NCBI GenBank assembly: GCA_003280025.1
Contig: QCGD01000012.1
Span: 1-44,251, forward strand
Origin: Prochlorococcus sp. AG-363-P06
GTDB lineage: Bacteria > Cyanobacteriota > Cyanobacteriia > PCC-6307 > Cyanobiaceae
DNA: 44,251 bases
Direction of reading: 5' to 3'
Of this stretch, positions 1 through 44,251 are shown piece by piece; the stretch's first letter is position 1, and each line of letters starts with the position of its first letter. The translations under genes and the position numbers were made by a program. A model generated the notes under the pieces. It worked only from the letters and a program-made list of their open reading frames with translations, did not search any database and had not been told where the DNA came from.

Positions 1-67
1 TATTATATTAATTAACTACCATAAAATGCTATTTTATAAAAGATAAAGAGGTTTTTATTGGTTATAA

Positions 68-1120
68 ATGTCAAGAGTTTTAGTGACAGGTGGAGGAGGT
101 TTCATAGGAAGTCATGTATGTGTTTCTTTGTTAGAAAAAAATTTTGAGATTGTTGTTATTGATTCATTTATAAACAGTCATCAAAAATCATTAGATAAAG
201 TTTATGAAATTTCCAAATCAAATAACAAAGAAGTTTTGCCATTTAAGATTATAAGATGCGATATTAGACAAAAAGAAGAGTTAGATAATTTATTTAAGCA
301 ATCACTTAAAGAAGGGAATCCAATTGAAGCTGTATTTCATTTTGCTGGTTTAAAATCCGTTAGACAATCCATATTAGAGCCTCTAGAGTATTGGGATGTG
401 AATGTAAGTGGCACGATAAATTTATTAAAAATTATGGATAAATACGAGTGCAGAACTATCGTATTTAGTAGTAGTGCAATTATCTACGGGTTGTCAGAAA
501 ATGGTCTAATCCATGAAGGATCAGAAGTTAATCCTATTAATCCTTATGGGAAAACAAAACTAACTGCAGAAAATGTACTTAATGATCTATATTTGAAGAA
601 TCCACACAATTGGCGCATAGCTAATTTAAGATACTTTAATCCAATAGGTGCGCATCCTTCAGGCCTTATTGGTGAGGAGCCAAAAGGAATTCCTGATAAC
701 ATTTTTCCATACATTTGCAAAGTAGCTGCAGGGATTTTGAACGAATTAACAATATATGGAGACGATTGGCATACCAAAGACGGAACAGGCGTCAGAGATT
801 ATATTCACGTTTTGGATTTAGCTGAAGGTCATTTAGCAGCATTAAATTATCTTTTAAAAAGTAAAGCTCAGATCATTAATCTAAATCTAGGAACGGGAGA
901 AGGAACTAGCGTTTTTGAATTAATAAATACCTTTAAAAAAGTTAATAATATTGCTATTCCCTATAAAATAAGTAATAGGAGAGAAGGTGATCTCCCCTAT
1001 GTAGTAGCAAATAATTCATATGCAATAAAATGTCTTAATTGGAAACCTAAAAGATCTTTAAATGAAATGTGTGCAGATGGATGGCAATGGCAGAAATTAA
1101 ATCCTAATGGTTATCAATAA
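68..1120 (+). CDS. galE: UDP-glucose 4-epimerase
   Basis: Interconverts UDP-glucose and UDP-galactose (or the N-acetyl forms) in the cytoplasm, supplying sugar donors. The protein is 350 residues, the usual length for GalE. A Rossmann GxxGxxG motif is at residues 8-14 (GGGGFIG), the catalytic serine region is SSSAIIYG around 134-141, and the catalytic YxxxK is Y160/K164. The C-terminal WQWQKLNPNGYQ is typical of GalE. It is the first gene of a short plus-strand block. A decayed acetyltransferase copy starts 2 bases after its stop, and a formyltransferase follows. The ATG is the first in frame and puts the nucleotide-binding strand at the very N-terminus. Whether it acts on glucose or GlcNAc cannot be read from the sequence. 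Confidence 0.93.
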   Translation: MSRVLVTGGGGFIGSHVCVSLLEKNFEIVVIDSFINSHQKSLDKVYEISKSNNKEVLPFKIIRCDIRQKEELDNLFKQSLKEGNPIEAVFHFAGLKSVRQSILEPLEYWDVNVSGTINLLKIMDKYECRTIVFSSSAIIYGLSENGLIHEGSEVNPINPYGKTKLTAENVLNDLYLKNPHNWRIANLRYFNPIGAHPSGLIGEEPKGIPDNIFPYICKVAAGILNELTIYGDDWHTKDGTGVRDYIHVLDLAEGHLAALNYLLKSKAQIINLNLGTGEGTSVFELINTFKKVNNIAIPYKISNRREGDLPYVVANNSYAIKCLNWKPKRSLNEMCADGWQWQKLNPNGYQ

Positions 1121-1122
1121 AA

Positions 1123-1299
1123 ATGATATACCGTAAAATATTTTTACTCCGCGATATTCCAGATAAGGCAATTAACCAAAAATATTTTTCTTGAATTAAA
1201 AACTCTAATTTTAATGTTTTTTTAGAAAGAAAATTCCAATATCAAACATTAGAATCTCTCAAAGAGTATTTATTTAACTATAAAAAACAACTAAAATAG
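1123..1299 (+). pseudogene. Decayed 5' fragment of a GNAT acetyltransferase, second copy of the gene at 9336
   Basis: Reading from the ATG at 1123, the translation matches the first roughly 58 codons of the intact GNAT gene at 9336-9884 without a gap: 29 of the first 49 residues agree in my hand alignment. An in-frame TGA at 1192-1194 stands where the intact copy has Trp24 (TGG). A second in-frame stop, TAG at 1297-1299, stands where the intact copy has the Trp of its FWFAIC stretch. Weak similarity may run on to about 1320, where the next gene begins. The shared sequence starts about 8 bases before the ATG (TATCAATAAA), overlapping the galE stop. It cannot encode a working enzyme. Confidence 0.8.
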
Positions 1300-1330
1300 G
1301 TTGTGCTTAAAACTATCTTAGGAATTGGGG

Positions 1331-1927
1331 ATGAAAAATAACGCTCATAAAGTATTATTGCTCTCAAGTAATCCTTCTAAAATAAAAAAATCTATTGAAA
1401 AATATGGTGATATAGTTGATATTTTAGATACAAAATTTGATAAATTTTTTATTGAGGAAAAAAAATATGACTATATTGTATCTTTTGGATATAGATTTTT
1501 ACTGGATGAAAGTATTCTAAATAGTGTAAGAAAAACATCCTATAATTTACATATTGGTTATTTACCATATAACAGGGGGGCACATCCAAACTTCTGGAGT
1601 AATTTAGAAAATACACCATCAGGGGTTACTATTCATCAAATTGATAAAGGTATAGATACTGGGAAAATACTCTTTCAAAAAGAGATTCCTATAAATAAGA
1701 AAAAACACTCATTTTCTAGTTCTTACAAAATCCTTATTAATGAGATAGAGAGGTTGTTTGATATTAATTGGTGTTATCTAAGAACAAATGAATCTAGTGG
1801 ATACTCACAAAAAGCTGGAGGGACACATCATTTCAAAAGGGATCTAGATAAATATAAGAAATTATTAGTTCATGGATGGGATACAAACATAAACCTTTTT
1901 TTAGAAAATTTAGAAAATAAAAAATAA
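1331..1927 (+). CDS. Sugar formyltransferase-like protein (Formyl_trans_N fold)
   Basis: A 198-residue protein of the methionyl-tRNA formyltransferase-like fold, the class that moves a formyl group from 10-formyltetrahydrofolate to an amino sugar nucleotide. The catalytic triad is visible as N72 and H74 (YNLHIGYLPYNRG) and D109 (DKGIDTGKIL). It is shorter than full FMT and lacks the C-terminal domain, as sugar formyltransferases often do. An in-frame TTG lies two codons upstream at 1325, but I chose the ATG at 1331 because AGGA sits about 7 bases before it. It lies after galE and the GNAT remnant and converges with pseI. The substrate is unknown; a 4-amino-4-deoxy sugar is a reasonable guess. 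Confidence 0.75.
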   Translation: MKNNAHKVLLLSSNPSKIKKSIEKYGDIVDILDTKFDKFFIEEKKYDYIVSFGYRFLLDESILNSVRKTSYNLHIGYLPYNRGAHPNFWSNLENTPSGVTIHQIDKGIDTGKILFQKEIPINKKKHSFSSSYKILINEIERLFDINWCYLRTNESSGYSQKAGGTHHFKRDLDKYKKLLVHGWDTNINLFLENLENKK

Positions 1928-1946
1928 ATTAATTAATTAATTAATT
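1927..1946. repeat. (AATT)5 microsatellite between convergent genes
   Basis: Five perfect tandem AATT units begin at the last base of the formyltransferase stop codon and fill half of the gap to the pseI stop. The run is self-complementary, so it could slip or form a weak cruciform or terminator, but no G+C-rich stem is present. Confidence 0.8.
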
Positions 1947-1968
1947 ATTATATAACTAAAATCTATAA

Positions 1969-3012
1969 TCATAAATCAATAGTACTCCACTCAACTCTGT
2001 CACCAGATTTAATCTTCTTGGTTACTTTTTTTCCTATAATTTCATTTAAATACTTTGGTTCAAGTCCAAATCCCGGTCTAATTCTTCGAACATTTATGTT
2101 CGTAATAACTTCTCCAATTTCCATATCCTCTACAAAATATAAAGATCTTCTAAAAATCTTATTTTTTATTTCTTCGTTTGATCTTATGAAGTTTTCATTT
2201 CCAAGTGCTTCCCAACTTTTATTAGTTTGAGATACAAGTTCTTTTAACTCTTTTGGCTCTATAGAAAATTCGCTATCTGGACCCTTATCCTTTTTATTTA
2301 ATGTAAAGTGTTTTTCAATTGCAACAGCTCCAAGAGCAATGGAGGTAGTAGCAGCTAAATTAGAAATACTATGATCAGACAAGCCGATTTCATGTTCAAA
2401 TTTTTTTCTTAAATTTGTTATTCTTCTAAGATTCATATCACCTATATCGGCAGGATAACTACTAATACAATGAAAAATTAATATTTGATTATTTCCATTT
2501 TTTGTAATTACATTAATTGCCTCTTCAACTTCTTTATCATTACTTAACCCTGTAGACAATAAAATTGGTTTTTTCTTCTTTGCTACGTATTCAATAAGTG
2601 GTAAATCTGTGAGTTCAAAAGAAGCTATCTTATAAGCTGGGGTATCTAAATTCTCTAATAGATCAACTGCATTTTCATCAAAAGGGGTAGAAAATATAGT
2701 AATTCCAATCTGTCTTGCATATTGAAATAATTCCTTATGCCATGAATATGGAGTACTTGCGTCTTTATATAAATCATAAAGTTTATAACCTTTCCATAAA
2801 CCACTTTTTATTTTAAAATCCTCTCTACTTGAATCAATTGTCATAGACTCTGGAGTATATGTTTGTATTTTTATTGCATCAGCACCACATTCCTTCGCAA
2901 CTTTTATAGATTCTTTTGCTTGAATTATAGAACCATTATGATTAGCTGATAACTCAGCAATTATATAAGGTCTTTCTGAATTTGTTATCTTTCTTTTATT
3001 AATTTCAATCAT
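1969..3012 (-). CDS. pseI: Pseudaminic acid synthase (NeuB family)
   Basis: Condenses phosphoenolpyruvate with a 6-deoxy-hexose to give a nonulosonic acid. The 347 residues have the NeuB TIM barrel followed by a C-terminal SAF (antifreeze-like) domain (RRIRPGFGLEPKYLNEIIGK). Motifs fit PseI better than NeuB: IIAELSANHNG near the N-terminus, DAIKIQTYTPESMTID, GLWKGYKLYDLYKDA, STPFDENAVDLL and LSDHS. It is the last gene of the minus-strand operon and starts 49 bases after the GNAT gene. No PseB, PseC, PseG or PseF partner is visible here, so the precursor and the CMP-transfer step must come from outside the window, or this is an isolated import. Confidence 0.9.
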   Translation of the reverse strand: MIEINKRKITNSERPYIIAELSANHNGSIIQAKESIKVAKECGADAIKIQTYTPESMTIDSSREDFKIKSGLWKGYKLYDLYKDASTPYSWHKELFQYARQIGITIFSTPFDENAVDLLENLDTPAYKIASFELTDLPLIEYVAKKKKPILLSTGLSNDKEVEEAINVITKNGNNQILIFHCISSYPADIGDMNLRRITNLRKKFEHEIGLSDHSISNLAATTSIALGAVAIEKHFTLNKKDKGPDSEFSIEPKELKELVSQTNKSWEALGNENFIRSNEEIKNKIFRRSLYFVEDMEIGEVITNINVRRIRPGFGLEPKYLNEIIGKKVTKKIKSGDRVEWSTIDL

Positions 3013-3061
3013 CTTTTAAAACAGAAATTTTATTTTAATGGAATTATATACAATATTTTTT

Positions 3062-3490
3062 TTAAATATCATTTATAACATAAGTTTCTTGAATCTTTGT
3101 TGATCCTAGTTTGAGAAGAGCCTTTTTTAAAAACTTATTTTCAGGTGATATATTCACTAGAAAGTTTTTATTCCTAATGGAGGGTAATGGCGGTAAAGGT
3201 TTTATTATTTTAAATAAATTATGCAAACATTCTTTTAGTAAAATTTCCTCATTACTAATAATGTTAATCCCTATTGTGTTTTCATAAGTGACGTAAACAG
3301 ATCCAATAAATCGAATTTGGTCATTTATTAGAAACCACTTTCTATATGGATGTTTAGAAACAAATTGTGAATGTTGCTCAAAATCAATAACATTATTATG
3401 ACTAATATTGTATTTTTTATTTTTTAAAAACTCAAAAAGAATTTTTGTATGGGCTACGTTTTTCTCCTCTACTTCAACTAGGCTAATCAT
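3062..3490 (-). CDS. GNAT-like acyltransferase
   Basis: A protein of about 142 residues that begins MISLVEVEEKN and resembles short GNAT acyltransferases found in nonulosonate and capsule clusters: an N-terminal beta strand, ISHNNVIDFEQHSQFV, the HPYRKWFLI stretch, then the central strands that bind acyl-CoA (FIGSVYVTYENTIGINI). The frame stays open to an ATG at 3551-3553, but that would overlap the upstream gene by 50 bases and add an unlike tail, so I chose the ATG at 3488-3490, 13 bases after the upstream stop. Its place just before pseI suggests N-acylation of an amino sugar precursor, by analogy with PseH. The acyl-CoA loop is poorly conserved. Confidence 0.6.
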   Translation of the reverse strand: MISLVEVEEKNVAHTKILFEFLKNKKYNISHNNVIDFEQHSQFVSKHPYRKWFLINDQIRFIGSVYVTYENTIGINIISNEEILLKECLHNLFKIIKPLPPLPSIRNKNFLVNISPENKFLKKALLKLGSTKIQETYVINDI

Positions 3491-3503
3491 TATTTGAAAT
3501 TTT

Positions 3504-4967
3504 TTAGAAAGATTCTGAAATAGCTTTAAAAATATTTTCATGGCAATTATCAATTACAGAGGATGAGGTTAAAACTTCAAGAAATCTTTTTTCCTTTTTA
3601 ATATCTTCTTTCACATTTAGTCTGTGATTTTTACCCGATCTAACTTCCGGCAAATATTTTTTATCAATTCCAAGTTTATAAAAGAAATCATTTTTCCTAT
3701 CAAGCATATCAATAGATTTTGCCAAATATATTTGGTAATAATTCGGTATATATTTTTTCAAAACAAAAGATATATCATCAAAACAAATCAGATCCTTTAA
3801 AATTGATAGGTATTCCTTCCTGTTCTTTATGGTTAGTTCAGGGAATAAAGAACTCCATGTATTAGAACTTAAAATAATAGAGGGCAAACCAAATTCAATT
3901 AATTCTAAACATACTGTACCTTTTGGAGATAAAGGGTAATACCCCATAGACAAAACCTCATCAATTTTTAGTATGGAATCTAAATAACTTATTTCCACTT
4001 CAAATCTTAAAGCTAATTGATCAAAGACAGAGTTCCAATAATCAAAATCATTATAGTTTTTAGCCATTGGGTGGTGCTTTATAGTTAATCTTGAACCTTT
4101 AAATGTCGCGAAAATATCATAAGCCCATTCAAATTGACTAACATAAGCTAATGGAATTGTGTTCATGAAACAATCAGAAACGCAGGGAGGATAAATTAAA
4201 ACCTTATCTAGCTTGAAATTATTTTTTATTTGCTTTGGATAATTAATGTTTTGATTAGTTGAATTGAACATTTCTTTAGCAGTATTAGATATAACGATTT
4301 GAGCGTTTGTTCCAAAAGGTCCAATTGGATTTCGTAGATTATCAATTTTTGTAATTGATATTAAATCTGCATTTTTTATACCAGTAAAAGTTAGTACACA
4401 ATTCTTCTTGTTTTGGTTTCCAGCTAATAGAAGTAAGGTTAAAAGAGTTTCATGAGCATAAAAGATATCTCCAATAACAAATGATGCGTTTTTCATATTT
4501 ATTATTTTGTAACCAGATTCAGTGATTAAGCTTAGAAGAGAACCTTCAGTGAAATTTTTATAAAAAAGCCAGGTTATATTTTTAAAAATTTTAGATTTCA
4601 TATTGTAAGTTCTACAGTGATTCTGTGCTTTATTTACTTGATCAATAATGGCATTTTTTAAAAGCAACTTTGCTAAATCAATTTGCTTTTCATTACAACT
4701 GCATAATTTTAAATAATCCTGAAGTTTTATATAGAGAAAATTTCTTGATAGTAATTTATAAAAAAGTAAAATAAATGTTGATGATAATGAACGAAATGAT
4801 TTAAGAGACCACAAATAAAAAGGAGCAATTTTATATATTGATGCAACTTCATAACCCTTGGTCGACAAAACTTTTGAAATAAACTTTTCTCTAGGAAATA
4901 GTCCTATTTTCTTACGGTCTAAGATGTAAAACTTATATCTTGATATTTGATTAATATTAGTTTTCAT
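3504..4967 (-). CDS. Unknown polysaccharide-cluster protein with GT-B-like C-terminal half
   Basis: A 487-residue soluble protein I cannot place in a named family. Its C-terminal half looks like the donor-binding domain of a GT-B glycosyl- or polyol-phosphate transferase: LTIKHHPMAKNYNDFDYW, then PKGTVCLELIEFGLPSIIL, a pattern common in KpsC/KpsS-like and CDP-glycerol transferase proteins. The N-terminal 150 residues are basic and aromatic-rich with no motif I recognise. It overlaps the upstream DUF4910 gene by 11 bases and is followed 13 bases later by the GNAT gene, so it is translated as part of the same operon. Glycosyltransferase is a reasonable working label, not a demonstrated one. Confidence 0.55.
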   Translation of the reverse strand: MKTNINQISRYKFYILDRKKIGLFPREKFISKVLSTKGYEVASIYKIAPFYLWSLKSFRSLSSTFILLFYKLLSRNFLYIKLQDYLKLCSCNEKQIDLAKLLLKNAIIDQVNKAQNHCRTYNMKSKIFKNITWLFYKNFTEGSLLSLITESGYKIINMKNASFVIGDIFYAHETLLTLLLLAGNQNKKNCVLTFTGIKNADLISITKIDNLRNPIGPFGTNAQIVISNTAKEMFNSTNQNINYPKQIKNNFKLDKVLIYPPCVSDCFMNTIPLAYVSQFEWAYDIFATFKGSRLTIKHHPMAKNYNDFDYWNSVFDQLALRFEVEISYLDSILKIDEVLSMGYYPLSPKGTVCLELIEFGLPSIILSSNTWSSLFPELTIKNRKEYLSILKDLICFDDISFVLKKYIPNYYQIYLAKSIDMLDRKNDFFYKLGIDKKYLPEVRSGKNHRLNVKEDIKKEKRFLEVLTSSSVIDNCHENIFKAISESF

Positions 4968-6285
4968 ACTTACGTTTTAGATTAATAACACCTTTTTCTG
5001 ATAATAAATTGATAACTGAATAAAGTTTCCAAATAGGGCAGCAAAAATATTCTGCCATATCAATTAAACTAGTTTTCCCATCAGAACAACCAACAATATC
5101 ATTAATCAATTTGAATTCTTCTTGGAAGATTTTTGTAGAGATATTGTGATATAAATTTCTTTTGCCAAGTTGAGGCTCACATAATGTTGTCACTTTTGGA
5201 AATATATTATTCTCTATAGCTTCTAACGATTTAACAAGAGCAATTAAACCTCCATATAGCCCTTCTTTTGTAACAACATTCCCTAAATCATCAAGGGAGG
5301 TATGATATTCAGGATATTCTCCATATTTTGTTCTCATTATTGAAGCGATAGGGAGGTCTATACCAGGGGCACAATATTGTCTTTCATCACTTCCTCTATC
5401 TAGCCAACTATATATTTTATAATTTGGGTCTATAGATTTTAATATATGTTTAGCAATGATATCACTAATAGTTTTACCATTTCTTGAAGGCAAATATGAA
5501 TATGCTCTCTCATCACCAATACATGTAACAATAAATCCTGCAACTATATTCTGCTTCAGTAAATCTAAATTCTGGCTAATATAAACTATTGAACCAATTG
5601 TCTCAGGAACAAATACAAATCTATAATTATAATTTCTATAAGACATTTCTTTAATACAATTAGCCAAAGCAATCGATACAACAGGTCCAGAGATTTCATT
5701 GTTAGCCATTGATGGATGACAAATATAAGTTGAAATCAATATTTCTTTAGATGATTTATTTGTAGATGGTATGTAAATTTCACCAAAATTAAGAAAGCCA
5801 GGTTTAAGGATTGAATCTATAAAGACATGATATTCACCAGGTGGTATTGCATCTCGTTGATTTTGACTCACACAAAATCCCCAATTTTTAGAATAATAGG
5901 ATGTTACATAAGGAATTGCATTTGGTTGAGACGGCAATGAATATAGATGTTTATCTAACTCTTCATGGTCTACCCATTTATCTATTGGTTCTGAATAGCC
6001 TACTAAGTGTAAATTATTTATTTTATAGTCAATTATTTTTCTACCAGATTTATCAGTAACAAACGCATCTGTTATAAACCATTCATCAGGAACATTCCAA
6101 TCAAAAGCTTTTGTACCAGATTTTACTGATTTAATTTTAAGATCGTGATTAATAGCTTGTAAGTAATTTAGGGTTTGTCTAACACCTTGACCAGTAATAC
6201 TTCTATTTATAGGGAAAAGTTCTTTAGACCATTTCCACATATCACTCTTTATCTCTTCAGGTATAAAAATATTGCATAATTTCAT
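4957..6285 (-). CDS. DUF4910-type aminopeptidase-like protein with C-terminal winged helix
   Basis: A 442-residue member of the DUF4910/DUF2172 group, proteins with an M28-like zinc peptidase fold that recur in bacterial polysaccharide clusters and whose substrate is, to my knowledge, unsettled. The start is typical (ELFPINRSITGQGVRQTL). Likely metal-site motifs are ICHPSMANNEISG, VPETIGS, RGSDERQYCAPGIDLP and EYPEYHTSLDD. The last about 70 residues look like the winged-helix domain that closes this family. It lies 15 bases after the sulfotransferase and overlaps the next gene by 11 bases. It may act as an amidase or deacylase on a modified sugar rather than as a peptidase; that is inference. 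Confidence 0.8.
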   Translation of the reverse strand: MKLCNIFIPEEIKSDMWKWSKELFPINRSITGQGVRQTLNYLQAINHDLKIKSVKSGTKAFDWNVPDEWFITDAFVTDKSGRKIIDYKINNLHLVGYSEPIDKWVDHEELDKHLYSLPSQPNAIPYVTSYYSKNWGFCVSQNQRDAIPPGEYHVFIDSILKPGFLNFGEIYIPSTNKSSKEILISTYICHPSMANNEISGPVVSIALANCIKEMSYRNYNYRFVFVPETIGSIVYISQNLDLLKQNIVAGFIVTCIGDERAYSYLPSRNGKTISDIIAKHILKSIDPNYKIYSWLDRGSDERQYCAPGIDLPIASIMRTKYGEYPEYHTSLDDLGNVVTKEGLYGGLIALVKSLEAIENNIFPKVTTLCEPQLGKRNLYHNISTKIFQEEFKLINDIVGCSDGKTSLIDMAEYFCCPIWKLYSVINLLSEKGVINLKRKYEN

Positions 6286-6300
6286 ATTTTTCCTTTACCT

Positions 6301-7275
6301 TTAAACATTAAAACTATCTCTATAAAAATAACGACAGTTATACCATTTATAAAACTCAGCAAATAAAGTAGAGGCTTTATCGGAAGTCATCGAAAATTCA
6401 TAATCAAAAAATTTCATCACATCTTGCAACCAAAATTCAATAACTCCTACTTCAAATTCTGATATTCTTTCTGTCCATCTTCCAACGTTTTCACTTGAAA
6501 TGCCCTCTATTTTTTTTTGATAATTATTACCATTAAATGGTTTACCCAAAAAAGTTGGTTTAATAAAATTCAGATCAAATGGAATATTCAAAAAATGAGA
6601 AAGATCAGTCATTACAGTTTTTGGATTGCAAACCAAATCCTCAAACTTTAAACATTTAAACCAAATACCATAAGAATTTTTTAATTGATTTCCAATTAAG
6701 AAATCCATTCTTGCCCTATTTATTAAACTTGCTAATGATTCCATTTCATTTTCAGACATCTTATTATAATATGATTTGACACCAGATTTTATAGAAGAAT
6801 AATTGTCTCGGGGATCTCTAATAATTTGAATATATTTTATATGTCTATTTTTTTTATGCAATTCAAGAGAGTAAATAGATTGACTAGTTTCTTTTATTAA
6901 AAAAGGGAGTTTATTGTTTAAATCTAAATAAGAGCACCACGCTTCAGATATAGCATTTAAAATTAGAGTCTCATTTGAAAATTCAGATATTTGATTGCGA
7001 TCCCATAAAACTTTCAAAAAACCATCTATTTTAAATATCTTATTAGTAGGCGGAATTGGATGATTTTCAATAACAGATAAGCTTTTGGTAAGAACTAAAT
7101 CTATTCTCGATTTCCAGTCATTAATGGGAAGTTCTTTATTTTTACAAGGTAAAAAAGCGTATAGTAGAGAAATATCTACAGGATATATATTTATATTTTT
7201 ACATCCATCAAATAGTTTATGTAATAGAGTTGTTCCCGATTTTCTATGTCCAGTTAAGAAAATGTATTCTTTCAT
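6301..7275 (-). CDS. Sulfotransferase family protein
   Basis: A 324-residue PAPS-dependent sulfotransferase. The 5'-phosphosulfate loop is HRKSGTTLLHKLF near residues 10-22, and the 3'-phosphate-binding segment is IQIIRDPRDNYSSIKSG with R153. It has no signal peptide or membrane segment, so it should act in the cytoplasm, most likely sulfating a sugar hydroxyl before export. It is the first gene of the five-gene minus-strand operon, divergent from the ABC exporter with 115 bases between start codons. Marine bacteria often carry sulfated surface glycans, which fits. The acceptor cannot be told from the sequence. Confidence 0.85.
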   Translation of the reverse strand: MKEYIFLTGHRKSGTTLLHKLFDGCKNINIYPVDISLLYAFLPCKNKELPINDWKSRIDLVLTKSLSVIENHPIPPTNKIFKIDGFLKVLWDRNQISEFSNETLILNAISEAWCSYLDLNNKLPFLIKETSQSIYSLELHKKNRHIKYIQIIRDPRDNYSSIKSGVKSYYNKMSENEMESLASLINRARMDFLIGNQLKNSYGIWFKCLKFEDLVCNPKTVMTDLSHFLNIPFDLNFIKPTFLGKPFNGNNYQKKIEGISSENVGRWTERISEFEVGVIEFWLQDVMKFFDYEFSMTSDKASTLFAEFYKWYNCRYFYRDSFNV

Positions 7276-7390
7276 TCAGATAAAACAGAAACTTTTATTT
7301 ATTAAAGATAAATCTCTTATGTTGTACTAATATTATAATGTATTAAAGCTATACAACTTATTTTCTCATGATACTTTTTAAGTAAAAAAA
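7276..7390. promoter_or_regulatory. Divergent promoter region between sulfotransferase operon and ABC exporter
   Basis: This 115-base gap separates two divergent start codons, so it should hold both promoters. On the plus strand, TATAAT at 7334-7339 is a perfect -10 box about 50 bases before the exporter ATG. I see no good -35 box at the right distance, which is common in picocyanobacteria. In DNA this A+T-rich the -10 match is weak evidence. Confidence 0.3.
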
Positions 7391-9205
7391 ATGTTAGGGA
7401 ATAATTCGCATAAAAACAATAATATTTTTCTACTAAAATTATTAAAAAAAACATTTTTTTATCTATCAAAAAAAAGGAAAAAACAATTAATTCTTGTTTT
7501 CCTTTTCATGATTATTAGTGGCTTAGGAGAGGTTTTTTCTTTAGCATCACTTATACCTTTGCTCTCAATAGTTACTAATCCTGAAACCATATGGAATATT
7601 CCTCTAGTAAAAAATTTTTCTAATTTAATAGGAATCGTTTCACCTAATGAATTATTTATACCTTTTATATTAATTTTTACCTTTGCTAATGTTTCTTCCA
7701 CTTTAGTAAGGCTTTTGGGGATATGGTTTTTTGAAAAGTTGAGTGCTGGAATTGGTAATGATTTAGGAGTTAAAGCATTCTCCTCTACTTTAAATAGAGA
7801 ATATCAAGAACTTTTAAGAATTGATTCCAGTAAACTAATTACTGCCAATACAATCCATCTTTCACAGTTTGTTGCCTGTTTAAGTTCTTGCTTAAAAATA
7901 CTTACTGCTTTAATTTCATCATCTTTAATAATTATAACAATGTTAATTATTAATCCATTAATTAGCAGTCTGACTCTATTTATATTTTTAGGAATTTACT
8001 TAATAATATCCAAAAGGATCCAAAAAACTATACATACAAATAGTAGAGAGATAGCAGAAAATGATGCTAAACAAATTCAAATTATCCGTGAAAGTATTGG
8101 CTCAATTGTTGAAGTTATTCTTTCACAAAATCAAAATTTTCACGTTAAAAAATTTAAAAAAATTGACTTAGATATAAGAAATAGAAAATGTATGAATAGA
8201 TTTCTTACTTTTTTTCCAAGGAATACTCTTGAGTCAATTACGTTTATATTATTATCAGGTATTTCATTAACATTCACACTAAACTCCAAAGATCCGATTT
8301 ATCTAATTAAATTAATAGGTATTTTTGCATTATCTGTTCAAAAGATATTACCTCTATTTCAACAAGCCTATGCAAGTTTAACTTCTATAAGATCGCAGGC
8401 CTTCGCAGTAAAAAGTTTCTTAGATTTATTAAGACAAACGAAAGAAAATTCCTTTAAGAAAATACCTAAAGGTCTCAAAATTTTCAGCAAAAATATATCT
8501 TTTAAACAGATACGTTTTAAGTACGACAATGATTCAAATTTAGTTTTAGATGATATTAATCTTATAATTAACAAAGGTGATAAAGTTGGAATAATAGGCT
8601 CAACTGGCTCTGGGAAAACAACATTTATTAATATCTTACTTGGTTTATTGAAGCCACAAAGCGGACTTCTTTTGATAGATAGATGTAATATTTATGAATC
8701 TAAAAACATAAATAGTTTAAATTTATGGCGACAATCAATTGCTTATGTACCTCAGAAATTATTTCTTACTAATAGCACAATTGCAGAAAATATTGCTTTT
8801 GCCGAAGAGGATAATATTAATTTTCAGAAAATTTATAAAGTTGCTAGAACTGCTCAATCATACGAATTTATAAATTCACTACCAAAAAAATTTAATACTT
8901 GTATTGGAGAAGATGGAGCTTTTCTTAGTCAGGGTCAAAAACAAAGAATAGCACTAGCAAGAGCACTTTATAAAGAACCTAAAATTTTAATTCTTGATGA
9001 AGCAACCAGCTCACTTGATGAAATTACTGAAAAAAAAGTAATTTCGTCCATACATGATCATTACAAAGATTTAACTTTAATAATGATTGCGCACAGATTA
9101 AAAACTCTTTCTAGCTGCGACTATATTATTGATTTAGAAAGTGGCAGAGTCAATAGAAAAATTTATCCAGATCAATATGATGAGGTTCTTTTTAGAAAAC
9201 AATAA
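7391..9205 (+). CDS. Full-size ABC exporter/flippase, PglK/MsbA type (copy 1)
   Basis: A 604-residue half-transporter with an N-terminal membrane domain of about six helices (residues about 25-330) fused to an ATPase domain. Walker A is GSTGSGKTT at 403-411 and Walker B is ILILDEATSSLD. The signature reads LSQGQKQR instead of LSGGQ. It is a clear paralogue of the exporter at 20582, down to the opening KKRKK and the QKILPLFQQAYA / QKLLPAIQQIYA segment. With no Wzx flippase in the window, flipping a lipid-linked sugar across the inner membrane is the most likely role, as for PglK. It is followed 130 bases later by a GNAT gene. Confidence 0.88.
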   Translation: MLGNNSHKNNNIFLLKLLKKTFFYLSKKRKKQLILVFLFMIISGLGEVFSLASLIPLLSIVTNPETIWNIPLVKNFSNLIGIVSPNELFIPFILIFTFANVSSTLVRLLGIWFFEKLSAGIGNDLGVKAFSSTLNREYQELLRIDSSKLITANTIHLSQFVACLSSCLKILTALISSSLIIITMLIINPLISSLTLFIFLGIYLIISKRIQKTIHTNSREIAENDAKQIQIIRESIGSIVEVILSQNQNFHVKKFKKIDLDIRNRKCMNRFLTFFPRNTLESITFILLSGISLTFTLNSKDPIYLIKLIGIFALSVQKILPLFQQAYASLTSIRSQAFAVKSFLDLLRQTKENSFKKIPKGLKIFSKNISFKQIRFKYDNDSNLVLDDINLIINKGDKVGIIGSTGSGKTTFINILLGLLKPQSGLLLIDRCNIYESKNINSLNLWRQSIAYVPQKLFLTNSTIAENIAFAEEDNINFQKIYKVARTAQSYEFINSLPKKFNTCIGEDGAFLSQGQKQRIALARALYKEPKILILDEATSSLDEITEKKVISSIHDHYKDLTLIMIAHRLKTLSSCDYIIDLESGRVNRKIYPDQYDEVLFRKQ

Positions 9206-9335
9206 TTAATCTAAAAATTAAAATATTAGTCAATATATTCTAATTTTCAAAAACCTGATTACTTTAAAATTAAGCAAAAGAATTTTTTTAAATGATATTC
9301 TTGAAAAGTATTTATAAGTTCGATATCAATAAAAA

Positions 9336-9884
9336 ATGATATACGGTAAAAGAATTTATCTTCGCGAGATTCAAGCTAAAGACATTAACCAAAAATATCT
9401 TTCTTGGATGAACAATTCAAATGTGAATGCTTTTTTAGAAACAAGATTCAAACATCAAACATTAGATACTCTCAAAGAGTATTGGTTAAGCATAAAGAAT
9501 GACGATAATTCATTTTGGTTTGCTATTTGCACCAAAGAGGATGATATGCACATAGGAAATATTAAAATAGGACCAGTGAATTGGATCCATAAAAAAGGTG
9601 ATTTAAGTTTATTTATTGGTGAGAGTGAAAAATGGGGAAAAGGTTATGGATATGATGCAATAACCCTAATTTCAAATTGGTCTTTTAAAGACCTAAAGTT
9701 AGAGAAAATTAATGCAGGGATTTACGAATCTAATGTGAAAAGTATTAAAGCTTTTGAAAAAGCAGGCTTCAAAATCGAAGGCGTCTTGAGAGAGGAAGTT
9801 AATCTTAATTCAAAACGTGAAAATATTTTAAAATATGGTTTGTTAAAAAGAGAATATACAATCGATAATAAAGTTATAGGATGA
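9336..9884 (+). CDS. GNAT N-acetyltransferase, RimJ/RimL-like
   Basis: A 182-residue acetyltransferase of the RimJ/RimL branch. It opens IYGKRIYLREI, has the central strands HIGNIKIGPVNW and DLSLFIGESEKWGKGYG (the acetyl-CoA loop, with GKGYG in place of the usual GxGxG/A), and the family-typical SNVKSIKAFEKAGFKIEGVLRE. In a polysaccharide cluster such proteins usually N-acetylate an amino sugar nucleotide; PseH is one known example. A decayed second copy of its 5' third lies at 1123-1299. It is preceded by 130 bases with no clear gene and converges with a decayed minus-strand gene whose last stop lies 13 bases away. Confidence 0.85.
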   Translation: MIYGKRIYLREIQAKDINQKYLSWMNNSNVNAFLETRFKHQTLDTLKEYWLSIKNDDNSFWFAICTKEDDMHIGNIKIGPVNWIHKKGDLSLFIGESEKWGKGYGYDAITLISNWSFKDLKLEKINAGIYESNVKSIKAFEKAGFKIEGVLREEVNLNSKRENILKYGLLKREYTIDNKVIG

Positions 9885-9897
9885 TTTTCAAGAATTT

Positions 9898-10298
9898 TTA
9901 TACTTCTATTCTAATATTTATTCCTGAATTATAAATATGAGAACGACATTGCATAGGATTTTGATCACGTTGAAAAAATTTTTTTAATTATGTGTTTAAT
10001 ATTATTAGGAGGGTCGTGAGAAGGTTTGTCACTATGGAATATTTCAAAGGGAAGTTTTCTTAAACAAAATCTTAAAATAAGTCAGATAAAATAAAACTTT
10101 AAAAAAAAACTACAAAAAATACTATCACTAAAAATGCTTTTAATCCAATTCTTATTTCTAATAAAGAAAATCTTCTTATAGCCTAAAAAAATTTGATTTT
10201 ATCTATTCAAGATCTTATATTTTATGAAATTTTATATTTATTTCTTGTAGTAATTCCCTATGTTTTTTTGTATTAACATTGAATTTATTAATATAAAT
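9898..10298 (-). pseudogene. Decayed minus-strand gene, 3' part only, family unidentified
   Basis: This is the bulk of a 566-base gap between annotated genes. Reading the minus strand, three consecutive frames give protein-like sequence. From 10298 down it reads KFNVNTKKHRELLQEI and then stops. From 10198 to 9965 it reads LGYKKIFFIRNKNWIKSIF through LRKLPFEIFHSDKPSHDPP, with one in-frame TGA at 10082-10084. From about 9979 to 9898 it reads QRDQNPMQCRSHIYNSG and ends NIRIEV-stop. The last frame change falls in an A/T homopolymer at 9973-9985. It lies just downstream of fcl on the same strand, so it was probably the next gene of that operon. The remaining 150 bases to the fcl stop show nothing I can read. 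Confidence 0.6.
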
Positions 10299-10450
10299 TT
10301 AAATAATAATAATTTATAGGTTTGAATATTTATTTTCCTTATTTTCTATAAAGCTTAAAAAAGAGGAGTAAGAAAGCAAGAATTAGATTATAAAAAAAGA
10401 TTTCCTGAAAATTTTTAAAATTTCATAAAAACTTATTAATATTTTTTCAT

Positions 10451-11437
10451 CTAAATTGAGAAATTATTTATGGTATTTTTAAGTCCCTCATTAAGAGAAA
10501 TTTTTGGATACCATCCTAAATTACTAAATCTTGAAATATCTAGTAACTTTTTTGGAGTGCCATCAGGTTTTGTTTTATCCCAATTTATATCACCTTTGAA
10601 TCCTGTAATTTTTTTTATTTTTATCGCTAATTCTTTAATAGTTATATCTTTCCCAGTCCCAACATTTAGAAAATAAAGTGGATTTCCGTGAACATCTTTT
10701 GGAGCAAGTTTATCTTTAGGATCCCAATTTTCTAGAGCAAAAACTATTGCATCGCCTAAGTCATCTACATGTAAAAATTCTCTCATAGGATTTCCCGATC
10801 CCCAACATAAGACTGTTCTAGATTTATCCCTTTTAGCTTCGACAAATTTTCTTATTAATGATGCTACTACGTGACTTTCATTTTTATTATAGTTATCACC
10901 AGGACCATATAAATTTGTTGGCATTAAAGAGATAGAATCAAATCCTTTTTGAGAATTTAATGATTCACAGATTTTAATTCCTGCAATTTTCGCAATTGCA
11001 TAACATTCATTTGTTTTTTCTAACTCACCTTTCATTAAACTTTCTTCTGATATAGGTTGATCCGAAAACTTAGGATAAATACAACTACTTCCAAGAAATA
11101 GAAATCTTTTTACGCCATGTTTAAAAGCCGACTCAATTACGTTTAATTGAATTTTTAAGTTTTCTAAAATAAAATCTGAAGGAAATGTGGAGTTGGCTAA
11201 AATACCTCCAACTTTAGCAGCAGCTAGAATTACTACATCAGGTTTATTAAAATCAAACCATTCATCAACAAGATCCTGTTTTAGAAGATCTAATTCCTTC
11301 CTTCTTGGTTCAAGAATTAACCCTCCAAATTTGCTAGAACCATACCCTTTAGTTTTCAATTTTTTTATAACTGCTTTTCCAACCATGCCTGTAGACCCTG
11401 CAACAAATATTTTGTCTGATAATGAGATTTTGTTCAT
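10451..11437 (-). CDS. fcl: GDP-L-fucose synthase
   Basis: Epimerises and reduces GDP-4-keto-6-deoxy-mannose to GDP-L-fucose. The 328 residues show GSTGMVG at 14-20 for NADP binding, the catalytic serine region GSSCIYP at 116-122, and YxxxK at Y146/K150. The PTNLYGPGDNY motif is diagnostic of this family. It follows gmd by 32 bases on the same strand, which is the classical gmd-fcl pair. The gene downstream on the same strand has decayed. The protein could in principle make GDP-colitose or another related sugar, but the match to Fcl is close. Confidence 0.95.
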   Translation of the reverse strand: MNKISLSDKIFVAGSTGMVGKAVIKKLKTKGYGSSKFGGLILEPRRKELDLLKQDLVDEWFDFNKPDVVILAAAKVGGILANSTFPSDFILENLKIQLNVIESAFKHGVKRFLFLGSSCIYPKFSDQPISEESLMKGELEKTNECYAIAKIAGIKICESLNSQKGFDSISLMPTNLYGPGDNYNKNESHVVASLIRKFVEAKRDKSRTVLCWGSGNPMREFLHVDDLGDAIVFALENWDPKDKLAPKDVHGNPLYFLNVGTGKDITIKELAIKIKKITGFKGDINWDKTKPDGTPKKLLDISRFSNLGWYPKISLNEGLKNTINNFSI

Positions 11438-11469
11438 TTTATGTATTTATTAGAATTCTAATTTAGATG

Positions 11470-12591
11470 CTACGATTCATTGTAAATATTAATGTCATAT
11501 CCCTCCTTTTTAAGAATTGATTCCTTTTTTGCCTCTTTTTTGTCAAAGTGGATCATTTCAGAAATTAATTCTTCAAGAGAAATCTTTGGAACCCATCCTA
11601 ATTTCTTAAAAGCTTTACTTGGATCACCAAGTAATTTTTCTACCTCAGTGGGTCTAAAGTAACGAGAATCTATCTTTATTACAGTCTCATTTGTGTCTGC
11701 TCTTTTACCTATTTCATTAATACCTTTACCTTCCCAAACTATTGAGGGACCTTTACCTCCCTTTTGCCAACCAATTTTTTCAGCGGCTATTTCTATAAAT
11801 TTTCTTACTGACTCCATTCTTCCTGATGCAATAACAAAATCTTCAGGACTCTCTTGTTGAAGCATTAACCATTGCATGGCGACATAATCCTTAGCATGGC
11901 CCCAGTCCCTTAAAGAATCAAGATTTCCCAAAAATAAAATTTTTTCTAAACCTTCATTAATTCTTGCTAATGTTCTTGTTATTTTTCGTGTAACAAATGT
12001 TTCTCCTCTCCTTGGACTTTCATGATTGAATAATATACCGTTACAAGCAAAAATACCATAAGCTTCTCGGTAATTAACTGTGATCCAATAAGCGTACAAT
12101 TTTGCAACTCCATATGGACTTCTTGGATAAAAAGGTGTTAACTCATTTTGAGGCGTCTCTCTAACCATTCCGTAAAGTTCACTTGTGCTGGCTTGGTAAA
12201 TTTTAGTTTTTTCTTCCAGGCCTAGAATTCTTATTGCTTCTAAAATCCTTAAAGTTCCTAAAGCATCAGAATTTGCTGTATATTCAGGGGTCTCAAAACT
12301 TACAGCTACATGACTTTGGGCGCCTAAATTATAAATTTCATCAGGTTCAATTTCTTTTATGATTCTTATCAAGTTTGTACTATCAGTTAAATCTCCATAA
12401 TGAAGAATCATATTTAAATCTTGTTCATGAGGATCGATATATATATGATCAATTCTGGCCGTATTAAAGCTACTTGCTCGCCTTTTTATTCCATGGACCT
12501 GATAACCCTTTTCTATTAGGAATTCTGCAAGATAACTACCATCTTGTCCAGTTATGCCTGTAATTAATGCTTTTTTTTTTGTTTTGCTCAT
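11470..12591 (-). CDS. gmd: GDP-mannose 4,6-dehydratase
   Basis: Converts GDP-mannose to GDP-4-keto-6-deoxy-mannose, the step before Fcl. The 373 residues carry [11 protein letters not shown] at 11-21, [18 protein letters not shown], the STSELYG active-site segment near 135-141, and Y160/K164 in SPYGVAK. The closing half has the GDP-binding [15 protein letters not shown] stretch typical of Gmd. It sits between ugd (58 bases upstream) and fcl (32 bases downstream). GDP-mannose is supplied by ManC, encoded divergently at 14609. Confidence 0.96.
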
Positions 12592-12649
12592 TTTATTTTA
12601 GATAATTATTTTTTTCAAATCGAATAGATAATTCAGTTTATTATATTTT

Positions 12650-14089
12650 CTATTTAGATGATCCATCTCCTATCCTCCATAAATTGACATTCGGATCAAT
12701 TTCTAAATTATTTTTTAACAAGGACCTAGAATCAAATATCCATGCTGGTTTTCTCATCTCTTTTGAAATTAACTTCCAGTCCATTTTGGCATAGTCTTCC
12801 CACTCAGTTAAGATTATTGCTGCGTCAGCATCTTTAAAGAAAGGAATTATATTCTCTACAAAACACCATTCGCTCTCGAAATTACTTGTTGTGTTTTTAT
12901 CAATTTCTTTAATTAAATTATTTGCATTTTTTTCTAAATTCAGAGTTATTTGTTCGCAAGTGACTTTTGGATCATTTATATATAGCAGAGCTCCTTCATC
13001 TAATAAGTCTTTGCATATGTTTATTGCAGCAGATTCCCTTGTATCGTTAGTATTTGCCTTAAAAGCAAAACCAAGAATACAAATTTTCTTGGAGCTAACT
13101 GTTCCGAAAAGTTTCTTAATTATTAGTTTGGATATTCGGTGTTGATGCCAATCATTCATTGTTACTACTGCTTCCCAAAAATTTGATACCTCTTTTAAAC
13201 CAAAAAAATCAGCTAAATATACCAAATTTAAAATATCTTTTTTAAAACAGCTACCTCCAAATCCTGGACCTGAGTCTAAAAATTTCGAACCAATTCTGCT
13301 GTCAGATCCAATTGCTCTTGCCACCTCTCTTACGTCTGCTCCAGTTGCCTCACATAATGCTCCTATTGAGTTTATGGAGCTAATTCTTTGGGCTAAGAAA
13401 GCATTAGCCGTTAATTTTGCTAACTCACTACTCCAAATATTTGTATTTAAAATTTTTTCATGAGGAACCCAATTTTCATAAATTTCATTAAGAGCTTTTA
13501 TTGAAGCATCATTTTCTCCCCCAATTAAAACTCTATCTGGAAATAAGAGATCATTTATTGCTGTTCCTTCCGACAGAAATTCTGGATTTGACAAAACGTC
13601 AAAACTTGGGCTATTAAATTCATCAGGATCTCTTTTTGAAACTTTAAGAATTGATTTTATTACTTCTGCTGTTCTTACAGGTAGGGTACTTTTTTCAACA
13701 ACAATTGTATGACCTTTCGCAAATTTAGCAACTCGCCTTGCGCAGGCTTCAACCCATTTTAAATCACTAGCTTTACCAGCTCCTAAACCTTTCTTTTTGG
13801 TAGGTGTATTAACAGAAATAAAAATCATATCAGCATTCTTAATTTTTTCATCAATATCAGTTGAGAAATATAAATTCTTTCCTCTGCATTCTTTAATAAT
13901 TTCAGCTAATCCTGGCTCGAAAATTGGCAATAAATCTAAGTTTTTATTATTCCAATTTTTAATTCTATCTTCGTTTATGTCAACGACTTCAATATTAATT
14001 CCAGGACACTTATAAGCTAAAACAGCCATTGTTGGGCCTCCTACATATCCTGCTCCAATACAACATATATTCTTAATTTCAAATTTCAT
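12650..14089 (-). CDS. ugd: UDP-glucose 6-dehydrogenase, animal-type
   Basis: Oxidises UDP-glucose twice to UDP-glucuronate using NAD. The 479 residues are long for a bacterial Ugd, and the sequence resembles the eukaryotic group: GAGYVGGPTMAVLA at 12-25, NTPTKKKGLGAGKASDL, EKSTLPVRTAE, NPEFLSEGTAI, and the catalytic cysteine C281 in GPGFGGSCFKKDI. The start codon shares its A with the stop of a 39-codon reading frame (TAATG at 14087-14091), which suggests translational coupling to something upstream. It heads the ugd-gmd-fcl run and is divergent from manC. Its product can also be a precursor of other uronic acids. Confidence 0.95.
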   Translation of the reverse strand: MKFEIKNICCIGAGYVGGPTMAVLAYKCPGINIEVVDINEDRIKNWNNKNLDLLPIFEPGLAEIIKECRGKNLYFSTDIDEKIKNADMIFISVNTPTKKKGLGAGKASDLKWVEACARRVAKFAKGHTIVVEKSTLPVRTAEVIKSILKVSKRDPDEFNSPSFDVLSNPEFLSEGTAINDLLFPDRVLIGGENDASIKALNEIYENWVPHEKILNTNIWSSELAKLTANAFLAQRISSINSIGALCEATGADVREVARAIGSDSRIGSKFLDSGPGFGGSCFKKDILNLVYLADFFGLKEVSNFWEAVVTMNDWHQHRISKLIIKKLFGTVSSKKICILGFAFKANTNDTRESAAINICKDLLDEGALLYINDPKVTCEQITLNLEKNANNLIKEIDKNTTSNFESEWCFVENIIPFFKDADAAIILTEWEDYAKMDWKLISKEMRKPAWIFDSRSLLKNNLEIDPNVNLWRIGDGSSK

Positions 14090-14208
14090 TAAATTTGAGT
14101 ATAATTTTTTCTTATCTTATCAACCACACCTTCCTCATGATAAATTTTTTCGTAATGTGTAATTTCAGTTAGAACAAACGTAAATATCTTCAAATCTAAT
14201 GATATCAT
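14089..14208 (-). CDS. Possible 39-residue ORF coupled to ugd
   Basis: An ATG at 14206-14208 opens a 39-residue frame (MISLDLKIFTFVLTEITHYE, then a charged tail) whose TAA overlaps the ugd start as TAATG. I do not recognise it. Its first half lies out of frame over the manC remnant at 14165-14284, so that part may be open only by chance. The rest could be a leader peptide or the end of a lost gene. No convincing Shine-Dalgarno sequence precedes it. Confidence 0.3.
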   Translation of the reverse strand: MISLDLKIFTFVLTEITHYEKIYHEEGVVDKIRKNYTQI

Positions 14209-14284
14209 CTTCCCCTATATAAGAACTACTTTATATTTAGATAACCAAAATAGAAATTATTCCAAGAATAGTTTATTTATATTT
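14165..14284 (-). pseudogene. Remnant of the C-terminus of a second manC (mannose-6-phosphate isomerase domain)
   Basis: The minus-strand frame ending at the TGA of 14165-14167 aligns without gaps to the last 37 residues of the intact manC product encoded at 14609-16039. The clearest part is IGEDDIIRFEDIY against FGEDDIIRFQDKY. Upstream, three in-frame TAA codons replace a Leu, a Glu and a Gln of the intact protein (in HRLSN, IEVQS). The GR-stop end has drifted. It is the 3' end of a dead manC copy that once stood upstream of ugd on the same strand. Most of the gene is gone. Confidence 0.75.
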
Positions 14285-14605
14285 TGTTTAATAGATTGCT
14301 AGATAATTTAATTCAAAATCTTCTGGATATTAATGTGATAAAAATATTTGTATTTTTATCTTAACTATCAATTAGAAAGCCTTTCAAATTAGAAAAATCT
14401 ATTTAGCTAAAATGTTTTAATGATATTTTAGTTTCTTTATTAAAAAATGTATTTTATTTATTAATTTAAATTTTTTAAACTTATCAAGTAATAAAGATAG
14501 AATAAAATATTATTAGTTTCTAAATTAATTTAAAAAATTTTTTCAAAAAAAGGGTTACTTTGAAAAACGAATTTCTAAATTTCTTTATTATTTAACTTAA
14601 ATCTA
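14285..14605. promoter_or_regulatory. Upstream region of manC, no gene seen
   Basis: About 320 bases of highly A+T-rich sequence between the manC remnant and manC. I find no convincing coding frame, repeat or strong promoter. It should contain the manC promoter, and perhaps that of ugd. More of the dead manC copy may be here, too decayed to read by eye. Confidence 0.35.
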
Positions 14606-14608
14606 GTG

Positions 14609-16039
14609 ATGACGAAAAAAATAATACCTATTATTTTATGTGGAGGAACTGGTTCTCGTTTGTGGCCTTTATCAAGATCTAGTTTCCCAAAACAATTCCT
14701 AGAAATAAATAAAGAAGAGTCAATTTCATTCTTTCAAAAAACTATTAATAGAATTAAAAATTATAAAAACATAAGTAATCCAATTGTAATTTGTAATGAG
14801 GAGCATAGATTTATAGTAGCTGAACAGCTTAGAAAAATTAATATTAAACCTGAAGCAATTTTATTAGAACCAGTTGGTAAAAATACTGCACCAGCAATTA
14901 CAGTAGCATGCTTTAAAGTTATTGAAAATCATTTAGACCCCTGTCTTTTGGTTTTACCTGCAGATCATATTATTGGGGACATTAACACTTTCATGAAAGT
15001 TGTAGATAAAGCTTTAGATGAGGTTAAAAAAGGTAAATTAATTACATTCGGAATTACTCCAACTAAACCAGAAACAGGATTTGGTTATATTGAATCTGAA
15101 AACGAATTAGACACTAACAAATTAAAAGGAGAACAAATTGTAAATTTCATAGAAAAACCAGACTTAGAAAAAGCTAAAAAACTTGTTCGTGATAAAAGAT
15201 TTGTATGGAATAGCGGTATCTTTTTTTTTAAAGCAGAGGTCTTCCTCCAAGAACTTATTAAATATAAGGAAAATATATATAAACTTTGTAAAAAGTCTTA
15301 TTTTAGCAGTACTTTAGACCTTGATTTTCAAAGAATAGAAGTGAATTCTTTCTCTTTGTGTGAAGACATCTCAATTGACAAAGCAATAATGGAAAAAACC
15401 AATCTAGGAATTGTTTATCCTCTCAAAGCTGGTTGGAACGATATTGGAAGTTGGCAATCAATGTGGGAAGTATCTCATAAAGATAAATTAGGAAATTCTA
15501 TTATTGGTAAAGTAATTACTAATAACGTAAAAAATTCATATCTTAGGAGTGAAAATAGATTAATTGTTGCTTTGGGAATAGAAGAAACAATTGTAGTAGA
15601 AACAATAGATGCTGTTTTAATAGCCAAAAATGATCAGACCCAAGCTGTTAAAAATATTGTAAAGAAATTGGAAATTGATAAAAGACCTGAGGCTAATATC
15701 CATAAAACCATATATAGGCCTTGGGGTAATTATAGTTCTATCTCAGAGGGCAAGAATTGGCAGGTTAAGAAAATAATTGTTGAGCAAGGCGAATCTTTAT
15801 CGTTACAGTTACATAATCATAGGTCAGAACACTGGGTGGTAGTTAGTGGGAAGGCTTTAATCGAAATTGAAGGGAAGAAGAAATTATTGAATAAAAATGA
15901 AAGTGCCTATATTCCCTTAGGTTCGAAACATAGACTTTCTAATCCAGGTGATTCCCGTTTAATATTAATTGAAGTACAAAGTGGGGATTATTTTGGAGAG
16001 GACGATATTATTAGGTTTCAGGATAAATATGGGAGATAA
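14609..16039 (+). CDS. manC: Mannose-1-phosphate guanylyltransferase / mannose-6-phosphate isomerase
   Basis: Bifunctional type II enzyme: the N-terminal nucleotidyltransferase makes GDP-mannose and the C-terminal cupin isomerises fructose-6-phosphate to mannose-6-phosphate. The pyrophosphorylase signature CGGTGSRLWPLSR is at about residues 11-23, FVEKP-like NFIEKPDLEKA follows, and the cupin has LSLQLHNHRSEHWVVVSG with metal-binding histidines, ending GEDDIIRFQDKYGR. A GTG lies one codon upstream at 14606; I chose the ATG. It supplies GDP-mannose to Gmd and Fcl, encoded divergently. A 3' fragment of a dead copy lies on the other strand at 14165-14284. No phosphomannomutase gene is in the window. 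Confidence 0.95.
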   Translation: MTKKIIPIILCGGTGSRLWPLSRSSFPKQFLEINKEESISFFQKTINRIKNYKNISNPIVICNEEHRFIVAEQLRKINIKPEAILLEPVGKNTAPAITVACFKVIENHLDPCLLVLPADHIIGDINTFMKVVDKALDEVKKGKLITFGITPTKPETGFGYIESENELDTNKLKGEQIVNFIEKPDLEKAKKLVRDKRFVWNSGIFFFKAEVFLQELIKYKENIYKLCKKSYFSSTLDLDFQRIEVNSFSLCEDISIDKAIMEKTNLGIVYPLKAGWNDIGSWQSMWEVSHKDKLGNSIIGKVITNNVKNSYLRSENRLIVALGIEETIVVETIDAVLIAKNDQTQAVKNIVKKLEIDKRPEANIHKTIYRPWGNYSSISEGKNWQVKKIIVEQGESLSLQLHNHRSEHWVVVSGKALIEIEGKKKLLNKNESAYIPLGSKHRLSNPGDSRLILIEVQSGDYFGEDDIIRFQDKYGR

Positions 16040-16089
16040 AATATAAATATTTATTTTTAATCATTATTAAAAGATACTGATCTTATTGA

Positions 16090-16499
16090 AAAAAAATATT
16101 CTTTGAAATTTTTATAAATTTTTTGATTCACATCTTAATTTATATGATCATAGTTTCAATTAATATTAAATTAAAAATTAGTTTATTAGAAAAACATCAA
16201 AAGATAAATAAAAAAACTTATAATTTAATTATTACTTAGATTCAATGTTAAATGTATAATTTATTGGTTTAATTTATTCGATCTTATTAAGATACTTTGT
16301 TAAAAAGCGTTCTCAAAATCTATTACAACCAAAAATTATTACATCAAACTCATTCACTTCCATTTTATCTTACAAAGAAATGAATAAAACTAATTTAATT
16401 ACTGAAAGAATAATTAAGGCTTTACTTCTTTGGAGTAAAGGAATTAGGATTAATAATTTAAAATTTCAATTAAATAATAGAGTATATAAATATTTTTAA
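16090..16499 (+). pseudogene. Decayed plus-strand gene, probably membrane-associated, family unidentified
   Basis: This fills most of the 481-base gap between manC and hisH. From 16090 to 16239 a frame without stops reads KKIFFEIFINFLIHILIYMI, a membrane-helix-like stretch, and goes on to a TAG. A second frame bridges about 16230-16300. From 16260 to 16499 a third frame is open for 79 codons (LLRYFVKKRSQNLLQPKIIT through ERIIKALLLWSKGIR to VYKYF-stop) with no start codon before codon 41. In DNA of about 80% A+T roughly one codon in ten is a stop by chance, so 79 clear codons are unlikely to be noise. A small gene using an odd start cannot be excluded. Confidence 0.5.
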
Positions 16500-16520
16500 C
16501 ACAAAGATTAAATTAATTTA

Positions 16521-17126
16521 ATGATAGTAATTGCAAATTATGGAGTAGGTAATCTTTACTCAGTAAAAAATATGTTAAAGAAGGCAGGAGCATCTGTAAA
16601 AATTTCTGCAGATCCTTCGGATATTTTATCTGCTGACAAATTATTATTGCCAGGTGTTGGAAATTATGATTATGGGATGCAAATGTTGAATAAATCAGGA
16701 TTGAGAGAAGCTATTGATAAATTTGCATTAGATTATAAAAGACCCATTTTAGGTATTTGTCTGGGTGCACAAATACTTGGTAAAAAAAGTGAAGAAGGGA
16801 CTGAGAAAGGACTTGGATGGTTAGATTTTGAATGCCTAAAATTTAAAAGTTCTGATAAATTTAAAATTCCAAATATGGGGTGGAGATCTATAAAGGTAAT
16901 AAAAGATTCTTTGATTTTTAATAATTTAGATGAAAAAGCAAGATTTTATTTTGTACATTCTTATTATATAAAATGCAACGAATCAAAAAATATCATAAGT
17001 ACAAGTGAATATTCAATAAATTTTTGTAGTGCAGTTAATAGTAATAATATATGGGGAACTCAATTTCATCCTGAAAAATCTTTAAGATATGGATTATCTT
17101 TGATGAAATCATTTGCAAATTTATAG
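16521..17126 (+). CDS. hisH: HisH-like glutaminase for sugar amidination
   Basis: Class I glutamine amidotransferase that releases ammonia from glutamine. The 201 residues carry the triad C80 (GICLGAQ), H183 and E185 (TQFHPEKS), and the oxyanion region PGVGNYDYGM. It is 5 bases before a HisF-like gene and then a WbpG-like gene. That trio is the known system of Pseudomonas and Campylobacter-type clusters, in which ammonia passes to the amidotransferase that turns an N-acetyl into an acetamidino group. It is therefore not expected to serve histidine synthesis. All catalytic residues look intact. Confidence 0.88.
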   Translation: MIVIANYGVGNLYSVKNMLKKAGASVKISADPSDILSADKLLLPGVGNYDYGMQMLNKSGLREAIDKFALDYKRPILGICLGAQILGKKSEEGTEKGLGWLDFECLKFKSSDKFKIPNMGWRSIKVIKDSLIFNNLDEKARFYFVHSYYIKCNESKNIISTSEYSINFCSAVNSNNIWGTQFHPEKSLRYGLSLMKSFANL

Positions 17127-17131
17127 ATTAG

Positions 17132-17899
17132 ATGAATATCCCTAGAATAATACCGATTTTACTCATAAAAGATAAAGGAGTTGTTAAAACTAAAAGATTT
17201 AAAAATCCAACTTATATTGGTGATCCAATAAATACAGTTAGGATATTTAATGAAAAAGAAGTTGATGAAATAATTATTTTAGATATTGAGGCTTCAAAAA
17301 ATTTTCAAGTTCCAAACTTCGAATTGCTAACTAGTATTGCAGCAGAAGCATTTATGCCTTTAGGTTATGGTGGTGGATTAAGCTCAATCGATCAAATAAA
17401 GAGAGTTTTTGAATTAGGATTTGAGAAGGTTATTATTAATTCTTCTACGTTTGGTAATTATAAACTAATTGAAGATGCGGTTAAGATTTTTGGCTCACAA
17501 AGTGTGGTTGGTTGTATTGATATAAAAAAATCACTATTTTCAAAAAGATATCTATATTCTCATGCTGGGAGAAAGAAACAAAAAATTAATATAGAAAAAC
17601 ATATTAATAATTTAATGAAAGCTGGAATTGGGGAATTAATAGTTCAATGCATTGATTTAGATGGAACAAGAAAGGGTTATGACTTTAATTTTCTTAATAA
17701 GATTTCAAAATCTATTCAGATACCCACTATTGGTTTAGGTGGGGCAAAAGATCTAAATAATATGCAATTTACATTTAATCAAACTGATTTATCTGCTTTA
17801 GCTGCAGGAAGTATATTTGTATATTTTGGTCCTCATAATGCAGTATTAATTAATTATCCAGAAAGAGAAGAAATTAATGAATTATTTTATAAAAGATAA
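17132..17899 (+). CDS. hisF: HisF-like ammonia-channel protein, cyclase residue lost
   Basis: A 255-residue (beta/alpha)8 barrel related to the cyclase subunit of imidazole glycerol phosphate synthase. The numbering matches Thermotoga HisF closely: the second catalytic aspartate is kept at D130 (GCIDIKK), but the first, Asp11, is Leu here (IIPILLIKDKG at 6-16). The phosphate loops remain (GYGGGLSS, GLGGAKD). It sits between HisH-like and WbpG-like genes, so the likely role is to dock the glutaminase and conduct ammonia to the sugar amidotransferase rather than to make imidazole glycerol phosphate. The symbol reflects homology, not histidine synthesis. Confidence 0.88.
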   Translation: MNIPRIIPILLIKDKGVVKTKRFKNPTYIGDPINTVRIFNEKEVDEIIILDIEASKNFQVPNFELLTSIAAEAFMPLGYGGGLSSIDQIKRVFELGFEKVIINSSTFGNYKLIEDAVKIFGSQSVVGCIDIKKSLFSKRYLYSHAGRKKQKINIEKHINNLMKAGIGELIVQCIDLDGTRKGYDFNFLNKISKSIQIPTIGLGGAKDLNNMQFTFNQTDLSALAAGSIFVYFGPHNAVLINYPEREEINELFYKR

Positions 17900-17950
17900 A
17901 TTTTAAAAATTTTGCAAATATGCAATAATGCAAAAGGATATGATTTAAAA

Positions 17951-19225
17951 ATGATACTAAAAAATCAGTCAAAAATTGTTCCAGCAGTAAGGATAACGGA
18001 TACAACAAATATTATAAAAAAGGCTGCTTTTGTAGATCCTAAAAAAAAATATAATATGTGCTCTAGGTGTGTAATGGATACTACTGATCCTGAGATTTCT
18101 TTTAATTCTAAAAATGTATGTAGTCATTGCCAATATTTCGATAAATTCATATCAGATAAAATTTTTGAAAATAAAGATAGAGATAAAGAGTTAAAAAAAA
18201 TAATTAAACAAATAAAACTATATGGAAGAAATAGAAAATATGACTGCATAATTGGACTTTCTGGTGGTGCAGATAGCTCTTTTGTTGCTTCTAAGATTCA
18301 TGATTGGGGATTAAAACCTCTTGTAGTGCATGTCGATGCAGGTTGGAATTCTGAGTTGGCAGTTAAAAATATAGAGAATATATGTAAAAGATTAAAATTA
18401 GATCTTGTTACACATATTGTTAATTGGGAAGACATTAAAAACCTACAAATTGCTTTTTTAAAATCTGGGGTAATTAATCAAGATACGCCGCAAGATCATG
18501 CTTTCTTTGCAGCCCTTTATCATTATGCGGTTAAGTCAAATATCAAATATATAATAAGTGGCGGTAATTTTGCTACTGAAAGCATTCTCCCAACTTCTTG
18601 GGGATATGATGCAATGGATGCAACACATATAAAATATATTTCTAAAACTTTTTCGAAAAAAAAATTAAACAATTTTCCAATAATTAATTTCTTCTCATAT
18701 TTTATAAATTACCCTTTTATTAGGAAAATGAAAGTTATAAGACCACTTGACTATATAAATTACAATAAAAAAGAAGCTATAAAAACTTTACAAAGAGAGT
18801 TTGATTGGAAATCCTATAGTGGAAAGCATTACGAATCACAATGGACAAAATTTTTTCAAGGCCATTATTTACCTTATAAATTTGGATATGACAAAAGAAA
18901 AGCTCATTTATCAAGTTTGATTTTATCAAAACAAATCACCAGAGAAGATGCAATAAAAGAATTAAATAAAGTTATTTATGAAGAGAAAAATTTAATTGTT
19001 GAAAAAGAATTTATAGCTAATAAATTAAATATTAACTTATCTGAATTAGATAATTTATTAAATAATAATTGTGTAGATTATACTTTATATCCTAACCATC
19101 AAAAAAAGCTAAAAATTTTTAAGAGATTAAAAAAATTTCTTATCTTAATAAATAATAAAATTGGAAATTTAATATTATCTTATAAGTTTTTATTAAAAGA
19201 TTCTTTATATACATTTAAAAGCTAA
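17951..19225 (+). CDS. wbpG: N-acetyl sugar amidotransferase (WbpG/PseA family)
   Basis: PP-loop ATP pyrophosphatase that adenylates an N-acetyl group of a nucleotide sugar and replaces its oxygen with ammonia, giving an acetamidino group. From the ATG at 17951 the protein has 424 residues: a zinc ribbon with C37/C40 and C57/C60 (MCSRCVMD, VCSHC), the PP-loop SGGADSS at 104-110, and the HVDAGWNSE and SGGNFATES motifs. The frame is open to a TTG at 17912, which I reject in favour of the first ATG. HisH- and HisF-like partners lie directly upstream. A second family member fused to its own glutaminase is at 40495. Confidence 0.9.
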   Translation: MILKNQSKIVPAVRITDTTNIIKKAAFVDPKKKYNMCSRCVMDTTDPEISFNSKNVCSHCQYFDKFISDKIFENKDRDKELKKIIKQIKLYGRNRKYDCIIGLSGGADSSFVASKIHDWGLKPLVVHVDAGWNSELAVKNIENICKRLKLDLVTHIVNWEDIKNLQIAFLKSGVINQDTPQDHAFFAALYHYAVKSNIKYIISGGNFATESILPTSWGYDAMDATHIKYISKTFSKKKLNNFPIINFFSYFINYPFIRKMKVIRPLDYINYNKKEAIKTLQREFDWKSYSGKHYESQWTKFFQGHYLPYKFGYDKRKAHLSSLILSKQITREDAIKELNKVIYEEKNLIVEKEFIANKLNINLSELDNLLNNNCVDYTLYPNHQKKLKIFKRLKKFLILINNKIGNLILSYKFLLKDSLYTFKS

Positions 19226-19229
19226 AGAA

Positions 19230-20405
19230 ATGAAAATACTAATAATGAGCTCATCCAATCCAATTGGTGATCCCAGGCCAAATAGATTTATAGAACTTTT
19301 TTTATCCAAAAACTACGAAATTGATTTGTTTTTTAAAGGGGAAAAAGAAAATATCAATAATTATAAATTATTTAAAAATATTTTTTTGATTGAAAAACCC
19401 ATTAATTGGAGCAGTTTAAAAATACCAAAAATTATTTTTACTTTGATTTCATCAGCTAAATTTATTATAAAAAATAATCCTTCTTTGTCACCAATTTATT
19501 ATGAAAGACTTTATCCAATATCTGAGAAACAATTGCAAGATATTAAAAATTTAAAATATGATTTTATAATTGTTGAAGATATAGTTCTATTAACGCAAGC
19601 AATAAAATTTTCGAATCATTCTAAAGTAATTTTTGATGCTAGAGAATTTTATGAAGCCCAAAGTACAGAAAGTTTGAAATTTAGATTTTTAATAGCTCCA
19701 ATAAGAGTAGCTATATTGAATTTTTGCTTTCCAAAATGCGATCATGTTTTTACAGTTTCAGAATCTATAGCTAAAGCATATGAAAAAAAATACAGTAAAA
19801 AAATATCAGTTTTAAGAAATACTCCTTACTACACAGATTATAAAGTAAAAAAAATAGATCCAGAAAAGATTAAGATGGTACATCATGGGATGGGTTATAA
19901 AACAAGAGGTATAAAAGACATGATTGATATAGCAAATTCATTAGATCAAAGATTTCATTTAGATTTATATCTCGTTGCAACTGATAAATATATTGATGAT
20001 ATAAATTCATATATAGGAAACTCTAAAAAAGTATCTATCAAGCAAGCAGTTTGTTATGAAGATATTATTGGGATGCTGAATAATTATGATATCGGTTTAT
20101 TTTTTGTTAAACCAATAACATTTAATCTTCTTAATTGTTTGCCAAATAAATTATTTGAATTTATTCAAGCAAGATTAGCAGTAGCTATTGGCCCTTCTCC
20201 AGAAATGGCAAAAATCGTAAATAGATATAATTGCGGTTTTATTTCAAATTCATTTAAAAAAGAATCAATGATTAACATATTAAATAATTTAGATTCAAAT
20301 AAAATAAGAAAAGCAAAAATAAAATCCGATTTCGCTGCTAATCAATTATGTTTTGAAAAAGAATCAAAGAATTTAATCAAAACACTTTTGAATAAAAAGG
20401 ATTAA
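19230..20405 (+). CDS. Glycosyltransferase, GT4-like
   Basis: A 391-residue GT-B enzyme. The N-terminal acceptor domain opens KILIMSSSNPIGDPRPNRF. The hinge region HVFTVSESIAKAYEKKY and the donor domain with LNCLPNKLFEFIQARLAVA and the EMAKIVNRYNCGF end are typical of GT4. No membrane helix is evident, so it should work at the inner face of the membrane on a lipid-linked acceptor. It begins 4 bases after the WbpG gene, so it may transfer the amidino sugar. Donor and linkage are not readable. Confidence 0.85.
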   Translation: MKILIMSSSNPIGDPRPNRFIELFLSKNYEIDLFFKGEKENINNYKLFKNIFLIEKPINWSSLKIPKIIFTLISSAKFIIKNNPSLSPIYYERLYPISEKQLQDIKNLKYDFIIVEDIVLLTQAIKFSNHSKVIFDAREFYEAQSTESLKFRFLIAPIRVAILNFCFPKCDHVFTVSESIAKAYEKKYSKKISVLRNTPYYTDYKVKKIDPEKIKMVHHGMGYKTRGIKDMIDIANSLDQRFHLDLYLVATDKYIDDINSYIGNSKKVSIKQAVCYEDIIGMLNNYDIGLFFVKPITFNLLNCLPNKLFEFIQARLAVAIGPSPEMAKIVNRYNCGFISNSFKKESMINILNNLDSNKIRKAKIKSDFAANQLCFEKESKNLIKTLLNKKD

Positions 20406-20407
20406 GT

Positions 20408-20503
20408 TTACTTTTTCATAATTAAATATCTGTAATTTGAATTAAAATAACTGAGATTAAATTCTAAAACTTTGTAAGTTTCTATTATTGAATTTAGTTT
20501 CAT
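20408..20503 (-). pseudogene. Possible 3' remnant of a minus-strand gene
   Basis: A 31-residue frame (MKLNSIIETYKVLEFNLSYF, ending YRYLIMKK-stop) converges with the glycosyltransferase stop; the frame stays open up to 20521. The ending looks like the C-terminus of a methyltransferase-like protein, but that is an impression. A frame of this length is not rare in such A+T-rich DNA. The rest of this 176-base gap holds nothing I can support. Confidence 0.2.
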
Positions 20504-20581
20504 TACAAAAATAGAAATATTTTAAAATTAAGAAAAGTATGATAATTAAGAATAGAAAACTTCTAAAAATTACAACACATA

Positions 20582-22363
20582 ATGAAAATAAATAAGGGTT
20601 TAATCAATTTAAAACTTATCTCAAGATTATGGTATTACCTAAATAAAAAAAGAAAAAAAAATCTAATAATACTTTTTATAATAATGATTTTAAGTGGGAT
20701 TTTAGAAATCTTTACTTTGTCAATATTATTTCCATTTTTAATGGCAATAATAGAACCAGAAAAGTTATTAGAATTTAAAATAACTAAATACCTTCTTAAC
20801 TTTTTCGGCATAAATTCAACTGAAAGTATTTTAATCCCGCTTACATTTCTTTTTGTTATTGCTGTTTCATTTTCTGCTATTGTTAGATTAACTAACCTTT
20901 GGTTGAACTCAAATTTAGTAGCTTCTATCGGAAGTGATCTTAGTAATAAGGTTTATAATATTTATTTAAAGAAAAATTATGAATTTCATGTAAATAACAA
21001 TACTAGTAAGCTAATAACTAATATTACGAGTATTGTGGATGGATCAATAACTTTTTTAACTTCATATTTATTTCTTGGGACCGCTTTTTTTACAACTTTT
21101 GGAATACTAATTACAATATTTTTTATAAATTGGGTTATCGCTATTAGTACTATCAGTACTATTGGAATTTCTTATGTCATTTTAGCAACCTCAACAAAAA
21201 ATAAATTAAAAAATAACGGTGGAAAAATAGTGAAGTTTCATCGAAATTTGATTAAAACTTTACAGGAAGGTCTTGGAGCTATTAGAGAAGTAATTATAAA
21301 TTCTTCTCAAATTACTTATTCAAAAATTCATAAAAAAAATGACCAGCCTTTAAGAAAAGCTTATGCTCAAAATCAGTTTTTAGAGTCCTTCCCAAGAGTT
21401 GCAATGGAAGCAGTAGGACTTTTTATAATTGCATTTATAGCCCTAGTAATGACAATCACTTTAAAAAACAACTCAACTTTACTGCCAATATTAGGTACTT
21501 TTGCCTTAGGAGCGCAAAAATTACTTCCTGCTATTCAACAAATATATGCAAATTGGGCAATTAGTACTTCTTATAGCCATTGTCTTAAAGAAATATTAAA
21601 TATATTTGATGAAGAGGAAATAAATTCTTCAAAGATAGAACTCAAAAAAATACCTCAAAAAAGTTTTAATAATATAATTTTTAAAAATATAATAGAGTTT
21701 AGAAACATTCATTTTTCTTATCAAAATGGACCTGAAATTATAAAAAATTTAAATTTAATAATTAAAAAAGGAGAGCGTATTGGGATAGTGGGTAGAAGTG
21801 GTTCGGGTAAAAGCACTTTAACTGATATATTAATGGGACTATTAGTTCCTAAAAAAGGCCAACTAAAAATAGATTCAATAAATATTAATAAATCAACTAA
21901 CCAACAATATCTATATGCATGGAGAAAAAACTTAGCTAGTATTCCTCAAAATATTTATCTTACGGATAGTACAATTGCTGAAAATATTGCTTTTGGGTTA
22001 AGAAAAGAAGAGATTGATTTTAGGCAATTAGAAAGAGTTGCAGAACAAGCTTGCATTTTAGAATTCATAAAATCTACTCCTAATGGATTTAATACAATTG
22101 TAGGTGAAAGAGGAGTAAAATTAAGTGGTGGTCAGAGACAAAGATTAGGAATTGCTCGAGCCCTTTATAAAAAACCTAAAATTATTATTTTTGATGAGGC
22201 TACTAGTTCTTTAGATTATCAAACGGAAAAAGAAATAATAACTACTATTAATAATCTAAGTAGAGATTTGACTTTAATAATAGTTGCCCACAGATTATCT
22301 ACAACTAAGAATTGCGATAGAATTATAAAAATTGAAAAAGGTTTAATAGTTGAGGAGGTTTAG
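20582..22363 (+). CDS. Full-size ABC exporter/flippase, PglK/MsbA type (copy 2)
   Basis: A 593-residue half-transporter: membrane domain with about six helices (residues about 25-320), then an ATPase domain with Walker A GRSGSGKST, a canonical signature LSGGQRQR and Walker B IIIFDEATSSLD. It is paralogous to the exporter at 7391, whose signature is altered to LSQGQ. As there is no Wzx in the window, it is a candidate flippase for lipid-linked sugars. It is preceded by 176 bases with no intact gene and stands between the amidination genes and the long packed run that starts at 22433. Confidence 0.9.
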   Translation: MKINKGLINLKLISRLWYYLNKKRKKNLIILFIIMILSGILEIFTLSILFPFLMAIIEPEKLLEFKITKYLLNFFGINSTESILIPLTFLFVIAVSFSAIVRLTNLWLNSNLVASIGSDLSNKVYNIYLKKNYEFHVNNNTSKLITNITSIVDGSITFLTSYLFLGTAFFTTFGILITIFFINWVIAISTISTIGISYVILATSTKNKLKNNGGKIVKFHRNLIKTLQEGLGAIREVIINSSQITYSKIHKKNDQPLRKAYAQNQFLESFPRVAMEAVGLFIIAFIALVMTITLKNNSTLLPILGTFALGAQKLLPAIQQIYANWAISTSYSHCLKEILNIFDEEEINSSKIELKKIPQKSFNNIIFKNIIEFRNIHFSYQNGPEIIKNLNLIIKKGERIGIVGRSGSGKSTLTDILMGLLVPKKGQLKIDSININKSTNQQYLYAWRKNLASIPQNIYLTDSTIAENIAFGLRKEEIDFRQLERVAEQACILEFIKSTPNGFNTIVGERGVKLSGGQRQRLGIARALYKKPKIIIFDEATSSLDYQTEKEIITTINNLSRDLTLIIVAHRLSTTKNCDRIIKIEKGLIVEEV

Positions 22364-22432
22364 GTTAAAATTAAATGATTTGAAAACTTTATTTATTTAA
22401 TTTAGAGATTTTCACCTAATTAAAATTATTTT

Positions 22433-23692
22433 ATGAGTGTAGATATAAACGTATCGCAAACAAAAGAGAATAAAGCGAATACTGATATTCTAATTATTGG
22501 TGGGGGCATGGTTGGACTTTCTTTGGCTTTTCAAATTGCAAAGAAATATCCCGATTTATCGATAAAAATTCTAGATAAAGAAAAAGGTCTTGGATTTCAT
22601 AATTCAGGAAGAAATAGCGGAGTTCTTCATGCAGGTATTTATTATGAACCAAGTTCTCTCAAAGCGAAGGTATGTGTAGAGGGCTCAAGGAGATTAAAAG
22701 AATGGTGTCTATCAGAAGGTTTAGAAGTTTTGTTATGTGGAAAAATAATTGTTACACAAAACGAAAATCAGGATAAGCAATTAAATCTGTTATTTGAAAG
22801 AGGAAGAAAAAATGGAGCAAGTGTTGAATTAATTGACCAAAAAGATTTAAAAAATTTTTCACCTTATGTTTATAACGCTACACAGAAATTAATATGGAGT
22901 CCGAATACTTGTGTAGTAGATCCAAAATCTGTCCTCAATAAATTGGCTGAGAAATTAGTAGAAATGGGTGTCGAAATAATTTACGGTGCAAATATTTTTA
23001 AAATTGATTCTTATGAGAATAAAATAAATTATTCAATTAATCTAAACACAGAAAGTTGTTCATATGGGCATTTATTTAATTGTTGCGGAGTTAATACTGA
23101 TTTAATAGCAAAAAAATTTGGAATAGCTAAAGAATATATAATACTTCCTTTCAAGGGCATTTATTGGAAGCTCAAAGATAGTTCTTCATTGTCATTTAAT
23201 ACAAATATTTATCCAGTCCCAGATTTAAACTTACCTTTTTTAGGTGTACATATTACTCCAAATTTGAATGGGGAAGTTTATTTTGGACCTACTGCTATAC
23301 CTGCATTTGGTAAAGAAAATTATTATGGGTTTAATGGTTTTGATCCTTTGTTGACAGGCCAATTTATTGCTAACTTAACTATGCAGTGGTTGAAAAATAG
23401 TAATGGATTTAGAAAATATTCATATGAACAAGGTTTAAATGGTCTTAAACCTTTTTTTCTAAAAGCCGCACAAGCAATAGTACCTACACTTAAAAATGAG
23501 GATTTAATAAAAAGTTCCAAAGTAGGTATAAGGGCCCAATTATTCGACAATAAAAAGAAAGAGTTAGTACAAGACTTTAAATTAATTCATGGAGAAAATT
23601 CTACACATGTATTAAATGCAATATCTCCAGCATTTACGGCTAGTTTTGCACTGGCGGATCTTATAATAAAAAAATCAAAAATTTTTGATTAA
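22433..23692 (+). CDS. lhgO: L-2-hydroxyglutarate oxidase-like FAD protein
   Basis: A 419-residue FAD oxidoreductase of the DAO fold. The dinucleotide motif is IIGGGMVGLS at about 21-30. The family hallmark HNSGRNSGVLHAGIYY follows, and the length and GIRAQLFD and SPAFTASFALAD endings agree with LhgO/L2HGDH. LhgO oxidises L-2-hydroxyglutarate to 2-oxoglutarate and passes electrons to the membrane. In a sugar cluster this is unexpected unless a partner makes L-2-hydroxyglutarate; the WlbA/WbpB-type dehydrogenase at 35660 belongs to a family reported to do so. It precedes the epimerase gene by 17 bases. A sugar-oxidising role is the main alternative. Confidence 0.85.
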   Translation: MSVDINVSQTKENKANTDILIIGGGMVGLSLAFQIAKKYPDLSIKILDKEKGLGFHNSGRNSGVLHAGIYYEPSSLKAKVCVEGSRRLKEWCLSEGLEVLLCGKIIVTQNENQDKQLNLLFERGRKNGASVELIDQKDLKNFSPYVYNATQKLIWSPNTCVVDPKSVLNKLAEKLVEMGVEIIYGANIFKIDSYENKINYSINLNTESCSYGHLFNCCGVNTDLIAKKFGIAKEYIILPFKGIYWKLKDSSSLSFNTNIYPVPDLNLPFLGVHITPNLNGEVYFGPTAIPAFGKENYYGFNGFDPLLTGQFIANLTMQWLKNSNGFRKYSYEQGLNGLKPFFLKAAQAIVPTLKNEDLIKSSKVGIRAQLFDNKKKELVQDFKLIHGENSTHVLNAISPAFTASFALADLIIKKSKIFD

Positions 23693-23709
23693 ATTTCTTC
23701 AACAAACCT

Positions 23710-24699
23710 ATGGATATTAAGAATAAAAGATTTTTAGTTATTGGAGGAGCTGGTCTGATAGGCTCTCATACAGTTGAATTACTTCTTAAAGAAGATATTC
23801 GAGAAGTTGTTATATTTGATAATTTCACAAGAGGCAGAGAAGAAAATCTAACAGAAGCTTTAAAAGATAAAAGATGTAATATTTTTAATATTGGGGGAGA
23901 TATCTTACAAAAGGATATATTAGAAGAGGCAATGCAAGGAATTGATGGGGTCTTTCATTTGGCGGCTTTATGGTTACTTCAATGTCATCAATTTCCTGAA
24001 TCTGCATTTAATGTGAATGTAAGAGGAACTTTTAATGTTTTAGAGGCTTGTAGAAATAAGAATATAAATAGGCTCATATATTCTTCATCAGCCTCAGTCT
24101 ATGGAGATGCAGTTACTGAACCTATGGAAGAAACTCATGTTTTTAATAATAAAAATTTCTACGGAGCCACAAAAATTTGTGGAGAGGCAATGATTAGAGC
24201 TTATCATCACAGATATGGTCTAGATTATGCTGGTTTGAGATATATGAATGTTTATGGACCAAGGCAAGATTATAAAGGTGCTTATATCGCAGTAATAATG
24301 AAAATGTTGGATAGGATTGACATGGGGGAAAGACCCATAATTTATGGAGATGGATCAGAGGCTTTTGACTTTGTAGCAGTTGAAGATTGTGGCTATGCGA
24401 ATATATGTGCAATGAAATCTGAATCTACAGACTCCTTCTATAATGTAGGAACAGGAATAAGAACTTCTTTAAAGGAATTAGCAGAAATGATAATTGAAAT
24501 TACTGAGTCCAAAACAAATATTGAATATAGAGAAAGAGAACAAACTACATTTGTGAAGAATAGGATTGGTTCTCCTAAAAAAGCCAAGGAAGAGATAGGT
24601 TTTTCAGCAAAGATTAAACTAAGAGAGGGAATGAAGAAGCTTATCGAATGGCGGGAAAAGCATAAATCAGAAGTAAATTCAAGAAGACTTTCGCAATAA
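23710..24699 (+). CDS. NAD-dependent nucleotide-sugar epimerase/dehydratase
   Basis: A 329-residue short-chain dehydrogenase of the extended type. NAD-binding GGAGLIG is at 12-18, the active site has SSSASVYG and YGATK, and the substrate region includes RYMNVYGPRQDYKGAY. It resembles UDP-glucose or UDP-GlcNAc 4-epimerases and dehydratases, but I cannot choose between these. Its stop codon abuts the ATG of the aminotransferase, a common arrangement in which the epimerase or dehydratase feeds a keto sugar to the aminotransferase. Confidence 0.85.
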   Translation: MDIKNKRFLVIGGAGLIGSHTVELLLKEDIREVVIFDNFTRGREENLTEALKDKRCNIFNIGGDILQKDILEEAMQGIDGVFHLAALWLLQCHQFPESAFNVNVRGTFNVLEACRNKNINRLIYSSSASVYGDAVTEPMEETHVFNNKNFYGATKICGEAMIRAYHHRYGLDYAGLRYMNVYGPRQDYKGAYIAVIMKMLDRIDMGERPIIYGDGSEAFDFVAVEDCGYANICAMKSESTDSFYNVGTGIRTSLKELAEMIIEITESKTNIEYREREQTTFVKNRIGSPKKAKEEIGFSAKIKLREGMKKLIEWREKHKSEVNSRRLSQ

Positions 24700-25887
24700 A
24701 TGAAAATCCCAATCGCTAAAACAAATCTTAATGATTTTGAAAAGAACAGTGTTCTAGAACCCCTGAATAATGGATGGTTGGTTCAGGGTAAGAAAGTGAA
24801 AGAATTTGAAGATATGTGGTGTAATTTTACAAATGCTAAATATAGTATTGCTGTAACTAGCTGTACTACAGCTCTCCATCTTTCTTTAGCTGCATTAGGA
24901 TTTGGTCCTGAAGATGAAGCTATTGTTCCAGCTTTTACATGGATTTCAACTGCTAACGTGATTGAACATCTTGGTGGGAGAGTGATTTTTGCTGATATAG
25001 ATTTATCAACATTCAATATAAATTTAAAAAGTGTTGAGTCTCTTGTAACTAAAAATACAAAGGCGATTTTACCCGTACATCTTTTTGGCTTATCCGCCAA
25101 TATGAAGGAAGTTAATAGATTTGCAAAAGAAAATAATCTTTGGATTATAGAGGATGCTGCATGTGGGTTTGGCACTACCTATGATGGGCAACATGTAGGA
25201 ACTTTTGGAAATAGTGGATGTTTTAGCTTTCATCCAAGAAAAGCAATTACTACTGGTGAGGGAGGTATGATAACAACTAATGATGAAAACTTAGCATTAA
25301 AACTTCGTTGTCTTCGCGATCATGGAGCTTCAATTAGTGATCTTCAAAGACATCATGGGCCTAAACCATTTTTATTAGCCGATCATCCTGAAGCTGGATA
25401 TAACCAACGAATGACAGATATTCAAGCTGCACTAGGAGCAGCTCAGATGATAAGAGCCAAAGAGATTGTTGAGGAAAGACAAGATATTGCGAAAAACTAT
25501 GATTCATGTTTTAAAGATCTTTCTTGGCTAAGAATACCTTTCAGTAATCAACTTTATAAACATAGTTATCAGAGTTATCCATGTTTATTTGAGCCTGAAA
25601 AAGTTGAAGAAGCAATTAAAGAGAAAAACCTTAATTTACTTTCTGAGATAAGAAATTCTCGTAACTCATGGATGGAGGAATTACAAAATTGTGGTATTTC
25701 AACTCGGCCAGCAACGCACGCAGTCCATCAGTTGAGTTACTATAGAAATAAATATAACCTCAAGCCAGAACAATTCATAAGATCTTTTGCTGCAAGTGAA
25801 TGTAGTATTTCTTTGCCACTATTTCATGGTATGACAGAAAATGAGCAAGATTATGTAATTAAAACTGTACTTAGTCGAAATAAATAA
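24700..25887 (+). CDS. DegT/DnrJ/EryC1/StrS aminotransferase
   Basis: A 395-residue PLP enzyme that aminates a keto sugar nucleotide, usually with glutamate as donor. The PLP lysine is K181 in SFHPRKAITTGEGG. IEDAACGFGT holds the aspartate that contacts the pyridine nitrogen, and the N-terminal GWLVQGKKVKEFE and C-terminal TRPATHAVHQL are family-typical. It abuts the epimerase gene upstream and overlaps asnB by one base (TAATG). The product would be an amino sugar that the nearby formyltransferase or acyltransferases could use. Position of amination is unknown. Confidence 0.9.
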   Translation: MKIPIAKTNLNDFEKNSVLEPLNNGWLVQGKKVKEFEDMWCNFTNAKYSIAVTSCTTALHLSLAALGFGPEDEAIVPAFTWISTANVIEHLGGRVIFADIDLSTFNINLKSVESLVTKNTKAILPVHLFGLSANMKEVNRFAKENNLWIIEDAACGFGTTYDGQHVGTFGNSGCFSFHPRKAITTGEGGMITTNDENLALKLRCLRDHGASISDLQRHHGPKPFLLADHPEAGYNQRMTDIQAALGAAQMIRAKEIVEERQDIAKNYDSCFKDLSWLRIPFSNQLYKHSYQSYPCLFEPEKVEEAIKEKNLNLLSEIRNSRNSWMEELQNCGISTRPATHAVHQLSYYRNKYNLKPEQFIRSFAASECSISLPLFHGMTENEQDYVIKTVLSRNK

Positions 25888-27758
25888 TGTGCGGCATAAC
25901 CGGTCTTATTAAATTAAATGGAGATCTCGTTTCATCTGATGTCTTAAAAAAGATGATGAATGCAATTGCGCATAGAGGCCCTGATGGAGAAGGACAATGG
26001 ATTGAGGATTACATTGGTATAGGACATCGCCGTTTGGCAATTATTGATCCAAGTTCCGCAGGTCATCAACCAATGATTAGCCATGATAGTCGTTGGATAT
26101 TATCTTATAACGGTGAGATTTATAATTTTCGAGAACTTCGCACTGAACTAGAAGCTGAAGGAGTTATTTTTAAAAGTAAAACTGATAGCGAGGTTGTTTT
26201 GTATGCACTCGCAAAATGGGGAACTCAAGCCTTATTAAGATTCAATGGAATGTTTGCTTTAGCATTATGGGATAGAAATAAAAAAACTTTACTATTAGCA
26301 AGAGACCGTTATGGAATAAAACCTCTTTATTACACTCAACAAAATAGCTTCTTTTCTTTTGGTTCTGAACAAAAAGCAATTTTATCTATACCTGATTTTA
26401 AACTTAAGCTTAATAAACCAGCCTTGCTTGAATATTTCACATTTCAAAATATTTTTACTGATCAGACTCTCTCATGCGGTATTCATCTTCTTCAACCTGG
26501 CCATTTTCTAAAGTTTGATCTATCACAATCTAAAACAAATATTTTTAAATACTGGGATTATTCATTTAAAGATCCAGATTCTGTTGTTAATTCAGAAGAA
26601 TATATTGAAGAACTAGATAGATTATTTGCCCAAGCTGTAAATAGGCAATTAGTAAGTGATGTTGATTTAGGTACATATTTAAGCGGAGGTATAGATTCAG
26701 GTTCAATTACTGCTGTGGCAGCGATGCAAATTAATAATTTAAAAAGTTTTACTTGTGGATTTGATCTAAGTTCTGCATCAGGAATCGAACTTTCTTTTGA
26801 TGAACGTGTAAAAGCTGAAGCAATGTCCGCATTATTTAACACGGAACATTATCAAATGGTTTTGAAGGCAGGAGATATGGAAAGGTGTCTCCCTCAATTG
26901 GCTTGGCATTTAGAAGAGCCAAGGGTAGGACAGAGTTATCCAAATTATTATGCTGCACAATTAGCAAGTAAATTTGTAAAAGTTGTGCTTTCAGGTAGTG
27001 GAGGTGATGAATTGTTTGCAGGATATCCTTGGCGATATTTTGCTGCTCAGCCAGGACAATCTTTCGATCAATATATAGATAAATATTATTTATATTGGAA
27101 ACGCTTGCTGTCAAATTCAGAACTGAAAATATTATTAAAGCCAATATGGAATGATGTGAATCATGTCTGGACAAAAGATATTTTTAAGAGTATTTTTCCT
27201 GATCATGACACTTGCCCATCCAAACCAGAAGAGTTTATAAATTTATCATTATACTTTGAGGCAAAATCATTTTTGCATGGTCTTCTAGTTGTTGAAGATA
27301 AACTATCTATGGCACATAGTCTTGAGAACAGAGTTGTATTTTTGGATAATGATTTAGTCGATTTTGCTATGCGTTGTCCTATACATTTAAAACTAAATAA
27401 TCTCAAAAGAAAATTTAGAATAGATGAAAATGTACAATATGGTAAAGAACAACAATATTTCAAAAAAACAAATGATGGTAAATTAATTTTAAGGCAAATG
27501 GCATCAAAATATATTCCTAAAAATATTGTTCAATCTAAAAAGCAAGGATTCTCTTCTCCAGATGCAAGTTGGTTTAGAGGTAAAAGCATAGATTTTGTTA
27601 CCAATATTTGTAAAAATAAACAGTCACCTATTTTTGAATTTATTGATTTCAATGTTACACAAACATTAATATCGGAGCATATAAATGGTAAAAGTAATAG
27701 AAGGTTATTAATTTGGTCTATTTTAAATTTTAATGAATACTTAAAACATTTTCATTGA
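25887..27758 (+). CDS. asnB: Asparagine synthase-like glutamine amidotransferase
   Basis: A 623-residue protein with an N-terminal class II glutaminase domain (catalytic C2 in MCGITG, AHRGPDGEG, SYNGEIYN) and a C-terminal ATP pyrophosphatase domain (LSGGIDSGS at 265-273, SGSGGDELFAGYP). Both active sites look complete. In polysaccharide clusters such proteins (WbpS and WbtH are examples) are thought to turn uronic acids into uronamides, and this window also encodes two nucleotide-sugar dehydrogenases that make uronates. True asparagine synthesis is the alternative. It overlaps the aminotransferase stop by one base. Confidence 0.9.
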   Translation: MCGITGLIKLNGDLVSSDVLKKMMNAIAHRGPDGEGQWIEDYIGIGHRRLAIIDPSSAGHQPMISHDSRWILSYNGEIYNFRELRTELEAEGVIFKSKTDSEVVLYALAKWGTQALLRFNGMFALALWDRNKKTLLLARDRYGIKPLYYTQQNSFFSFGSEQKAILSIPDFKLKLNKPALLEYFTFQNIFTDQTLSCGIHLLQPGHFLKFDLSQSKTNIFKYWDYSFKDPDSVVNSEEYIEELDRLFAQAVNRQLVSDVDLGTYLSGGIDSGSITAVAAMQINNLKSFTCGFDLSSASGIELSFDERVKAEAMSALFNTEHYQMVLKAGDMERCLPQLAWHLEEPRVGQSYPNYYAAQLASKFVKVVLSGSGGDELFAGYPWRYFAAQPGQSFDQYIDKYYLYWKRLLSNSELKILLKPIWNDVNHVWTKDIFKSIFPDHDTCPSKPEEFINLSLYFEAKSFLHGLLVVEDKLSMAHSLENRVVFLDNDLVDFAMRCPIHLKLNNLKRKFRIDENVQYGKEQQYFKKTNDGKLILRQMASKYIPKNIVQSKKQGFSSPDASWFRGKSIDFVTNICKNKQSPIFEFIDFNVTQTLISEHINGKSNRRLLIWSILNFNEYLKHFH

Positions 27759-27773
27759 TAATTTATATCAATT

Positions 27774-28802
27774 ATGAGTTATGAATTTTTAGTAAAAAGT
27801 GCATTTGAAATAAATTTTTTAGATAGTTTTTTTTATAATTCTTATTTCAACTTTGTATTTGAACAGCCTACTTATTGGCAAGCTATTTCCGCAATAACAA
27901 AAGGTGAGCTATACATTGCATACTTAATAGATGTTGAAGAAAATATAAAATCCTGGATTCCTTTCATTTTAAGAAGAGAACAAAATATTACACTTGTAAA
28001 TGCCTTGCCATATTATGGTTCACATGGTGGCCCATATGGTCCTTGTACTAATTTATACAATGAACTTCTAGCTAAATTCCTTGAATATTGCGATTCTAAT
28101 AATATAGATTCGACATTTATAGCTTTGTCATTAGTTGCCTCAGAGGGATTAAAAAACACAATTAAGTCAAAATATTATATAGATGAGAGAATAGGTCAAG
28201 TTTCAGATATACCTATTTATAGCTCAAATATAGAAAAAGATTTGTTTGATCTCTATCATGTGAAAACACGAAATGCTATTAGGAAAGCTAACAAAGTCGA
28301 AAATATATCACTAGTAATTAATCCTGAATTAGATTTATTCAAAAAGATTATAGATCTTCATATTAAAAATATTACTGCTCTTAAAGGTATTCCTAAAGAG
28401 TTGGATCATTTTAATCATTTAAAGTCTTTTGCTGGTAAAGAATATACATTTCGTGTAGCAACTTATTTAGTAAATAATGAAATTGCATGTGCTTTGATAA
28501 GTTTAATAACATCAAAAACATTTGAATATTTCACACCAGTTTTAAATCCAAATTATAGAAGCAGCCAATTACTTAGCAGACTTATACATAATGAATTAAT
28601 TTATGCATCTTCCTTAAAGCTTAAATATTGGAATTGGGGGGGCACATGGCCATCCCAAGAAAGTGTTTACAGATTCAAATCTAGATGGGGTGCGCGTAGT
28701 TTTCCTTATTATTATTTAATGTCTCAAAAAAACGATAAAGTTAGATCATCATGTGAGAAGGGAGAAGCCAAATTTGATTATATGTATAAATACAAGTTTT
28801 AA
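27774..28802 (+). CDS. FemAB/BioF2-like acyltransferase
   Basis: A 342-residue protein of the FemAB-type double-GNAT fold, which transfers amino acids or acyl groups to amine acceptors. Recognisable parts are the N-terminal EQPTYWQAI, HGGPYGPC, the KTRNAIRKANK segment and the C-terminal acyltransferase half with YFTPVLNPNYRSSQLLSRL, YWNWGGTWPSQESVYRFK and the final KSRWGARSFPYYY. It follows asnB by 15 bases and precedes the formyltransferase by 2. It may attach an amino acid or acyl group to the sugar made by the aminotransferase; tRNA- or CoA-dependence is not readable. Confidence 0.75.
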   Translation: MSYEFLVKSAFEINFLDSFFYNSYFNFVFEQPTYWQAISAITKGELYIAYLIDVEENIKSWIPFILRREQNITLVNALPYYGSHGGPYGPCTNLYNELLAKFLEYCDSNNIDSTFIALSLVASEGLKNTIKSKYYIDERIGQVSDIPIYSSNIEKDLFDLYHVKTRNAIRKANKVENISLVINPELDLFKKIIDLHIKNITALKGIPKELDHFNHLKSFAGKEYTFRVATYLVNNEIACALISLITSKTFEYFTPVLNPNYRSSQLLSRLIHNELIYASSLKLKYWNWGGTWPSQESVYRFKSRWGARSFPYYYLMSQKNDKVRSSCEKGEAKFDYMYKYKF

Positions 28803-28804
28803 TT

Positions 28805-29467
28805 ATGATTTTTGTTGGTTCTTATCCCTTTAGTTGGTATACACTCAAAATTTTATTAAAAAATAAACTTATACCAAAAATTATAATCACAATAAAGGGG
28901 GACAATAATGGTGACTTTGTTTTTTATAAAAATTGTTTGAAATGTTCTGATTTAAAAAATACCAAAATTATTTTAATTAAAGATAAATTTGACTTTATGA
29001 ACTTAGAGTTAGAAAGTTCCCAATTCCTTGTAACAAGTGCCTTCCCATTTTTAGTTCCTAATAAAATCCTAAGTAAAGCAAAATGTTTAGCTTTAAATGT
29101 TCATCCAAGTCTTCTGCCTCGTTGGCGAGGTCCTGATCCAATACGAAATGCCATTATTTCTGGTGATAAATATATTGGAGTTAGTATTCATAAGATGACG
29201 GCTTTTTTTGATAAAGGTGAAGTAATCGCTCAAAAAAAATTAAAAAATGATGGACATACTAATCTTTCTGAATATATAAAAGTGTTAGCAGAGAATGGGG
29301 CTCAATTAATCCTTACTGCAATTAATAATCCAAAAATAATTTCAAAAGTAAAAGATAGTAATTATGAATCGCTTTACATTTCTGAACCCTATGCTCACAA
29401 TATAAAAAATAAATTATCTTTAATTAAGGAAATAATGCCTAAGGAATATTTTAGAATTACCAGATGA
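28805..29467 (+). CDS. Sugar N-formyltransferase-like protein
   Basis: A 220-residue Formyl_trans_N protein. The catalytic triad of the family is present: N98 and H100 in LNVHPSLLPRWRGPDPI and D136 in AFFDKGEVIAQ. It lacks the C-terminal RNA-binding domain of methionyl-tRNA formyltransferase, as expected for a sugar enzyme. It starts 2 bases after the FemAB-like gene and overlaps the next gene by 4 (ATGA). It is only weakly like the formyltransferase at 1331, so the two probably serve different amino sugars. Confidence 0.85.
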   Translation: MIFVGSYPFSWYTLKILLKNKLIPKIIITIKGDNNGDFVFYKNCLKCSDLKNTKIILIKDKFDFMNLELESSQFLVTSAFPFLVPNKILSKAKCLALNVHPSLLPRWRGPDPIRNAIISGDKYIGVSIHKMTAFFDKGEVIAQKKLKNDGHTNLSEYIKVLAENGAQLILTAINNPKIISKVKDSNYESLYISEPYAHNIKNKLSLIKEIMPKEYFRITR

Positions 29468-30168
29468 TTAGCCAATTAAAAACAAAAATTATTTTAACAA
29501 TGGATACAGATTGGTGTCCAAATTATGTATTGTCATATGCTTTAAGTCTTTTTAAAAAACTACCCATAACAATATTTGCTACACATAAATATCCCTCTGA
29601 TATCTTCTCAAATAATCACGAAATTGGAATTCATCCTAATTTAGAGTATTTACCAAATCTTACAAATAATTCATTAAATTCAGTTTTTGAACCTTTACTT
29701 AATTTTTATCCCGATGCAAGATCCTGTAGGACTCATAAACTGTTCTGGGTATCTTCTTTAGATCCATATCTTGTATCAAAAAAAATATATATAGATTCAA
29801 GCCTTCAATTATTTAATAATTCCCCTTTAGTGGGGTGTTCCCCCTCCGGTTTATTGCGTTATCCTATTCTTTGGTCTGATGGATTATTTATTAATTACAA
29901 AATAAATATAAAAGAGGAAAATATCAATTTTTCTCATAATGTAATTTCTATTCATCCTATCCATTTATGGTTAAATACATCAATGAAGGAAGATTATGAA
30001 GCATTTAAAATGGAAGTGCCACAATTAGACAAGGCTAATACTTCTGTTATGGATAAGTTTTTTAATTTTGGCTCAGAAAAAAAAATAGGTATCCGTAATA
30101 TAATTACAAACTTAGTCGAAAAGACTAATTCATCTCAATTCATATTCTTCCCGAAATCTAATGTCTAA
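29464..30168 (+). CDS. Polysaccharide deacetylase-like protein (NodB fold)
   Basis: A 234-residue protein with the layout of NodB-type deacetylases: an early strand with acidic residues D14 and D16 (LTMDTDW), then HEIGIHPN with H52 and H57 for metal binding, then SCRTHKLFW and a C-terminal NVISIHPIHLWL. There is no signal peptide, so it is cytoplasmic and could act on a nucleotide or lipid-linked sugar, removing an N-acetyl so the formyltransferase can act. That order is inference. It overlaps the genes on both sides (4 and 8 bases), which points to coupled translation. Confidence 0.7.
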   Translation: MISQLKTKIILTMDTDWCPNYVLSYALSLFKKLPITIFATHKYPSDIFSNNHEIGIHPNLEYLPNLTNNSLNSVFEPLLNFYPDARSCRTHKLFWVSSLDPYLVSKKIYIDSSLQLFNNSPLVGCSPSGLLRYPILWSDGLFINYKINIKEENINFSHNVISIHPIHLWLNTSMKEDYEAFKMEVPQLDKANTSVMDKFFNFGSEKKIGIRNIITNLVEKTNSSQFIFFPKSNV

Positions 30169-30607
30169 ATCGATAATTGTTTTTGATGGTGATTGCGGTA
30201 TTTGCTCACTGCTTGTCAAATCAACATATAAGTTATCAAAGCTTTCAAATAATAAGATGTTGTTTTTTACACCTCTAAATTCTGAACTTGGTATTTATTT
30301 AACAAATCAAATAAATAAGAAAAAATATGAAATTTCTAATGGAGATACAATGATTTTTTATCATTTAGGAAACTTATATACAGGCTCAACTGCACTTATA
30401 AGATCTTATTCTTTTGCCTCTAAAATATCTATTTTAAATTACCTACTAATTTTCCCAATATTTATAAGAGATTTAATTTATAAATTTATAGCCAAAAATA
30501 GATATAAATTATCAAAAATTTTTAGATTGCAATCCACCAACTCGTGTAATTTAAATACTATGAAAGAAATTAATGGAAGAATAATCTATTCAATTTCAGA
30601 AATCTAA
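30161..30607 (+). CDS. DCC family thiol-disulfide protein (DUF393)
   Basis: A 148-residue thioredoxin-like protein with the defining DxDCxxC motif, D9 to C15 (FDGDCGICS), and the family-typical GDTMIFYHLGNLYTGSTALI. These proteins are predicted thiol-disulfide oxidoreductases and often sit next to multi-pass HTTM or DoxX-like membrane proteins, as here. It overlaps the deacetylase-like gene by 8 bases and the membrane-protein gene by 1. A redox role at a sugar-modifying membrane enzyme is possible; the function of the family is poorly known. Confidence 0.85.
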   Translation: MSKSIIVFDGDCGICSLLVKSTYKLSKLSNNKMLFFTPLNSELGIYLTNQINKKKYEISNGDTMIFYHLGNLYTGSTALIRSYSFASKISILNYLLIFPIFIRDLIYKFIAKNRYKLSKIFRLQSTNSCNLNTMKEINGRIIYSISEI

Positions 30608-32130
30608 TGATAAAAATATTAGAATTTTTTTCAAATTTTTTAAATATTGAGATTATTTTATTATTTTTCTTTTTCTTTCATTTTTTTACAGTTTCTTATG
30701 ATTTCCCCCGTTATATATTTTCTTTAGATGAAATATCAAGAATTCATAAATTATTATTAAAAACTTCACTTTTAACAATCCCACTTGTTTTTTATTTTTA
30801 TCAAAAATCTAATAATTTTAGTATTCTTCTTTTTTTAGTTCTTTATTCTATACTTAGACATATTCATATCGATAGAAGATATAAGAGTCTTTCGAGAGGA
30901 GCGGGAGCAGTTGGGATAGTACCATTACAAGTTTTATTTTTCTATGTTTTATATAAAATCTCATTTTTATATCAACTATTAACCCCAAACACAATTCTAT
31001 ATTTATTTTTATTAAGTCAAGGACTCATGATGATTGAAGCTGGAACTTGCAAGTTTATTTTTGGATATTCTTCGCAAAACCAATTTGGGCTAAAACCTGC
31101 TTTGTTGAATCCATGTTGGAGTCGACATTATTTTCTTTTTAAGAGACTAAAAAGTACTTATTTTAATTTTATTAATTCTACTGCCGTTATCCTTCAAATT
31201 TTGTGTGGAATTTTTCTTCTTATTCCTAATATATATGTTCAATCAATAGGCTTAGTTATTTATTTTGTAATTTTTGGATTTATGTTTCTATTTATAGATT
31301 TAGCTAGTTTAAGCGTATTGACACTTTTAATTCCTTTAATAAGTTTTTTATTACTCTTCAGTATTTCTTTTAACGAATACTCTTATTTAAATAATAATAT
31401 TTGTTTATCAATAATTTTTATTTATTTAGCATATTTCATAACTCAAAAATTTTCAATTTATTTAGATCTTTTAAATCAAGAATCAATTAATATAAATTGG
31501 ATTAAACAATTATTATTTTTTAAGAAAAAGATTAAAAGTTATTCTTTTTTTAATAGAGCTGAAAATATTAACAAATATATAAGAAATTTCATACCTATTT
31601 TCCCTTGGAGGGTTTTTACCCCAGACATAACAGATACATATATGAATATAAAAGTTTATTCAGATTTAGAAAAAAATATTTATAAAAACTATTCATGGCA
31701 AGAAAGACCTAAACTTTTGAAAATCATCCCACTTTTTTCTTTATTTTACAAAGAAAAACTTTGGAAGATACTTGCTTTTGCATCAGAATCAATAATACAA
31801 ACTACCATTTGTAATGGGTTTAAAAATAATCAAGAAAGATCTAAAAAACATAGTATTAGGTATATTAATTCAATTATTAAATTTCTACCAAAAAAAAGTG
31901 TTTATATTGAACTTGATATCTTTCAATATGATCCTAATCATTTCAAATCAAATTGTAATTCTTGGGAAAAACGTTTAACAATTTCTACTAATCTATATCT
32001 TTCTCAAAAGGTAAATTCAGAAATAAAATTTAAGAAGGTTTCTAATGTTAATATTGAAAAACATTCAAGATTTAAATCAAAATCATTATCATTTAACTCT
32101 TATTATTTTTCAAAACTAACTGAAATTTAA
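30607..32130 (+). CDS. Multi-pass membrane protein, HTTM-like, with soluble C-terminal domain
   Basis: A 507-residue protein I cannot assign firmly. The first roughly 290 residues hold about seven to eight hydrophobic helices, with conserved-looking polar loops such as SRGAGAVGIVPLQ, MIEAGTCKFIFGYSS and NPCWSRHYFLFKRLK. The last about 200 residues are soluble and basic (FPWRVFTPDITDTYMNIKVY, WQERPKLLKI). This resembles HTTM/vitamin-K-carboxylase-like proteins that partner DCC proteins, and the one-base overlap with the DCC gene supports that pairing. It might be a membrane-embedded oxidoreductase or carboxylase-like enzyme acting on a lipid-linked glycan. Confidence 0.6.
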   Translation: MIKILEFFSNFLNIEIILLFFFFFHFFTVSYDFPRYIFSLDEISRIHKLLLKTSLLTIPLVFYFYQKSNNFSILLFLVLYSILRHIHIDRRYKSLSRGAGAVGIVPLQVLFFYVLYKISFLYQLLTPNTILYLFLLSQGLMMIEAGTCKFIFGYSSQNQFGLKPALLNPCWSRHYFLFKRLKSTYFNFINSTAVILQILCGIFLLIPNIYVQSIGLVIYFVIFGFMFLFIDLASLSVLTLLIPLISFLLLFSISFNEYSYLNNNICLSIIFIYLAYFITQKFSIYLDLLNQESININWIKQLLFFKKKIKSYSFFNRAENINKYIRNFIPIFPWRVFTPDITDTYMNIKVYSDLEKNIYKNYSWQERPKLLKIIPLFSLFYKEKLWKILAFASESIIQTTICNGFKNNQERSKKHSIRYINSIIKFLPKKSVYIELDIFQYDPNHFKSNCNSWEKRLTISTNLYLSQKVNSEIKFKKVSNVNIEKHSRFKSKSLSFNSYYFSKLTEI

Positions 32131-32149
32131 AAATATAATAAAATTTATT

Positions 32150-32941
32150 ATGATTTCACACAATTACACTCAAATTAAATATATTTTAGCTGAAGTAAAA
32201 AATAATCTGCAACAAAAAATTGGAGATAATGACTCAAAATTTATAGATCGTATTTTTCAGGATGGACTTGGAAAGTATTTAAATAGAATTTCTAGAATTG
32301 GTTTTGAGAATAAAGAGAGAGTATTAGATGCTGGATGTGGTTATGGTCAATGGTCTTTGTCTCTTGCAGCTAAAAATAATAATGTTTTTTCTTGTGATTC
32401 TTCATTAATAAGAATTGAATTTATAAAAAAGTTATGTAATAAATTAGAAATTAAAAATATTGATTTGTCATTAGCAAATGTTAACTCTTTGCAATATCCT
32501 GATAATTATTTCGATGCAGTCTTTTGTTATGGTGTTATTTTCTTGACTCCTTGGAAAGAAACTATTCGCCAATTCCAAAGAATCTTAAAACCTGGAGGTA
32601 AAATTTACGTAAATTTTAATGATATTGGTTGGTATTTATTTCTATGGGAAACTGAACATAATAAAGCTTCTGATTATGATCCAAAGCTGGTTGCATCAAA
32701 AGCATTTTCGCAAACAATTAGATATGAAAGGAATGAATTGTCATATATAAAAGGTGATCACTACATCATTTCTTCAAATCAAATGAAAGAGTTTCTAACT
32801 AAAAATGGTTTTAAGCAAATACAAACAGGTCCAGAAGGGTCAGTTACTTTAGAAAACAAAATTATTCCAAATGAGCCTTTCTTTAAAGATGAATATAAAG
32901 GGATCCCTTGTGTTCAAGAATTATTAGCAACAAAAATATAA
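32150..32941 (+). CDS. Class I SAM-dependent methyltransferase
   Basis: A 263-residue Rossmann methyltransferase. Motif I is VLDAGCGYGQWSL at 58-70, the acidic ribose-binding residue is in VFSCDSS, and post-motif segments NSLQYPDNYFDAVFCYGVIF and QRILKPGGKIYVNFND match the UbiE/COQ5-like group. It is the last gene of the packed run, 19 bases after the membrane-protein gene. It likely methylates a sugar hydroxyl or amine, but the acceptor is unknown. Confidence 0.87.
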   Translation: MISHNYTQIKYILAEVKNNLQQKIGDNDSKFIDRIFQDGLGKYLNRISRIGFENKERVLDAGCGYGQWSLSLAAKNNNVFSCDSSLIRIEFIKKLCNKLEIKNIDLSLANVNSLQYPDNYFDAVFCYGVIFLTPWKETIRQFQRILKPGGKIYVNFNDIGWYLFLWETEHNKASDYDPKLVASKAFSQTIRYERNELSYIKGDHYIISSNQMKEFLTKNGFKQIQTGPEGSVTLENKIIPNEPFFKDEYKGIPCVQELLATKI

Positions 32942-33000
32942 TTTGTGTAAGAAATTATATCTATTTAAAAACTGTATTTCCAATTATGAGATAATAGATT

Positions 33001-33029
33001 AAAAATTAAAAAAATTTTAATTAATTTTT
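33001..33029. terminator. Weak inverted repeat after the methyltransferase gene
   Basis: AAAAATTA at 33001-33008 is the exact reverse complement of TAATTTTT at 33022-33029, with further A/T pairing inside. It sits between the methyltransferase stop and the next start. The stem is all A/T, so it would be a weak terminator at best. Confidence 0.25.
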
Positions 33030-33060
33030 AGTTCCTAAAGAGAATATTGTTTTATATCTA

Positions 33061-34362
33061 ATGAAACAACAAAGAATATTATGGGCAGGAAATAATATTG
33101 CAGGTCATTACCAATTTCTACATGATGAATTTTGTAGAATTGGATTAAATTCTCACATAACTCATGGATCCCATAAATTTAAATACAGTCAATCTTATGA
33201 AGAGAAATCAAAAATAATAAAAATTTATCTTTATTTTATTAAACAGAGACAATCTTCACGACGACTTAATAGATATTTAAGCAGAATATTTTTAAATATT
33301 TATTTTTTTATAGTAATTCTGCCTTGGATTGCTATAAATATTGATGTCATTTTTTATTGCGTTGGGCAAACTTTATCTGAATTTCATTTACTAGAGTTGA
33401 TTATCATAAAATTTTTGCGCAAAAAAATAATTTTTACTTTTCATGGCAGTGATGTAAGACCACCTTATATCAGTGCTCCTTCTTTTATGTCGAATAAACC
33501 AAATAAATCAAATCTTTTATATCTTAAAGAAAGTACAAAATCTATTATAAAAATAGTAAAAAGAGCAGAATTATTTGCTGATGAAATTTTAGTATCTCCT
33601 TCTGCCTCTGGATTTTTCAAAAGAAAAGTAGTTAATATTTCTTTCTTAGGTAATCCAATTAATGAGAAAAATATAACTTTAAAAAAATCTTTTAAAGCTT
33701 CCTCTCAAATTAAAAAAACCGTAAAAATACTTCATTCCCCTTCCCATGCTCCTACTAAAGGTACTTTTGAAATAGAGAAAATGATCGATAAATTGAAATT
33801 TATGGGTTATTCAATAGATTATTCTGTAATCAAAAACAAACCAAATAAAACTGTTCTAAAAGCTTTAATGCAGACTGATATTGTAATTGATTCTCTTTGG
33901 AATGAGTCGCCAGCAGGAACTTTTCCTGCAGAGGCTGCTTTTTGTGGTAAGCCTGTTCTTATTGGCTCATATTTCGCGTCTTTAAAATACTCAGCTTATA
34001 CAAATAGTATTCATATCCCACCTTATTGCTTTGTCACTCCTGATAAATTCTTCATTGAACTTACGAAACTAGTTTCTGATTCTTCTTACCGTATTAAAAA
34101 AGGTATAGAATTATTGAACTATATGAAAAAATATAAAACATTAAATTGTATAGCTAATGAATATTTAAAACTAGCTGATTCAAAATTAACAAAAGAATTC
34201 TATTATTTTCCTGATAGAGTTTGTTATCCATATGGATATGGCGCATCTCAGGAAAGAATTAGAGAATTTGTTAAAGAGTACATTAACGTTTATGGACGTG
34301 AAGGTTTAGCTTTAAAAAATAATCCTATTTTAGAATCAAATCTATTAGATAAAGTTGATTAA
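33061..34362 (+). CDS. Glycosyltransferase, GT4-like
   Basis: A 433-residue GT-B enzyme. The N-terminal domain opens RILWAGNNIAGHYQFLHDEF and contains FTFHGSDVRPPY. The linker reads VKILHSPSHAPTKG, and the donor domain has DSLWNESPAGTFPAEAAFCG and KPVLIGSYFASL. The segment around residues 80-100 is hydrophobic and may attach the protein to the membrane. It is separated by about 120 bases from the preceding run and may have its own promoter. Donor and acceptor are unknown. Confidence 0.8.
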   Translation: MKQQRILWAGNNIAGHYQFLHDEFCRIGLNSHITHGSHKFKYSQSYEEKSKIIKIYLYFIKQRQSSRRLNRYLSRIFLNIYFFIVILPWIAINIDVIFYCVGQTLSEFHLLELIIIKFLRKKIIFTFHGSDVRPPYISAPSFMSNKPNKSNLLYLKESTKSIIKIVKRAELFADEILVSPSASGFFKRKVVNISFLGNPINEKNITLKKSFKASSQIKKTVKILHSPSHAPTKGTFEIEKMIDKLKFMGYSIDYSVIKNKPNKTVLKALMQTDIVIDSLWNESPAGTFPAEAAFCGKPVLIGSYFASLKYSAYTNSIHIPPYCFVTPDKFFIELTKLVSDSSYRIKKGIELLNYMKKYKTLNCIANEYLKLADSKLTKEFYYFPDRVCYPYGYGASQERIREFVKEYINVYGREGLALKNNPILESNLLDKVD

Positions 34363-34458
34363 AATGAATATTTTTCTCTATGAATTATAAAAAATTAGTT
34401 TATTTTTTTAATTAGTTCAAAATATATTTATTATTTTTGATGTTATATTATTAGGATT

Positions 34459-35595
34459 ATGAAAAAAAAAGTACTACATATTTCGCACACTGATATTAGA
34501 TATGATTCTAGAATTCAAAAAGAAATTTTATCTTTGGCAGAAAATAATTACCTTGAAATTTTTACTATTGGTATTTCTAATATAAATAATTTTGAAAAAA
34601 ATTATAGTAAAAACGGGATAACAAATTTTTCAATTAAATTATTTACAAGAAATACTATTCCCATAAAAAGTTTTCGTTATACTTTAAATCTTTTAGAATT
34701 ATTTTTCAATATATTAAAAATTGGTTTAAATATTAAACCAAAAGTTATTCATTGCCATGATACCTTAGTTCTTTTGCCTTCAGTATTATTAAAAGTTTTT
34801 CTCAATTCAAAACTCATATATGATGCTCATGAATTGGAATCTAATAAAAATATGCAGACTTTTTTATTAAGTAAATCAACCCTATTTATAGAAAAGGTTT
34901 GTTGGAATTATATTGATGTTTTGATTTCAGTTTCAAACTCAATAATTAATTGGTATTTAAATGAATTTGGGATAAAAAAAAATCTATTAATTTTAAACAC
35001 ACCTATATTGAAAAATAATTCTTTAAGAATTAAAGCTAATAATGATTTAAGAAAAATATTTGATATAGATAGTGAAAGTCTTATATTTATTTATGTTGGA
35101 GACTTCTGCAATGGTAGAGGTATAGATTATATCTTAAAAGTTTTTTCAGATAAAAATATAAATTCAAATATAGTTTTTTTAGGTGATGGTTTATTAAAAA
35201 CTAAAATTTTAAACTTTTCACAGAAGTTTGAAAATATCCATCTTCATCCTTTAGTCAGTCATGATGAAGTGGTAAGTTTAATTAAGTCTTCAGATATCGG
35301 TATATGTTTTATTGAAAATGCAAGCTTGAGCGATTATTATTGTTTGCCGAATAAACTCTTTGAATATGTTTTTGCGGGCTTAGAAATTTTAGGTAGTGAA
35401 ATGCCTGAAATATCATCATTCATTAAAAAAAATAAAGTTGGTACAACATGTAAACTCAATCTGCAAGATCTAAAAAGAAAAATAAAAAATTATGAAAAAA
35501 ATAAGCCCAAAAAAAATCAAATAAATTTAGAGGAATTTTCATGGAAAGCTCAATCAGAAAAACTAAAAAATCTTTATAAAGAAATACTAAATTAA
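34459..35595 (+). CDS. Glycosyltransferase, GT4-like
   Basis: A 378-residue GT-B enzyme. The acceptor domain opens VLHISHTDIRYDSRIQKE and includes VIHCHDTLVLLPSVLLK and IYDAHELES. The donor domain has FIYVGDFCNGRGIDYILKVF, VFLGDGLLK and CLPNKLFEYVFAGLEILGS. It resembles the transferase encoded at 19230 in the PNKLFE region. It lies between another glycosyltransferase and the WlbA-type dehydrogenase, so it may transfer the diamino-uronate sugar; that link is by position only. Confidence 0.85.
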   Translation: MKKKVLHISHTDIRYDSRIQKEILSLAENNYLEIFTIGISNINNFEKNYSKNGITNFSIKLFTRNTIPIKSFRYTLNLLELFFNILKIGLNIKPKVIHCHDTLVLLPSVLLKVFLNSKLIYDAHELESNKNMQTFLLSKSTLFIEKVCWNYIDVLISVSNSIINWYLNEFGIKKNLLILNTPILKNNSLRIKANNDLRKIFDIDSESLIFIYVGDFCNGRGIDYILKVFSDKNINSNIVFLGDGLLKTKILNFSQKFENIHLHPLVSHDEVVSLIKSSDIGICFIENASLSDYYCLPNKLFEYVFAGLEILGSEMPEISSFIKKNKVGTTCKLNLQDLKRKIKNYEKNKPKKNQINLEEFSWKAQSEKLKNLYKEILN

Positions 35596-35659
35596 GAAAA
35601 AAAGTTTTTTTTTAAATGCTTTGGTTAATTAATATATAATATAAAAATATAAATATATA

Positions 35660-36766
35660 ATGGAAATAATAGAGAGAAAATTAATTAAGGTTGCTTTAAT
35701 AGGTTGCGGCAGGATCAGCAAGAATCATCTTAAATCAATATTGTTATACCCAGAATTATGTGAACTAAGAGCTATATGTGATTGCGATCCAAAAAGGATC
35801 GATGAAGCTAAATTATTAATAGATGATCATATAAAAGATAATCCAAAAACTTTTGAGCAACTACAGGAATACAATATTGAAGATGAATTATTTGATGACA
35901 TTAAGAATAAAAAAATTTATATTGATTTGGTCGTTTTGGCAACTCCCAGTGGACTCCATTCTAGGCAGGTAATATCCGCTGCAAAAGCAGGGGTTAATGT
36001 TTGCACAGAGAAGCCTATGGCTACAAAATGGGAAGATGGTTTAAAAATGTTAGAAGCATGCAAAAAAAATAAAGTTAAGCTTTTTGTTGTAAAACAGAAT
36101 CGTTTTAATAAAACTATAGATTTAGTTAGGCAGCAAATTCTAAATGGGAGATTTGGCAAAATAGGACTTGTTACAGTAAATGTTTTCTGGCAACGTCCTC
36201 AAAGTTATTATGATCAAGATGATTGGCGAGGCACTTTAGAACTTGATGGTGGAGCATTAATGAATCAAGCTAGTCACTATGTAGATCTACTTGAATGGAT
36301 GATTGGCCCAGTCGATAGTATTAATGCATCTATTGCAACAATTGCAAGAGATATAGAAGCTGAAGATACTGCTGCTATGAAAATCAAGTGGAAGAATGGT
36401 GCTCTTGGTACAATGTCAGTTACGATGATTGCCTACCCTCAAAATTTGGAAGGTTCAATTACTATTTTAGGTGAAAAAGGCTCTGTGAAGATAGGAGGAA
36501 AAGCTGTAAATAAAATTGAATTGTGGGAATTTAAAGATCCTCATAAAGATGATCAATTAGTTAGTAATGCCAGTTATGAAACTAGCAATGTTTATGGTTT
36601 TGGCCATCCAATATATTATGAAAATATGCTGAAATCACTTAAAGGTTTGTGTGAACCAATTTGTACTGGTGATGAAGGATTGAAAAGTTTGCAATTACTT
36701 ATTGCAGCATATAAATCTGCAAAATCAGAAAAAGATATTAAGCTGCCTCTTCCTAAAAAAATTTAA
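35660..36766 (+). CDS. wlbA: UDP-N-acetyl-2-amino-2-deoxyglucuronate 3-dehydrogenase (WlbA/WbpB family)
   Basis: A 368-residue Gfo/Idh/MocA oxidoreductase that oxidises C3 of UDP-GlcNAcA so that WbpE can aminate it. The NAD motif is ALIGCGRISKNH at about 13-24. EKPMATKWEDG holds the catalytic lysine, and VFWQRPQSYYDQDDWRGT with GGALMNQASHYVDLLEW closely matches WlbA. Members of this family recycle NADH by reducing 2-oxoglutarate, which would yield 2-hydroxyglutarate. The partners WbpA and WbpE are encoded on the other strand at 42363 and 43690. It converges with the aminotransferase at 36836. Confidence 0.9.
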   Translation: MEIIERKLIKVALIGCGRISKNHLKSILLYPELCELRAICDCDPKRIDEAKLLIDDHIKDNPKTFEQLQEYNIEDELFDDIKNKKIYIDLVVLATPSGLHSRQVISAAKAGVNVCTEKPMATKWEDGLKMLEACKKNKVKLFVVKQNRFNKTIDLVRQQILNGRFGKIGLVTVNVFWQRPQSYYDQDDWRGTLELDGGALMNQASHYVDLLEWMIGPVDSINASIATIARDIEAEDTAAMKIKWKNGALGTMSVTMIAYPQNLEGSITILGEKGSVKIGGKAVNKIELWEFKDPHKDDQLVSNASYETSNVYGFGHPIYYENMLKSLKGLCEPICTGDEGLKSLQLLIAAYKSAKSEKDIKLPLPKKI

Positions 36767-36810
36767 AACATAATTGATAATTTTATTTCTTATGAAATAG
36801 TAAATGCATA

Positions 36811-36840
36811 AATAAAAAGTAAAGTATAAAAACTTTTATT
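36811..36840. terminator. Possible bidirectional terminator between convergent genes
   Basis: AATAAAAAGT at 36811-36820 pairs with ACTTTTATT at 36832-36840, one base short of perfect, with an 11-base loop. It lies between the convergent wlbA and aminotransferase genes and overlaps the latter's stop. The stem is A/T-rich and weak. Confidence 0.35.
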
Positions 36841-38014
36841 TGCGAGCAAGATTTAATACTGAAATTATATTTGAGGTATAATTCAACATCACATCTTCAT
36901 CTATAGTTGGATGAACTAAAAATGTTAAATTAGTTTCTCCTAATTCATTAGCAATTAATAATTTTTTCTTTGAGGTTGAAATTTTTGATGAGAAACATTT
37001 CTCTAAATATAATTCACTGCAACTGCCTTGCAATGCAGGATAGCCTCTTTCAACAATTGCATTAATGATTTTATCTCTACTCCAATCGTCTTTAAGATAA
37101 TCTCGATTAATAAAGCAATTAAATTTGTACCAACCATGAACCATATCTTTTTCAGGAATTGGTGCTCTTATGAGAGGATCTTTAGATAAAAAATTATATA
37201 ACAAGAGTGCATTTTTCGTTCTTATTTTTGTCCATAAATCAAGTTTGCAAAGTTGTATTCTGCCTATTGCACTTTGCATTTCAGTTATTCTAAAATTTGA
37301 ACCCAAGTTATCATGAATATATTTATATCCCTTTTTTAAGTCTTTCTTTTCTAGTTTGGTAAAAGATTTGCCATGATCTTTAAAAGATCTTATTTTGTTA
37401 AAGTAATTTTTATTATTTGTTGTTACCATTCCTCCCTCACCTCCAGTTGATATTATTTTGTCTTGACAGAAGCTCCAAGTACTAATATCCCCAAATTGAC
37501 CAACAGAGAATTTTACTCCGTCGATCAAAATACCCGCTCCATGTGCTTGAGAGCAGTCTTCAATTAAGGCAATATTATAAGTTTTTGCTAAATTTGAAAT
37601 CTTTATCATATCTGCTGGCCATCCCGCTAGATGAACAACAACTATTGCTTTAGTTTTTTTTGTTATCAAAGGTTCAATACTTTCTGCTGTTATATTTCCT
37701 GAATTTTTATCAACTTCGGCAAAAATAGGTATCCCCCCCAGCAAAGAAGCACTACTGGCTGTTGCTACAAATGTTCTTGGTGTTGTAATTATCTCATCAT
37801 CTTTTTTTATACCAATAGCCAAATATGCGCATGAAAGTGCTAATGATCCATTCGCAACTGCGATAGCAAATTTACAATTACAAAATTTAGCGAATTCTTC
37901 TTCAAAATTTTTAGTTACTGATCCTGTCCAGAAATTTACTTCGCCAGATCTTAGGACTCTCTCAACCTCTTTAATTTCATCTTCTTCGTATTTTGGCCAT
38001 TTTGGGAAATTCAT
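36836..38014 (-). CDS. DegT/DnrJ/EryC1/StrS aminotransferase
   Basis: A 392-residue PLP-dependent sugar aminotransferase. The PLP lysine is K186 in SFCQDKIISTGGEGG, and IEDCSQAHGA provides the pyridine-contacting acidic residue. It opens FPKWPKYEEDEIKEVERVL and has VNFWTGSVTKNFEEEFA. It lies 2 bases after a PglD-like acetyltransferase and close to a PglC-like transferase, so a PglE-type role (4-amination toward bacillosamine) is plausible. However, the sequence is not a close PglE match to my eye, and no PglF dehydratase is in the window. Confidence 0.85.
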   Translation of the reverse strand: MNFPKWPKYEEDEIKEVERVLRSGEVNFWTGSVTKNFEEEFAKFCNCKFAIAVANGSLALSCAYLAIGIKKDDEIITTPRTFVATASSASLLGGIPIFAEVDKNSGNITAESIEPLITKKTKAIVVVHLAGWPADMIKISNLAKTYNIALIEDCSQAHGAGILIDGVKFSVGQFGDISTWSFCQDKIISTGGEGGMVTTNNKNYFNKIRSFKDHGKSFTKLEKKDLKKGYKYIHDNLGSNFRITEMQSAIGRIQLCKLDLWTKIRTKNALLLYNFLSKDPLIRAPIPEKDMVHGWYKFNCFINRDYLKDDWSRDKIINAIVERGYPALQGSCSELYLEKCFSSKISTSKKKLLIANELGETNLTFLVHPTIDEDVMLNYTSNIISVLNLARK

Positions 38015-38016
38015 TT

Positions 38017-38667
38017 TTATTCTTTTTCTTTAACTACATTTATAGGACTTCCAAAAACATTTAAATTTTTTGGTATGTCCTTCAAAACTAATGAACCTCC
38101 ACCAACTGTAACATTATCTCCAATTTGAACGTTTTGTATTATTTGGGATCCAATACCGATCCAACATAATTTACCAATATTTACATTTCCGGCAACATTA
38201 ACACCTGGTGATATATGAGTACCTTCTCCAATTATTGAATCATGATCAATTGTGCATGAAGTATTTAATATAGATCCAAATTGTATTTTGGCATTGCATT
38301 GAATTACAACATTAGTATTAATAAAACAACCTCTTTCTATTTTTGCATATCTAGAAACTTCAGCTGAAGGATCAATAATTATAGGAATTATAAAATTTAA
38401 CTTTATTATTTCTTTTAGCAATTTAATTCGAATTTTATTATCGCCAATGCCAACAAAAGCATAAGAATATTCTTTAGAAAATTTCTCAAGATTTTCTCTA
38501 GAAATATCTCCGATTAATTTTTTAGAATTCATTTCTTTTGAAAATTTATTATTTAAAAATTTTTTATCTAGAAATGAAATTTCTTCAAATTTATTGCATT
38601 TTTCAGCAACATCAGCAATTACTTTGCCATGGCCACCAGAACCAAGAATTAGAAGTTTCTTATTCAA
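38017..38667 (-). CDS. pglD: PglD/NeuD-like sugar acetyltransferase
   Basis: A 216-residue left-handed beta-helix acetyltransferase. The N-terminal Rossmann-like domain opens LLILGSGGHGKVIADVAEK. Hexapeptide repeats run from about residue 100 to 205 (INTNVVIQCNAKIQFG, DHDSIIGEGTHISPG, VQIGDNVTVGGGS), including the catalytic histidine candidate in TIDHDS. PglD acetylates the 4-amine of UDP-4-amino-bacillosamine precursors; NeuD-like relatives act on sialic acids. The flanking aminotransferase and PglC-like genes favour the PglD role. Confidence 0.85.
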   Translation of the reverse strand: MNKKLLILGSGGHGKVIADVAEKCNKFEEISFLDKKFLNNKFSKEMNSKKLIGDISRENLEKFSKEYSYAFVGIGDNKIRIKLLKEIIKLNFIIPIIIDPSAEVSRYAKIERGCFINTNVVIQCNAKIQFGSILNTSCTIDHDSIIGEGTHISPGVNVAGNVNIGKLCWIGIGSQIIQNVQIGDNVTVGGGSLVLKDIPKNLNVFGSPINVVKEKE

Positions 38668-38673
38668 AACAAA

Positions 38674-39282
38674 TTATTTATGATGGCCTTTAAAGGGTTT
38701 GACATGTTTATTATTTTTTGAATTAATTCCTTCTCTTTTAATAACTTTAAAGATTGTTAAAAGAAAAATTTTTAGATCTAGTATAAGAGAAAGATTATTT
38801 ACATATAAAATATCATATTCGAATTTCTTTTCCCAAGATATATTATTTCTTCCATTTACTTGTGCTAAGCCTGTTAAACCTGGTTTAACATCATGTCTTT
38901 TTCTCTCTTCATCAGAATAAAAACTTAAATACTCATGTAAAAGTGGTCTTGGTCCAACGAAACTCATTTCACCTTTAATTATATTTATCAACGTAGGTAT
39001 TTCATCAATAGATGTTTCTCTTAACCATCTTCCAAATCTTGTTAACCTAATATCATCATTTAGAAGTTTTCCAAAATCATCTTTTTTATTATTCATTGTT
39101 CTGAACTTAATTATATAAAAAACTTTTTCTTTAAATCCCGGTCTTTTTTGGAGAAAAAATATAGGACTACCTAATTTTATTTTTATTAATATTGAGATAA
39201 TAATTATTAATGGACTTGTAATAATTAATCCGCAAATTGCAAAAAAAAGATCAAAAAAGTACTTTAATTTTAAATAGAACAT
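38674..39282 (-). CDS. pglC: Initiating phosphoglycosyl transferase (PglC/WbaP-C type)
   Basis: A 202-residue monotopic phosphoglycosyl transferase that moves a sugar-1-phosphate to undecaprenyl phosphate, the first committed membrane step. One N-terminal re-entrant hydrophobic segment (residues about 8-36) is followed by FYIIKFRTMN, the catalytic Asp-Glu pair in ETSIDEIPTLINII, SFVGPRPLLHEY and KPGLTGLAQVNGRN. It has no N-terminal extension, so it is the short PglC form. It abuts the WbuB-like glycosyltransferase gene and precedes the pglD-like gene by 6 bases. Confidence 0.9.
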   Translation of the reverse strand: MFYLKLKYFFDLFFAICGLIITSPLIIIISILIKIKLGSPIFFLQKRPGFKEKVFYIIKFRTMNNKKDDFGKLLNDDIRLTRFGRWLRETSIDEIPTLINIIKGEMSFVGPRPLLHEYLSFYSDEERKRHDVKPGLTGLAQVNGRNNISWEKKFEYDILYVNNLSLILDLKIFLLTIFKVIKREGINSKNNKHVKPFKGHHK

Positions 39283-40491
39283 TTAGGTTTTTTTTAAAAT
39301 TATTTCCGACAAAGAATTGCTTATTTTTTCATAAGATCTGTTTTTTAAAATCCATTTTTTGCCTTTATCTCCAATATTTAATCTTTCTTCTTTTGACATC
39401 CTTTGATATTTTAAAATTTTATTTATAAGTTCATTTCTATCGTCTGGCATTACAAACTCACCACAGCCAGATTCATTAATCATTGTTTTATAACCATTAT
39501 ATGATCCTATAATTGGACTACCTGAAAGCATATAGTCAATCAATTTATTTAATGATTGACCATATTGCCATATTTTTGAATTATGAGTACTAAAGTAAAG
39601 TAAATCGCAAAATGACATTAAAGAATGAATAAATTTTTTTTCTATTAGGGGAAGGAAAGTTACATTACTTAAGTATTTTGTATTAGCGTAATATTTACTT
39701 TTCAAATCGCCATCACCAGCGATTATAAAGTGAATATCTTTATTCTTTTCTAGTTTATGAATAGAATCAAAAAAAGAATTTAATGCATTTGATATACCTA
39801 TCCCACCAAAATAACCAACTATAAATTTGGCACTAGGTATTTGAAGTTCTATACTTTTCTTTATTTTTCTTGATTCAATTATATCGTTATTAGAAAATCC
39901 AATCGGAATACATGAAACTTCTTTTGAAAAACCTAAAGTGGTTTTAACATGTTCCTTTAAATTAGGCATTGTTCCGATGATATGGTCTGAATATTTATAT
40001 CCAATAAATTCAATAAATTTAAGAAAGATTACTAGTGGATTTTTGTTGCTATACCCTCCTTCCTCTGTAAGAGTTAAAGGCCATATATCTCTGACTTCGA
40101 AAAACAATTTACAGGAATATTTTTTTTTCAAAATCAAACCATTTATTATTGTTAGTAGAGAAAGACTTGAAACTATAACAACGTCAGGCTTGGATAATTT
40201 TTTTTTATTAAGAAGAATTAGCTTAATCTCAAAATCTATCCAACTCAAGACTCTTGTAATAGAGTTTGATTTTTTGTATTGATATGAATCTAAGTAAATA
40301 TATGAAAAATTTTTTCTGATATTTAAGATAAGCTTTTTAAAAGAATTACTATATTTAAAGGGATATGAAGAAATTATTGTGCATTTAAAACCTTTCTTTG
40401 AAAGCTCATCTAATAAGAAAAATCCTCTTGAACCACTATTCCCTACATAAGATGTCTTTACATATTTTGAGATATACCAAATTGATTTCAT
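39283..40491 (-). CDS. Glycosyltransferase, WbuB-like (GT4)
   Basis: A 402-residue GT-B enzyme. It opens SIWYISKYVKTSYVGNSGSR and has FFEVRDIWPLTLTEEGG and IPIGFSNND. The donor domain has VGYFGGIGISNALNSFFDSI, IIAGDGDLKSKY and MLSGSPIIGS. The layout is like WbuB, which adds L-FucNAc as an early residue of O-antigen units. Its position beside the initiating PglC-like gene supports a role in adding the second sugar. It ends where the pglC-like gene begins, with no gap. Confidence 0.83.
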   Translation of the reverse strand: MKSIWYISKYVKTSYVGNSGSRGFFLLDELSKKGFKCTIISSYPFKYSNSFKKLILNIRKNFSYIYLDSYQYKKSNSITRVLSWIDFEIKLILLNKKKLSKPDVVIVSSLSLLTIINGLILKKKYSCKLFFEVRDIWPLTLTEEGGYSNKNPLVIFLKFIEFIGYKYSDHIIGTMPNLKEHVKTTLGFSKEVSCIPIGFSNNDIIESRKIKKSIELQIPSAKFIVGYFGGIGISNALNSFFDSIHKLEKNKDIHFIIAGDGDLKSKYYANTKYLSNVTFLPLIEKKFIHSLMSFCDLLYFSTHNSKIWQYGQSLNKLIDYMLSGSPIIGSYNGYKTMINESGCGEFVMPDDRNELINKILKYQRMSKEERLNIGDKGKKWILKNRSYEKISNSLSEIILKKT

Positions 40492-40494
40492 ATC

Positions 40495-42330
40495 TTAAAA
40501 AATAGGCTTTATATTGTTGACTACTTTTATTACTTCTTCATAATCCATTCCAATTGCATCAAGATACCATTTAATATTAGGAAATCTTGGTAAGTTCTCT
40601 TTTTCTATCAAAGCTATTGCTTCTTTTCTTGATATGTCTCCCTCTCTAATTTGATTACTTCGAAACGTATCATGTTCAGTGAAACCAGCTAATTTATAGT
40701 AAATATAATTATAAAAAGCAGCAGTACCATCTCCTATTCTCCATGTGGTTGAGGTGTCAGGTGCTAATTCCCAGTCGTATTTATCAATTAGAGTATTGTT
40801 TATTTCATTTTCATCCCATTTCCAATAGTCATATAAATGAAAATAATCTGCCTTCTTTTTGAAACTTCTAAAATATTCTCCAGTAAAAGTATCTATTAAA
40901 GATGTATTTAGATAAGAAGGGTTCTTTATGATTTGCTTAAATCTTAATTTCTGATATTTTAGTTGCTTTAAAATTCCATGACTATATACTCTTTTTTCTT
41001 CAAAATCTGGCTTTACTCCAAGAAAACCTGACTTGAAATGAGTAACCTCTAATGGATTTATTCCCCAAATATTCAACTTAATATTAGTTTGCGTTTTTAC
41101 AGATTCAATATGTTGAAAAAAATGTTTATCTCCTGCAGTAAGCAAACTTATCATTCCAAGATGTGGAGATTTTAACCAGGCCTCTAGATTCATTTTTATA
41201 TTTTTTCTTTTATTTTGAATATTTGCAGCGACAATAATATTTTCTACACCAAGAATAGAAGACATTCTACTTATGTTCCTTCTACCAAGATCTGTAACCA
41301 TTCCCCAGTCATAGGTATATGTAATAGGTTTTAAGCCTAATTCCTTTACAATGATATGAAGTGCATAGCAACTGTCCCTTCCTCCTGAAAATGGCACTAT
41401 GCAGTTTTCTCCTGTTTTATTTAAGTAATTTTTTAGTAAGTTAGTTAATTCCTTCTTTGGTTTTGGCTTATTTCTGATTTTATAATTTTTGCAGTAATTA
41501 CAAACATTATTTTTATCAAAAGATATAAAAGGCATCGTCTCTGGTAAAACACATTTTGAACATCTTTTTAAATTATTTTTATTATGTTGCAGTAATTTTT
41601 CTTGGGACAATGATGTACCTAATTTTGGAATTAGATTTAATCTTTTGGAATTATTCTCAATTAAAATTGGCTCTTTAATAATTTTAGGAATATCAATTAA
41701 TTTTCCTTTCTCTCTAATTTGGGAAATATTATCACATAAAAGTTTTTCTAAAATATATTTTTCTGAGGTAAAAATTAATTGGTTATTTTTTTTCCCTATA
41801 TGCAAACTACCATTATTAGAGAATAATAGAAGCTTTCCTAATTTAGGAAGCATAATTGCGCAAGCAATAGTACCTCTAGTATATTCTTGAATATTTTTAA
41901 ATATATTTTTGTAATTAATTGTTTTAGACGATTCTTTATTTGCGATTAAGTTTTTTTCAACTATACCTGCTATGGCTTCGGTATCTATTTTTAAGTTAGG
42001 TTTGAGTTCGATTTTATCCCAAACTTCATCACGATTTACAATTATACCGTTATGAATTACATAAATAGATTCTCTTTTTACTGGTTGATTCTCTTTAAGG
42101 CTATTAGTAATCAATCTGCTATGTCCAATAATAAAATTTGTTTTATTAAAATTTGAAAGGTTAATTAAGTTGGTTAAGGATTTATCTGATCTTTTTAGAT
42201 ATATATTTTCATCGCTATTAAACAAAATACCACTAGAATCCAAACCCCTTCTTTCAGCATCTTTAGATATTAACAATAGATCTCTCGTGGAGATTTTTTG
42301 TTTTGATATTATTCCTATGATGCCACACAT
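40495..42330 (-). CDS. Fusion: class II glutaminase + WbpG-like sugar amidotransferase
   Basis: A 611-residue two-domain protein. Residues 1-about 200 form an Ntn-type glutaminase: C2 (MCGIIGI), AERRGLDSSG, GHSRLITN, HNGIIVN and DTEAIAG, much as in GlmS. Residues about 255-600 are a WbpG/PseA-type sugar amidotransferase: a zinc ribbon with C257/C260 and C277/C280, the PP-loop SGGRDS at 315-320, then YTYDWGMVTDLG and the typical tail. One chain can thus make ammonia and use it, doing the work of the HisH/HisF/WbpG trio at 16521-19225. It lies 3 bases before the WbuB-like gene and 32 bases after wbpA. Confidence 0.9.
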   Translation of the reverse strand: MCGIIGIISKQKISTRDLLLISKDAERRGLDSSGILFNSDENIYLKRSDKSLTNLINLSNFNKTNFIIGHSRLITNSLKENQPVKRESIYVIHNGIIVNRDEVWDKIELKPNLKIDTEAIAGIVEKNLIANKESSKTINYKNIFKNIQEYTRGTIACAIMLPKLGKLLLFSNNGSLHIGKKNNQLIFTSEKYILEKLLCDNISQIREKGKLIDIPKIIKEPILIENNSKRLNLIPKLGTSLSQEKLLQHNKNNLKRCSKCVLPETMPFISFDKNNVCNYCKNYKIRNKPKPKKELTNLLKNYLNKTGENCIVPFSGGRDSCYALHIIVKELGLKPITYTYDWGMVTDLGRRNISRMSSILGVENIIVAANIQNKRKNIKMNLEAWLKSPHLGMISLLTAGDKHFFQHIESVKTQTNIKLNIWGINPLEVTHFKSGFLGVKPDFEEKRVYSHGILKQLKYQKLRFKQIIKNPSYLNTSLIDTFTGEYFRSFKKKADYFHLYDYWKWDENEINNTLIDKYDWELAPDTSTTWRIGDGTAAFYNYIYYKLAGFTEHDTFRSNQIREGDISRKEAIALIEKENLPRFPNIKWYLDAIGMDYEEVIKVVNNIKPIF

Positions 42331-42362
42331 AATAAACTAAAATATTCCCTGAATTTATTAAG

Positions 42363-43682
42363 TTATCCTCTTATTATATTATTCGATGGATAAAATCTTC
42401 CTCGTGTATCAATTATTATTTTGCTGTATTTCTCTATTAATTCATAGTCAAAGTTATCATGATCAGAAGCTAGTATTACTGCATCAAAACTAGAAAGGCT
42501 TTCTTTTGTTAAATTAATACCTTTTAAATCAAAATTAAAGCGTCTTGTTTTAGGTAGGACCTCAAAAAAAGGATCGCAAAACTCAACTTTAGCTTCTTTC
42601 TTATTCAATAAATGAATGATATCTAATGAGGGAGATTCGCGAATATCATCTACGTTTTTTTTATAGCTAATACCCAAAACAAGGATTTTACTATTCTTTA
42701 GAGGTTTACCATATTTATTAAGGGCATTCGAGGTCTGGCTTATTACGTAGCTTGGCATCGAAGAGTTTATTTCTCCAGCAAGTTCTATAAATCTTGTATG
42801 CATCCCATATTCTCTGGCCTTCCAAGTTAAATAAAATGGATCAATAGGTATACAATGACCACCTAGGCCTGGGCCTGGATAATATGGTACAAATCCGAAT
42901 GGCTTTGTAGATGCAGCTCTTATAACTTCATACAAATCAATACCCATTTTCTCAGCAAGTGGTTTTAATTCATTCATGAGGCCAATATTCACAGCTCTAT
43001 GGATATTTTCTAAAAGTTTAGTCATCTCTGCTGTTGCAGTATCACTAACTTCAACAACCTCATTCACTACTTGTTCGTATAATGCAAGTCCTATCTTATT
43101 ACAGTTAGAAGTTGTTCCTCCGAGTACTTTTGGGATATTGCCTGTATGAAAACTATTATTTCCAGGGTCCTCCCTTTCTGGAGAATAAACTAAAAAGAAA
43201 TCTTCTCCAATATTAAAACCAAGATTTTTAATAAAAGGATGCAGTTCTTCTTGAGTTGTTCCTGGATAAGTTGTACTCTCTAAACTTAAAACTTGCCCTT
43301 TTTTGAGATGTTGACCTATCGAATTCAGCGTACTTCTTATAAAACTTAAATCAGGTTCTCTATATTTATTAAGAGGGGTTGGTAGGCAAAGAATTATTGC
43401 ATCTAAGGCTTTAACTTCATTGAAATTGTTTGTTGCTTTTAGTAAATTTGACTCTACTAAGATTTTCAACTTTTCACTCGAAATATGGTTGATATAACTA
43501 GTTGCATTGTTTATTTTATTTATCTTGTTTTTATCAATATCTATTCCCAAAACTTTAAAACCTGTTTCTGCATAAGCAATCGCAAGGGGTAATCCTACAT
43601 AACCCATGCCAATGATTCCAATAGTGGCTTTCTTATCTTTTAGTAAATTTAAAAGCTTTGTGAATGAATTTGTTGATTCCAT
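42363..43682 (-). CDS. wbpA: UDP-N-acetyl-D-glucosamine 6-dehydrogenase
   Basis: Oxidises UDP-GlcNAc to UDP-GlcNAcA with NAD. The 439 residues carry GMGYVG at 25-30, the central CLPTPLNKYREPDLS, ESTTYPGTTQEEL, SPEREDPGN and the catalytic cysteine in GPGLGGHCIPIDPFYL, which is diagnostic of WbpA over Ugd. It lies 7 bases after wbpE on the same strand, and the C3 dehydrogenase of the pathway is at 35660. Together they explain UDP-2-acetamido-3-amino-glucuronate synthesis. The WbpD acetyltransferase and WbpI epimerase are not visible in the window. Confidence 0.94.
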   Translation of the reverse strand: MESTNSFTKLLNLLKDKKATIGIIGMGYVGLPLAIAYAETGFKVLGIDIDKNKINKINNATSYINHISSEKLKILVESNLLKATNNFNEVKALDAIILCLPTPLNKYREPDLSFIRSTLNSIGQHLKKGQVLSLESTTYPGTTQEELHPFIKNLGFNIGEDFFLVYSPEREDPGNNSFHTGNIPKVLGGTTSNCNKIGLALYEQVVNEVVEVSDTATAEMTKLLENIHRAVNIGLMNELKPLAEKMGIDLYEVIRAASTKPFGFVPYYPGPGLGGHCIPIDPFYLTWKAREYGMHTRFIELAGEINSSMPSYVISQTSNALNKYGKPLKNSKILVLGISYKKNVDDIRESPSLDIIHLLNKKEAKVEFCDPFFEVLPKTRRFNFDLKGINLTKESLSSFDAVILASDHDNFDYELIEKYSKIIIDTRGRFYPSNNIIRG

Positions 43683-43689
43683 CTTTTTA

Positions 43690-44251
43690 TTAGTTTATAG
43701 ATTCCATTAATGAATTGATGACTAAATCTTGATTTTCTTTACTTAAAGCAGGGTGCATAGGAAGACTTAAGACCTTTCTTGATACCTTTTTAGCATTTTT
43801 TAAATCAAAATTTTGATATAGCTTTTTTGAAAAAATATTCTGTAAAAAATTACTTTTATTTGAGTTTAAGTCTCTTAGTGCATTTTGTTCAGAAAGCAAA
43901 GAGGGGTAATGCACAGAAGTTGGAATCCCTAGCCTCTTCATGTTTTTAATAACTTTTTCTCTATTATCAACCTGAATAGTATATTGTGCATAAACACTTG
44001 TGTTCTCTGGCGAAATAAAAGGAGTTGTGTTTATTCCCAATTCTTTTAGGCGGGCTGTATATCTTGACCCTATTCTGATTCTTGATTCTACTTCAACATC
44101 AAATAAATCTAATTTCGCCAGTAAAATTGCTGCCTGAATAGTATCTAATCTCCCATTAACCCCTATTTGATTATGCAAATAACGCTTATTTTGTCCATGA
44201 ATTGAGATTTCTCTAATATTTTTTGCCAATTCTTCATCATTAGTAAAACAC
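43690..44251 (-). CDS. wbpE: WbpE-type aminotransferase, C-terminal part (cut by window edge)
   Basis: The frame runs off the right edge, so only the last 186 or so residues are here; the first visible codons read CFTNDEELAKNIREISIHGQ. An internal TTG at 44227-44229 is not the start. The segment NQIGVNGRLDTIQAAILLAK, SVYAQYTIQVDNRE, TSVHYPSLL and LSLPMHPALS match WbpE, which aminates the 3-keto sugar made by WlbA/WbpB using glutamate. The PLP lysine lies outside the window. It precedes wbpA by 7 bases. Confidence 0.9.
   Translation of the reverse strand, partial: CFTNDEELAKNIREISIHGQNKRYLHNQIGVNGRLDTIQAAILLAKLDLFDVEVESRIRIGSRYTARLKELGINTTPFISPENTSVYAQYTIQVDNREKVIKNMKRLGIPTSVHYPSLLSEQNALRDLNSNKSNFLQNIFSKKLYQNFDLKNAKKVSRKVLSLPMHPALSKENQDLVINSLMESIN

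Follow-up and report, generated by a model that had tools for sequence, protein, structure and literature searches.

A single-chain protein joining an Ntn glutaminase to a NASAT-type domain, associated with the Wbp sugar pathway in Prochlorococcus and other bacteria

The contig of Prochlorococcus sp. AG-363-P06 analysed here (the window, meaning the whole stretch of 44,251 nucleotides) carries a gene that encodes a glutaminase and a NASAT-type amidotransferase domain on one chain, which we call the fusion (Table 1). Wbp-like genes lie close to it, together with a glycosyltransferase (GTb) and Pgl-like genes, and in two further loci (L027 and L143) the order WbpD-WbpE-WbpA-fusion-GT-PglC-PglD-PglE is followed by WbpB on the opposite strand. 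A WbpD match is found at the end of another contig of the same Prochlorococcus genome. The sequence-only reading had pointed to a split, three-protein version of the system elsewhere in the window, and profile searches identify its members as HisH, AglZ/HisF2 and WbuX; that the two systems use unrelated glutaminases, class II Ntn in the fusion and class I in the trio, is borne out as well. The source genome holds three NASAT-family genes; besides the two in the window, there is a second classical NASAT on C19, a contig of 6 kb. The window also encodes an AsnB-type enzyme, which was absent from that earlier picture.

Table 1. Features of the fusion, its neighbours and the classical system, in positions of the window (residues are those of the fusion protein)
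Feature	Position	Strand	Details
Glutaminase/NASAT-type amidotransferase on one chain (fusion)	40495..42330	-	611 aa, single ORF from ATG to stop
N-terminal Ntn (class II) glutaminase domain	41686..42330	-	residues 1-215; nucleophile Cys2, R72, N94-G95, D116
C-terminal NASAT-type domain	40498..41580	-	residues 251-611; profile and fold (8wex)
Zinc motif CXXC-Xn-[GN]XCXXC	41491..41562	-	C257, C260, C277, C280
PP-loop SGGRDS	41371..41388	-	residues 315-320
GT4-type glycosyltransferase (GTb), adjoins the fusion, likely partner	39283..40491	-	
PglC-like sugar-phosphate transferase (Bac_transf)	38674..39282	-	PF02397, 211.8 bits
PglD/NeuD-type sugar acetyltransferase	38017..38667	-	TIGR03570, 200 bits, cut-off 160.8
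DegT-family aminotransferase, labelled PglE-like	36836..38014	-	profile search and comparison with the E. coli locus
WbpB-like dehydrogenase	35660..36766	+	52% to E. coli locus WbpB; PDB 3q2k, E 1.3e-122
Nucleotide-sugar dehydrogenase, WbpA-like	42363..43682	-	TIGR03026, 429.4 bits; 32% to E. coli locus WbpA
WbpE-like aminotransferase, cut by contig end	43690..44250	-	45% over 180 residues to E. coli locus WbpE
HisH-type class I glutaminase, classical system	16521..17126	+	profile search
AglZ/HisF2 acetamidino modification protein	17132..17899	+	NF038364, 325.6 bits, cut-off 310
Classical NASAT (WbuX/WbpG type)	17912..19225	+	TIGR03573, 292.4 bits, cut-off 203.2
AsnB-type enzyme	25887-27758		

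The two halves of the fusion are recognised by different profiles. Residues 1-196 match the NCBIfam GlmS models (E 1.9e-18) and residues 255-604 match the WbuX model TIGR03573 with an E-value of 7.2e-44, at a score of 150.6 bits that lies below the cut-off of 203.2. The glutaminase expected from sequence in the first 200 residues is present, by GATase_7 (27.8 bits, cut-off 25) and the GlmS models, and not by the family first named for it, GATase_2, which gave no match to the protein in the Pfam search; GATase_6 matches the N-terminal half under its cut-off. The C-terminal half matches PDB 8wex, a Legionella NASAT, with E 5.5e-12. In an AlphaFold2 model built from 52 sequences (pLDDT 87.8, pTM 0.87), residues 2-215 superpose on the GlmS glutaminase 1xff (Z 21.7, 3.0 Å, 206 residues) and residues 251-611 on 8wex (Z 21.7, 4.5 Å, 322 residues), the PP-loop fold of the second half being retained. 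Cys2, Arg72, Asn94-Gly95 and Asp116 are conserved in all 81 alignment rows that have the N-terminal half; the Cys after Met, the Arg, the Asn-Gly and the Asp are presumably the conserved residues of GlmS glutaminases. The zinc ligands C257 and C260 are present in 82 of 83 rows, the exception being a row with a later start, and C277, C280 and SGGRDS in all 83. For these NASAT motifs, the tetracysteine zinc motif and the PP-loop, we used the definitions given in PMC10607449. Of the 83 rows, two lack the N-terminal half: one is a frameshifted contig, the other a C-terminal half on a contig that is listed as viral. Computation establishes the two folds and the motifs of the fusion, and profiles, fold and conserved residues agree on the intact Ntn glutaminase joined to an intact zinc/PP-loop amidotransferase that had been read from the sequence. 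A decayed or chance fusion was considered and is ruled out by the conservation of the catalytic, zinc and PP-loop residues, and a chance origin also because the fused layout is conserved across the loci of the best 80 of 255 relatives.

These figures come from scanning a single genome for each species, which yielded 255 relatives and whose counts rest on the best 80 of them. All of these 80 are full length, matching from residue 1 to at least residue 600; one Prochlorococcus locus is 83% identical to the fusion of the window and the others are 54-60% identical. The 80 bear more than ten phylum labels, and the family is widespread. Some relatives are metagenome bins, perhaps misplaced, as identical C-terminal halves occur in bins of two phyla. 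Within the groups searched the fusion is rare: it is present at full length in 1 of 60 relatives in one group, in 3 of 108 genomes of the genus of the Pseudoalteromonas locus, in 3 of 227 genomes of the genus of the Vibrio locus (one of them, G374, of the sister-clade type), in five genomes plus one of sister type among 349 of the family of Curvibacter (G071), which we take to be Burkholderiaceae, and in 2 of 5426 E. coli genomes by DNA search. Such patchy spread with high conservation would be in keeping with horizontally moved surface-sugar genes.

In a tree of the C-terminal halves, a branch with SH-aLRT 100 separates a set of 83 fusions, three distant fusions and one stand-alone copy, the last on a contig listed as viral, from 27 rows of classical NASATs (one a duplicate); the branches of the tree are long and its inner order is not trustworthy. 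The three distant sister fusions (L114, L130 and L131) are 35-39% identical over the full length, and the C-terminal halves are 22-34% identical to classical NASATs over the aligned parts, with one long branch between them. Thus, the fusions form one group set apart from the classical NASATs. Distances between N-terminal halves correlate with those between C-terminal halves (r 0.82, sister clade left out; none of 2000 permutations as high), which indicates that the two halves have been inherited together. Mean identity is 77% among the C-terminal halves versus 53% among the N-terminal ones, and this stronger conservation may suggest one fixed acceptor. The NASAT (WbuX) and the GlmS models each match every one of the 52 members scanned; the best E-value for TIGR03573 among them, 1.1e-44, is hardly better than that of the window's fusion, and from this we infer that no member reaches the cut-off. 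Being below it, the fusion is filed as a separate, homologous family. No Asn-synthase Pfam family was matched in the 52 members at E 0.01; the NCBIfam AsnB model TIGR01536 does find a match somewhere along the chain in 46 of them, at E ≤ 1e-5.

The genes around the fusion connect it to the Wbp pathway. Locus statistics refer to 80 loci, among which 55 span at least 19 kb (one neighbour survey left out seven loci), and genome-level counts to 50 of the 80 fusion genomes, isolates being favoured; locus genes were labelled by BLAST against a small reference set from E. coli, Agrobacterium, the window and a few locus proteins, with absences to be taken as soft. Under strict identity limits, at least one Wbp gene lies within 9 kb in 41 of the 80 loci. 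WbpD (E ≤ 1e-60) is found in 41 of 50 fusion genomes versus 110 of the 349 Curvibacter-family genomes (Fisher p 1.6e-11), a comparison of groups not matched by phylum and with three genomes in both, which stands for association only; within the 349 it is found in 4 of 5 fusion genomes versus 106 of 344 others (p 0.036). The nine fusion genomes without a match at this threshold comprise five Actinomycetota, which carry 38-42% identical WbpD homologues at weaker E-values, one genome with a partial match and three with none. The fusion is thus associated with the Wbp pathway to UDP-2,3-diacetamido-2,3-dideoxy-uronic acid. Besides the E. coli locus described next, eight of the 55 loci with at least 19 kb have at least three Wbp genes and the fusion as the only labelled amidotransferase within 9 kb.

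The O-antigen locus of E. coli Z1323CEC0003, from galF to gnd, encodes WbpB-A-D-E, a flippase, a polymerase, a glycosyltransferase, WbpI, the fusion and a glycosyltransferase, and carries the annotations Gfo/Idh/MocA protein, TviB dehydrogenase, acyltransferase, DegT aminotransferase, flippase-type protein and 2-epimerase. Structure matching took in four of the five Wbp-type proteins: WbpB, D, E and I match 3q2i (which we take to be WlbA), 3mqg (an acetyltransferase), 3nyu (WbpE) and 8sxv (a UDP-2,3-diacetamido-glucuronate 2-epimerase), with E-values from 6e-88 to 4e-177. No HisF2, NASAT or AsnB is annotated in this locus. Since the fusion is the sole annotated amidotransferase beside the Wbp pathway there, HisF2 and NASAT would not be needed in this strain, and any acetamidino group there would most naturally be attributed to the fusion. 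Ordinary HisH and HisF are encoded in the his operon near the locus; the HisH of histidine synthesis might help, yet the fusion has its own glutaminase. The locus shares two marks with E. albertii O1, a 5' transposase with CTCTG repeats and a central transposase, the CTCTG array (in a rotated unit) having 8.4 copies versus the 11-73 reported for E. albertii O1. The O1 antigen of E. albertii reportedly resembles that of P. aeruginosa O5, to go by the title of Zheng et al. 2017 (Carbohydr. Res. 446-447:28). PMC10622841 cites an O antigen of E. albertii for ManNAc3NAcA, and PMC5701251 gives the O5 unit as FucNAc, ManNAc3NAcA and its 3-acetimidoylamino analogue.

A second recurrent neighbour is the glycosyltransferase. 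A GTb-like gene, 25-58% identical to the E. coli one, follows the fusion directly in 47 of the 76 loci with room for it and occurs anywhere in the locus in 61 of 80; in one set of loci, from Chryseobacterium and others, a different gene lies directly downstream. The five of the 349 family genomes that have the full main-clade fusion are exactly those that encode the transferase (43-52% identical), adjacent to the fusion in all five and followed by PglC, with a gap of about 0.9 kb in one. The only other match in these genomes is 33% identical and is placed after WbpI, and no match was obtained in the genome with the sister-type fusion (G575). When the three of these genomes known beforehand, including the one on which the search was centred, are set aside, fusion and transferase coincide in two of two (p 1.7e-5). 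As for the sister clade, no GTb match adjoins the fusions L130 and L114, and L131 has a 31% identical relative that is not adjacent. The transferase therefore coincides with the fusion in one bacterial family, and this GT4-type enzyme is likely the partner of the fusion. It is absent from the 20 family genomes of the 349 that have HisF2 over the cut-off and no fusion, a hint that the product of the fusion is perhaps unlike that of those classical systems.

We propose that the fusion works on its own, as a glutamine-dependent amidotransferase in the Wbp pathway, and forms a 3-acetamidino sugar, a proposal drawn from sequence and gene context that we regard as evenly balanced. According to it, Met1 would be lost and Cys2 of the Ntn domain would free ammonia from glutamine, which would travel within the chain to the C-terminal zinc/PP-loop domain; this domain would spend ATP in activating the acceptor on UDP-2,3-diacetamido-2,3-dideoxy-uronic acid, HisH and HisF2 being dispensable. 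The product would go to the glycosyltransferase encoded directly downstream, and this would join it to a lipid-linked first sugar, the PglC/D/E product in the window and the host's own in E. coli. The acceptor would most likely be the 3-N-acetyl group, giving a 3-acetamidino sugar as WbpG does; PMC10607449 describes WbpG as a characterised NASAT that forms the C-3 acetamidino group. What we infer for such a chain is its chemistry with glutamine and ATP, the channel within it, a UDP-sugar as the acceptor and the order of the steps.

The same enzyme, pathway and partner could instead act on the C-6 carboxylate, turning GlcNAc3NAcA into GlcNAc3NAcAN and doing with a NASAT-type domain the job of AsnB/WbpS. 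Both modifications alter the mass equally, by 0.984 Da. According to PMC3210612, the O-polysaccharides of P. rubra and V. vulnificus contain 2,3-diamino-glucuronamides next to an acetamidino sugar, and PMC7468200 derives the 2,3-diamino-glucuronamide of P. gingivalis from the AsnB-type WbpS; a VimE-type deacetylase at 30% identity or more occurs in 11 of 80 loci, which recalls the P. gingivalis Wbp/Vim pathway. Were the product a uronamide, the classical amidine genes in 24 of 80 loci would not be redundant, and WbpI is absent within 9 kb from seven of the eight fusion-only, Wbp-rich loci, which would indicate a gluco sugar. Against the uronamide stand the NASAT fold of the C-terminal half together with the lack of any Asn-synthase domain match in the 52 members, the AsnB-type enzyme already present in 20 of 80 loci, and the likening, by title, of E. 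albertii O1 to P. aeruginosa O5, a bearer of the acetamidino group. Our choice of the acetamidine is a preference only: we give the C-3 acetamidine roughly an even chance and see the C-6 uronamide as a serious contender that falls short of one.

Another question is whether the fusion and the classical trio make one product or two. The sequence-only reading had assigned both systems the same job and had offered two explanations, either that one glycan holds two distinct amidino or amide sugars or that a swap is under way. That both form the same product, one system replacing the other, agrees with their homologous synthetase domains occurring in one window and with the number of NASAT-family genes in the source genome, and we nevertheless consider it very improbable. 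Both systems look intact in the window, the fusions make one conserved group, and the adjoining transferase is missing from the 20 HisF2-positive, fusion-free genomes among the 349, which speaks against a shared job. The two also recur together. In 24 of 80 loci a classical gene, NASAT or HisF2, is found no more than 9 kb from the fusion, and in 14 HisH, HisF2 and NASAT all are; AsnB is within that distance in 20, together with classical genes in three, while 39 loci, including those cut by a contig end, have neither classical genes nor AsnB, a distribution that lends a swap no support. Of 50 fusion genomes, 16 have HisF2 over the cut-off and 18 have it above 300 bits, versus 22 of the 349 with HisF2 over the cut-off, groups not matched by phylum; within the 349 it is found in 2 of 5 fusion genomes, one of the two being the centre of the family search, versus 20 of 344 (p 0.034). 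The recurrent pairing and the separate transferase argue for two products and against a swap, so that two products are the likelier reading of the window, and the better of the two originally offered. A third reading, that the fusion is a GlmS-type enzyme, as its GlmS-like N-terminal half and the name 'glucosamine 6-phosphate synthetase' in two E. coli records and one Agrobacterium plasmid would have it, is refuted by domain content, there being no isomerase Pfam match, GlmS models that cover residues 1-196 only and a NASAT fold in residues 251-611. Other annotated members among the records examined are called hypothetical protein, and those of the sister clade 7-cyano-7-deazaguanine synthase.

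A phage origin was considered for the fusion, which has no match among 50,697 phage records. In IMG/VR the full gene is found on two contigs, the stand-alone C-terminal half on one and distant NASAT relatives only on three. For the first of these contigs, a portal and a protease were considered as the two genes flanking the fusion and rejected, neither gene having PHROGs or Pfam support, and the first of them also found no support in the phage records; the viral nature of this contig is therefore that assigned by IMG/VR. On the other contig type a neighbour resembles phage GDP-mannose dehydratases (276 of the 50,697 phage records), which weakly supports a viral nature.

Combined with its dedicated transferase, a one-protein acetamidine synthase would constitute an 'amidinate and transfer' cassette found across many phyla and on contigs listed as viral, a reading to which we assign almost an even chance. 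If true, it would be the first sugar amidino group made without HisH and HisF2. The fusion offers a compact enzyme for studying the little-tested NASAT chemistry, namely ATP-dependent acceptor activation and ammonia transfer, without HisH/HisF, and flags gene clusters whose surface sugars predictably bear extra nitrogen; in the Prochlorococcus host such sugars may be phage targets. The fusion-only loci provide a clean case for deciding between amide and amidine.

NASATs, glutaminases and one-chain uronamide makers (WbpS) are already known; no description of a one-chain NASAT was found in the open-licence literature. With the NASAT family (WbpG-WbuX-PseA, TIGR03573; solved as 8WEX) the fusion has in common the C-terminal fold, the PP-loop SGGXDS, the tetracysteine zinc motif and the setting in sugar clusters; in contrast to that family, which uses HisH and HisF2, it has a built-in Ntn glutaminase and, in many loci, its own downstream transferase. 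The glutaminase domains of GlmS and PurF have the same fold and catalytic residues as residues 2-215, whereas the fusion lacks the isomerase half of GlmS and the phosphoribosyl-transferase half of PurF. Its one-chain layout, an Ntn glutaminase followed by a PP-loop synthetase, is that of WbpS/WbqG (AsnB-type, TIGR03108 relatives), which act in similar sugar pathways, and is usual among the AsnB-type uronamide makers; however, in the fusion a NASAT-like domain with a zinc ribbon takes the place of the Asn-synthase domain that forms the synthetase half of WbpS/WbqG. An identity as AsnB was rejected, as no Asn-synthase domain is matched, and whole-chain comparison of the model with asparagine synthetase structures gives TM-scores of 0.26-0.28 (query length), so that the AsnB placing of the domains cannot be assumed. 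No two-domain structure closer to the fusion was listed by the fold searches, a result that carries no weight by itself. The likeness between the Wbp cluster of P. aeruginosa O5 and the E. coli locus is based on what we take to be the O5 gene order and transferases, and WbpA, B, D, E and I of O5 are also in the E. coli locus. P. aeruginosa O5 employs WbpG with HisH2/HisF2, and where O5 has WbpG and its partners, the E. coli locus has the fusion only.

Three genes of the N-acetyl-sugar amidotransferase (NASAT) family are present in the genome carrying the window (G000), among them a second classical NASAT (309 bits), which is localised on a 6-kb contig at G000:C19:4940-5971 (locus L142, 4910-6070). 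The glycan region of the window encodes, in addition, a further predicted glutamine-dependent enzyme of the AsnB type, which shares this region with PseC-like and GalE/LegB-like genes.

Other genes of the glycan region in the window
Feature	Position	Strand	Remark
PglK-like ABC transporter, then L-2-hydroxyglutarate oxidase-type gene	20582-23692	+	within glycan region
GalE/LegB-like epimerase or dehydratase	23710-24699		near AsnB-type gene
PseC-like aminotransferase	24700-25887		adjoins AsnB-type gene
AsnB-type amidotransferase	25887-27758	+	TIGR01536, TIGR03108-like

The full glutaminase-NASAT fusion (55%) is also encoded by two contigs listed as viral in IMG/VR (L024/L107 and L025/L108), where its neighbours include other genes resembling surface or sugar enzymes; no phage family match was found for two flanking genes on one of them. 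On a 119-kb IMG/VR contig the C-terminal NASAT-type half stands alone (L109 9001-10113, 370 aa, 64% identical) and clusters with the fusions, and therefore the glutaminase half may have been lost. At L069 and L070 the C-terminal halves of the fusions are identical, in bins whose labels read Brevundimonas and Bryobacterales, so that at least one of the bins is probably contaminated.

Longer fusions of 640-654 aa, 35-39% identical, form a sister clade (L114, L130 and L131), with Wbp-type genes near the fusions of L130 and L131 and AsnB genes near that of L114. The Solidesulfovibrio plasmid copy belonging to this clade is annotated as 7-cyano-7-deazaguanine synthase.

Among 5426 E. coli genomes the fusion gene occurs in two, both from chicken. 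The E. coli O-antigen locus L115 (NZ_CP148493.1, 1964788-1998581) bears features that have been described in the O1 cluster of E. albertii.
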